Source of the DNA: a virus
Virus record (IMG/VR): IMGVR_UViG_3300007541_000078
Coordinates: 1 to 35,252 of that record
Direction: 5' to 3' (one strand)
Length of the DNA stretch: 35,252 bases
Shown one piece after another: positions 1-35,252 of this stretch. Numbering within the stretch: the stretch's first letter is position 1; every line of letters starts with the position of its first letter. The notes under the pieces were generated by a model. That model was not told the DNA's origin, ran no database searches, and saw only the letters and a list, made by a program, of their open reading frames with translations. A program made the translations under genes and the position numbers.

Positions 1-42
1 ACCGCCCTCACCTTACCTACCGATACCAGTTCCGAGGGATAA
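1..42 (+). CDS. Possible C-terminal end of an upstream gene (partial)
   Basis: The first frame is open from the window edge and ends at TAA 40-42, giving a 13-residue tail (TALTLPTDTSSEG). The stop lies just before the next gene, and its GAGGG overlaps the ribosome binding site of that gene, an arrangement typical of this tightly packed block. The stretch is too short to identify, and the open frame could be chance. Confidence 0.25.
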   Translation, partial: TALTLPTDTSSEG

Positions 43-44
43 AG

Positions 45-251
45 ATGGTTGATAACAGAGGTGAAATCCAAAAACGATTAGACGACAACATGTGTCCGTG
101 GTGCATGTCGAAGCTGACGCTAGCGCAGGAAGAATACAAAGACGATGCGCGCGTGATAACTCGTAAATGTTCGTCATGTAGCGGAACGGTAGTGGATACA
201 TTCAAACATAAAGGAGACGCGAATGGCGATGACACCAGAAGCCAAAGTTAA
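45..251 (+). CDS. Small zinc-ribbon protein
   Basis: A 68-residue protein with two CxxC pairs, CPWC (residues 17-20) and CSSC (residues 42-45), spaced as in a single treble-clef or zinc-ribbon module that would bind one zinc ion. The tail after residue 50 is polar. ATG 45 follows GAGGG at a normal distance. The frame is open further upstream to the window edge, but no better start is visible. Its end overlaps the start of the VRR-NUC gene by 29 bases, so the two are probably co-translated. The function is unknown. Small zinc ribbons are common in early phage operons as DNA- or protein-binding accessories. Confidence 0.6.
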   Translation: MVDNRGEIQKRLDDNMCPWCMSKLTLAQEEYKDDARVITRKCSSCSGTVVDTFKHKGDANGDDTRSQS

Positions 252-567
252 GAAGAAGGTAGTGGCGCACCTAAAGACGCTAGGAGCCTATTACTTCTAC
301 CCTGTCACTGGGGGTTACGGTAAAAGCGGTGTGCCTGACATCATCGGATGCTACAAGGGACAATTTTTTGGCATAGAATGTAAGGCAGGTAAAAATAAAC
401 CCACACCCTTGCAAGAAAAGAATTTATCTGATATAAAAGATAACGGTGGCGTAAGTCTCGTCATCAACGAAGATAACATAGATGACGTGCTGATCTATGT
501 TGGCGGTCAGAACCGCGATCCACGGCAGTTGGAATTTGACTTTGATGTCGAAGGCTCACCTGTCTAG
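223..567 (+). CDS. VRR-NUC family nuclease
   Basis: A 114-residue protein of the VRR-NUC branch of the PD-(D/E)XK nucleases. The N-terminal helix (TPEAKVKKKVVAHLK) is followed by GVPDIIG with catalytic Asp39, then GIECKAG with Glu52 and Lys54, and Gln64 in the following helix. This is the standard set of metal-binding and catalytic residues. The family includes stand-alone phage and plasmid enzymes that act on branched or free-ended DNA, and a role in processing replication or recombination intermediates is likely here. AAAGGAG precedes ATG 223 at good spacing. The length is normal for stand-alone phage members. The C-terminal 25 residues after the domain are polar and acidic. Confidence 0.85.
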   Translation: MAMTPEAKVKKKVVAHLKTLGAYYFYPVTGGYGKSGVPDIIGCYKGQFFGIECKAGKNKPTPLQEKNLSDIKDNGGVSLVINEDNIDDVLIYVGGQNRDPRQLEFDFDVEGSPV

Positions 568-591
568 GCACTGCAAAAATGGAGAACGGCT

Positions 592-954
592 ATGGCCTTG
601 GAACTTACAGAAACCGAAGAGGGGTTCTATGATCTGATGCGTGAAAGCGCATTAGGGCGCAGATGGTTGCGTTGGCACAAAGAAAACCCTGACTTCTACC
701 ATCTCTTTGAACGCTTCACCTTTGAAGCTGTCAATCGCGGACACAAACGTCTTAGTGGTTGGCTGATTGCTAACCGAGTGCGTTGGGAAACGTCCGTTGT
801 CACTAAAGGCGACGACTACAAAATCAGCAACGATTTCATCGCGCTATACGCACGACTGTTCATGGTGCGGCACTCACGTTACGAGGGGTTCTTCCGCACA
901 AAGCGTATGAAGAGGCTAGTGCGTGACATCATGCCGAAAGAGGACGCGGTATGA
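592..954 (+). CDS. Conserved phage protein of unknown function
   Basis: A 120-residue protein, mostly helical by appearance, rich in Trp, Arg and aromatic residues (GRRWLRWHKENPDFYHLFERF near residues 22-42), with a basic C-terminal third. No cysteine pairs, Walker motif or membrane segment is visible. The residue make-up suggests a nucleic-acid-associated protein, but I do not recognise a named domain. GGAGA lies before ATG 592. The stop overlaps the next small gene as ATGA, so the two are translationally coupled. Confidence 0.7.
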   Translation: MALELTETEEGFYDLMRESALGRRWLRWHKENPDFYHLFERFTFEAVNRGHKRLSGWLIANRVRWETSVVTKGDDYKISNDFIALYARLFMVRHSRYEGFFRTKRMKRLVRDIMPKEDAV

Positions 955-1103
955 GCAAACGCGAAAAGTCCAAAGAAGAATGGCGCAACATCGAACTGCA
1001 CTGCGAGACTGCCTACTTGTTGGCACCGAAGTGGTCACCGATGCGCCTCTTTTTCAGATGGGGCAAGTGGTATGCGAACCGCAAAGCCCGATCCGCGAAG
1101 TAG
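951..1103 (+). CDS. Small basic hypothetical protein (50 aa)
   Basis: A 50-residue reading frame starting at ATG 951, which shares the ATGA junction with the upstream stop. The product is basic and Trp-rich (MSKREKSKEEWRNIE at the start, a WGKWYANRKARSAK tail) and has one cysteine. A longer frame from ATG 923 covers the same DNA, but it lies deep inside the previous gene and gives a composition unlike its neighbours. The ATGA coupling favours this shorter frame. The function is unknown. Confidence 0.5.
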   Translation: MSKREKSKEEWRNIELHCETAYLLAPKWSPMRLFFRWGKWYANRKARSAK

Positions 1104-1266
1104 TAATCCTCATCTCACCTGTGTTGCCACACGCTATAAGCAGTTAACGCGTGAACTTGGAGACGCAGAGTGGGATGACGACCCCCGTGCTGAACTTATC
1201 CGTACTGAGTTTAAGCACTTTGAAGCCTTGCTGAAGCAGGGCGTATTGTACGAGCCAAACTTTTAG
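1072..1266 (+). CDS. Small hypothetical protein
   Basis: A 64-residue frame. The section from about residue 20 (TRYKQLTRELGDAEWDDDPRAE onward in part) looks like real helical, charged protein sequence, while the first 15 residues overlap the previous gene and may not be translated. ATG 1072 is the only common start in frame before that section, with GGGG about ten bases upstream. The function is not recognisable. The stop is followed almost at once by GGAGA for the next gene, so it belongs to the same operon. Confidence 0.5.
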   Translation: MRTAKPDPRSSNPHLTCVATRYKQLTRELGDAEWDDDPRAELIRTEFKHFEALLKQGVLYEPNF

Positions 1267-1275
1267 GAGAACGAA

Positions 1276-1509
1276 ATGGCTAAGAAATCATCGCCGCAGG
1301 CCGAAAAGGTCTGGAAGTATCTACTCAAAAATAAACTCGCAACCCCTGCCGAAGTGTCGAAAGCAACAGGCGTGTCGTATGGCTACGTCTACAAACTGAT
1401 GAATAAGATCGGCACCCCCAAAGAAGTTTTCGTGCAGGAAGCCAAGGCGGCTGAAGCGGCCCCCGAGAAGCCTAGCCTGTGGCGGAGAATATTAAATGTC
1501 TTCCGCTAA
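1276..1509 (+). CDS. Small HTH (winged-helix-like) DNA-binding protein
   Basis: A 77-residue protein whose first 50 residues read as a compact helix-turn-helix: a helix ending in VWKYLLKNK, then LATPAEVSKATGVSYGYVYK, in which the second helix would be the recognition helix. This resembles the MarR/ArsR-like HTH used by small phage regulators. The last 25 residues are Ala/Glu-rich and end in a basic Trp-Arg patch (LWRRILNVFR). GGAGA precedes ATG 1276. The gene overlaps the DUF3310 gene by 14 bases. It could be an early regulator or a DNA-binding accessory of replication. The target cannot be told from sequence. Confidence 0.65.
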   Translation: MAKKSSPQAEKVWKYLLKNKLATPAEVSKATGVSYGYVYKLMNKIGTPKEVFVQEAKAAEAAPEKPSLWRRILNVFR

Positions 1510-1711
1510 TGAGAAGCAGGTGGGCGGCACACACTATAAAGACATGCCACTCCAACCGTGGGACGTGATGGAAGCCGTGCTAACCCCCGAGGAATTTCGG
1601 GGGTACTTAAAGGGCAACATCATCAAATACGCACTGCGCCAAGGCAAAAAGGATAGTGACGATGCGGGTAAAGCACAGCACTACCGCGAGAAGTTAAAGG
1701 AGATGGGGTGA
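1496..1711 (+). CDS. DUF3310 family protein (T7 gp1.7-like)
   Basis: A 71-residue protein with the DUF3310 signature: VGGTHYKDMPLQPWDVM near the N-terminus, then a GYLKGNIIKYALRQGKK segment and a KAQHYREKL helix. The family includes the region shared with T7 gp1.7, reported as a nucleotide kinase, and members sit in replication operons of many phages. A role in nucleotide metabolism is therefore possible but unproven for such a short version. The start lies inside the upstream gene. The stop TGA overlaps the polymerase ATG as TGATG, a coupled junction. Confidence 0.8.
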   Translation: MSSANEKQVGGTHYKDMPLQPWDVMEAVLTPEEFRGYLKGNIIKYALRQGKKDSDDAGKAQHYREKLKEMG

Positions 1712-3540
1712 TGGACCTTATCACGTTAGATTTTGAAACCTACTACGACAAGGAGTATTCCCTGTCTAAGATCACAACCGAAGAATACATCCGCTCCCCT
1801 CAATTTGAGGTGATCGGTATCGGTGTGAAGGTCAACAACCAACCGACTGAATGGGCGAGCGGCACACATGAACAACTCAAAGAATACTTACAGTCATTCG
1901 ACTGGGCAAACTCTATGGTACTTGCTCACAACACTATGTTTGATGGTGCCATTCTTTCTTGGCGTTTCGATATTCATCCTCGCATGTTTACCGATACTCT
2001 TTGTATCGCCCGTGCTCTACATGGGGTGGAAGTTGGCGGCAGTCTCAGGGCGCTCACTGAAAGGTATAACATCGGAGAGAAAGGCACAGAAGTCGTCAAC
2101 GCCCTCGGAAAGCGAAGGGACGATTTCAGTGAAGCCGACCTCGACAGATACGGTGATTACTGCGTCAACGATGTCGAACTCACATACAAACTCTTCAACA
2201 TCTTCCTTAAAAAAGGATTCCCGAAAACTGAACTAAGGCTGATCGACCTCACCCTGCGTATGTTCATCGACCCTGTATTGGAACTGGACATCGGGCTACT
2301 CGAACAGCACCTCGAAGACACGCGGGAGCGGAAAGACCAACTGCTTGAGAGTGCGGGTGTGTCTAAAGAAGACCTCATGTCCAACCTCAAGTTTGCGGAA
2401 GTGTTGGAGAACTTAGGCGTAAAACCGCCGACCAAGATCAGTCTTACCACTGGCAAAGAAACTCTGGCGTTTGCTAAGTCGGACGAGGCGTTCAAGGCAT
2501 TGGCTGACCACGAGGATGACCGAGTGCAAGCCGTGGTAGCGGCGAGGCTAGGCACCAAGAGCACACTCGAAGAGACGCGGACTCAGCGGTTCATCGACAT
2601 AGGTAAACGAGGCACCCTGCCTGTTCCTGTCCGTTACTACGCCGCGCACACTGGGCGATGGGGTGGCGATGACAAGATCAATCTTCAGAACCTACCGAGC
2701 CGTGGTCCGAATGGTAAGAAGTTAAAGCGGAGCATCCTTGCCCCCGAAGGCTACACCCTGATTGATGCCGACAGTGCGCAGATCGAAGCGCGTGTTCTGG
2801 CGTGGCTTGCCGATCAAGACGACCTGACCCAAGCGTTCGCTAAAGGTGAGGACGTGTATAAGAAGATGGCGTCACGCATCTACGGATGCAGTGAAGGTGA
2901 AGTGACCAAAGACCAACGGTTCGTGGGTAAGACCACCATCCTTGGCGCGGGTTACGGCATGGGTGCGCTCAAATTCCAAGCACAGCTAAAGACGTTTGGG
3001 TTTGATATGGACCTCGACGAGGCCCGACGTGTCATTAACATCTACCGCGAAGCCAACTGGAAAATTAACCAACTCTGGCGCGATTGTCAGAACATGGTGC
3101 GGCACATGGTCAACGGCGACAGCTACCAAATCGGTAAGTCTGGCGTGTTGAAAGTAGTGGGCGCAGAACGCGGCATCCTGCTGCCATCAGGTTTGCTCAT
3201 ACAGTATGACGACTTATCAGCCGAGCAAGGCGAGAACGGTTTGGAATACAGCTATAAGACACGGCGCGGACGCACCAGAATTTATGGTGGAAAGGTGACG
3301 GAAAACGTCTGCCAAGCAATCGCTCGTTGCATCATTGGTGAGCAAATGTTACAAATTGCTAAGAGATACCGCGTTGTGTTAACCGTGCACGATTCGATTG
3401 TGGCCTGTGTTCGTGACGAAGAAGTGGCAGAGGCTCAAGCATATGTCGAAGAGTGTATGCGTTGGACACCTGCGTGGGCGGACGGTCTACCGATCAACTG
3501 CGAAAGTGGAACTGGGAAATCATACGGAGATTGTGAATGA
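1711..3540 (+). CDS. DNA polymerase, family A (3'-5' exonuclease plus polymerase)
   Basis: A 609-residue replicative polymerase. The N-terminal proofreading exonuclease is intact: DFET (Asp7, Glu9), HNTMFD (Asp78) and YCVND (Tyr150, Asp154). The polymerase motifs are motif A DSAQIEAR (Asp354, Glu359), motif B RFVGKTTILGAGYG (Arg403, Lys407, Leu411, Tyr415) and motif C VHDS (His560, Asp561). The 5'-3' exonuclease domain of bacterial Pol I is absent, as in phage enzymes. The residue matching E. coli Phe762 is Leu411. GTG 1708 is an alternative start three bases upstream. ATG 1711 fits better, with AAGGAG at eight-base spacing and a TGATG overlap. The end is coupled by ATGA to the nuclease gene. 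Confidence 0.95.
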   Translation: MDLITLDFETYYDKEYSLSKITTEEYIRSPQFEVIGIGVKVNNQPTEWASGTHEQLKEYLQSFDWANSMVLAHNTMFDGAILSWRFDIHPRMFTDTLCIARALHGVEVGGSLRALTERYNIGEKGTEVVNALGKRRDDFSEADLDRYGDYCVNDVELTYKLFNIFLKKGFPKTELRLIDLTLRMFIDPVLELDIGLLEQHLEDTRERKDQLLESAGVSKEDLMSNLKFAEVLENLGVKPPTKISLTTGKETLAFAKSDEAFKALADHEDDRVQAVVAARLGTKSTLEETRTQRFIDIGKRGTLPVPVRYYAAHTGRWGGDDKINLQNLPSRGPNGKKLKRSILAPEGYTLIDADSAQIEARVLAWLADQDDLTQAFAKGEDVYKKMASRIYGCSEGEVTKDQRFVGKTTILGAGYGMGALKFQAQLKTFGFDMDLDEARRVINIYREANWKINQLWRDCQNMVRHMVNGDSYQIGKSGVLKVVGAERGILLPSGLLIQYDDLSAEQGENGLEYSYKTRRGRTRIYGGKVTENVCQAIARCIIGEQMLQIAKRYRVVLTVHDSIVACVRDEEVAEAQAYVEECMRWTPAWADGLPINCESGTGKSYGDCE

Positions 3541-4208
3541 GTGTAGCACCGTGGTCATTCAGCAAAATAAAGGCATTTGAACAATGCCCGAAACAGTTTT
3601 ACCACGAGAAAATACTCAAAGAGTATCCCTTTGTTGAGACCGAAGCGATCCGCTACGGCTCAGAGTTTCACCTAGCGGCTGAAGAATACATCCGCGATGG
3701 TAAGCCACTCCCTAACAAGTTTTCCTTTGCACAGGACATGCTTGATTCCCTGAACGCCAAACGGGGGGTCAAGCTGTGCGAACGGAAGATGGGTGTAACC
3801 GAAGACCTTAAGCCGTGCGACTTCTATGCGAAGGATGTCTGGTTTAGAGGTATCGCTGACCTGTTAATCATTGATGTGTTAGCAGAAACCGCATGGGTCA
3901 TCGACTACAAGACAGGCAAGAGTGCGAAATACGCAGACAAAGGGCAGTTAGAATTGATGGCACTGACTGTGTTCGCGCACTTCCCCGACATTAAAAAGGT
4001 CAAGGCAGGGTTGGTGTTTGTGGTCAGTAAGGCACTGGTCAAAGACAGCTATGCCGATTTCGATAAGCCGAACCTGTGGGAGAAATGGCTTGGCAAATAT
4101 AACGCCATGAAAACCGCCGCCGACCAAGATGTGTGGAACCCTAAACCAAGCGGACTGTGTAAGAGGCACTGCCCTGTTACTGTTTGCGTTCATAACGGAG
4201 GTCACTGA
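3537..4208 (+). CDS. Cas4/RecB-like PD-(D/E)XK nuclease with probable Fe-S cluster
   Basis: A 223-residue nuclease. The SFSKIKAFEQCPKQF start is typical of the AddB/RecB/Cas4 group. His45 (GSEFH), Asp108 (RGIAD), Asp123 and Lys125 (VIDYKTG) and Gln137 (GQLEL) form the PD-(D/E)XK active site. Cys17 and C-terminal Cys208, Cys212 and Cys217 are placed as the one-plus-three cysteines that bind a 4Fe-4S cluster in Cas4 and AddB. The family degrades or trims DNA ends. In a phage replication operon it may act as an exonuclease in recombination or end processing. No cas1 or CRISPR array is present, so a CRISPR role is not supported. It is coupled to the polymerase (ATGA) and to the next gene (TGATG). 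Confidence 0.85.
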   Translation: MSVAPWSFSKIKAFEQCPKQFYHEKILKEYPFVETEAIRYGSEFHLAAEEYIRDGKPLPNKFSFAQDMLDSLNAKRGVKLCERKMGVTEDLKPCDFYAKDVWFRGIADLLIIDVLAETAWVIDYKTGKSAKYADKGQLELMALTVFAHFPDIKKVKAGLVFVVSKALVKDSYADFDKPNLWEKWLGKYNAMKTAADQDVWNPKPSGLCKRHCPVTVCVHNGGH

Positions 4209-4495
4209 TGCCCTACAAAAACAAACCCCGTCCGTACAAGAAAGAGTACGAGCAACAAAAGAAGCGTGGCGAACATGCTGACCGCATGGAGCGGCAACGT
4301 GCGCGGCGCAAGATGGACAAGACAGGTAAAGACGCTAACAAAAACGGCGTAGCCGACAAGCGTGAAGGTAAGGACATCGCACACAAGAAGCCATTGGCGC
4401 GTGGGGGCACCAATAAAGATGGCTACCGTGTGCAAAGCCGCAAGAAGAACCGAGCGGCAGGGGGTGCCATGAGTAGCCCCAAGAAAAAGCGTTAG
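4208..4495 (+). CDS. Very basic HNH-like protein
   Basis: A 95-residue, strongly basic protein. Residues 1-45 are a Lys/Arg-rich charged helix. Residues 54-82 contain GKDIAHKKPLARGGTNKDG followed by Asn81-Arg82, which follows the layout of HNH nucleases: Asp56 and His59, a PL-x-x-GG-x-x-N turn, then a final Asn. It lacks the zinc-holding cysteines seen in many HNH proteins. It may be a small HNH endonuclease or a DNA-binding protein derived from one. GGAGG precedes the start, which overlaps the upstream stop as TGATG. Confidence 0.6.
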   Translation: MPYKNKPRPYKKEYEQQKKRGEHADRMERQRARRKMDKTGKDANKNGVADKREGKDIAHKKPLARGGTNKDGYRVQSRKKNRAAGGAMSSPKKKR

Positions 4496-4530
4496 TGCCG
4501 CACTAACAAAAACCGCGTCACTAACAAAAA
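4491..4530 (+). repeat. Hairpin at a stop codon plus 12-bp direct repeat
   Basis: GTTAGTG (4491-4497) and CACTAAC (4501-4507) form a 7-bp stem with a 3-base loop, covering the TAG stop of the upstream gene. The second arm is part of CACTAACAAAAA, which repeats exactly at 4501-4512 and 4519-4530. The first arm could therefore pair with either copy. The hairpin is followed by A-rich rather than T-rich sequence, so it is not an intrinsic terminator on this strand. Confidence 0.6.
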
Positions 4531-4553
4531 GTGGCGTTGCGATGGAGAACAAT

Positions 4554-6092
4554 GTGCAGATTTTCAAGAACAAGGCGTTACTGTTGCGCCTTAAAAACCC
4601 GAACAAAGTTACGACTGTCATCCCAAACAGCAAGGAACTGCCTGACAATCAGGTGGCAGTTAAGTGGGGCGTAGACGAAGCGCACACCCTCAAGAAGCTG
4701 AACATCAAGAACGTGCCATCACCCATTGAGGGACGTTACGATTGGCCCGGGCAGTACAAGCCCTACAAACACCAACGTGTTACTGCGTCTTTTCTCACGA
4801 TGAACCGCCGAGCGTTCTGCTTCAACGAGCAGGGCACAGGCAAGACTGCATCTGCAATCTGGGCATCGGACTTCTTAATGAAGCAGGGCAAAGTGCGCCG
4901 CGTGTTGGTTATCTGCCCGCTCTCGATCATGGATAGCGCATGGCGCAATGACTTGTTTTCCTTTGCGATGCACCGCACCGTCGATGTGGCCTATGGTGCC
5001 AAAGAGAAGCGCAAGAAGGTCATCAACCAAGGGGCTGATTACGTCATCATCAACTACGATGGTGTCGAGATCGTTGCCGAAGAGATTGCCAACGGCGGGT
5101 TCGACTGCATCATTGTGGACGAAGCCACGCATTATAAGAACGCACAGACCAAGCGATGGAAGACGCTAAATAAACTGTTAACCGAGGACACTTGGCTTTG
5201 GATGATGACAGGCACACCTGCGGCGCAGTCCCCCTTGGACGCCTATGGCATCGCCAAGCTAGTCAACCCGACTGCGGTGCCGAGGTTCTTTGGGTCATGG
5301 CGCGACCAAGTGATGCGCAAGATCACACAGTTTAAGTGGGTTCCGAAGGATACTGCGACCGACACGGTGTTTCGCGTCCTGCAACCCGCGATCCGCTACA
5401 CCAAGGACGAGTGCCTCGACCTGCCCGAGATGGTCTACACCAAACGCGAAGTCGAATTAACCCGACAGCAGGCCAAATACTACAAGCAACTCAAAGACAA
5501 ACTTGTTTTAGAGGCCGCAGGCGAAGAGGTCACGGCTGCAAACGCAGCGATCAACATGAGCAAACTCCTGCAAATATCTTCTGGTGCGGTCTATACCGAT
5601 GGCGGCGAGAGCCTAGAGTTCGACATCAAGCATCGCTATCAGGTTCTCAGAGAGGTCATCGACGAGAGTTCCAAGAAGGTCTTGGTGTTCGTGCCGTTCA
5701 AGCACACTATCGACATCTTGACCGAGAAGCTACGCAAGGACGGTATCACTGCCGAGGTCATCAGGGGGGACGTGCCTGCGGCGAAGCGCACCGAGATATT
5801 CCGAGAGTTCCAACAGTCCGATAACCCAAAGGTGCTTGTCATCCAGCCGCAGTCAGCGGCGCATGGTGTGACGTTAACAGCCGCCAACACAGTTGTGTGG
5901 TGGGGTCCGACCAGTTCGCTAGAGACTTACGCACAGGCAAACGCGCGTGTTCACAGGTCAGGACAGGATCACAAATGCACCGTCGTACAGCTCCAAGGTT
6001 CCCAAGTAGAGAAACGTGTTTACGCATTATTAGATAACAGAATAGACGTACACACAAAAATGATTGATCTTTACAAGGAAATACTTGACTAG
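4554..6092 (+). CDS. SNF2-family DNA helicase/translocase
   Basis: A 512-residue superfamily 2 ATPase of the SNF2 type. Walker A is GTGKT (residues 94-98). Motif II is DEAT (189-192), followed by TGTPAAQSP (motif III). The C-terminal RecA-like domain has VLVFVPFKHT, a motif V region near ANTVVWW and motif VI QANARVHRSGQ (461-471) with its arginine fingers. Such proteins remodel or unwind DNA during phage replication and recombination. I place the start at GTG 4554 because GGAGAACAAT before it matches the GGAGAAC leaders of other genes in this block. An in-frame ATG at 4542 lacks a good site and would put GGAGA inside the coding sequence. Confidence 0.9.
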   Translation: MQIFKNKALLLRLKNPNKVTTVIPNSKELPDNQVAVKWGVDEAHTLKKLNIKNVPSPIEGRYDWPGQYKPYKHQRVTASFLTMNRRAFCFNEQGTGKTASAIWASDFLMKQGKVRRVLVICPLSIMDSAWRNDLFSFAMHRTVDVAYGAKEKRKKVINQGADYVIINYDGVEIVAEEIANGGFDCIIVDEATHYKNAQTKRWKTLNKLLTEDTWLWMMTGTPAAQSPLDAYGIAKLVNPTAVPRFFGSWRDQVMRKITQFKWVPKDTATDTVFRVLQPAIRYTKDECLDLPEMVYTKREVELTRQQAKYYKQLKDKLVLEAAGEEVTAANAAINMSKLLQISSGAVYTDGGESLEFDIKHRYQVLREVIDESSKKVLVFVPFKHTIDILTEKLRKDGITAEVIRGDVPAAKRTEIFREFQQSDNPKVLVIQPQSAAHGVTLTAANTVVWWGPTSSLETYAQANARVHRSGQDHKCTVVQLQGSQVEKRVYALLDNRIDVHTKMIDLYKEILD

Positions 6093-6100
6093 AGTATAAT
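6070..6100 (+). promoter_or_regulatory. Probable sigma70-type promoter
   Basis: A perfect TATAAT at 6095-6100 is preceded by TTTACA (6070-6075, 19-base spacer) or TTACAA (6071-6076, 18-base spacer). It lies at the 3' end of the helicase gene, 54 bases before ATG 6154. It could drive the second half of the replication block separately from the polymerase genes. Confidence 0.5.
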
Positions 6101-6121
6101 CTGCTAGTAGAGTGAATATCC

Positions 6122-6135
6122 CGACACTATTGTCG
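6122..6135 (+). other. Small hairpin in a 5' leader
   Basis: CGACA-CTAT-TGTCG forms a 5-bp stem with a 4-base loop, between the TATAAT at 6095 and the GGAGA before ATG 6154. It would lie in the leader of the transcript. It could be a protein-binding operator or an mRNA-stabilising stem, but it is short enough to arise by chance. Confidence 0.3.
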
Positions 6136-6153
6136 TGCGAATAGGAGAACAAA

Positions 6154-6552
6154 ATGAGTGAGGATGATAAGTTAGCCGCGAAGCTGACTAGAGTGTACTT
6201 GAAAATCCGCGACGAGAAGGCTCGTGTTGCGGCGGAGTTCAAGCAAAAAGAAGCCGACCTTAATGAGCAACTCGATAAGGTCAAAGCCGCGCTACTCGAC
6301 TACTGCAAAGAGCAGGGTGCCGATAGCGTTAGGACTTCAGAAGGTCTCTTCTACCGTTCGGTAAAAACTCGTTATTGGACAAGTGACTGGGAAGAAATGC
6401 ACAAGTTCGTCTTGGAGCATCAGGTTCCCGAGTTCTTTGAAAAGCGGTTGAACCAGACGATTGTTAAGACCTTTCTCGAAGAGAACCCCGACATAGTTCC
6501 GAAGGGACTAAACGTGGATTCTGAATATGTAATCTCTGTGAGGAAAAAATAA
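6154..6552 (+). CDS. Conserved phage coiled-coil protein
   Basis: A 132-residue protein. Residues 1-55 are a long charged helix likely to form a coiled coil (LAAKLTRVYLKIRDEKARVA and on). The second half has KTRYWTSDWEEMHKFV and a NPDIVPKGLNVDSEYVISVR end that reads as a small beta-containing domain. The layout, a helical hairpin followed by a compact C-terminal domain, recalls Gam- and Gp157-like phage proteins. I cannot prove that link, so the function is open. GGAGAACAAA precedes ATG 6154. The stop overlaps the next start as TAATG. Confidence 0.7.
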   Translation: MSEDDKLAAKLTRVYLKIRDEKARVAAEFKQKEADLNEQLDKVKAALLDYCKEQGADSVRTSEGLFYRSVKTRYWTSDWEEMHKFVLEHQVPEFFEKRLNQTIVKTFLEENPDIVPKGLNVDSEYVISVRKK

Positions 6553-6851
6553 TGACTGGACCATTCGTACCTATCGAAGACCTGTCGAAGCACTTCTCTG
6601 TATCGGTTTCTACGATCCGTGCATGGGTGCGTCAGGGTCACATCCCCAAAGATACCTACATCAAAGTAGGCAATACCTATCGTTTCTCTGTTGATGACGT
6701 GTCAGTTGCGCTCACCAAGAAGGACGCAGACAAGCCAAATGGCAACGGTGCAGGCACCGCTGTTATGGCAGGTGGTCTGGGTGCTATCGGTGCAGTCACT
6801 TTCACCGACAATGATGACGATGCCGATTTTAACCTAGACGACGACATGTAA
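6552..6851 (+). CDS. Excisionase/MerR-like HTH protein with acidic tail
   Basis: A 99-residue protein. Residues 4-55 match the HTH_17/excisionase pattern: VPIEDLSKHFSVSVSTIRAW, then VRQGHIPKDTYIKVGNTYRF and a closing VDDVSVAL. Such domains bind DNA as small winged helices. Residues 58-82 are a Gly/Ala-rich linker, and the last 17 residues are almost all Asp/Asn, an acidic tail similar in character to that of the next gene's product. No integrase is visible nearby, so a role in replication initiation or transcription is as likely as excision. It is coupled to the upstream gene by TAATG. Confidence 0.7.
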   Translation: MTGPFVPIEDLSKHFSVSVSTIRAWVRQGHIPKDTYIKVGNTYRFSVDDVSVALTKKDADKPNGNGAGTAVMAGGLGAIGAVTFTDNDDDADFNLDDDM

Positions 6852-6861
6852 GGAGAAACAA

Positions 6862-7767
6862 ATGTCCGATGTTACCTTGTTTGAAAACAATGCGCTTGCG
6901 AACAGTGATCTGTTCAAATCATTGCAGGATGTAAACGACAACCTGCTAAGTGGTTCTGGTGGGGGCGATCAACGCCGCCGCATTAGTCTTAACGGCGGTA
7001 AGTTCCGCGAGTTCGTCAACGGCGAACAAGTGTCCGTCAGTAAAGAAGATAACATGAATATGGTTATCGTGAACGCCGCCAAGATCAGTCGCCAGTATTA
7101 CGAAGGCAACTATGATGCGCAGAACCCAACCCCGCCGAAGTGTTGGTCAACCGACACTGAAGCCCCTGCACCCGAGGTTCCCGCCGATCAGCGTATGGCC
7201 TCACGTTGCATGGACTGTAAGATGAACGTCAAGGGTTCTGGTCAGGGTGAAAGCCGTGCCTGTCGTTTCGGACAGCGCATCGCTGTGGCACTCGAAGGAC
7301 AACTTGATAAGGTGTATCAGCTTGCCCTGCCTGCGACTTCTGTCTTTGGTGATGGCAAGGATGGCAAGATGCCGATGCAAGCATACGCACGGTTCCTTTC
7401 CGCGCATAACACCCCCGCAATCGCTATCATCACCAACATGCGGTTCGATGAAAGCAGTAGTGTTCCCAAGCTATTCTTTAAGGCGGTTCGCCCCTTGGAC
7501 GAAGAAGAGTTAAAGACAGTGGTTGAAATGAAAGACCACCCTGATACTCTGAAAGCCATTACTCTCACGGTTGCACAAACTGATGGTGTCGATAAGAAGG
7601 CACCAAAGCAAGCCGCACCTGAGAAGAAAGAAGAGCCTAAACCGCTGTTCGACAATGAGGATGACGAACCCGTTGAAGAGCCTACCAAAGTCGTCAAGAA
7701 AACCGCACCTGCTCCAAGCGGTGGTGATGGCGACCTGAGTTCGATTATCGACAACTGGGACGATTGA
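6862..7767 (+). CDS. Zinc-finger protein, putative ssDNA-binding protein
   Basis: A 301-residue protein. Cys94, Cys116, Cys119 and Cys134 (PPKCW, RCMDC, RACRFG) could hold one zinc ion in the middle of the folded part (residues 40-235). The C-terminal 60 residues are low complexity, Lys/Pro/Glu-rich, and end in an acidic tail (DLSSIIDNWDD). A zinc-containing core plus an acidic partner-binding tail, lying between helicase and primase genes, is the pattern of phage ssDNA-binding proteins such as T4 gp32. That is inference from layout, as I see no direct family signature. GGAGA precedes ATG 6862. Confidence 0.6.
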   Translation: MSDVTLFENNALANSDLFKSLQDVNDNLLSGSGGGDQRRRISLNGGKFREFVNGEQVSVSKEDNMNMVIVNAAKISRQYYEGNYDAQNPTPPKCWSTDTEAPAPEVPADQRMASRCMDCKMNVKGSGQGESRACRFGQRIAVALEGQLDKVYQLALPATSVFGDGKDGKMPMQAYARFLSAHNTPAIAIITNMRFDESSSVPKLFFKAVRPLDEEELKTVVEMKDHPDTLKAITLTVAQTDGVDKKAPKQAAPEKKEEPKPLFDNEDDEPVEEPTKVVKKTAPAPSGGDGDLSSIIDNWDD

Positions 7768-7795
7768 TCGCTCGTCGTCTAGGGTAATCGGACTG

Positions 7796-7838
7796 CGCCA
7801 CGGTGGGGGACTTCAACCTCTTTCACCCTACCGTGGCG
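7796..7838 (+). other. Long RNA hairpin upstream of the primase gene
   Basis: Positions 7796-7808 pair with 7826-7838 in an unbroken 13-bp stem (one G-U pair) with a 17-base loop. It occupies the only sizeable gap in the replication block (7768-7860). A T-tract does not follow, so an intrinsic terminator is unlikely. It could be an RNA-processing or stability element or an attenuator. The primase ATG 7861 follows 22 bases later with GGGTGG as a weak ribosome binding site. Confidence 0.6.
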
Positions 7839-7860
7839 GTTTAGGCAATGGGTGGTATAA

Positions 7861-10680
7861 ATGGAAACAAAAACATTTCTAACAAAGGCGTTGAGTAGTG
7901 AGGGCTACTACTGCGTCTTTGCGGCGAGATCGTCAGATGGACGTAAAGCACAGAAGTTTTACGATACGATTGATGCCGTTGTTGATGCCGCTCACAATTT
8001 TGACCAAGAAGGATATGATGTTTACTATGGCCTAGCCACGTTTCACGAGGCAGGCTCACGAAAAGTAGATAGCGTAAAGCACTTAAATGCGTTCTTTCTG
8101 GACCTAGATTGTGGGCCAAGCAAAGAGTTCACATCGCAAGAACAAGCGATAAAAGCCCTACATACATTCTGCAAAAAGCACAGCCTACCTCGACCGATTA
8201 TGGTCAACTCGGGGCGGGGTGTGCACGTCTACTGGTTCCTGTCGGAATCGGTGTGCTACGAGGATTGGTATCCTGTAGCGGAAAGGCTGAAACGTCTTTG
8301 TGCGCAGGACAACTTTGCCGCCGACCCTGCTGTAACGGCTGATGGTGCGCGCGTGTTAAGAGTTCCTCACACGCATAACTACAAGACGAACCCCCCGTCA
8401 GCGGTGGGTTTCTTCGGCCCGACACCAGAGTTTTCAGCGGTAGATTTTGATGCGTTCTCGGAGTTGCTCGGGTCAGACCCGATACCAGTTCCCGCGAAGT
8501 ACACGCCGCAGGAAATGAGCCAGACCATGCAAAACCTGATGGGCAATCAGGAAAGCGTGTTTAGGGACATTCTGCTGAAAACCCAACAAGGCAATGGGTG
8601 CCCACAACTTGCGTATATCATGGGCAACCAAGAAACCATGAGCGAACCAATGTGGAGAGCGGGGCTGTCCATCGCTAAGTTCTGCTCGGATGGGGACAAG
8701 GCGGCATACAAGTTATCGCACAAGCACCCTGACTACACCGCAGACGAAACGCGTAAAAAGCTAAGCCTGATAAAAGGGCCGTACACCTGCACGAAGTTTG
8801 ACGAGTATCGGCCTGATGTTTGTTCTGAGTGCCCCCACTGGGGGAAGATCAAGTCCCCGATTGTCTTGGGAAAGAAGCTACGCGAAGCCGAAGTCGATGA
8901 CGAAGGCAACTATGTTGCGGAGCCTACGGCACCAGAGGAGCCGAAGTATGTCATACCGAAATACCCGCCGCCCTATGTGCGTGGGTCAAATGGTGGGGTG
9001 TATATACGCACCCGAAACGAAGATGGAGATGTAGACGAGAAGCGAATTTACCATAACGACTTATACGTTGTTAAACGTATCCGCGATCCAGAGTTGGGCG
9101 AGTCCCTAGTGATGCGTCTCCACCTTCCAAGGGACGGTGTGCAAGAGTTCACACTACCTATGAGTTCAGTCACGTCGAGTGAAGAGTTCCGCAAGAAGCT
9201 GTCCTCGCAAGGCGTTGCAGTTAAGAAGATGGATGATCTGATGTCATATACACTTAGTTGGGTGGATGAATTGCAAGCCACCAGTACAGCCGACCAAGCC
9301 CACGTTCAGTTCGGGTGGGCAAACGATAAGCACGATTCGTTCATTCTGGGCAACCAGAATATCAGGCCCGACTGCATCGAGTTTAACCCACCTGCCAATC
9401 AGACGATAGGTTTGTTTCCCGCATTTGAACCGAAAGGTAGTCTTGAGGTTTGGCGAGATAACTTACAAGTGTGGAACGAAGACAGATTTGTGTTACAACA
9501 ATTCGGTTTTGGCATGGGTTTCGGCAGTCCGCTGATGGAGTTCTTAAACGAAAGTTGCGGTGCCATAGCGTTCGTAAACAATGAATCTGGTATAGGCAAA
9601 ACTACAATAATGTACGCCGCCGCAGGTATATGGGGTGATCCAGATAAACTTGTTTTAGATAAAAAAGATACCGCCGCATTCAAAATGAACCGAGCCGAGG
9701 TTGCACACAGCCTGCCCGTAGGTATTGACGAAGTAACTAATATGACACCGCGTGAAATGTCTGATCTTGTTTACCAAGGTACATCAGGAAAACAACGTGG
9801 GCGTATGACTGCCAGTGCTAACGTAGAAAGATACCAAGGTAGGCCGTGGAGCCTGTTGATGCAGTACACGGCAAACGCGTCAATTATTGAGACTGTCAGT
9901 CGTGGCAAGGCTATGCCGAAAGCAGAGGCACAGCGGATACTTGAGTGTCGCGTAGAAAGAATGTTTGATGAGTACAAGGACAAAGAAATAACCGACACGT
10001 TTCAAGCAAATATCTTTGCAAACTACGGACATGCAGGGATTCCGTATATCCAGTGGATCATGAACAATCTGGATGAAACTCGCGCCATCATTAAAAAAGT
10101 ACAAAAACGTGTCGATGAGAAAGCTGAACTATCCGCTGAAAATAGGTTTTGGTCCGCGACTATAACCTCTACGATTGCAGGATTACTGATCGCCAAGAAA
10201 GTTGGACTGCACGATTACGATGTGCAGAAGATATTCAAGTGGGCGACTACTGACCTGATCGCACAGAACAAGCGTGGTCTTAGCGAGATGTCTGGCACCG
10301 CGACTGATGTGCTCAACGACTTCTTTGCCGAGAACATTAGCTACATCCTGCAAATCAAAAGCACCGTGGACAACCGTGGTGTGCACGAGAGTGGGCTAGA
10401 TGAACACGTTATCCCAGAACAGGTAGCGAGGGGCCGATTGGTGGCGCGATACGAGACAGACACGAAGCTGTTTTTCGTAAAGCCGAAACCGCTGAAGGAG
10501 TGGTGTGGCGAGTTGCAGATTAACTACGCCCATCTGGTCAGCGAGATCATGCAGAAGTTCAAAGGTAAACGTAAGAAGGTGCGCCTGACCAAGGGCACCA
10601 ACCTTGTGCTACCCCCTGCTGATGTCATCGTCATGAAGTTCGATGCGGAGCCAGAAGATGACAGTGTGGAAAACCTATGA
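7861..10680 (+). CDS. Primase-helicase fusion (AEP-type primase plus P-loop helicase)
   Basis: A 939-residue replication protein. The N-terminal third looks like an archaeo-eukaryotic-type primase: FLDLDCG with Asp81 and Asp83, SGRGVHVYW (117-125) with His122, and RVLRVPHTHNYK with Arg167 and His170. A cysteine cluster, Cys310, Cys321 and Cys324 (CTKF, DVCSECPHWG), may bind zinc between the domains. The C-terminal half is a P-loop ATPase: Walker A SGIGKTT (Lys580) and Walker B PVGIDE (Asp623, Glu624), similar to the DUF927/VirE-like helicases of phages and plasmids. It would prime and unwind DNA for the family A polymerase. The last 23 bases overlap the next gene. Confidence 0.85.
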   Translation: METKTFLTKALSSEGYYCVFAARSSDGRKAQKFYDTIDAVVDAAHNFDQEGYDVYYGLATFHEAGSRKVDSVKHLNAFFLDLDCGPSKEFTSQEQAIKALHTFCKKHSLPRPIMVNSGRGVHVYWFLSESVCYEDWYPVAERLKRLCAQDNFAADPAVTADGARVLRVPHTHNYKTNPPSAVGFFGPTPEFSAVDFDAFSELLGSDPIPVPAKYTPQEMSQTMQNLMGNQESVFRDILLKTQQGNGCPQLAYIMGNQETMSEPMWRAGLSIAKFCSDGDKAAYKLSHKHPDYTADETRKKLSLIKGPYTCTKFDEYRPDVCSECPHWGKIKSPIVLGKKLREAEVDDEGNYVAEPTAPEEPKYVIPKYPPPYVRGSNGGVYIRTRNEDGDVDEKRIYHNDLYVVKRIRDPELGESLVMRLHLPRDGVQEFTLPMSSVTSSEEFRKKLSSQGVAVKKMDDLMSYTLSWVDELQATSTADQAHVQFGWANDKHDSFILGNQNIRPDCIEFNPPANQTIGLFPAFEPKGSLEVWRDNLQVWNEDRFVLQQFGFGMGFGSPLMEFLNESCGAIAFVNNESGIGKTTIMYAAAGIWGDPDKLVLDKKDTAAFKMNRAEVAHSLPVGIDEVTNMTPREMSDLVYQGTSGKQRGRMTASANVERYQGRPWSLLMQYTANASIIETVSRGKAMPKAEAQRILECRVERMFDEYKDKEITDTFQANIFANYGHAGIPYIQWIMNNLDETRAIIKKVQKRVDEKAELSAENRFWSATITSTIAGLLIAKKVGLHDYDVQKIFKWATTDLIAQNKRGLSEMSGTATDVLNDFFAENISYILQIKSTVDNRGVHESGLDEHVIPEQVARGRLVARYETDTKLFFVKPKPLKEWCGELQINYAHLVSEIMQKFKGKRKKVRLTKGTNLVLPPADVIVMKFDAEPEDDSVENL

Positions 10681-10879
10681 TCTGCACCCTGACGGAGTAC
10701 GCATCCAAGTGAACTGGGATAAAATGGTTATTGGTGCATCGGTGTTTATACCGTGCATCAATACCGAGGAGGCCATAAAGCAAAGCACCAAAATTTTTGC
10801 CGATAGAGGTTGGACTTTAGACCACCGAGTCCGTATTGAAGGCGGCAATTTGGGGCTACGCATATGGAGAACTGTGTGA
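10658..10879 (+). CDS. Small conserved phage protein
   Basis: A 73-residue protein (MTVWKTYDLHPDGVRIQVNW at its start) with mixed alpha/beta character and a basic, aromatic end (RIWRTV). ATG 10658 has GGAG at 10647-10650, seven bases upstream. An earlier ATG at 10643 has no ribosome binding site. It is the last gene of the rightward block, overlapping the primase-helicase by 23 bases, and is followed by the terminator at 10938. The function is unknown. Its position suggests a replication accessory. Confidence 0.65.
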   Translation: MTVWKTYDLHPDGVRIQVNWDKMVIGASVFIPCINTEEAIKQSTKIFADRGWTLDHRVRIEGGNLGLRIWRTV

Positions 10880-10937
10880 TATAGTTCAAGCGATGGTTTT
10901 GTTTGCCCTCACTAACATACCGTCGTTCTCCTCATGA

Positions 10938-10970
10938 CCCCCTGACCGAAAGGTTGGGGGGTTTTTCTTT
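10938..10970 (+). terminator. Strong intrinsic terminator for the rightward block
   Basis: CCCCCTGACC (10938-10947) and GGTTGGGGGG (10952-10961) form a 10-bp stem with a GAAA tetraloop, including two wobble pairs, followed by TTTTTCTTT. The T-tract touches the TAA stop of the converging giant gene (10969-10971). On the opposite strand no T-run follows, so it should act mainly on rightward transcripts. The 58 bases between 10879 and the stem show nothing else. Confidence 0.9.
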
Positions 10971-13900
10971 ATCGGCTGTACTCCCTACGGCTCTGTTCGA
11001 TGGCATAACGCACCAGTGGGTTGATAGTCACGCCGTTGTACATCTCATAAGATGTTCTTCTGTGTGAGTCCAAAGACCGCTGGATGTCCTCGTTGGCAAT
11101 GGATGCGTAAGGATGTCTGTCGTTGAACTCGAAGATTTCGTCCAATACCGCAGAACTCTCGTCGAAATCGTTTACGCGCAGTGCCACATAATAACGACGC
11201 ATCAGGTTGGTACGCTCGTCCACGATGGCCCGCTCCACACGCTTATCGCGTTGGTTCTGTTCCTGTTGGAAGATGTAGTCGGCAGGGGCGAACCCGATGC
11301 CTTGAGCAAGCATTTCCCAAGTAGACATATCAGCGTACATCGGATCGTTGCGGCGGGTGTAAATACCCCCCTGCTCCTGATACCGCCCGAAGGTCGTCTT
11401 GTAGGCGTTCGCCACACCTGCGGGAAGCGCACTCTCAATACCACGTTGGATTTCGCCGTTAGCAAAATCGTCTTTTGCACGGAGCATACGCTTACCGACA
11501 CTCAGCGCCGGACCACCTAGATAGAACATGATGTCTTCTTCTAGTGAGGCATTGCTGTTGTAGCGGTTCTCTTGGATCAGCAACCCAGTTAGGCGCACAC
11601 GGTCTGCGATGTTAATGCCTGTGGCTTCTTGCAGTGGGCCTTTGAACCACCCTTCACCGATCTGCTTGCGCACCATCGTGTTGAAGTCGTCCTCGTCATC
11701 GTCAAAGAACAGTGCGTCCATAACCAACTGCACCGCGCCGTAGAGCGGCAGGCCGTAAACCCCAGAGAAGAACAGTGCAGTGCCGTGGAAACCCATGATC
11801 TGCTTGAACGCACGGTTGCGGGTAGCCTTATCGCCTTCGATATGGGCTTCGACCATCTCTTTTGCAGTCTTTGCCATCGTGTAGTACATCTGCAAGCCAT
11901 AAGACTTGTACATGAAGGCCACACGCCCGATACCCTGTTGCGACACTTTCGGTGCAGTTTCAAGCACCGCGCCGCCGTTGGTCTGCTGAGTTTCGTAAAG
12001 GGCTTCTTCTGCCGCTTTCTGCCGCGCTTCTTGAGTAGACATGCTCGGGTTGTCTTTGCGTATCTTTTCGAGCGCAAGGTTGTAGGACGCGATCAGGGTG
12101 ACCTGACGGTTGAAGCGTTCAGCTTGGTTGAACAGCATCGCTGAGATGCCAGAAATCTTGTCCATGTTGCGTGTAATCACGTTACCACGCTGTACACGTC
12201 CACCTTCTTCGAGACCCAACGCATCAAGCAAGAACGACCGATTTAGCTGACCACGCTCGGTAGCCATCTTCACCAGAGGTGACAGACGTTCCAGTTCTGC
12301 AACTGTGTCTTTGTCTAGTTTCAGGTCTTTGCGTACCTTGAAGTCACCATTCGGCGTAACTTCGTAGTAGGCGTCAATGCCGTAGGCTAGAGAGGCTTTG
12401 TCGAGAACTTTACCCATGAGGTGCGCAGAGTCCGACCCAACCTTAGAGCCAGTGACCAGACGCATCGCTTTGAAAATTTCTGATGACGTGTTCTCGTAAC
12501 CATACTTACCGCCCAGCATCGGCAGCACGAACAGCGGCACCTGTGAAAGGTTGACCAGTGCAGAGGCGGCGTTGAAGCCGATTGTGTAGATGAAGGCGAC
12601 TTGGTTCAGACCTTTGTAGATGCGTTCCATCTGCTTGTTCTTGGCACCAGAGCGAGCAAACTGCGCACGATCAAGGAGTTCTTTCTTGACCATATCGGCA
12701 GGGATCGCACCGACTGCACGTCCAACTGCGGTCTTTGGCCCACCAGTCTCGGCGGGTTCCATCTCAAAGATTTCGTCCTCAAGCTGCTGTATTTTGGCGC
12801 TGTACTCTAGTCGGGCTGTCTGACGACCAAGGTCGTAGCCCTTAGTTTTCATCGCATATAGTGCGTCTTGGATGTAGCCCGGGGTGCCTTTACGCTTTTG
12901 CAATGACTTGGCAAACGAGTTTTCAGGTAGTGCATCGACGAATAGGCGCAGAATTTCCGCTTGGACATTTTCATCCACCTTGTTGGCCTTGAGCGTTTGC
13001 AACGTCTGACCAACAAAAGATGTCGGGGGAGCCGCTTGGAATTGCTTGAGGCCATAGTCTCCGTCATGGGTCTTAATAGATGACGCTACTACGTTATCAT
13101 CCTTCTTCAGTTCTGCAATAGCACGGTCACGTTCTGCGTAGTTATCAAACATCTGTACGACATAGGCATCGCGCTCGTTGGCAACGCTGCTGTCCTTGAG
13201 TGAATACTCAAGTTTGTACTGACCTTCACGGATCAACGGGAAGTAAACGTCCAAGGTACCCGTGTCGAACAACCGTGCGTAAACCTCGCGCTTCAGCTTA
13301 GCCGCCGCTTCGGGGTCTTTAATAGCGGCATCAATACGTCCGTAGATAACGTCTTTTAGTTTGTTGTACTGATCTTTGTACATGTCACGCATGGTTTTGT
13401 ACGCGCGTTGTCCATCAGGGCCGAGCGTGTTCCAGTCGGCACGTTGATCTTTCCAAACGTCAAACAGCTTGCGACCAGATACTTCAGTATCGCCGTACTT
13501 CTTACGCGCCTGTGCTTGAGTTAGCGTGGGGTCTACCTGCCAGATTGTCGCACCGTGGTCACGGCTATAGATGATATTATTCAAGGCTTGGTTCTTTTCG
13601 ATACCCGCCTTGTTAGACCATTTCTCAACCTCACGCACTTTGCCTTGGACGTATTCGTCAGACAGGTACATCGCGCCGCGTTGGCGCTCAATTAAATCAT
13701 GTAGGCGTAGGCCGACATTGCCGAGGCCGACTTTATTGGCGACATCACCAAGAGCCTGAGAGCCGAGACCGTATAGATACGCGATCTTGGCGTTCATGTT
13801 CACGCCGCTACGGAGCATCTCCCGACTACCATCGGCAAACTGCTGTCGTGCTTTTTGCGTAAGTGGGCCGAGTTTCTTCTGCATCTCGCCCAAGTCTTTA

Positions 13901-16900
13901 GCCGCCTGCTTCACATCACGAGGCGCACTCATCATCGGCAGTTCAACAGCGTCACGATAGTTCGGCGCAGGGGCGAGCATAGCTTCGATCAAGCGATCCG
14001 CTTGAGACATTGCCGAATCAATCTGTTTCGGCTGCATACCAACAAGTTTACGCACAAAGTTTGCAACTGAGTTTGCAAAGCGTTGGAACGCACTGACTTC
14101 TTTACCGTCAGGGTACATACCCGCCAGCTTTTGCTGGAACTCTGGGTTGGACATAGCTTCGGACGCAAACTCATCTACGTTTGTTGCACCGTATGCGGAA
14201 TCAAGCATCGGCTTCACATCTTCAAACAGCTTGGTCAACTGCTTGGTCAGCGGGTGGTTCTTGTTCGCTAGTGTCGCGCTAACCGCCGCGTGCGTCATCT
14301 CGTGCAGAAGTACGTGGGGGTTCAACCCTGCTTCTGCATCCAACTTAATAGTGTTGGTCTTGGGATCAAACAAACCTGCGACAGGCTTACCATCTTCGCC
14401 CTTGAGGTTCTTAACGATTTCGACTTGAGTAAAGTCTTGCGCACCTTCGAAAGCTTTTACTTTATCGCCACGAATTATGACTTCATCCTCTCCGATACGT
14501 CCACGTAATGTGATGTCGGGCGATGCAAGGATGTCTGATTTGTTTACAAGATACGCGTCAAGTTTTTGCTCTTTACCCTTACGCCAAGGTAGGTTGGAGT
14601 CGATAGAGTAGTTAGGGTCAAGTGTGTATGATTGCGGACTTTCAGGATCAATTTTACCTACACGATATACAACTACTGTATCAGGCTGATCTTTAAGCGC
14701 ACGTTGCGTTATGGCTTTAACGTCTCGTTTCAACGTATTTAATTCTGCGTTTGTAACATCTCTTGCTAAAACCGCTGAAAGTTCTGAAAGCGCATAATCT
14801 GCGTCTTCGTGCAGTGCACGGAATACATTAAAGTTGTCCCCTCCACGTCCAAGTAATAATTCTTTTGTAATATCACTTACATTTGCAGCGTCTAAGTCTG
14901 CCGCAAAACGCGTCGTGGAAAGGTTGAGGCGGGCTTTAAACTTATCTCCCCCGCGAACTACGTTAGCCATCTTGCTTGCAACCTGTGACACACGATTACT
15001 TGGCGACGTGCTGGCTAGTGCTCGCAGTGCACCTGCTAAGTCGTTATTACTTAGGGCTACACGCACTGCTGGATGCAGCGGCACGTCGAGGCCGACTACT
15101 GCACTGCGCTCAAGCATCTTCGAGAACATCTTCGACAGTTCGTTCAGGTTAGCCCGTACATCTTCACGCATCTCGGCTTCGACTTGCGATTGGAGTGCCG
15201 CTTCGTTTGCCGCTAGTTTGGCTTCGCGCTCCCGAAACATCTCAACATAGTCTGTGTTCTCAATGCGATTAAACTCACGCACTTCCTTCTTCAGCGTCTC
15301 GTCGATCCACTTGTTTGTCTTTGCTGACAAGTTAGCCTTAGCCCAGTCGAGTACCCGGCCCGCAGGCTTTTGACCCATACCTGAGAAGAAGTTACGACGT
15401 GATTGAGATTCGTTGGCTTGCGGACGATACTGTGGCGTTTGGTTAGCCGCATCGAAGATAGCGAGATACAGGCCATCAATCGGACGCTTGACCTTACCTA
15501 AATAAGTTAGGGCGGCTTGGCCTTCTTTGTCGCGCGCCGTCGTACCGTTGGTAAGCAGGGTCAAAATCTTAAGGCGGTCATCAGTGGTCGTGATGTCCTC
15601 ACCGATAATGTCGGTGTAATCCTTGCTCAGATCAGTTGCGATACCTTTGGTTTCGGCGTCCTGCGCCTCGAAACGCTCGTTAAGTTGTTTAGACGTATTG
15701 TCCTCAACAGGTGCCCGGCGTTTAGGAGTAGGCGCAGGGGCCATTGCCTCGGTGCGTTTCAGCTTGGTTTTCTTCAAATCTTTGGTGATTTTTGCACCCG
15801 CTTCGGGGAACGCAGGCATCACCTTGCGTTTTTTACTTTCTTGCTGAGACTCGGTAGCGGCGCGTCTCTTCTCGGCTTCGCGCACGACTTCTTTTGTGAC
15901 TTCGGCGCGTTCAGTCAACCGCGTGTCCAAAGGCGTTGAAAGACGGTTAATCGCTGCCGAACTCAAGTTCAGTGCAAGCGGTTCTTCCGCGCTCAAAGGT
16001 TGCGAGCGGCGGTTAATTTCTGCCGAACTTAAGTTCGATGCAATCTGTGCTTCTTCTGCGCTCAAAGGCTGCGAGCGACGGTTAGCCGCTGCCGAACTCA
16101 AGTTTAGTGCAAGCTGTTCTCCTCCCGCTCGTCTAGGAGCTTCTCCAGTGCCGCGCCCAGTATCACCCATTCCTCGTGTTCTAGGTGTTGGAGCTGCTTC
16201 GGTAGGTCTTCCTGCTTCAGGTAAAGGCGCTCCGAAATCCAGAGTTGGTGTAGTACCTTGAACGCCTGCTCCACCTGTTGCTGGCTGAGCTGGTCTAGTT
16301 TGTTCATCTTTGCCTCCTTTTCGTCCGCGTGGTTGAGGCTGAAACAATTCTAGTTGTGCTTCGGGCACTCCCTCTAGCTCGCGTGCGACGTTCAATCGAG
16401 TCTGCTGCGCAACTTTCGGGTTGTTTGCAAACTGGACAAACTGCTCACGTACCGCAGGGTCGTTCAAGTCTTTACCCTCAGTACGCGTGCGGATTGGCGC
16501 TTTCGGTGCAACGCCAAGGTTATCTAAGAACTCTTTCGTGATAGTTCTCGGTGCAGGAACCTCTTCTGGTAACTGCTCAGCACGCGCACCTTTACGCCTA
16601 CCCATCCCGGGGAACGACTGCTGCGTCATTTCACGGTCAGGTGCACGGCGCTCTGGGATGCGTGCCTCTAGTTCTTCAAGTTGCGTAGCCTCTGGCGCAG
16701 TCTCTACGACCTCCAACGGCTCTTGCTGCGCTTGCTTACGCTGTTCTTGCGGGCGCATACCTGCAAACGCATCTGCCGCACGGCGAATACGCGCAGTTTC
16801 TGCTGCGGTCGGCTTGGCACGATCACCACTTGCAATGTTGCGGCGAGACAGTTCTTGGGAGAACCGCCGCTCAAGGTTAACGTAGCTGCCTGTCGTCGGC

Positions 16901-18336
16901 TGACCGATAACGGCCTCCAACGCTGCTTCCCGAGGACTTGCTGCTTCTGCACGCGCTTCGTCACGGGCTGCTGCGGTTTCGGTTTCTCGCTGCGATGCGG
17001 CACGCATACGCTCGACACCTGCTACCGCTTCTTCGTCAGCGCGAATCATAGACTCGATTTCAGCAATCTCGGCATCGTCCATGTCCTGTTGGAACATGGC
17101 TTCAATCTCACGAGTATCTGCTGCGTCAATCGCACCTTCAATGGTTAGCTGTTCTGGCTCTGGCGTAGCGGCCTGTTCTTCTGCGGCTAGGATTTCGTCG
17201 AATACAGCTTCTTCGGTGATCGCGCTTGGCGCAACGCCGCGTGCGGTAAGTCTGTTTACCGCAGAGTTAATCTGGTCCGCGTTAAAGTCGGTAAGTGCTT
17301 CACCCGTCCCCGGTTCAACCGTCTGTGTAGTAGGACGTGCAAACAACTCACCCTGCACCTGTCCCTCTTCAAGGCGGGGTAAAACTTCTTCGGCGGTGAC
17401 TTCACCGATTTCAGTCGGGCCTTCGCCAGTATCGGTAGCGGCGCGTCTTGCGCGCCCCCTCGTAAAAGTATCGACAACGGCTTGTAGGATTGCACCTGCA
17501 CCGCCGCCAGCAATAGCCTCGTCAATCAGACCAGCATCAAGGAGTTCGCGCTCTGCGTTGTACCCACGCTCATTGAGGTTCTGTAGGAACCCCGCTGCGG
17601 CTTCCTGCGCTGCTTCAGTGCCACCAGTCGTAAGCGCACTACGGATACGGCTACCGCCTTCTTCAACGGTTTTACCGCCAATCTTCTGTGCAAGCTGTGA
17701 TACCCCCGGGATTCGTAGGATTCGGCCTAGTGGTAGGACTTCGAGAGAGCCAATTGCAGCGCCACGGAGTGTAGCGGATGCACGCTCTTCTTCGGTCGCA
17801 CCTGCGGCACGGGCACGTTCACTTGCTTCACCAGCACCAGCGCCGATACCAATAGCGGCTGCGCCACCAAGACCAATACCTGCGGCAACAGGGGCCGAAA
17901 CAGGAGCCGTAGCGGCGAGAGCGGCAGGGGCAAGAGCACCTACAAGAGAGCCAAGTCCTGACGAAATAAGGTACGAGATAGAGTCGGGATCACCACCTTC
18001 GGGGCGAAGCACGTCTGCTACGGCTTTAATACGCTCCCGAGCGGCGAGTTCATCTTCCTCTTCAAGCAGGGTAGCGGCACCGAGTGAGGCCATCTCACCA
18101 GTACCAACAAGGCCAGACAAGAAGCCCGTGCCTACGTTTTCAAAGAACCCTGCTTCTTCACGCGGACGCATACCCCCGTACCGAGCCTGCTGGTCGGCAA
18201 AGAACGCGGCTAAGTCCTCACCTTGAGGACGAGACTGCATTTCTCGAATGGCAGCGGCTAGTCGCTGTGCAGCTTCTACATCTCCCGCTGCGTGTGCATT
18301 TTTAAGGGCGGTCCCAAGCTGCTGAATTGTAGCCAT
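10969..18336 (-). CDS. Giant polyvalent/ejection protein with HExxH metallopeptidase signature
   Basis: A 2455-residue protein. Residues 1-60 are helical. Residues 105-175 are a Gly/Ala-rich hydrophobic stretch that could enter membranes. Residues 290-900 are charged and low complexity, with three 22-23-residue repeats near 741-803. Residues 1220-1295 resemble an ADP-ribosyltransferase fold (VVVYR with Arg1225, SYTLDPNYS, GEDEVII with Glu1283 and Glu1285). HEMTH (His1345, Glu1346, His1349) and DEFASEAMS (Glu1393) fit a gluzincin metallopeptidase. A long helical region follows, with a hydrophobic segment near 2180-2207 in the PLxRFG-like C-terminal part. Phage polyvalent proteins with such domains are known to be packaged and injected with DNA. 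AGGAG precedes ATG 18336. It is the last gene of the leftward block. Confidence 0.8.
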   Translation of the reverse strand: MATIQQLGTALKNAHAAGDVEAAQRLAAAIREMQSRPQGEDLAAFFADQQARYGGMRPREEAGFFENVGTGFLSGLVGTGEMASLGAATLLEEEDELAARERIKAVADVLRPEGGDPDSISYLISSGLGSLVGALAPAALAATAPVSAPVAAGIGLGGAAAIGIGAGAGEASERARAAGATEEERASATLRGAAIGSLEVLPLGRILRIPGVSQLAQKIGGKTVEEGGSRIRSALTTGGTEAAQEAAAGFLQNLNERGYNAERELLDAGLIDEAIAGGGAGAILQAVVDTFTRGRARRAATDTGEGPTEIGEVTAEEVLPRLEEGQVQGELFARPTTQTVEPGTGEALTDFNADQINSAVNRLTARGVAPSAITEEAVFDEILAAEEQAATPEPEQLTIEGAIDAADTREIEAMFQQDMDDAEIAEIESMIRADEEAVAGVERMRAASQRETETAAARDEARAEAASPREAALEAVIGQPTTGSYVNLERRFSQELSRRNIASGDRAKPTAAETARIRRAADAFAGMRPQEQRKQAQQEPLEVVETAPEATQLEELEARIPERRAPDREMTQQSFPGMGRRKGARAEQLPEEVPAPRTITKEFLDNLGVAPKAPIRTRTEGKDLNDPAVREQFVQFANNPKVAQQTRLNVARELEGVPEAQLELFQPQPRGRKGGKDEQTRPAQPATGGAGVQGTTPTLDFGAPLPEAGRPTEAAPTPRTRGMGDTGRGTGEAPRRAGGEQLALNLSSAAANRRSQPLSAEEAQIASNLSSAEINRRSQPLSAEEPLALNLSSAAINRLSTPLDTRLTERAEVTKEVVREAEKRRAATESQQESKKRKVMPAFPEAGAKITKDLKKTKLKRTEAMAPAPTPKRRAPVEDNTSKQLNERFEAQDAETKGIATDLSKDYTDIIGEDITTTDDRLKILTLLTNGTTARDKEGQAALTYLGKVKRPIDGLYLAIFDAANQTPQYRPQANESQSRRNFFSGMGQKPAGRVLDWAKANLSAKTNKWIDETLKKEVREFNRIENTDYVEMFREREAKLAANEAALQSQVEAEMREDVRANLNELSKMFSKMLERSAVVGLDVPLHPAVRVALSNNDLAGALRALASTSPSNRVSQVASKMANVVRGGDKFKARLNLSTTRFAADLDAANVSDITKELLLGRGGDNFNVFRALHEDADYALSELSAVLARDVTNAELNTLKRDVKAITQRALKDQPDTVVVYRVGKIDPESPQSYTLDPNYSIDSNLPWRKGKEQKLDAYLVNKSDILASPDITLRGRIGEDEVIIRGDKVKAFEGAQDFTQVEIVKNLKGEDGKPVAGLFDPKTNTIKLDAEAGLNPHVLLHEMTHAAVSATLANKNHPLTKQLTKLFEDVKPMLDSAYGATNVDEFASEAMSNPEFQQKLAGMYPDGKEVSAFQRFANSVANFVRKLVGMQPKQIDSAMSQADRLIEAMLAPAPNYRDAVELPMMSAPRDVKQAAKDLGEMQKKLGPLTQKARQQFADGSREMLRSGVNMNAKIAYLYGLGSQALGDVANKVGLGNVGLRLHDLIERQRGAMYLSDEYVQGKVREVEKWSNKAGIEKNQALNNIIYSRDHGATIWQVDPTLTQAQARKKYGDTEVSGRKLFDVWKDQRADWNTLGPDGQRAYKTMRDMYKDQYNKLKDVIYGRIDAAIKDPEAAAKLKREVYARLFDTGTLDVYFPLIREGQYKLEYSLKDSSVANERDAYVVQMFDNYAERDRAIAELKKDDNVVASSIKTHDGDYGLKQFQAAPPTSFVGQTLQTLKANKVDENVQAEILRLFVDALPENSFAKSLQKRKGTPGYIQDALYAMKTKGYDLGRQTARLEYSAKIQQLEDEIFEMEPAETGGPKTAVGRAVGAIPADMVKKELLDRAQFARSGAKNKQMERIYKGLNQVAFIYTIGFNAASALVNLSQVPLFVLPMLGGKYGYENTSSEIFKAMRLVTGSKVGSDSAHLMGKVLDKASLAYGIDAYYEVTPNGDFKVRKDLKLDKDTVAELERLSPLVKMATERGQLNRSFLLDALGLEEGGRVQRGNVITRNMDKISGISAMLFNQAERFNRQVTLIASYNLALEKIRKDNPSMSTQEARQKAAEEALYETQQTNGGAVLETAPKVSQQGIGRVAFMYKSYGLQMYYTMAKTAKEMVEAHIEGDKATRNRAFKQIMGFHGTALFFSGVYGLPLYGAVQLVMDALFFDDDEDDFNTMVRKQIGEGWFKGPLQEATGINIADRVRLTGLLIQENRYNSNASLEEDIMFYLGGPALSVGKRMLRAKDDFANGEIQRGIESALPAGVANAYKTTFGRYQEQGGIYTRRNDPMYADMSTWEMLAQGIGFAPADYIFQQEQNQRDKRVERAIVDERTNLMRRYYVALRVNDFDESSAVLDEIFEFNDRHPYASIANEDIQRSLDSHRRTSYEMYNGVTINPLVRYAIEQSRREYSR
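15928..16114 (-). repeat. Three in-frame protein repeats inside the giant gene
   Basis: Three imperfect copies, 69 and 66 bases apart, encode NLSSAAANRRSQPLSAEE-like units (the second has SSAEINRR, the third SSAAINRLSTPLD). They lie in the disordered charged region. DNA similarity between copies is high, which suggests recent duplication. Confidence 0.85.
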
Positions 18337-18346
18337 TTACCACTCC

Positions 18347-20167
18347 TTAACCGCCATAGCGTTCTAGTAATGCTTGTACTTCTGCGTCTAGTTGCCCGCC
18401 GTCGCCACCTGCGCCAGCACCAGCCCCGGGTCTGTTATACGGCATACCGAGGCGCTCATAAAGCATACGTTCAGTATCAAACAAACCTGCACGGTTCATA
18501 ATGATGTTTGCGGTAAGAATTAGCTGATCTTGTTTAGCTTGCGCCGCTGCAACGTCTTCTGGCTTACCTGTTTCTTGCGCTCGACGAAGCAAGCCAAGGT
18601 ACTCCACGTCGTTCATAACGCGATCCATGATATCAGCTTGCCGTGCAGTGTTGCGCTCAAGTAGGCCCATCGTAGCTTGCTCGTTGCCTGACTTTTCAAT
18701 AGCCATACGCAAGTCGCGGTCAGATTCAATTTTTGCCCGATCTACTGCGGCACTAAGATTACCTTGCTCTGCTCGCAAACGAAGGTCTGCTTCACGATAG
18801 GCTTGATCCATTTCAGCGCGGGTCATACTAGCTGCAATCTGCGCTGCTTGACGGGCGTTAGCTGCGGCACGGTCAGCCGCCGCGTCACCAGAACGCTGTG
18901 CCTGCCCTGCAATCGTTGTGTCTACGTTAATTGCAGTTTCATTGAGGCCAATGATGTCCTGTAGGCGTTGCCGTGCATTGGTGTACTGCTTCTCTTTTTC
19001 TGCCGCCATACCCGCTGAACCACCTGCCATGGTCGTGCCGAAGCTACCACCACCCGCAGTGCCGCGAAGGAACGCAGAGATTTGATCTTCACGCTGACGA
19101 TCTGGGTCAGAGTACCGTGCATCAAGCTCTTCAAGACGCCCAATAAGTTTATCGAAGCGCTCTTGTTTTTCAGCCCGCCCCATAAAGTCCGCTGCGTCAT
19201 CACGCGCGTTGTTAAGCGCAGTACCTGCACTACCTGCGTTTGCACTGCCGATACCAAACTGTCGGTTAATTGCAGCGCCACGGTCACCCGTCGCAGTCGC
19301 AAGAGTTGGTGTAGTAATAGTAGGTAGCCCGCCCCCGCCTGTGTTCGTTTCTGTCGGCGTAGCTGTGGCTGCAACGCCTTGTAGTCCATCATCAGGACCA
19401 CCTGTAGGCACAGGGGCCGCTGGGGTTTCTACTACTGGTGCAGCCGCTTCAGGCGCGCGTTCTGCGGTCGGAGGCGCTGCCCCTTCCGTTGCGCCTAGTG
19501 GCCCCACTGTAGCTTCTCCCGCCGCTTGATCGGCAAGAGTAGCTTCCAGAGGTGCGGTAGTAATCGGACGATTTCTCGTACCACGACGAGTAAGGACTCG
19601 TTCGGAACCTTCTGGAACCTCACTACCACCCATACGTGCTTGGAGAACGGCTCTAATCTCGTCATCAGTCATGCTGGCACGCGCACGGCGTCCTTGCCCG
19701 CCGCTACGGCGGTAAGCGTCAATCATCTCTTGAGTAATTCCGCCACCTGTTTGTAGGGCGACTACCCCACCTGCTGCCATGCGCTGCGGCATCTGACGTT
19801 GCGCTAATGCGCCAAGACCAGAGGCGACCTGCTGCACTTGTTGAGGGCTAGCTGCGCCTTGTTTGGCAACCTGCTGCATGTTCTTTTGCTGACGCTGCTG
19901 CGCCATCTGCATGATGCCTGCTTGCTGCTGCACCATATCTTGTTTGGTACGGTCAAGAAGCTCACGCTCACGCTGTTGTTTAATAGTCTGCGGGTCTTGC
20001 GCCATCTGCATCTGCATTTCTTTGGCGGCAGCATCCTTCTCAGACTTCAGTTTTTGCAAGGCTAGCAAGTCAATAAGCTGCTGGTTTTGCTGATACCGCT
20101 GCATCAGCGCCTGCGGATTGTTCCGATAGGCGTTTACCTTACGTTCGATTTCTTGGTCTATCGCCAT
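18347..20167 (-). CDS. Coiled-coil internal virion/ejection-type protein
   Basis: A 606-residue protein. Residues 1-110 are Gln-rich helices likely to form coiled coils (MQMQMAQDPQTIKQQRERE within). A short Gly-rich motif follows at about 130-144 (MAAGGVVALQTGGGI). Residues 190-330 are Pro/Ala/Thr-rich and probably disordered. Residues 350-560 are again long helices. The end is Gly-rich. No enzyme motif is visible. Its place between the two giant proteins and the 285-residue protein, together with its composition, suggests an internal virion or DNA-ejection protein. GGAGG precedes ATG 20167. Confidence 0.65.
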   Translation of the reverse strand: MAIDQEIERKVNAYRNNPQALMQRYQQNQQLIDLLALQKLKSEKDAAAKEMQMQMAQDPQTIKQQRERELLDRTKQDMVQQQAGIMQMAQQRQQKNMQQVAKQGAASPQQVQQVASGLGALAQRQMPQRMAAGGVVALQTGGGITQEMIDAYRRSGGQGRRARASMTDDEIRAVLQARMGGSEVPEGSERVLTRRGTRNRPITTAPLEATLADQAAGEATVGPLGATEGAAPPTAERAPEAAAPVVETPAAPVPTGGPDDGLQGVAATATPTETNTGGGGLPTITTPTLATATGDRGAAINRQFGIGSANAGSAGTALNNARDDAADFMGRAEKQERFDKLIGRLEELDARYSDPDRQREDQISAFLRGTAGGGSFGTTMAGGSAGMAAEKEKQYTNARQRLQDIIGLNETAINVDTTIAGQAQRSGDAAADRAAANARQAAQIAASMTRAEMDQAYREADLRLRAEQGNLSAAVDRAKIESDRDLRMAIEKSGNEQATMGLLERNTARQADIMDRVMNDVEYLGLLRRAQETGKPEDVAAAQAKQDQLILTANIIMNRAGLFDTERMLYERLGMPYNRPGAGAGAGGDGGQLDAEVQALLERYGG

Positions 20168-20170
20168 CGG

Positions 20171-21028
20171 TTAGCCTCCTGTCCCGCTAGTGTTTGTCCC
20201 ACTGCCAGTCTGTTCTTTCTTCTGCGGCAAGAACACTTTTGACAGAAGATCGTAAATGCCGCCAGAACCCGACAAGAACTCAGACAACTGGCTAGGTGCA
20301 GCGTAAGAGTAGGATTGCGCTGCAATAGGCAGACCCTGCAAAAGAGACTGCATATACTGCACCTGCTTGTATGGGAAGTCCCGCTCTTCTTCAAACTGTA
20401 GACGATCTGCGGTGATACCCTCAGATTCAATACCCCGCTGCACTGCACCGAGTTCGGCCTGACGCTGTAGCCCCGCTAGCCCGTAGGCGCGGTTGGCATC
20501 CTGTGCGGCTTTCTGCGCTTCCTGTTCGGTATTGAACTGCTGCATTGCCTTGTCAAAGGCAGTGGCATAGCCCTGACCCGTGACGTTAGCCATGTTAGCT
20601 AGCATACCGCGTGTTAACTCAGCATCAGCCAATGCCTGACGTGAACCACCGTAAGCGCCAGCACGGGTAAGGCGACCTGCCTGCTCTACACGGGACCGTT
20701 CAGTCTGACGACGTAGCTCGTCGAGTTGTGGCTGTAGCGCCGCTTGTACATATGGATTCATGTACTGCTGCGCGCCTTGAGCCGTAAATGTTTGCGGGGT
20801 GTACCCCATGGTCTGCTGTTCAGTTGGCATAGCCAACCCAGCAATCCCTTGGAACGCTTGTTCTTGAAGCCCCGATGCACCTGCGGTGAGTGGCCCTGTG
20901 TATGCGTAATACGGCTCGTTAGCGAGGGCTGCACCCTTGCCGAGCATCGTGGTTACATATGGACCTGCCCAGTTAGACAGGGAAGACTCTGTGCCTGTTT
21001 GTTGGCCTACAATAGGATCATCTGCCAT
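20171..21028 (-). CDS. Putative internal virion/DNA-transfer protein
   Basis: A 285-residue protein. The core is helical, with MNPYVQAALQPQLDELRRQ and RLTRAGAYGGSRQALADAEL (about residues 120-140). This AGAFGGSR-like motif recurs in phage proteins annotated as DNA-transfer or internal virion proteins, and I use that as the family link. The ends are Gly/Ser/Thr-rich. It has no membrane span, though residues 45-70 are Gly/Ala-rich. It lies three bases upstream of the next leftward gene and probably forms part of the ejected core. GAGGTGAGAC precedes ATG 21028. Confidence 0.65.
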   Translation of the reverse strand: MADDPIVGQQTGTESSLSNWAGPYVTTMLGKGAALANEPYYAYTGPLTAGASGLQEQAFQGIAGLAMPTEQQTMGYTPQTFTAQGAQQYMNPYVQAALQPQLDELRRQTERSRVEQAGRLTRAGAYGGSRQALADAELTRGMLANMANVTGQGYATAFDKAMQQFNTEQEAQKAAQDANRAYGLAGLQRQAELGAVQRGIESEGITADRLQFEEERDFPYKQVQYMQSLLQGLPIAAQSYSYAAPSQLSEFLSGSGGIYDLLSKVFLPQKKEQTGSGTNTSGTGG

Positions 21029-21036
21029 GTCTCACC

Positions 21037-21858
21037 TCACGCTGGTAAATACTTTTTAGGGTCAATTTCTTTTCCCTGTTTCTCGGAACCTGTACGTGCT
21101 TTGCGTACCCGAGCCATCATGCTTTCAAGGACTTTAGCACCTGCATCGGAGTTGCCGTTGCCGAGATGGCTAACAACATCAGCCGGAATAACAAACTCGC
21201 CGTCACTCAATGCCGCTGGCTGCATCCCCTCGATTTCCGCAGGAACCTCGTCTGCCATACCGTCTGTGTCGCCGTTCAGATACTTGCCTTTTTTCATCTT
21301 CAATGTGGCTAAACCACCTGCTGCCAGCTTTTCTTGCACGGGGGCTGGAGGACCACGGCGTGCTTCACGGGCAGGGTTCTGAATGTTTTGCTCCATAAGT
21401 GAAGCGATTTGTTCGTCTTGACGCTGCTGTGCTGGAGTTACATCTGCATCCTGCGCGACATACTCGACATCAGTAAAATACCGACGACCACCACTTCCGG
21501 GGCGGCGGTTAGGATCATAGGCCATAGGCATCATACGCCCAGTAGGCTGACGGGCAGTAAGTGCCTGAAGACCAGTTGGCGTAGGGGTGCCCATCGGGCG
21601 GATCGCGCCACCTTGTAGTTCAGTGCCTCGCGCAACGGGGACTTGCTGCCGCATCGCGGTCAACGCAGGGATACCACCTTGGTACCCAGACGGTGGGATT
21701 TGCGCGTCACCTACACCAGATTTGTTGCCGAGGTAGCTAAGCCCCATTGAACCAAGGCGAATAATGCCCTCTGGGCTGCTAAGGTAGTCTATAGCGTTGC
21801 TACCAGCGGACTTTAATCCTGTACCTAACGCGTCGAGGGTATCATCGAGCCATGACAT
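21037..21858 (-). CDS. Virion-associated protein with AAGG and LSDGEFVIPADVV motifs
   Basis: A 273-residue protein. The N-terminal 50 residues are an amphipathic helix region. Residues 60-130 are Pro/Gly/Arg-rich. KLAAGGLATLKMKKG (177-191) is followed by a conserved segment with ALSDGEFVIPADVVSHLGNG and a helix AKVLESMMARVRKAR. The LSDGEFV(I/V)PADVVS segment is widespread in marine phage virion proteins, and its function is unknown. The start shares one base with the upstream stop (TAATG), and GGAGG precedes it, so it is coupled to the 1975-residue gene. Confidence 0.65.
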   Translation of the reverse strand: MSWLDDTLDALGTGLKSAGSNAIDYLSSPEGIIRLGSMGLSYLGNKSGVGDAQIPPSGYQGGIPALTAMRQQVPVARGTELQGGAIRPMGTPTPTGLQALTARQPTGRMMPMAYDPNRRPGSGGRRYFTDVEYVAQDADVTPAQQRQDEQIASLMEQNIQNPAREARRGPPAPVQEKLAAGGLATLKMKKGKYLNGDTDGMADEVPAEIEGMQPAALSDGEFVIPADVVSHLGNGNSDAGAKVLESMMARVRKARTGSEKQGKEIDPKKYLPA

Positions 21859-24800
21859 TATTTGCCTCCAATTATATTTAACAACTTATCAGTTGTATCC
21901 TCTACTTGTCCACCCTTTGCATACGGACTAGGGAATAAAGCCTGTTGTGAAGGGTTAGCAAATATGCTGCTCCAGTCGTAAATGTAGCGTAATTGTAGCG
22001 GATCAGGTGTTCTGACGCTAACTTGTTGCCCCGCTGCATCGGGTGCTTGGAGTGCCATTTGCAAGAAGTTACGTGCGCCTTCACGCATCGCTTCATCTTC
22101 TATGTTAGTAACAATGTTCTGTTCCATCTGTTGGATGGTATCCAGAGTTTGTTCTTGGTTTTGCTCCATCTGCTGTGTCAGATCGGTCTGCACGTCTTGG
22201 ATGGTGCCGTAAACGCCTGTTGGCGTGAACTGAGATGTGTCGGCAAACGTAACTTGCTCGCCGCCTAGCGCCTGTTCGAGCAGGGTTTGGTCGTTAATAT
22301 CAACGATGCCATCGCCTGTTACATCGTACAGAGCAAGCTGTTGCTCATTAAGCACTTGATTTTGCGCAATAACGTCAGCAACAAAGTCGATGTCGGTTTG
22401 AGTAACGTCCTGTGCAGGTTTGCCTACATAATTAGCAACGGTTTCAATGTCCGCACTAAGGGACTCTTCGACCCCAGTGATCTGCTCGCCCAGTGCCTCT
22501 TCAACCCCAGTAATTTGTCCGCTAAGAGCCTCTTCAGTAGCACCGAGTTGCTCAGTAAAGCTCGTCTCAAGCAGGTCAATCTGGTTGGTTAGGTTGGTTT
22601 CGGTCAACCCAAGCTGATCTAGTATGTCGGCTTTTGCTACGCCAAGATCAGTAGAAAGCTCGTCGATCGCGCTGGAAATAGCTTCGTCACGCTCTTGCCC
22701 TGCTGTTTCGTACTTATCAATAAGCCCAAACAAGCCAGTGGCGTCGGTTGACTCGTCTTCATCTGTAAACGGATTATCAGGTATTGCTGGCTGACCAAGA
22801 GTTAGCGCGATGTTACTAACGTCACCTGCAACTTCGCCGATTTCACCAGACAGGGCTTCTTCAGTCTGCGTCAGGGCGTTCGTAATATCGGTAACTGCAA
22901 CACCAAGATCAAGCGCAACCTGCGCAATAGCTTCGGCATTGGACAAGCCTTGGGCTTCGAGGTCTGCGATCTCTGCGTAAATACCTGTCGGTGCAGTAAC
23001 TAGGTTGCCGTCTGCGTCGTATTCGGCAGCGGTACCGACATTACCGATGAGGTCTTGCAGCGAGAGGCCGAGGTTGTCTACGGCGTTGTCGATGTAGTTA
23101 TAAAGACCAGTGGACTCAGTATCTTCTGTAGCAGGCGCACCGAGGATGTCTAGAACTTCGTCGATGTTGGAATCAAGGTACGCGTAAATACCTGTGGCTG
23201 CTGCGTCTTCGGTGGCGGGGGTACCAATTTGTCCCATGATCTCGTCACGGGTAACGCCAAGATCAGTCGCAACCGCATCAATCGCCGCGTCAAGATCGCC
23301 GCCAACCGTTGCAAGTTTGTCGAGCACCGAGGTTTCTACGTCAGTAAGATCGCCTGCAAGCGTGTCAAGCTGCGCATAGATACCCGTGGCTTCTGCATCG
23401 CCCGTGGCAGGGGTACCAACAATACCTTCAACGGTGGCCTGCACTTCTTCGTTTGTAAGGCCAGAATTTTTGAGTGTTTGCACTGCATCGTCGATGTAGG
23501 CGTACAGCCCAGTGGCTTCCTCTTCGCCCGACGCAATCTTACCGACAGCGGCTTCAAGGTTCTTGGTAGTTTGGTCAATAACTGCAACGTCAAGACCGAG
23601 GTCGCCCAGTGCGTTAATCATGTCGGCTTTAACGACATCCAACGCCTCTTGCATCTCGTCGGATACACCCGCCTCCCCTGAAAAGTTCTCAAGGATGTTC
23701 ATAATCGAGTTGTATCGTGCAGTCGGCAGGTACTCTTCGGCACGTCCTGCAAGTTCTACTTCAGCGTACTGACCTACAAGCTCTTGAATATCGGCATCGG
23801 TAGGACGTGTGAGGCCAAGGGCTTCATACGCAGCGGCAACTTCTTCGGCGTCAACGACACGAGGGTCGGTGTACTCTTCGATTGCTGCTTCTTGCTGCGA
23901 CTCACGAACTTGCCCTGTAAAGCTGGCAACTTCTTGGTCTGTTGGGGTGTATCCAAAGCTCTCAAGGAACGCCCGTGCTTCTTCTGCATCGGTGTAAAGT
24001 GGGTCAACAAAGGTAGCAATCGCTGCTTGCTGTTCAGCTTCGGTCGTAGCACCAACAAACTGTTCAATTTGTGCCTTCGTTGGTGTGAACCCGAGGTCAT
24101 TGAAGAACTGTTTGGATTCTTCATAAGTGGTGTACTGTGGGTCAAGTTCTGCACGCAGATCGGTTACGGCCTGCGTCTCGTCAGTTTGCTGCACATACTG
24201 CTGTGCTTGCTCTTCGGTAAGCGTGATGCCTTCCTGTGCAGCGGCGGCGATGACTTCTTGGGTATCGAAATACCGCGTGTCGATATGCTCAGCAATCTGC
24301 TGGACAGTCTGCGACTCGGTGCCTGCACCGATAAACTGCTCGATTTCGTCTTGTGTTGGCGTGTAGTCAGGGTTGGTAGTCTGGAACGCAGACTCCGCTT
24401 CCTGCGTACTGGTGTACTTGCTGTCGTTGATATTGTTTAAGATGTTAGTCTGCGCGGCACCAGTGATACCCAACTCAGTCAGTGAGTTCGCGGCGTTCTG
24501 CAAGCCCGCCGTTGTATTCGGCGTATTAGTAATGATCGCGTTGACTTCGGGGTTCATTGCCGAAACAAGGTTCGAGTACATGTCCCCAGTCTGACTGACT
24601 CCATATGCACCGCCTGCGATTGGGCCACCAATCAAGAAGCCCATAAACGCTGCACCTGCAACTTCACCCGCTACATTAATACTTGGGTCTAGCTGCGCAA
24701 GGTGACCTTCACGGTATGCGGTTGCGCCACCTTCTTCGATGGACTCAGTAACACCTTCACGGATCGTGATCTTTGCACCGTTGCCAATACGAGTACCAAG

Positions 24801-27785
24801 CTCGTCAATACCGCGTGCAAGGAAGCCGCTAACTTCGTCTCTACCAAGAATGGCTTTTTCAAGGGCTAGACCACCTACACCGAGGGTAACTGCGGTCATA
24901 GTCGCCGCGACCGTACCCGTCTCAACGGCTAGATTTAGGGCGTATTGTTGGGCTTCGGCATCGGACATACCTGATGCAGTAGCTACTTCGTAAGCACGAT
25001 CATATGTTTCCGCAGCCGTACCGCCAAAGCTCTCAGCAAGGTCGGTAGCCGCAGCCGCGCTTAGACCAGTCGTAGCCGCCATCCGTGCGGACAGCGTTCT
25101 GCCGACAGCCATAGCTGCGCCTTTAGCGCCAAGGGTAGCTACACCACCCACTGCAAGAGGTACAAGCTCCTGCATGGCTTCGACACCGATGTATTCCGCG
25201 ATAAACGCAGTCGGCTGAGTAGCAATCGCACCCGCGATGTTCTCAACTTTTTCAAAGGCCCGCTCGTACCATGGCGCGTCAGGGTCAAGCTCTGACGGAC
25301 GGTTCATAAGCGAATTAAGTTCTTGTAGGTTCTGGTTGTACTCTTCGGTGGTAGACGCTTCACCCAGCTTAACAAGTTTGTCTGCGAACTGTCCGAGTGC
25401 GGTTTCAGAAGGCACCACACCAGCAAGAGCAACAACACCGTTGAAGGCTTTAAGGATGCCGCCCCCTGCCTTCATGACGTTAGCAGCGGTGTTAACCAGC
25501 GCGTCGTTACCAGTGTTTTTAGCGAGATTTATAATGTTTGATGCAAAGTTAATGGCATTGTCTACGCCACCAAGCTGCGCACCTGCTGCCTGAATTACAG
25601 CGTTGTCGGTAAGTGCATCGTTAATCTGCTGTGCACTGGCGTTACCTTGCAGGAGGCCATTAATGGTGTCGCCAAAGGTCGCAGTGCTGTTACCTCCGTA
25701 AATGGTAATCCGCATTGGGGTGACTAAGTTGCCATCCATATCTTTGGTTACTACCCCGTAAGGACGACCTTGGCTATCATAGGAAGTAGTAACAGTTACA
25801 CGCCCGAACTCAGGGTCATATTTTTGTTCAGTAACGCGTACGTTGCGCCAGACACGGTTACCATCTGCGTCGTATTCAACCGAGGCTTTACCCGAAGCAA
25901 CGTCTTGCCATGAAGTACCAGACGCAAGACCTGCGGTAGAAGTACCTTGGTTATCCTGTGCGTAAAGCGCGGCTTTTTCTGCGTCTGTAAGAATGTCACC
26001 ATCCATACCATCAGAAGTATCAAACCCCAATGCCCCCAACCGTGCGCGGTTATCTGCATCCAGCGTAGCGTTTCGGTACGGGTTATCGTTTCGGTTTGCC
26101 AGCCCTGTTTGAACTTGCGCAGCTAGGTCCGCAACAACCGATTCGTCATTAAGCGCGGCTTCAAGATCATTGGGGTTGTCGTATGCGCTAGAAATAGCGT
26201 TATAGACTCCCTGAAGCTGATTGGCGTTCAAACTGCTCGGATCAATACCTGCTTCGGTAAACACACGGTTCATCATCGCAGACGTATTACGCCGTTGCGC
26301 CGCATTAAACTGGTCAAAGTTCGTATATACGTTCTCGTATTGACCGTTTTCTAGGAAGTGTTGATACGCATCGACGCCAGCAGGAAGGTCGTTTAGCGCA
26401 CGGTATTCGGCCTCGTTGAACAGTGGGTCCATCACCAGAGTGACCGCCTTGGTCAGCTCGTCGTTGAGTGGTTTAAGCTCGTCGTCCAACCGCTCAATAG
26501 ACACGTTCATGTTGCTCTGTGCTTCGAGCAAGTCAGCTTCAGCGGTCTCAAGCAGTCCTGTGTCACGCTCAATAGCCGTGACTAGGTTCTCCATAAGCGG
26601 GTTATACTGTTGATACTTCGTGTTGAAGTTCTCAATCATGGTGTTGAGTGCGCCAACAGATTTGTTGTACTCGATCTGCTGTGCCTCGTTGTTTGTAGGC
26701 AGTCCAGCAATGCGCGTCTTTTCCGCTTCAATATCTTCGTAAAGACCAGCCAACTCGGTGCGCATATCTTCATATGCTCTGGCGTTAGCTTGGCGGCGCA
26801 GGCCAATATCATTAACTCGTTTAGCAGCGTCTTCGGTTTCTTGGTAGTCACCAGAAATTTTATCCAGTGTGTTACCGATGAAGTCACCAACCTTAGAGTT
26901 ATCAATGGCTTCCTTGAGTTTGGCACCGCCATATGCTGACAGTGTGGCCTGCAACGCGGCGGCGGCTTGCTCGCCTGACCCACCTGACAAAGCAACCGCT
27001 GTAACACGCTGCAACGCAGCGGTGGTATATGCAAGTGCAGCAGGGTCATCAAAACTAACGCCCCCTTTCGCTGCCAAGTCAGACACAAGCTCAGTCGTCA
27101 ACAGACCACGCGTAACTGCACCTGCCATCAACTCGGGCGTGATCTGCTGGCCTTGAAGCTGCGCAGTAATACCTGCGGCGACAATGTTGGATACGGTGTT
27201 TGGAATCGGCTTGGTAGTAACACGCCCCGTGTCGGGGTCTTTTACCTGCACCTCGAAGCCTAGAGATTCCTGAATTTTACCAAGGCCCGCTGACACGCCC
27301 GCGCTTAGACCACCACGTAGGAAGGCTTGCATTGGGTCTTCGCCGTAGATAACGGCAGTCGTTGCTTGAACTGCGCCCTCTTTGACGATTTCACCAACAA
27401 GCTCGCTACCTACTGCTTCGGCAACGTAGTCACCTGCGTAAGAACCAACTTCACCACCGACAGCGCTTGCAACGTAAGAAACAGCCGTAGCTTTCAGAAC
27501 GTCACCAATATCACCGCCGTTAGCAGCGACACTAGCCCCATCAATCAGTGGAATTGCCCACGCATTACCCGTAGCCACCGCAGCAATCTTAGCGATTGTT
27601 TCGATGGGGTTGTCCATAAGGGCGTCGATCGTATCGCCAACGAAATTTGCAACAGGTTTGATGATTTCATCTGCAACGAAGTCAACGACATCGCTGATCC
27701 CGTCACCGACCCATTCGATAACGTCACCGACTGCATCAGCTACACCGCCGATAACATCGCCAATAAAATCAACAACTGCTGACAC
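21858..27785 (-). CDS. Giant repeat-rich tail/ejection-type protein
   Basis: A 1975-residue protein starting at GTG 27785 after AAGGGG. Residues 1-60 are an unusual amphipathic array of DFIGDVIGGVADAVGDVI type that could form membrane-active helices. Hydrophobic Gly/Ala segments recur, for instance at about 1040-1075. Near residues 455-482 is one YRALNDLPAGVDAYQHFLENG unit like those of alphaproteobacterial hemolysin-type proteins. Residues 1120-1345 carry about five tandem units of 45-50 residues, and residues 1418-1860 carry seven TG(I/L/V)Y units. A single EF-hand/dockerin-like loop (DVTGDGIVDIND) lies near 1819-1832. The end carries YAKGGQV. No enzyme motif is seen. It is probably a structural or DNA-ejection protein. 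Confidence 0.7.
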   Translation of the reverse strand: MSAVVDFIGDVIGGVADAVGDVIEWVGDGISDVVDFVADEIIKPVANFVGDTIDALMDNPIETIAKIAAVATGNAWAIPLIDGASVAANGGDIGDVLKATAVSYVASAVGGEVGSYAGDYVAEAVGSELVGEIVKEGAVQATTAVIYGEDPMQAFLRGGLSAGVSAGLGKIQESLGFEVQVKDPDTGRVTTKPIPNTVSNIVAAGITAQLQGQQITPELMAGAVTRGLLTTELVSDLAAKGGVSFDDPAALAYTTAALQRVTAVALSGGSGEQAAAALQATLSAYGGAKLKEAIDNSKVGDFIGNTLDKISGDYQETEDAAKRVNDIGLRRQANARAYEDMRTELAGLYEDIEAEKTRIAGLPTNNEAQQIEYNKSVGALNTMIENFNTKYQQYNPLMENLVTAIERDTGLLETAEADLLEAQSNMNVSIERLDDELKPLNDELTKAVTLVMDPLFNEAEYRALNDLPAGVDAYQHFLENGQYENVYTNFDQFNAAQRRNTSAMMNRVFTEAGIDPSSLNANQLQGVYNAISSAYDNPNDLEAALNDESVVADLAAQVQTGLANRNDNPYRNATLDADNRARLGALGFDTSDGMDGDILTDAEKAALYAQDNQGTSTAGLASGTSWQDVASGKASVEYDADGNRVWRNVRVTEQKYDPEFGRVTVTTSYDSQGRPYGVVTKDMDGNLVTPMRITIYGGNSTATFGDTINGLLQGNASAQQINDALTDNAVIQAAGAQLGGVDNAINFASNIINLAKNTGNDALVNTAANVMKAGGGILKAFNGVVALAGVVPSETALGQFADKLVKLGEASTTEEYNQNLQELNSLMNRPSELDPDAPWYERAFEKVENIAGAIATQPTAFIAEYIGVEAMQELVPLAVGGVATLGAKGAAMAVGRTLSARMAATTGLSAAAATDLAESFGGTAAETYDRAYEVATASGMSDAEAQQYALNLAVETGTVAATMTAVTLGVGGLALEKAILGRDEVSGFLARGIDELGTRIGNGAKITIREGVTESIEEGGATAYREGHLAQLDPSINVAGEVAGAAFMGFLIGGPIAGGAYGVSQTGDMYSNLVSAMNPEVNAIITNTPNTTAGLQNAANSLTELGITGAAQTNILNNINDSKYTSTQEAESAFQTTNPDYTPTQDEIEQFIGAGTESQTVQQIAEHIDTRYFDTQEVIAAAAQEGITLTEEQAQQYVQQTDETQAVTDLRAELDPQYTTYEESKQFFNDLGFTPTKAQIEQFVGATTEAEQQAAIATFVDPLYTDAEEARAFLESFGYTPTDQEVASFTGQVRESQQEAAIEEYTDPRVVDAEEVAAAYEALGLTRPTDADIQELVGQYAEVELAGRAEEYLPTARYNSIMNILENFSGEAGVSDEMQEALDVVKADMINALGDLGLDVAVIDQTTKNLEAAVGKIASGEEEATGLYAYIDDAVQTLKNSGLTNEEVQATVEGIVGTPATGDAEATGIYAQLDTLAGDLTDVETSVLDKLATVGGDLDAAIDAVATDLGVTRDEIMGQIGTPATEDAAATGIYAYLDSNIDEVLDILGAPATEDTESTGLYNYIDNAVDNLGLSLQDLIGNVGTAAEYDADGNLVTAPTGIYAEIADLEAQGLSNAEAIAQVALDLGVAVTDITNALTQTEEALSGEIGEVAGDVSNIALTLGQPAIPDNPFTDEDESTDATGLFGLIDKYETAGQERDEAISSAIDELSTDLGVAKADILDQLGLTETNLTNQIDLLETSFTEQLGATEEALSGQITGVEEALGEQITGVEESLSADIETVANYVGKPAQDVTQTDIDFVADVIAQNQVLNEQQLALYDVTGDGIVDINDQTLLEQALGGEQVTFADTSQFTPTGVYGTIQDVQTDLTQQMEQNQEQTLDTIQQMEQNIVTNIEDEAMREGARNFLQMALQAPDAAGQQVSVRTPDPLQLRYIYDWSSIFANPSQQALFPSPYAKGGQVEDTTDKLLNIIGGK
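22205..23530 (-). repeat. TG(I/L/V)Y repeat family in the 1975-residue protein
   Basis: Seven units share a core of ATG(I/L)YxY(I/L)D, for example EEEATGLYAYIDDAV, EDAAATGIYAYLDSN, EDTESTGLYNYIDNAV and FTPTGVYGTIQDV. Several are preceded by G(T/A)PAT-x-D. Spacing is variable (about 40-110 residues), with coiled-coil-like sequence between units. Confidence 0.8.
23750..24425 (-). repeat. Tandem 45-50-residue repeats in the 1975-residue protein
   Basis: About five consecutive units follow the pattern YxxxxEAxxFxxxxGYTPTxxEIxxFVG...DP, for example LYTDAEEARAFLESFGYTPT and QYTTYEESKQFFNDLGFTPT. The units look like helix-turn-helix pairs in a solenoid and are well diverged, so the array is old rather than recently copied. 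Confidence 0.8.
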
Positions 27786-27786
27786 G

Positions 27787-28257
27787 TTATAACCCCTTCG
27801 CCAACGGCTCTTTGCCGAGTTTTATAAACACCACGTACTTGTCGTCGTACTGTTTAAGCCGCCCGATACCAATCTCAGTATCCTGTTTTCTTGCACGGCG
27901 TTGGAATATCTTGAACGCGTTTAGAAAAACAGGGCCGTCAAAAATCGTCGTGTAATGCGTTATGCCCTTTTGTTGAAGGTACGTGAAATACTTAAAGCCG
28001 TTAACTGCAAAGTTACGGCCTGTGTCCACGTTGAACGCACGTCCTACCATTTTCTTTTTGTTTGGACCTTTGCCTCGATGCGCTAAGAACACCGTGTTGC
28101 CAATCTGGACAATATCCGTATCAGGCAAGTTGGTTTCCGCAGCGATCGCTGCCATTACAGCCTCATTAGAAAACTTCATCTGGGGCATGTTGTAGATTGT
28201 CTGCGCGACAATCTCAGGTCCGGGTAGGATTTTCTCGTTACTGTCTACAATAACCAT
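27787..28257 (-). CDS. Conserved phage protein downstream of KAS, GNAT-like fold possible
   Basis: A 156-residue protein (MVIVDSNEKILPGPEIVAQT at its start). The middle has DIVQIGNTVFLAHRGKG, then VNGFKYFTYLQQKGITHYTT and NAFKIFQRRARK, ending in a beta-like YVVFIKLG. This alternating strand-helix layout resembles small GNAT-like proteins found in late regions of marine phages, but the acetyl-CoA-binding RxxGxG/A loop is not evident. A longer frame begins further upstream inside the KAS gene. ATG 28257 is chosen because GGGAGGTG precedes it and it sits one base after the KAS stop. A link to acyl-ACP use is speculation from position alone. Confidence 0.55.
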   Translation of the reverse strand: MVIVDSNEKILPGPEIVAQTIYNMPQMKFSNEAVMAAIAAETNLPDTDIVQIGNTVFLAHRGKGPNKKKMVGRAFNVDTGRNFAVNGFKYFTYLQQKGITHYTTIFDGPVFLNAFKIFQRRARKQDTEIGIGRLKQYDDKYVVFIKLGKEPLAKGL

Positions 28258-28258
28258 C

Positions 28259-29371
28259 TCACACCTCCCGTGAAAACAACGCAGCCGAGTAGATATTACC
28301 CATTCCAGCGGCAAGACTGAGGATAAGTCCATCGGGTACAGGGGCGTCAGAAGACAAGAACACAGGATCATCCTGAGTCCTATTCAAAATCTTAGGCACA
28401 TAGCCAGATTTCAGGTCGTTTAGCAGCAAACCAGTCTCCAATAATCCGCTAGCGCCCATGGTGTGTCCGATACGTGGTTTGTAAGACGTAGCTACAAACT
28501 CGTTAAGAGAACTTAAAAGCGCCGATTTTTCCGCAGCATTATTGACTGGCGTGCCAGTTCCATGCGTTTTGACCAACCTTACATCATTTTGGTGGGCTTT
28601 GGCTACAAATAATGCGCCTTCGATGGCTTTTATGAAGCCAGAACCGTCATTTCTCTGGCCCAGAGGGTTCGTATTGTCCTCGGCGGAGCTGTATGCGCCC
28701 TTAAATTCAGCCAGTGGAGCCGCCATTCCTCTGTGTTCTTTCTCGAAAATAGCTATAACTGCGCCCTGCCCAATGTGGAACCCTTGGTTATGGTCATCAA
28801 ACGCAGATGGCTGCATCTTGTCCTCGTCGGCATATTGTAGGCTAGCCCCTGCCTCTCCGAAGAACTCCAGCACCAAGTTGTTTACGCTGTCCTCACCGCT
28901 GAACACGATCACACGGTCAAACCCGTAGTTCGTCATAAGGTTCTGCATGTTCATCAAGACATGCAGGCTGGAAGCGCAGGCGCTTGCATCGGTCGATACG
29001 TGGTCATGAACCCCAAACATAGTGGCGATCCGCCCCGCATAGATATTGGTTAGTACGATAAATGGTACTTTTACTTTGTAATGCAGTTCCGCATCGGGGT
29101 TTTTGTCATACCGCCCGTTGGTGCCCATCCAGCCTTGGTTGCCCGCAGCGAAGAGAAACCCAGTCTTGCCCTTCACGGGGTTGTCGAGAACGTAGCTGCG
29201 TAGCTCCTCGTCTATCAGGCTTTCCAGCAGGACGTGCGGCGGGTATTTAAGGCCAGACTTGGCCCTGCGAAACGTATTCGGCAGGATGTGGGCATGTTGG
29301 GGAAACGGTATATCGGAGATTAACTTCTTTTCAGTTGTGCACGCAGTGCGGCATTGCGTTAAGTAAATCAT
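28259..29371 (-). CDS. Beta-ketoacyl-ACP synthase (KAS, FabF/FabB-like)
   Basis: A 370-residue thiolase-fold condensing enzyme. The active site is complete: Cys132 in STDASACASS, His270 in KTHGTGTP and His303 in GHTMGASG, with Lys298 five residues before it. The Cys-His (138) and His-His (33) distances are close to those of E. coli FabF (140 and 37). The C-terminal GMGNIYSAALF matches the Gly-rich end of the family. The protein is about 40 residues shorter than FabF, and the usual N-terminal VVVTGLG segment is missing or replaced. The enzyme would condense an acyl chain with malonyl-ACP. It is coupled to the ACP gene by ATGA and lies among tail genes. Confidence 0.9.
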   Translation of the reverse strand: MIYLTQCRTACTTEKKLISDIPFPQHAHILPNTFRRAKSGLKYPPHVLLESLIDEELRSYVLDNPVKGKTGFLFAAGNQGWMGTNGRYDKNPDAELHYKVKVPFIVLTNIYAGRIATMFGVHDHVSTDASACASSLHVLMNMQNLMTNYGFDRVIVFSGEDSVNNLVLEFFGEAGASLQYADEDKMQPSAFDDHNQGFHIGQGAVIAIFEKEHRGMAAPLAEFKGAYSSAEDNTNPLGQRNDGSGFIKAIEGALFVAKAHQNDVRLVKTHGTGTPVNNAAEKSALLSSLNEFVATSYKPRIGHTMGASGLLETGLLLNDLKSGYVPKILNRTQDDPVFLSSDAPVPDGLILSLAAGMGNIYSAALFSREV

Positions 29372-29673
29372 GCCAATTCCCTCACTAAGTCTTTAATTGT
29401 TTCAAACTCGTCTTCGGGGTCTTGGGTCTTCTTCTCCATGATAAAATCACGCAGCGCGCCGACACTGGATACGGGCCACTCAGAGTCCAGCTCCTCTTCG
29501 ATGCCATAGGCTTCACCTAGAATGACGTAGGTGAGCGTAACATCGAGGCTATCTAAGCCTGTAGTGTCTTCATTTATTGGGGTTTCGAGGGATTTAGCAG
29601 GGATAAAGTCGTCGGTAATGACTTTCTGCTTCGCCCCCACAGCATTAAAAAGTTCAAGGAAATCAAAGGCCAT
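29368..29673 (-). CDS. Acyl carrier protein (ACP)
   Basis: A 101-residue acidic protein. GLDSLDVT holds Ser42, the site for 4'-phosphopantetheine attachment, at the start of the second helix, as in bacterial ACPs (DSL motif). Downstream YVILGEAYGIEEEL fits helix II and its following loop. The last 20 residues are an acidic extension beyond the usual 75-85 residues. It should carry acyl intermediates for the adjoining KAS once modified by a host phosphopantetheinyl transferase, since none is visible here. AGGAG precedes ATG 29673. Its stop overlaps the KAS start (ATGA). Confidence 0.9.
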   Translation of the reverse strand: MAFDFLELFNAVGAKQKVITDDFIPAKSLETPINEDTTGLDSLDVTLTYVILGEAYGIEEELDSEWPVSSVGALRDFIMEKKTQDPEDEFETIKDLVRELA

Positions 29674-29691
29674 TTGTCGCTCCTGTTATAG

Positions 29692-29746
29692 GGTACCCCC
29701 AGTATATACATCTGGGCACCGGAAGCAACTAGACACTATAAGTTGC
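29692..29746 (-). promoter_or_regulatory. Two hairpins between the fibre and ACP genes
   Basis: GCAACT (29725-29730) pairs with AGTTGC (29741-29746) across the fibre stop codon. CCCAG (29698-29702) pairs with CTGGG (29712-29716), with GGT/ACC outer arms at 29692 and 29718. This 62-base gap is the longest one between the fibre gene and the giant genes. Neither stem is followed by a T-run on the minus strand, so partial termination, mRNA processing or translation control are all possible. Confidence 0.4.
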
Positions 29747-30359
29747 TAACAAATGATACCGCAACGACAGTGGATGGGATTCCGGGGTGAGGTGATGTAG
29801 GTGCAGTGGAGTCAAGTGATAAAGATAAGTCTGCTGTAGCCCAATACATTTCGATGTATTGACCTGCTGTTAGATCAATAGAAAAGTTCCAAAACACTGG
29901 CTGGTTAGAATTACCTTTAATTGTCTGTTCCTGCCCACCATAAGCCACATCGGTTCCGTTTTTGTTAATCCACGTAGTTATCTTAACATCAGAAGAGTTA
30001 GTGTGTGCGGTTTGTAATGTCACTTGGAAGTTGTAAACTCCATCAGCCGTCACAGTAATCCGTGTATTATCTACGCCTGCTATACTTATCCCGTTACCGA
30101 TATAGGTGTTTTCAAACTCCACAGGATAGCCTGTATTAGTAACCGCAGCCGTTTGGTCAGCGGTGCTATAAAAGAGACCCCGTGGCATGTATAGAAACTT
30201 GCCACCATCGTCGGTGCTGAGCAACGTGTTGAGAGAGTTAACCAAACGATTGAAAAATAGCCGCAGAACGTTGCTGTTCTGGTCCATAAATGGACGACGG
30301 TACTCTTCAGGGGCCAGTGGTAGAGCAGGCGGCTCTACTCTCTCAATCTCATTTGCCAT
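29736..30359 (-). CDS. C1q/TNF-like beta-sandwich fibre or decoration protein
   Basis: A 207-residue protein. The first 55 residues include a helical segment (NVLRLFFNRLVNSLNTLLS) that could trimerise. The rest reads as a jelly-roll domain of C1q type: GLFYSTADQTAA, then GISIAGVDNTRITVTADGVY, NFQVTLQ, KITTWINKNGT, and the closing AGQYIEMYWATADLSLSL. Such domains form trimeric heads on phage fibres and bind receptors, so a receptor-binding role is plausible. It follows the gp10-like gene with a TAATG overlap and GGAGG before the start. Confidence 0.7.
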   Translation of the reverse strand: MANEIERVEPPALPLAPEEYRRPFMDQNSNVLRLFFNRLVNSLNTLLSTDDGGKFLYMPRGLFYSTADQTAAVTNTGYPVEFENTYIGNGISIAGVDNTRITVTADGVYNFQVTLQTAHTNSSDVKITTWINKNGTDVAYGGQEQTIKGNSNQPVFWNFSIDLTAGQYIEMYWATADLSLSLDSTAPTSPHPGIPSTVVAVSFVSNL

Positions 30360-32248
30360 TAGCGCCTCCCATCAGGGCGCATATCTACGCGGGGCGATCC
30401 TAGCTGCCACTTAACTCCAAGGTCAGTGGACTCCATTTTGAGCGACATCTGCCGTCCCCGCACGCGGGTATTAACCTGCCCTGTAAACTGCTCAATCGGC
30501 ACAGTGGCGGTGCGTGTTACTGCGCCCGAGTTTGATCCACCTTCTGACAAGGGGTTATTGTACCCAGACCCAGAGTTAGCCAAAGGCAGCAAGCTCATTG
30601 TAGCGGCAGGGCTGGTCGCGGTAGACCCGTCGAAGGTCACATCAGGCATAATCCGCCAGATAAAGGCAAACTTGTCGCCATCATCGAGATCAAACTGCCC
30701 AGACGTAATAGTCGCTGTAATCGGCACTGGGGTGCCTGTCTCGTTGTCGTCTGTGCCTAGCTCGTGGTTGACGAGGTTGTAACTGTAAGTCGCCGCAAGC
30801 GGGTAGTCTCGCAGACCTGAATCGAGCCACGCAGTGCGCCCCATAGTGCCGTAGTACCATGTTTGTTCGAGGTAGTTATAGACCACGTACTTATCTACGT
30901 TGTCACTGCCCAATGAGCAGTAGAACCACCAGACTTCGTGGAAGGCTTCGTTGGTCCCCGCAAATACTTGGTCGTATTGCAGCTCGTTAAAGTCACCAAA
31001 CACAAAGCGGCGCACGTCGCATTTCAACGGCTGACTGCGACCATCGTACATGTAGAACTTATCTTTCCCCATCCAGAACGCGACACCACTGGCAAAAGCC
31101 ACGGCGTTTTGAGACGCAATGGAGATGTTATCACCGACCAACTGAGCGCCCCATACCGCAGGTGCGCCTTGGTATTGCAGGGAATACAGGGAGGAGTTGG
31201 TCCAAACGAGCACCTCTTGGCGAGACTGTTTAGCAGACACAATCCGTGTGCCACGAGAAAGCCGCAAGGAACCCGCTTGGTTTGTTGACGCTGGCGTCCA
31301 GTTTGCAGGGTCTTCCTGATCGGACCAGCGAATAAGCATCGGGTCTACCGTAGCAGTGCCAACATCGTTGGTGCCAAAGCAGAACACAAAACGATTGATG
31401 TCCGACACAAGAATAAAGTTTTGTTGGGTGGGTACGTCAGACGCGCCAGCCAAAGATGACAGATACACGCCTCGTGTACTCACGCCATTGGTTGCGTCCC
31501 AATAGAAAATGTCCCCGCCACGAGGGCCAAAGATAAGGTCTTCACCAAAGTTAGACTGACTCCAGAGGCGGATTGCTTCGGTGGAAATACCACCTGTACC
31601 CCAGACACCTGCGCCCCATGTGCCGCCGCCCCAACCAGAAAGAGGGACTTCATATGGCTCACCAGTACGGATTTGGTACGCGCCAACAACTGCGGCACCC
31701 CCGTTACCTGTGTCTGATCCATCAGCCAGTACGGGCGCACCCGTCACATTGTCTTTGGCTTCGACCTCGTAGTTATCGTCGTCGATAACCACAGTGATCT
31801 GATACTCTTGGTTCAGAATGTCGGCAGTGATATTGCCTCCGAGAGACACCGCGCCGCTGAAAGTAACAAAGTCATTCACACGAGCACCGTGCCCGTTATC
31901 AGTGACCGTTAGAGTCGCATCGCCGCTCGTAGCCGCAAAGGTAACGTCCCCAGCCGCAGTAGTCTCCCGAATCGGTGTAATGTCATTGTAACCGCCACCT
32001 TGTTCGAGGTAGAACTTTAAGTGCGTACCGACACCAATCAAGTTAATGCTGCCGAGCGTTACCCAGTTCCATAAGGAACGGCATACGCCAAGGAAGGTAG
32101 TGCCTGATATTTGCGACCAACCACCAATCTTTTCTGGAAACCCCTGCCTAAAGCGAACTTTATCGCACTCGTACCAACCACCTTCGTTGGTGTAACGTGT
32201 TACTTCGCGGTTGATTCCGGGTTTGAATATAAGTTTCTTTAGGGGCAT
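30359..32248 (-). CDS. P22 gp10-like tail/DNA-stabilisation protein
   Basis: A 629-residue beta-rich protein. The opening KKLIFKPGINREVTRYTNEG with GGWYECDKVRFRQGFPEKIG is a common start of marine podovirus homologues of the P22 gp10 tail hub protein that closes the portal after packaging. Trp- and Gly-rich beta segments recur (IRLWSQSNFGEDLIFGPRGG, MLIRWSDQEDPANWTP, VWWFYCSLG), as in a propeller-like fold. A Ca-like or Ig-like insert at about 100-180 has TLTVTDNGHG and similar strands. It is the best marker that the virion is short-tailed. The end is coupled to the fibre gene. Confidence 0.75.
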   Translation of the reverse strand: MPLKKLIFKPGINREVTRYTNEGGWYECDKVRFRQGFPEKIGGWSQISGTTFLGVCRSLWNWVTLGSINLIGVGTHLKFYLEQGGGYNDITPIRETTAAGDVTFAATSGDATLTVTDNGHGARVNDFVTFSGAVSLGGNITADILNQEYQITVVIDDDNYEVEAKDNVTGAPVLADGSDTGNGGAAVVGAYQIRTGEPYEVPLSGWGGGTWGAGVWGTGGISTEAIRLWSQSNFGEDLIFGPRGGDIFYWDATNGVSTRGVYLSSLAGASDVPTQQNFILVSDINRFVFCFGTNDVGTATVDPMLIRWSDQEDPANWTPASTNQAGSLRLSRGTRIVSAKQSRQEVLVWTNSSLYSLQYQGAPAVWGAQLVGDNISIASQNAVAFASGVAFWMGKDKFYMYDGRSQPLKCDVRRFVFGDFNELQYDQVFAGTNEAFHEVWWFYCSLGSDNVDKYVVYNYLEQTWYYGTMGRTAWLDSGLRDYPLAATYSYNLVNHELGTDDNETGTPVPITATITSGQFDLDDGDKFAFIWRIMPDVTFDGSTATSPAATMSLLPLANSGSGYNNPLSEGGSNSGAVTRTATVPIEQFTGQVNTRVRGRQMSLKMESTDLGVKWQLGSPRVDMRPDGRR

Positions 32249-32256
32249 GGGATCAC

Positions 32257-32466
32257 CTACATAGTTTCACCAAAGACTGGTGGCAGTGTTGTGACCTCAA
32301 TGGACACACTTTGCTTCAAATTTAGCGCTTGTCCGCAATCTGAGCAAGCATCTGCCTCAAGTTCCGCTTCATCGAGGTCGTAACCACAATGCGCACAAAC
32401 AACTTCTAGTGTGTGGGTCGGTTCGGTTACACCATTAGATTCGCGTGCCTGCACTGTCTTTTTCAT
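32257..32466 (-). CDS. Small zinc-ribbon protein
   Basis: A 69-residue protein with two CxxC pairs, CAHC (24-27) and CSDC (41-44), separated by an acidic helix-like stretch, forming one zinc ribbon. It lies between the endolysin and the gp10-like gene, eight bases before the latter. The ribosome binding site is weak (GGTG). The function is unknown. It is distinct in sequence from the zinc ribbon at the left end of the window. Confidence 0.65.
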   Translation of the reverse strand: MKKTVQARESNGVTEPTHTLEVVCAHCGYDLDEAELEADACSDCGQALNLKQSVSIEVTTLPPVFGETM

Positions 32467-32468
32467 AA

Positions 32469-32924
32469 TTACACCATCAGTTCAAAATGCGGACCATCAA
32501 TAAATGGGCGGCGGTTTTGGGAACGACGCGTGTCGATATAGTCGTTCATCGCATCTTCCATAGTACCACTCCATTGCGCGATATTTGGCACAGTCCATGC
32601 TGCACCCCAACGCACAGGGACATCTACGACACGAGCGCCTTCTGCCATTGCATCCGCGATGTCATCGTACAAATTCAATTCCCACGACCCCCTCGAACCA
32701 ATATACGCCATAAGGTCTACGGCAAGCCCGTCAATGTGCTTTGACTTCATGGTCTGGCTCGCGCCACTAGCGACAAGCTCCCGCTGCTCTTCGATAGTCC
32801 GCAAACCTTGCACCACTCCAAAATCGACTTTGGTCGCGGTGATTGCGTACTTCACGACGGCTACAAGACGTTCGTCTACGCCCTCCAGCCTGTCCAAACT
32901 GCGTTGTGATAACTTAAACGCCAT
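32469..32924 (-). CDS. Endolysin, M15-type peptidase (VanY/L-Ala-D-Glu-like)
   Basis: A 151-residue cell-wall peptidase. SKHIDGLAVDLMAY supplies the zinc ligands His63 and Asp70, and DGPHFEL supplies His146. VVQGLRTIEEQRELVASGAS is the typical segment before them, with Arg42. The layout matches single-domain phage endolysins of the M15 family that cut peptidoglycan cross-links. No signal peptide is visible, so it needs the neighbouring holin to reach the wall. AAAGGG precedes ATG 32924. It overlaps the end of the upstream gene by 11 bases. Confidence 0.9.
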   Translation of the reverse strand: MAFKLSQRSLDRLEGVDERLVAVVKYAITATKVDFGVVQGLRTIEEQRELVASGASQTMKSKHIDGLAVDLMAYIGSRGSWELNLYDDIADAMAEGARVVDVPVRWGAAWTVPNIAQWSGTMEDAMNDYIDTRRSQNRRPFIDGPHFELMV

Positions 32925-33399
32925 TGGAAGCCCTTTCTATGTTAAATCTTAAGTTCTCGTGGTCGGGATAGTGCACCACTACTGACCCTTCTGGGCATTC
33001 ATAATTTATCGTAGCAAGCAGGGTAGCTTCCCCTAGTGTTACTCGATCGTAATGCCCCTCATGTATAAACATGTTAAAACCAAATTTATCGACCTTATCG
33101 TTAGCAGGTCCAGAAAACTTGGTAACGCTAGGAGTAGCGGGGTGTACAACGTACTCACTGTCACGAATTTCTAGGGTAAACCCTACTACATCACAGTCAT
33201 CACGTATCTTTTCCCGCGCCACAATTACGCGAAATGGGCCGTCTATAGGCCCATCCGATATTTCAAAATGTTCCGGTGCCCACACCAGAATCGGCTTATC
33301 AAACAAACCAAGTTTGTCGGAGAGGGTGTACCCCCCACCGATCAACGCAAAGGTAGCAGTAACAGCACCAATGCCTTTGGTTATGTTGTCCAAGTCCAT
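32914..33399 (-). CDS. Membrane-anchored protein of the lysis region
   Basis: A 161-residue protein. Residues 5-27 form one hydrophobic segment (KGIGAVTATFALIGGGYTL), probably a signal anchor. The rest is beta-rich and soluble, with two cysteines (near DDCDVVG and YECPEG) that could form a disulphide outside the cytoplasm. Position between holin and endolysin suggests a lysis accessory such as a spanin-like or regulatory protein, but the long beta domain does not look like a classic coiled-coil i-spanin. The start is coupled to the holin stop by TAATG. Confidence 0.6.
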   Translation of the reverse strand: MDLDNITKGIGAVTATFALIGGGYTLSDKLGLFDKPILVWAPEHFEISDGPIDGPFRVIVAREKIRDDCDVVGFTLEIRDSEYVVHPATPSVTKFSGPANDKVDKFGFNMFIHEGHYDRVTLGEATLLATINYECPEGSVVVHYPDHENLRFNIERASNGV

Positions 33400-33803
33400 T
33401 ATTTTGCTACGCCCTTCGCTTTCTCGTAGGTGCGCAAGCCGCCAAGACCCAACATGCCAAGCAGGACAGTCATTAAGCTGTCCATATCAAACGATGGAAG
33501 ATCGCTTGGATGCAGACCTGTGACGTTAAACGCCACCAAAATAAAGACTATGATTGGGTAAAAGATAAAGTGGTAAGCTAGCGCGGCTGCGCACACCCAA
33601 CCGACCATCGGCCTCCACCCTGCAACGAAGATACTGCGGTGCGCAGCTTCGGCCTTGTTTACTTCGAGCTGACCCATCGTCTGCTCGTGCATTTGTTTTT
33701 CTGCCATGGTCGCAATCTCGTGCGCCAAAGCTGCTTTTTGGTCTTTGTCTTCAATGAACTTGTCGAGCAAGCCGCTGACTGGACCGATTAACGCTTGTAG
33801 CAT
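33399..33803 (-). CDS. Holin, GTA-type three-membrane-helix family
   Basis: A 134-residue protein. An N-terminal charged amphipathic part (GLLDKFIEDKDQKAALAHEI) is followed by RSIFVAGWRPMVGWVCAAAL, the hallmark of the three-TM holin family first seen in gene transfer agents, then two more hydrophobic segments (YPIIVFILVAF and MTVLLGMLGLGGL). It would open the inner membrane for the endolysin. ATG 33803 is preceded by GGAGG at five bases. A GTG twelve bases upstream would consume that site and is rejected. The family is typical of alphaproteobacterial phages. Confidence 0.85.
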   Translation of the reverse strand: MLQALIGPVSGLLDKFIEDKDQKAALAHEIATMAEKQMHEQTMGQLEVNKAEAAHRSIFVAGWRPMVGWVCAAALAYHFIFYPIIVFILVAFNVTGLHPSDLPSFDMDSLMTVLLGMLGLGGLRTYEKAKGVAK

Positions 33804-33864
33804 CGTAACCTCCACGTAATACTACCTACCTCACCTTAATAGATTACTGCATGTTTTGCAAAGA

Positions 33865-34179
33865 TTACTTACGGCTCATCCACGCAGACATGCCCATGTA
33901 AGCGCCTACTATACCCGCAGCGCTGAGAAAGAAGAGGTCAGATATGCCTGATAACGCCTCAACACGCTCTATTGGCACGAAAAACATCGCAAGCGTGAAC
34001 GCTCCCATTGCAACAAGTGCGGCGGTTGCCATCCGACGCTGTGTCCGCATCTTTCGCAGTTCGGTCTCGGCTTGGCGGATTTCTTTGGCTTGCTCCAACT
34101 CTTCGTCAGTAATTGTACCGTCACCGTCCAAATCGTATGCTTCATAGGCTGTATTCTTCTGAAATTTCTTTTGCGTCAT
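33865..34179 (-). CDS. EF-hand membrane protein of the lysis region
   Basis: A 104-residue protein. Residues 12-30 contain one full EF-hand loop (YDLDGDGTITDEELEQ) that could bind calcium. A charged helix follows, and then two hydrophobic segments (MATAALVAMGAFTLAMFFV and LFFLSAAGIVGAYMGMSAW). ATG 34179 overlaps the upstream stop as ATGA. A start ten codons earlier is possible but less likely. A calcium-binding loop on a two-helix membrane protein beside a holin is unusual. It could sense calcium or membrane state or be an antiholin-like partner. That is inference. Confidence 0.65.
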   Translation of the reverse strand: MTQKKFQKNTAYEAYDLDGDGTITDEELEQAKEIRQAETELRKMRTQRRMATAALVAMGAFTLAMFFVPIERVEALSGISDLFFLSAAGIVGAYMGMSAWMSRK

Positions 34180-34640
34180 AGCTGCCCATCCCTCAAGAAT
34201 TTGACCCAAACCATAAGCGCAACAAACCCACCAAACGAGATGACACCCGCGACAATATAGGCAATAATCTCATTTCGTTTGTTACGCGCGCGCTCGGCTG
34301 CAAGAGCCTCTTCACGGCGTTTTCGGCGGGCTTGAGCTTGAAAGCGGACCCAATCGTCGTAGAGTCCGGGTCTTCCGTAGAGTTTCATGATAGAAGTGAG
34401 TTCTTTTTCGGCTTCCCTGATCTTTTCAAGCGCCATGAACTCTTCAAAGTCGTCTTCAGCCTTACCTCCTATAACGGACATAAAGCTGCGTTTCTTCTTT
34501 TCACCTCGTTTCTGGAGGTCTTCTTTCGCGGAAACCATCTTGCCGATAGCGCCCATAGCATCGGACAGATCGCGCCCATTGGCTACGAACTGCTTTACTA
34601 CGGCGAATCCGGCATTAAACGCGGCTAGTTCTGCGAGCAT
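34176..34640 (-). CDS. Coiled-coil protein with C-terminal membrane helix
   Basis: A 154-residue protein. The N-terminal helix is mildly hydrophobic (AELAAFNAGFAVVKQFVANG). Residues 40-125 are very charged helices (AQARRKRREEALAAERARNK within), and residues 128-148 form a membrane helix (IAYIVAGVISFGGFVALMVW). ATG 34640 has GGGG upstream. GTG two codons earlier is an alternative. The tail-anchored topology and basic coil suggest a membrane-linked virion or lysis protein. The function is unknown. It is coupled to the EF-hand gene by ATGA. Confidence 0.65.
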   Translation of the reverse strand: MLAELAAFNAGFAVVKQFVANGRDLSDAMGAIGKMVSAKEDLQKRGEKKKRSFMSVIGGKAEDDFEEFMALEKIREAEKELTSIMKLYGRPGLYDDWVRFQAQARRKRREEALAAERARNKRNEIIAYIVAGVISFGGFVALMVWVKFLRDGQL

Positions 34641-34684
34641 AAGCACCCCACTAAAAAGGTAAAAGTCGCAGCACTACGGCGTGA

Positions 34685-34718
34685 TTATGTTATAGCATAA
34701 GAAGTTATTGTGTGTACA
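34685..34718 (-). promoter_or_regulatory. Possible extended -10 promoter with palindrome
   Basis: On the minus strand, TGCTATAAC gives an extended -10 (TATAAC at 34694-34689). TGTACA (34718-34713) is a weak -35 with an 18-base spacer. The -10 sits inside a near-perfect 16-bp palindrome (34685-34700, 14 of 16 positions symmetric), which could be an operator. It lies about 45 bases before the start at 34640, in the 104-base gap 34647-34750. No other feature is seen in that gap. Confidence 0.4.
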
Positions 34719-34750
34719 GCTATTATTCGATGGTGAAAAATAGGTAATAG

Positions 34751-34942
34751 TTAGCCCATTTTAGTTAGAATCGCCACAAGCATGGCGATGATGGTACCAG
34801 CCGCACCGATCAAAATAGCTTCCAGCCGTTTGACCCTCGTGAACACTTCTTTGAACTGAATGTGCACGGTGGTCTCCAACTTAGTTACTCTAGGCTCAAT
34901 CTCGTCTATACGACGATGGGCATCTTGAACGGTGCGGCTCAT
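34751..34942 (-). CDS. XhlA-like coiled-coil/membrane protein (holin accessory)
   Basis: A 63-residue protein. Residues 5-40 form a coiled coil (VQDAHRRIDEIEPRVTKLET and on), and residues 42-60 form a membrane helix (AILIGAAGTIIAMLVAILTK). This is the layout of the XhlA family, small tail-anchored proteins that assist holins in lysis. The stop is followed by the possible promoter region. The start follows the upstream gene by six bases, so the two are co-transcribed. Confidence 0.7.
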   Translation of the reverse strand: MSRTVQDAHRRIDEIEPRVTKLETTVHIQFKEVFTRVKRLEAILIGAAGTIIAMLVAILTKMG

Positions 34943-34948
34943 ATTTCA

Positions 34949-35179
34949 TTACTCTGCGGCTGTCTGCGCGTTCTCTGGTGTGTTTTCCAGAGACGCTTTA
35001 AGCATATCAATGAAGAACTTACGACCACCTTCTAGTTGGGTCATGTTAAACCGAGCAGAGTTCATCTTACGATCCAAGTCTGCGACGTGGTTTACCATTT
35101 CCTGTTGTTCAGGGGTCATGTCTTCAAAAGTGTATTCTTTGTCGTCGATGACGATAGGCGTTGTTTTTTTCTCAGCCAT
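34949..35179 (-). CDS. Small acidic helical phage protein
   Basis: A 76-residue acidic protein, nearly all helix: VIDDKEYTFEDMTPEQQEMV, then a HVADLDRKMNSARFNMTQLE helix and a short tail. The opening, a short beta strand with IDDKEY followed by DMTPEQQ, is seen in many small marine phage proteins of unknown role. AGGAGA precedes ATG 35179. It may be a chaperone-like or structural accessory, but nothing in the sequence decides this. Confidence 0.65.
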   Translation of the reverse strand: MAEKKTTPIVIDDKEYTFEDMTPEQQEMVNHVADLDRKMNSARFNMTQLEGGRKFFIDMLKASLENTPENAQTAAE

Positions 35180-35195
35180 TTGTCAGTCTCCTAGA

Positions 35196-35252
35196 TTAAG
35201 GGTTTGCAGTTGCCCAAGGGGCGGTTTCTACGGCGGTGGGCGGGTTGATTTG
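35196..35252 (-). CDS. C-terminal end of an upstream late gene (partial)
   Basis: One frame is open from the window edge to TAA at 35198-35196, encoding an 18-residue tail (INPPTAVETAPWATANP at its end). The stop lies 16 bases before the next start, in keeping with neighbouring spacing. The gene continues outside the window and cannot be identified. Confidence 0.4.
   Translation of the reverse strand, partial: QINPPTAVETAPWATANP

Follow-up and report, generated by a model that had tools for sequence, protein, structure and literature searches.

The giant gene on the minus strand of a 35,252-base IMG/VR virus record, which was analysed over its whole length and is referred to here as the window, raises the question of whether the R, S and ExE residues in its product belong to an ADP-ribosyltransferase (ART), as the original prediction had it, and how such a domain is arranged relative to the metallopeptidase motif HEMTH farther downstream. 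In the 2455-aa protein, the PLxRFG/tail-700 part makes up the C-terminal third and is preceded by LPD39 (Table 1), and the protein matched a DarB-like PHROG. A zincin metallopeptidase module with HEMTH, LPD39 and PLxRFG are thus combined in one phage protein, by which it qualifies as polyvalent. This is the make-up of phage polyvalent proteins, in which metallopeptidase and ART together were already known, according to Iyer et al. 2017 (PMC5512222). As judged from PHROG matches, the minus strand of the window carries virion and lysis genes, including a virion structural protein gene (phrog_3287, E 6e-71); a minor-tail-like protein, an endolysin and a holin are also encoded on this strand.

Other traits of the window were noticed as well. 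In the giant protein, residues ca. 320-760 (window ca. 16057-17379, minus strand) form a disordered-looking linker with peptides such as QLELF and QLALNL, which we take to resemble sliding-clamp-binding motifs, and residues ca. 745-830 (ca. 15847-16104, minus strand) contain three imperfect repeats of LALNLSSAAxNRRSQPLSAEE; at these repeats the DNA match to a related locus, L082, breaks and overlaps, suggesting that the copy number differs. Another giant ORF (1975 aa; 21858..27785, minus strand) contains repetitive TGIYAYLD-type segments, and no PHROG match was found for it. A beta-ketoacyl synthase gene (28259..29371, minus strand; PF02801, E 1.6e-16; PF00109, E 4e-10) is overlapped by an acidic 101-aa ORF (29368..29673, minus strand), which has a DSLD motif, looks acyl carrier protein-like and gave no Pfam match; such a pair is unusual for a phage virion-gene block.

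Examination of the minus-strand ORF confirmed the exact positions of the predicted residues, VVVYR being residues 1221-1225, SYTLDPNYS residues 1236-1244 and GEDEVII residues 1282-1288, with HEMTH beginning 60 residues past E1285. The bare R-S-ExE motif is weak evidence, near chance: the loose pattern had 11 matches in the giant protein versus a mean of 15.4 in shuffled copies, and the strict pattern R-S-x-[ST]-ExE, with one match in the protein, was also matched by 16 of 500 shuffled copies.

Table 1. Features of the giant protein and a neighbouring gene in the window
Feature	Position (bp)	Strand	Basis
Giant polyvalent-type protein, 2455 aa	10969..18336	minus	ORF; NCBIfam NF032893, Pfam LPD39 and PHROG DarB-like matches
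PLxRFG/tail-700 region, residues 1697-2440	11017..13248	minus	NCBIfam NF032893, E 1.3e-93
LPD39 domain, residues 1570-1685	13282..13629	minus	Pfam PF18858, E 7e-9, above cut-off
Catalytic part of metallopeptidase module, residues 1302-1394	14155..14433	minus	Second hmmsearch piece, 158 bits, model positions 51-149 of 149
HEMTH, residues 1345-1349	14290..14304	minus	Within catalytic part of metallopeptidase module
Inserted segment, residues 1128-1301 (ca. 174 residues), absent from most relatives	14434..14955	minus	Alignment with 34 uninterrupted relatives; module hmmsearch over 82 proteins
R-S-ExE ART-like domain, residues 1146-1294	14455..14901	minus	Model of five relatives without the window, E 1e-46
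E1283-D-E1285, predicted ExE motif	14482..14490	minus	Both glutamates invariant in 21 rows
S1236 of S-Y-T, predicted STS-type motif	14629..14631	minus	Invariant in 21 rows
R1225, predicted NAD-binding arginine	14662..14664	minus	Invariant in 21 rows
N-terminal helical part of metallopeptidase module, residues 1074-1127	14956..15117	minus	First hmmsearch piece, 40 bits, model positions 2-55 of 149
DNA ejection protein-like gene, near giant gene	20171..21028	minus	phrog_4287, E 1.8e-4

In the relatives, the stretch before HExxH usually consists of a helix joined by a few linker residues to a strand (TKVEVV), followed by GLFDPKTNTI; in the window, the inserted segment comes after the leading helix and before the first strand. 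Past HEMTH, DEFASEAM starts at residue 1388, with E1389 as the candidate third zinc ligand. A search with a model of the module (hmmsearch) over 82 proteins, from 80 loci plus L082 and the window, revealed that it was uninterrupted in 77 and interrupted at the insertion site in the window, L002, L004 and L082, whereas in L057 the match consisted of several pieces including a second metallopeptidase, the giant protein of this locus having two metallopeptidase-like modules; these counts are no census of occupancy, because the 80 loci were the best 80 of 154 matches, picked by similarity to a metallopeptidase-containing query, and the model was itself built from part of the loci over which it was run. 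The ART had been predicted to lie beside a metallopeptidase; the two indeed share one giant protein, with HEMTH 60 residues on, but the domain turned out to be inserted in the module and not merely adjacent to it.

Among phages, plasmids, genome contigs, PDB and Pfam, direct sequence searches with the insert yielded no useful match, and the domain had no Pfam, NCBIfam or PDB sequence match. A weak match to A3Wally was rejected as chance on reading, and weak matches in Legionella, Natrinema and Roseibium were left unused. The lead that proved useful was phrog_25265 at E 0.073. A pattern search reached a YRG..SWTLD..ExEV family in mycobacteriophages, a Ruegeria phage, Lysinibacillus phages and plasmids, the members of which match PHROG 4776 and 25265 and are nearly always annotated as hypothetical proteins. 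Through this family L123 was reached (one contig with L158 and L164), and the pattern PNY..D..LPW then gave L159, L160, L161, L163, L164 and L168, the remaining four of its ten matches (L162, L165, L166 and L167) being chance. The identity of these IMG/VR phage proteins to the window domain was 56-58% for L160 and 38-40% for L159, L161, L164 and L168, while L163 was partial. Among ORFs of at least 400 aa in 173 loci, the window-type domain was found only in the window and in L160, where it lies within a 1231-aa protein (1827..5522). Pfam gave no match for this carrier at E 0.1, but inspection by eye suggests a ParB-like stretch ahead of its ART domain and a RelA/SpoT-like one behind it.

Comparison of profiles by hhalign linked the window clade to the YRG/SWT/ExE family (PHROG 4776/25265) with 96.6% probability (E 6e-10), and the HMM link between them scored 18.8 bits versus at most 4.9 bits in the 1426 scored of 2000 shuffles. 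By eye, the wider family and the T4-Mod-type ARTs have YRG, S-[FW]-[ST], A..F and ExE in common; against the T4 Mod profiles, the wider family gave probabilities of 12-15%, above all 60 column-shuffled controls, whereas the window clade alone gave no match (0.1%, with 33 of the 60 controls scoring as high). Profile-profile comparison, the kind of check suggested with the original prediction, linked the window clade to the sister family and gave no direct link to T4 Mod. The probable R-S-ExE ART domain belongs to a phage family for which neither Pfam nor NCBIfam has a model.

The alignment used for conservation (A8) had 21 rows, namely the window, L106 and, from a set of 24 distinct rows, the five window-type relatives and 14 of the 19 sister rows; the partial L163 was excluded from both A6 and A8, a further alignment (A2) comprised 11 of the 19 sister-family stretches with L106 after exclusion of near-identical ones, and L128, L136-L141 and L156, which did not fit the family pattern, were excluded. 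The only invariant columns of A8 were Y94, R95, S106, E153 and E155 in window-row numbering, corresponding to Y1224, R1225, S1236, E1283 and E1285, and the T of S-Y-T was present in at least 90% of the rows. Because exactly Y, R, S, E and E are invariant across the relatives, the motif is lifted above chance. Two features of the family are missing from the window row, namely the Gly that follows YR (the row reads YRV) and the A..F pair.

The AlphaFold2 (AF2) model of residues 1131-1305 was ordered (pLDDT 78.6, pTM 0.76), and R1225 is residue 95 of this model, closing strand 90-95. In a Foldseek search of PDB, the first nine rows were ARTs (ExoS, C2-I, CDTa, ART2.2, C3 and a Listeria ART), with a best E of 0.013 and prob up to 0.90 and no match below E 0.001; with VIA, all 50 rows listed were ARTs at Z 4.8 to 2.9, none of them reaching Z 5. 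The AF2 model of the sister family (pLDDT 89.3) gave a mixed Foldseek list from PDB with no match below E 1.4; with VIA, its C-terminal half matched mainly ART-superfamily chains (KptA/Tpt1, Tse6, ExoS and ART2.2; Z up to 6.0), and its N-terminal half matches helical (repeat) proteins. In the viral structure library, two matches at E 0.001 or better were found, neither ART-named, and the first named ART was at rank 13 (E 0.09). In the comparison with ART folds that had been proposed, the nearest solved structures are ARTs, with scores that are weak (E 0.013, Z 4.8), as are those of the sister model. Taken together, the invariant residues, the hhalign probability of 96.6% and the AF2 model with ARTs as its nearest, weakly scoring neighbours support the ART-like R-S-ExE reading; in our judgement an ART fold is very likely, and a working ART is likely, though with somewhat lower confidence.

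Three giant proteins, of L082, of L002/L083 (one contig) and of L004, hold an ART-PolyVal domain (PF18760) exactly at the insertion site, with E 1.6e-18, 4.5e-19 and 2.8e-16, respectively. In our reading, PF18760 corresponds to the Tox-ART-HYD2-type ART described in the 2017 survey. In the Pfam search, L082, L083 and L004 match PF18760 whereas the window domain does not, and strand 1 reads YRV in the window versus the histidine-type YHG in these three. DNA of L082 was 91.7%, 88.0% and 87.0% identical to the window over codons 1-758, 784-1095 and 1303-1487, respectively, with no match over codons 1096-1302. L082 and the window are thus closely related phages that differ in the ART carried. A model of the three PF18760 domains found no further copy in the large ORFs of the 173 loci. 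In L123 and L159, the relative of the window domain is a 190-aa gene directly after a PF18760-like gene, which scored 25.3 bits in L123, below the cut-off of 31.2, and was recognized in L159 by alignment alone. Histidine-type and R-S-ExE-type ART-like genes thus adjoin in L123 (3811..5294) and L159 (520..1988), the two classes being those between which the giant protein alternates. The window domain is best seen as a probable R-S-ExE ART; within a polyvalent protein of the PLxRFG type, it has probably been exchanged with ART-PolyVal, and the result suggests that the insertion site is a swappable slot for host-takeover enzymes. In the open-licence literature, no report was found of an R-S-E ART inside the metallopeptidase or of an exchange at this site.

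We therefore consider it likely that residues ca. 1146-1294 are an R-S-ExE ADP-ribosyltransferase which was inserted in the zincin-type module, where it replaced ART-PolyVal or was replaced by it, and which would most likely work by the following course: 1) the giant protein would be packaged in the virion and enter the host along with the DNA, 2) the metallopeptidase would process the polypeptide before or after entry, and 3) at an early stage of infection, the ART would mono-ADP-ribosylate a macromolecule of the host with NAD as substrate, in the manner of T4 Alt. This course is modelled on T4 Alt, which is virion-delivered, and on the polyvalent-protein model (PMC5512222, PMC9503650). What the analysis established is the position, conservation, insertion and exchange of the domain, its predicted fold class, with weak scores, and the virion genes around it; NAD use, injection, processing and a target are proposed, and we infer, in keeping with the original prediction, that the giant protein may deliver two enzyme activities into the host. 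A more tentative extension, for which we see somewhat less than an even chance, is that the helix-strand junction serves as a cassette slot where, by recombination, phages swap ART effectors of different mechanism (histidine-type and R-S-ExE-type), with peptidase processing releasing the loaded effector in the host.

Among the other readings, the strongest, although unlikely, is that the domain has an ART fold but is not a protein modifier, being an NADase, a nucleic-acid modifier or a catalytically decayed enzyme. Neither fold nor motif determines the substrate, the C-terminal half of the sister model was best aligned with KptA/Tpt1-type enzymes, which act on RNA, and some positions of the family, among them the Gly that follows YR, have been lost in the window clade; the complete and invariant ExE argues against this reading. 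Its first E also points to transfer of the arginine type, as in R-S-E ARTs generally, although this is no test. An action within the producing cell or at virion assembly (e.g. on its own protein or peptidase), and not after injection, is improbable for the domain: being inside the metallopeptidase module, it could gate that peptidase, and several relatives are free-standing genes, but the giant gene lies near DNA-ejection-like and structural genes, and injection of polyvalent proteins was argued for in PMC5512222. Coincidence of the R-S-ExE residues in a domain of another fold, which the strict pattern in 16 of 500 shuffles and the weak structural scores would allow, is very improbable given that exactly the five expected residues are invariant in 21 rows and that ARTs head the PDB lists.

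An R-S-ExE ART inside the metallopeptidase module, the reading preferred here, would add to the predicted host-takeover enzymes an uncharacterised ART-like family whose members occur in phages and plasmids under the label of hypothetical proteins. It would also mean that a polyvalent protein can contain an R-S-E ART, the published survey having reported histidine-type ARTs of the HYD2 clade in such proteins (PMC5512222). The window and L082, differing by the ART at one site, represent a natural swap experiment, which would allow the targets of two ART classes to be compared in the same carrier and the metallopeptidase to be tested as a release device of polyvalent proteins.

Compared with known systems, the domain belongs to the same family as PHROG 4776/25265 (unknown function), with Y-R, S and ExE in common, but those proteins are mostly free-standing, and the window clade is set apart by a separate N-terminal part and an NPNY..D..LPW segment. 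With ART-PolyVal (PF18760) it shares the identical insertion site and its nature as an ART of phage polyvalent proteins, the active site being histidine-type (YHG) in the former and YR...S...ExE in the window domain. Among the R-S-E ARTs Alt, ModA and ModB of T4, the Mod proteins have the motif pattern in common with the wider family by eye, the window clade being without a direct profile match to Mod, and, unlike the window domain, neither Alt nor Mod forms part of a polyvalent protein. In the polyvalent proteins with metallopeptidase and ART described in Iyer et al. 2017 (PMC5512222), zincin, ART, LPD39 and DarB/PLxRFG-like parts are likewise united in one giant phage protein.

What the first reader, a model, noticed from the sequence alone, without database searches (positions are those of the whole stretch)
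28259..29673. ACP-KAS pair embedded in a phage tail/ejection operon
The sequence shows an acyl carrier protein (Ser42 in DSL) and a condensing enzyme (Cys132, His270, His303) coupled by ATGA overlap, on the same strand and in the same run as fibre and ejection-type genes. In known biology these two proteins carry out chain extension in fatty-acid or polyketide synthesis. Their place in the late operon, rather than among early metabolic genes, suggests they act during assembly or lysis. Possible roles are acylation of a virion protein, a modified acyl chain for the host membrane, or a tail-tip small molecule. All three are inference.
Basis: partly seen in the sequence, partly recalled or inferred. 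Interest (0 to 1): 0.9.

Follow-up and report, generated by a model that had tools for sequence, protein, structure and literature searches.

The report
Phage acyl-chain cassette before ejection gene
Hundreds of uncultured aquatic tailed phages carry a conserved three-gene set (an acyl carrier protein, a chain-extending enzyme and an acyltransferase-fold protein) directly in front of a membrane-seeking ejection-type protein, suggesting, though not yet showing, that these phages attach an acyl group to part of their own virion.

Summary
An acyl carrier protein (ACP, Ser42 in DSL) and a ketoacyl synthase (KAS; Cys132/His270/Lys298/His303) overlap by ATGA in the late, tail-side operon.

In 228 viral loci with readable flanks (72 KAS clusters at 90% identity, down to 46%), ACP precedes KAS in 228 and the GNAT follows in 224. 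A Val-rich amphipathic ejection-type protein starting M-S/G/A comes next. Active-site residues are invariant (243 KAS, 253 ACP); dN/dS is 0.03-0.18. Viral KAS form one clade far from the bacterial KAS sampled: not a recent host acquisition.

Natural variants are informative. Two contigs lost KAS by a deletion that left a scar; one GNAT clade has neither ACP nor KAS; four loci have ACP-KAS among early genes. GNAT residue 115 is Phe in 231/231 loci with KAS and never in 28/28 without it.

Best reading: KAS and ACP prepare a dedicated acyl-ACP that the GNAT transfers, most likely to the N-terminus of the neighbouring ejection-type protein (functionally like RtxC/HlyC). Donor coupling is fairly well supported; the acceptor is inference.

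The parts
29368..29673 (-). Acyl carrier protein, 101 aa, phosphopantetheine Ser42 in G-L-D-S-L-D
   Evidence: D41-S42 invariant in 253 homologues; family profile finds ACPs in PDB; AF2 model matches ACP structures
28259..29371 (-). Divergent beta-ketoacyl-ACP synthase, 370 aa, tetrad Cys132/His270/Lys298/His303; ATGA overlap with the ACP gene
   Evidence: PF00109/PF02801; tetrad in 243/243 homologues; viral-only clade
27787..28257 (-). GNAT-fold protein (probable acyltransferase), 156 aa; Phe115 tracks presence of KAS
   Evidence: AF2 pLDDT 91.3 with beta-beta-beta-alpha-beta-alpha-beta-beta core; Foldseek PDB top hits GNATs, prob 1.00; residue 115 covariation
21858..27785 (-). 1975-aa ejection-type protein with Val-rich amphipathic N-terminus (MSAVVDFIGDVIGGVADAVGDV); proposed acyl acceptor
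   Evidence: N-terminal character conserved in 143 distinct loci directly after the GNAT; close N-terminal match only in MW202545 among 50,697 phage records
29736..30359 (-). 207-aa fibre/BclA_C-like protein upstream of the ACP (context, not part of the cassette)
   Evidence: in most of the closer relatives
30359..32248 (-). P22 gp10-like virion structural (stabilisation) protein (context)
   Evidence: phrog_3287 E=6.5e-71; homologues in phages DSL-LC04, CRP-902, HTVC027P

Best explanation
ACP, KAS and the GNAT-fold protein form one acyl-transfer cassette. The phage ACP, pantetheinylated by the host's AcpS, carries an acyl chain. The phage KAS condenses it with malonyl units (host FabD/FabG/FabZ/FabI do the remaining steps) so that the acyl-ACP has a defined form. 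The GNAT then transfers this acyl group to an amine. The most likely acceptor is the N-terminus (after Met removal) of the amphipathic ejection-type protein encoded directly downstream, which would help it enter or cross the membrane during genome delivery. Shown here: gene order, intact active-site residues, GNAT fold, purifying selection, retention of ACP+GNAT after KAS deletion, and covariation of GNAT residue 115 with KAS. Inferred: phosphopantetheinylation, the condensing reaction, use of acyl-ACP by the GNAT, the acceptor, and the role in entry.
For: Invariant catalytic residues in 243 KAS and 253 ACP, with dN/dS 0.03-0.18 for all three genes. Order ACP-KAS-GNAT in 224 of 228 loci. GNAT fold without a detectable R/Q-x-x-G-x-G/A CoA motif (the beta4-alpha3 turn reads NVDTGRNF); lack of CoA-binding elements is also reported for the acyl-ACP-using RtxC enzymes (PMC8339906). 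KAS deleted in L090 and L106, leaving a 25-residue KAS scar while ACP and GNAT stay intact. GNAT residue 115 is Phe in 231/231 with KAS, Met in the KAS-deleted pair, and Ala/Met/Leu/Ile in 26 loci without ACP-KAS, over a tree of 39 substitutions per site. The protein after the GNAT begins M-S/G/A/P/T in 140/143 distinct loci and has Val fraction 0.25 against 0.06 and hydrophobic moment 0.43 against 0.24 for other ORFs. No conserved lysine lies in its first 40 residues, so the N-terminal amine is the common acceptor. No PPTase, FabG-type or FabD-type gene in 10 records of 38-66 kb.
Against: Gene order in tail/ejection modules is often conserved by descent, so adjacency alone proves little. Four loci carry ACP-KAS in an early region with no GNAT on their short contigs. 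One GNAT clade lacks ACP and KAS yet keeps the same ejection-type neighbour, so the pair is not indispensable for it. Small second residues are common anyway (68% background). Residue 115 was found by scanning all positions and rests on two independent events. The GNAT has no sequence match to any GNAT family, so enzymatic activity is assumed.
Confidence: 0.42

Rival explanations
1. Small-molecule synthesis: the GNAT takes acyl-ACP and makes an N-acyl amine (N-acyl amino acid or homoserine-lactone-like), as FeeM or LuxI do, released at lysis.
For: FeeM is an ACP-binding N-acyl amino acid synthase (PMC4897644), and an ACP plus an acyltransferase is the minimal set. GNAT residue 115 tracks KAS, which fits this equally well.
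Against: The gene sits inside the virion/ejection run and keeps the same ejection-type neighbour even without ACP-KAS; no efflux or regulator gene was noticed nearby, though none was systematically sought; no Foldseek hit to FeeM or LuxI among the top 50.
Confidence: 0.15
2. Auxiliary metabolic pair: phage ACP and KAS boost or redirect host fatty-acid synthesis (membrane fluidity, late envelope), while the GNAT acts separately with acetyl-CoA.
For: Four loci have ACP-KAS among early/replication genes without a GNAT. Phage ACPs are interpreted this way in the literature (PMC11705849, PMC8224337). The GNAT exists without ACP-KAS.
Against: GNAT residue 115 differs wherever KAS is missing, which an independent pair does not explain; ACP+GNAT persist when KAS is deleted; the KAS is not host-derived in any recent sense.
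Confidence: 0.22
3. KAS works as an acyltransferase rather than a condensing enzyme, passing an acyl group from ACP to another carrier or protein.
For: Among family models that match is AmcF, an acyltransferase subunit of the KAS superfamily (84 bits, below its cut-off); the N-terminal third is atypical.
Against: The full Cys-His-Lys-His set plus Glu312 is kept; best generic match is FabF.
Confidence: 0.1
4. Structural or assembly role: ACP, KAS and GNAT folds are used as non-catalytic virion or scaffold proteins, as suggested for T7 gp13 at the same position.
For: Position matches T7 gp13, annotated as an internal virion or scaffold protein.
Against: Catalytic residues invariant in every KAS and ACP; no sequence relation of the GNAT to T7 gp13.
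Confidence: 0.07

Closest known systems
RtxC/HlyC-type acyltransferases (toxin-activating, GNAT fold)
   Same: GNAT fold without recognisable sequence similarity to other GNATs, acyl-ACP as donor (proposed here), gene directly upstream of a large membrane-active protein (PMC8339906)
   Different: No conserved His as in RtxC; dedicated phage ACP and KAS; proposed acceptor is an N-terminus, with no conserved lysine; phage virion context
FeeL/FeeM N-acyl amino acid synthase system
   Same: ACP plus ACP-binding N-acyl synthase (PMC4897644)
   Different: Here a KAS is included, the genes lie in a phage structural operon, and no metabolite is known
Bacterial FabF/FabB ketoacyl synthases
   Same: Same superfamily and catalytic tetrad
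   Different: 370 aa, divergent N-terminal third, far below the FabF equivalog cut-off (106 vs 494 bits), separate clade with a long stem
Phage-encoded ACP reported as AMG (Alteromonas phage R22Y; Rhodobacteraceae prophages with fabG-acpP-fabF)
   Same: Phage carries an ACP, in some prophages with fabF (PMC11705849, PMC8224337)
   Different: Those were read as host-type fatty-acid genes; here ACP-KAS-GNAT is a virus-specific unit before an ejection-type gene
GNATs next to podovirus ejection genes (roseophage CRP-902 gp35, Octadecabacter DB virus 2 gp16, T7 gp13 position)
   Same: Same place, just before internal/ejection genes
   Different: No sequence similarity to this GNAT; no ACP or KAS

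Membership tests
Beta-ketoacyl synthase superfamily (KAS I/II type) | Pfam PF00109/PF02801 above curated cut-off | tested here: met
   40.1 and 60.8 bits vs 20.8
Beta-ketoacyl synthase superfamily (KAS I/II type) | Catalytic Cys-His-His with Lys | tested here: met
   C132, H270, K298, H303 in 243/243
FabF equivalog | TIGR03150 cut-off | tested here: not met
   106.2 vs 493.75 bits
Beta-ketoacyl synthase superfamily (KAS I/II type) | Malonyl-dependent condensation | not testable with these tools
   needs biochemistry
Acyl carrier protein | DSL serine and helical ACP fold | tested here: met
   Ser42 253/253; AF2 and Foldseek, E 0.036 at best but nearly all top hits ACPs; profile-PDB hits 4.9e-6
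Acyl carrier protein | Pfam hit of the single sequence | tested here: not met
   no Pfam hit
Acyl carrier protein | 4'-phosphopantetheine on Ser | not testable with these tools
   needs intact-mass analysis
GNAT superfamily | GNAT fold | tested here: met
   (prob 1.00, E 1.2e-4, TM about 0.5)
GNAT superfamily | CoA-binding motif A (R/Q-x-x-G-x-G/A) or a Pfam/NCBIfam hit | tested here: not met
   motif read from alignment A1; no family hit
RtxC/HlyC acyltransferases | Conserved catalytic His | tested here: not met
   no His among positions conserved at 97% or more
RtxC/HlyC acyltransferases | acyl-ACP as donor | not testable with these tools
   indirect only: residue 115 covaries with KAS
Auxiliary metabolic gene of recent host origin | Close relative in a bacterial genome or nesting within bacterial genes | tested here: not met
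   in 84,980 species only the phage-like contig L110 was close (pattern-based scan); viral clade separate 100/100

The most novel reading that the evidence does not exclude
A broad group of aquatic tailed phages makes its own acyl-ACP with a virus-specific ACP and KAS and uses a virus-specific GNAT-fold transferase to lipidate the N-terminus of an ejection protein. This would be a bacteriophage counterpart of the N-myristoylated internal capsid proteins of some animal viruses.
Probability: 0.32. Interest if true: 0.92.

Novelty: new variant of a known kind. Interest (0 to 1): 0.8.

Why it matters
Phage ACPs are usually filed as auxiliary metabolism. Here a virus-specific ACP, KAS and GNAT are a conserved part of the virion operon, and a single GNAT residue tracks the presence of KAS, pointing to dedicated acyl chemistry. 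If the acceptor is an ejection protein, it would give a concrete, testable chemical step in how short-tailed phages cross the cell envelope. It may also explain why some podoviruses place GNAT-like genes beside their ejection genes. Natural variants (KAS deleted, both missing, pair relocated) provide ready-made comparisons.

Tried and rejected
1) Recent stray host fatty-acid genes: rejected by the genome scan and tree. 2) Homology of the GNAT to T7 gp13, CRP-902 gp35 or DB2 gp16: no sequence signal; only position and, for annotated GNATs, fold. 3) 'Phage' KAS records from Listeria, Enterococcus, Staphylococcus and Acinetobacter: they look like host contamination (unverified assemblies or host-type genes), so MW202545 is the only genuine database relative. 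4) An M-S/G/A start as proof of N-acylation: the background is already 68%, so it is only permissive. 5) An acidic ACP (mean net charge -11) and a weakly basic GNAT (+3) fit ACP docking, but GNATs without the pair have similar charge: uninformative. 6) Sequence search of the GNAT profile in the PDB: only chance hits. 7) A lysine acceptor: no conserved lysine in the N-terminal 40 residues. 8) Literature on phage virion acylation: nothing relevant found.

Full report
WHAT IS THERE. The window is a 35,252-nt IMG/VR virus record. Its rightward genes are replication genes (DNA polymerase, SNF2-type helicase, primase). The leftward run holds holin, M15 endolysin, a P22 gp10-like protein, a fibre-like protein, ACP, KAS, a 156-aa protein and a 1975-aa protein. 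KAS passes Pfam's cut-offs; the ACP is recognised by family profile and by predicted fold.

THE MISSED THIRD GENE. The 156-aa protein at 27787-28257 has no Pfam, PHROG or NCBIfam hit. AlphaFold2 with 17 homologues gives pLDDT 91 and a GNAT-like strand/helix order. Foldseek returns only acetyltransferases of the GNAT superfamily at the top of the PDB list (E 1.2e-4, probability 1.00, TM about 0.5), and uncultured Caudovirales proteins in BFVD. Its beta4-alpha3 turn reads NVDTGRNF and lacks the usual R/Q-x-x-G-x-G/A CoA motif.

HOW WIDESPREAD. Scans of IMG/VR gave 325, 151 and 66 stretches encoding relatives of three divergent KAS queries (overlapping sets). Of 228 viral loci with readable flanks (some from the same contig), ACP directly precedes KAS in 228 and the GNAT follows in 224 (20 loci flagged 'noACP' only have a longer predicted KAS start, and four bacterial loci are excluded). 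KAS falls into 72 clusters at 90% identity with a minimum pair identity of 46%. C-H-K-H is present in 243/243 KAS and Ser in 253/253 ACP. dN/dS is 0.03-0.18 for all three genes. Among annotated phage records only MW202545.1 (Manatee Spring) has the same cassette, and the annotators named only the KAS. One bacterial-genome hit, L110 in a Balneolaceae MAG, is a phage-like contig with the same order.

ORIGIN. A scan of one genome for each of 84,980 species found no other close KAS (the scan is pattern-based). In a maximum-likelihood tree the 32 viral KAS are one clade with 100/100 support and a stem of 3.8 changes per site. The bacterial sampling in that tree is small (9 sequences), so the exact sister group is unknown; a recent host origin is not supported.

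NATURAL VARIANTS. (a) L090 and L106, from two metagenomes, have ACP and GNAT with only 73 nt between them; this encodes a short reading frame whose core matches KAS residues 242-266, a deletion scar. (b) A clade of GNATs (L314-L316, L325-L334, L339, L341, L342, L344-L354) lacks ACP and KAS at the site while keeping the same ejection-type neighbour. No ACP or KAS was found elsewhere in eight of these records, up to 58 kb. This clade has 97/94 support and lies among cassette carriers when the tree is midpoint-rooted, suggesting a loss, though rooting is not proven. (c) L219, L222, L223 and L228 carry ACP-KAS after a helicase-type gene or among small early-type genes, without a GNAT on their short contigs. 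So ACP is the hub: it travels with KAS, and it stays with the GNAT when KAS is lost.

THE COUPLING SIGNAL. Of the nine GNAT positions conserved at 97% or more in KAS-bearing phages, one changes when KAS is absent. Residue 115, in the helix that corresponds to GNAT alpha4, is Phe in 231/231 loci (103 distinct local contexts) with KAS. It is Met in both KAS-deleted loci and Ala, Met, Leu or Ile in all 26 loci without ACP-KAS. The whole GNAT tree is 39.4 substitutions per site long; the stems of the two KAS-less groups are 0.15 and 0.19. This is post hoc and counts as two independent events, but it is hard to explain unless the GNAT's donor depends on KAS. Whether Phe115 lines the acyl channel is inference.

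THE LIKELY ACCEPTOR. The protein after the GNAT starts M-S/G/A/P/T in 140 of 143 distinct loci (background 68%). It has a Val-rich amphipathic N-terminus: Val fraction 0.25 against 0.06, hydrophobic moment 0.43 against 0.24, and none of 520 other ORFs reaches the mean Val fraction. Close matches to the window's N-terminus occur in only one of 50,697 phage records, MW202545, which carries the cassette (BLAST low-complexity filtering may hide others, and a second, more repetitive query found nothing). No lysine is conserved in the first 40 residues and 68 of 143 have none. N-terminal acylation is therefore the simplest protein-directed reaction, but it is not shown.

HOW IT WOULD WORK. Host AcpS makes holo-ACP. 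Host enzymes supply malonyl-ACP and the reductive steps; no PPTase, FabG-type (PF13561) or FabD-type (PF00698) gene was found in ten cassette-bearing records of 38-66 kb. Phage KAS extends the chain on phage ACP, and the GNAT transfers it. RtxC enzymes are the closest functional parallel: GNAT fold without detectable sequence homology, no CoA elements, acyl-ACP donor, and toxin acylation (PMC8339906). The phage GNAT lacks their conserved His, so it is not a member of that family.

WHAT IS NOT KNOWN. Hosts, phage isolates with the cassette, acyl chain, acceptor and timing are all unknown. The literature library describes phage ACPs as AMGs (PMC11705849, PMC8224337), and full-text searches found no description of an ACP-KAS-GNAT phage cassette; subscription papers are not covered.

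Noticed in passing
L042:3326-4865: The KAS of this contig looks like a mosaic: N-terminal half as in L014, C-terminal part and the following GNAT as in L073/L055. Either recombination within the cassette or a chimeric assembly.
   Followed up: no
L090:2198-2284 and L106:5638-5724: KAS deletion scar: a short reading frame (MSK..EGALFIAK.H.NDV.LAGGMEWH) still overlapping the ACP stop by ATGA, with ACP and GNAT intact.
   Followed up: yes
L219:3602-4998, L228:629-2202: ACP-KAS pair among early/replication-type genes instead of the tail operon.
   Followed up: partly
window 10969-18336 (-): 2455-aa protein whose C-terminal part matches very large phage proteins annotated DarB-like antirestriction.
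   Followed up: no
L116 (CRP-902) 12894-13328; L118 (DB virus 2) 11413-11769: Other podoviruses without ACP-KAS also place an annotated GNAT/acetyltransferase just before ejection genes, with no detectable sequence relation to this GNAT.
   Followed up: partly
phages collection: OR846615, OR846837, OR844991, CAKLQF020000022, AGRM01000005: Records labelled or filed as phage that appear to carry host fatty-acid genes (host contamination), a trap for claims about phage-encoded KAS.
   Followed up: partly
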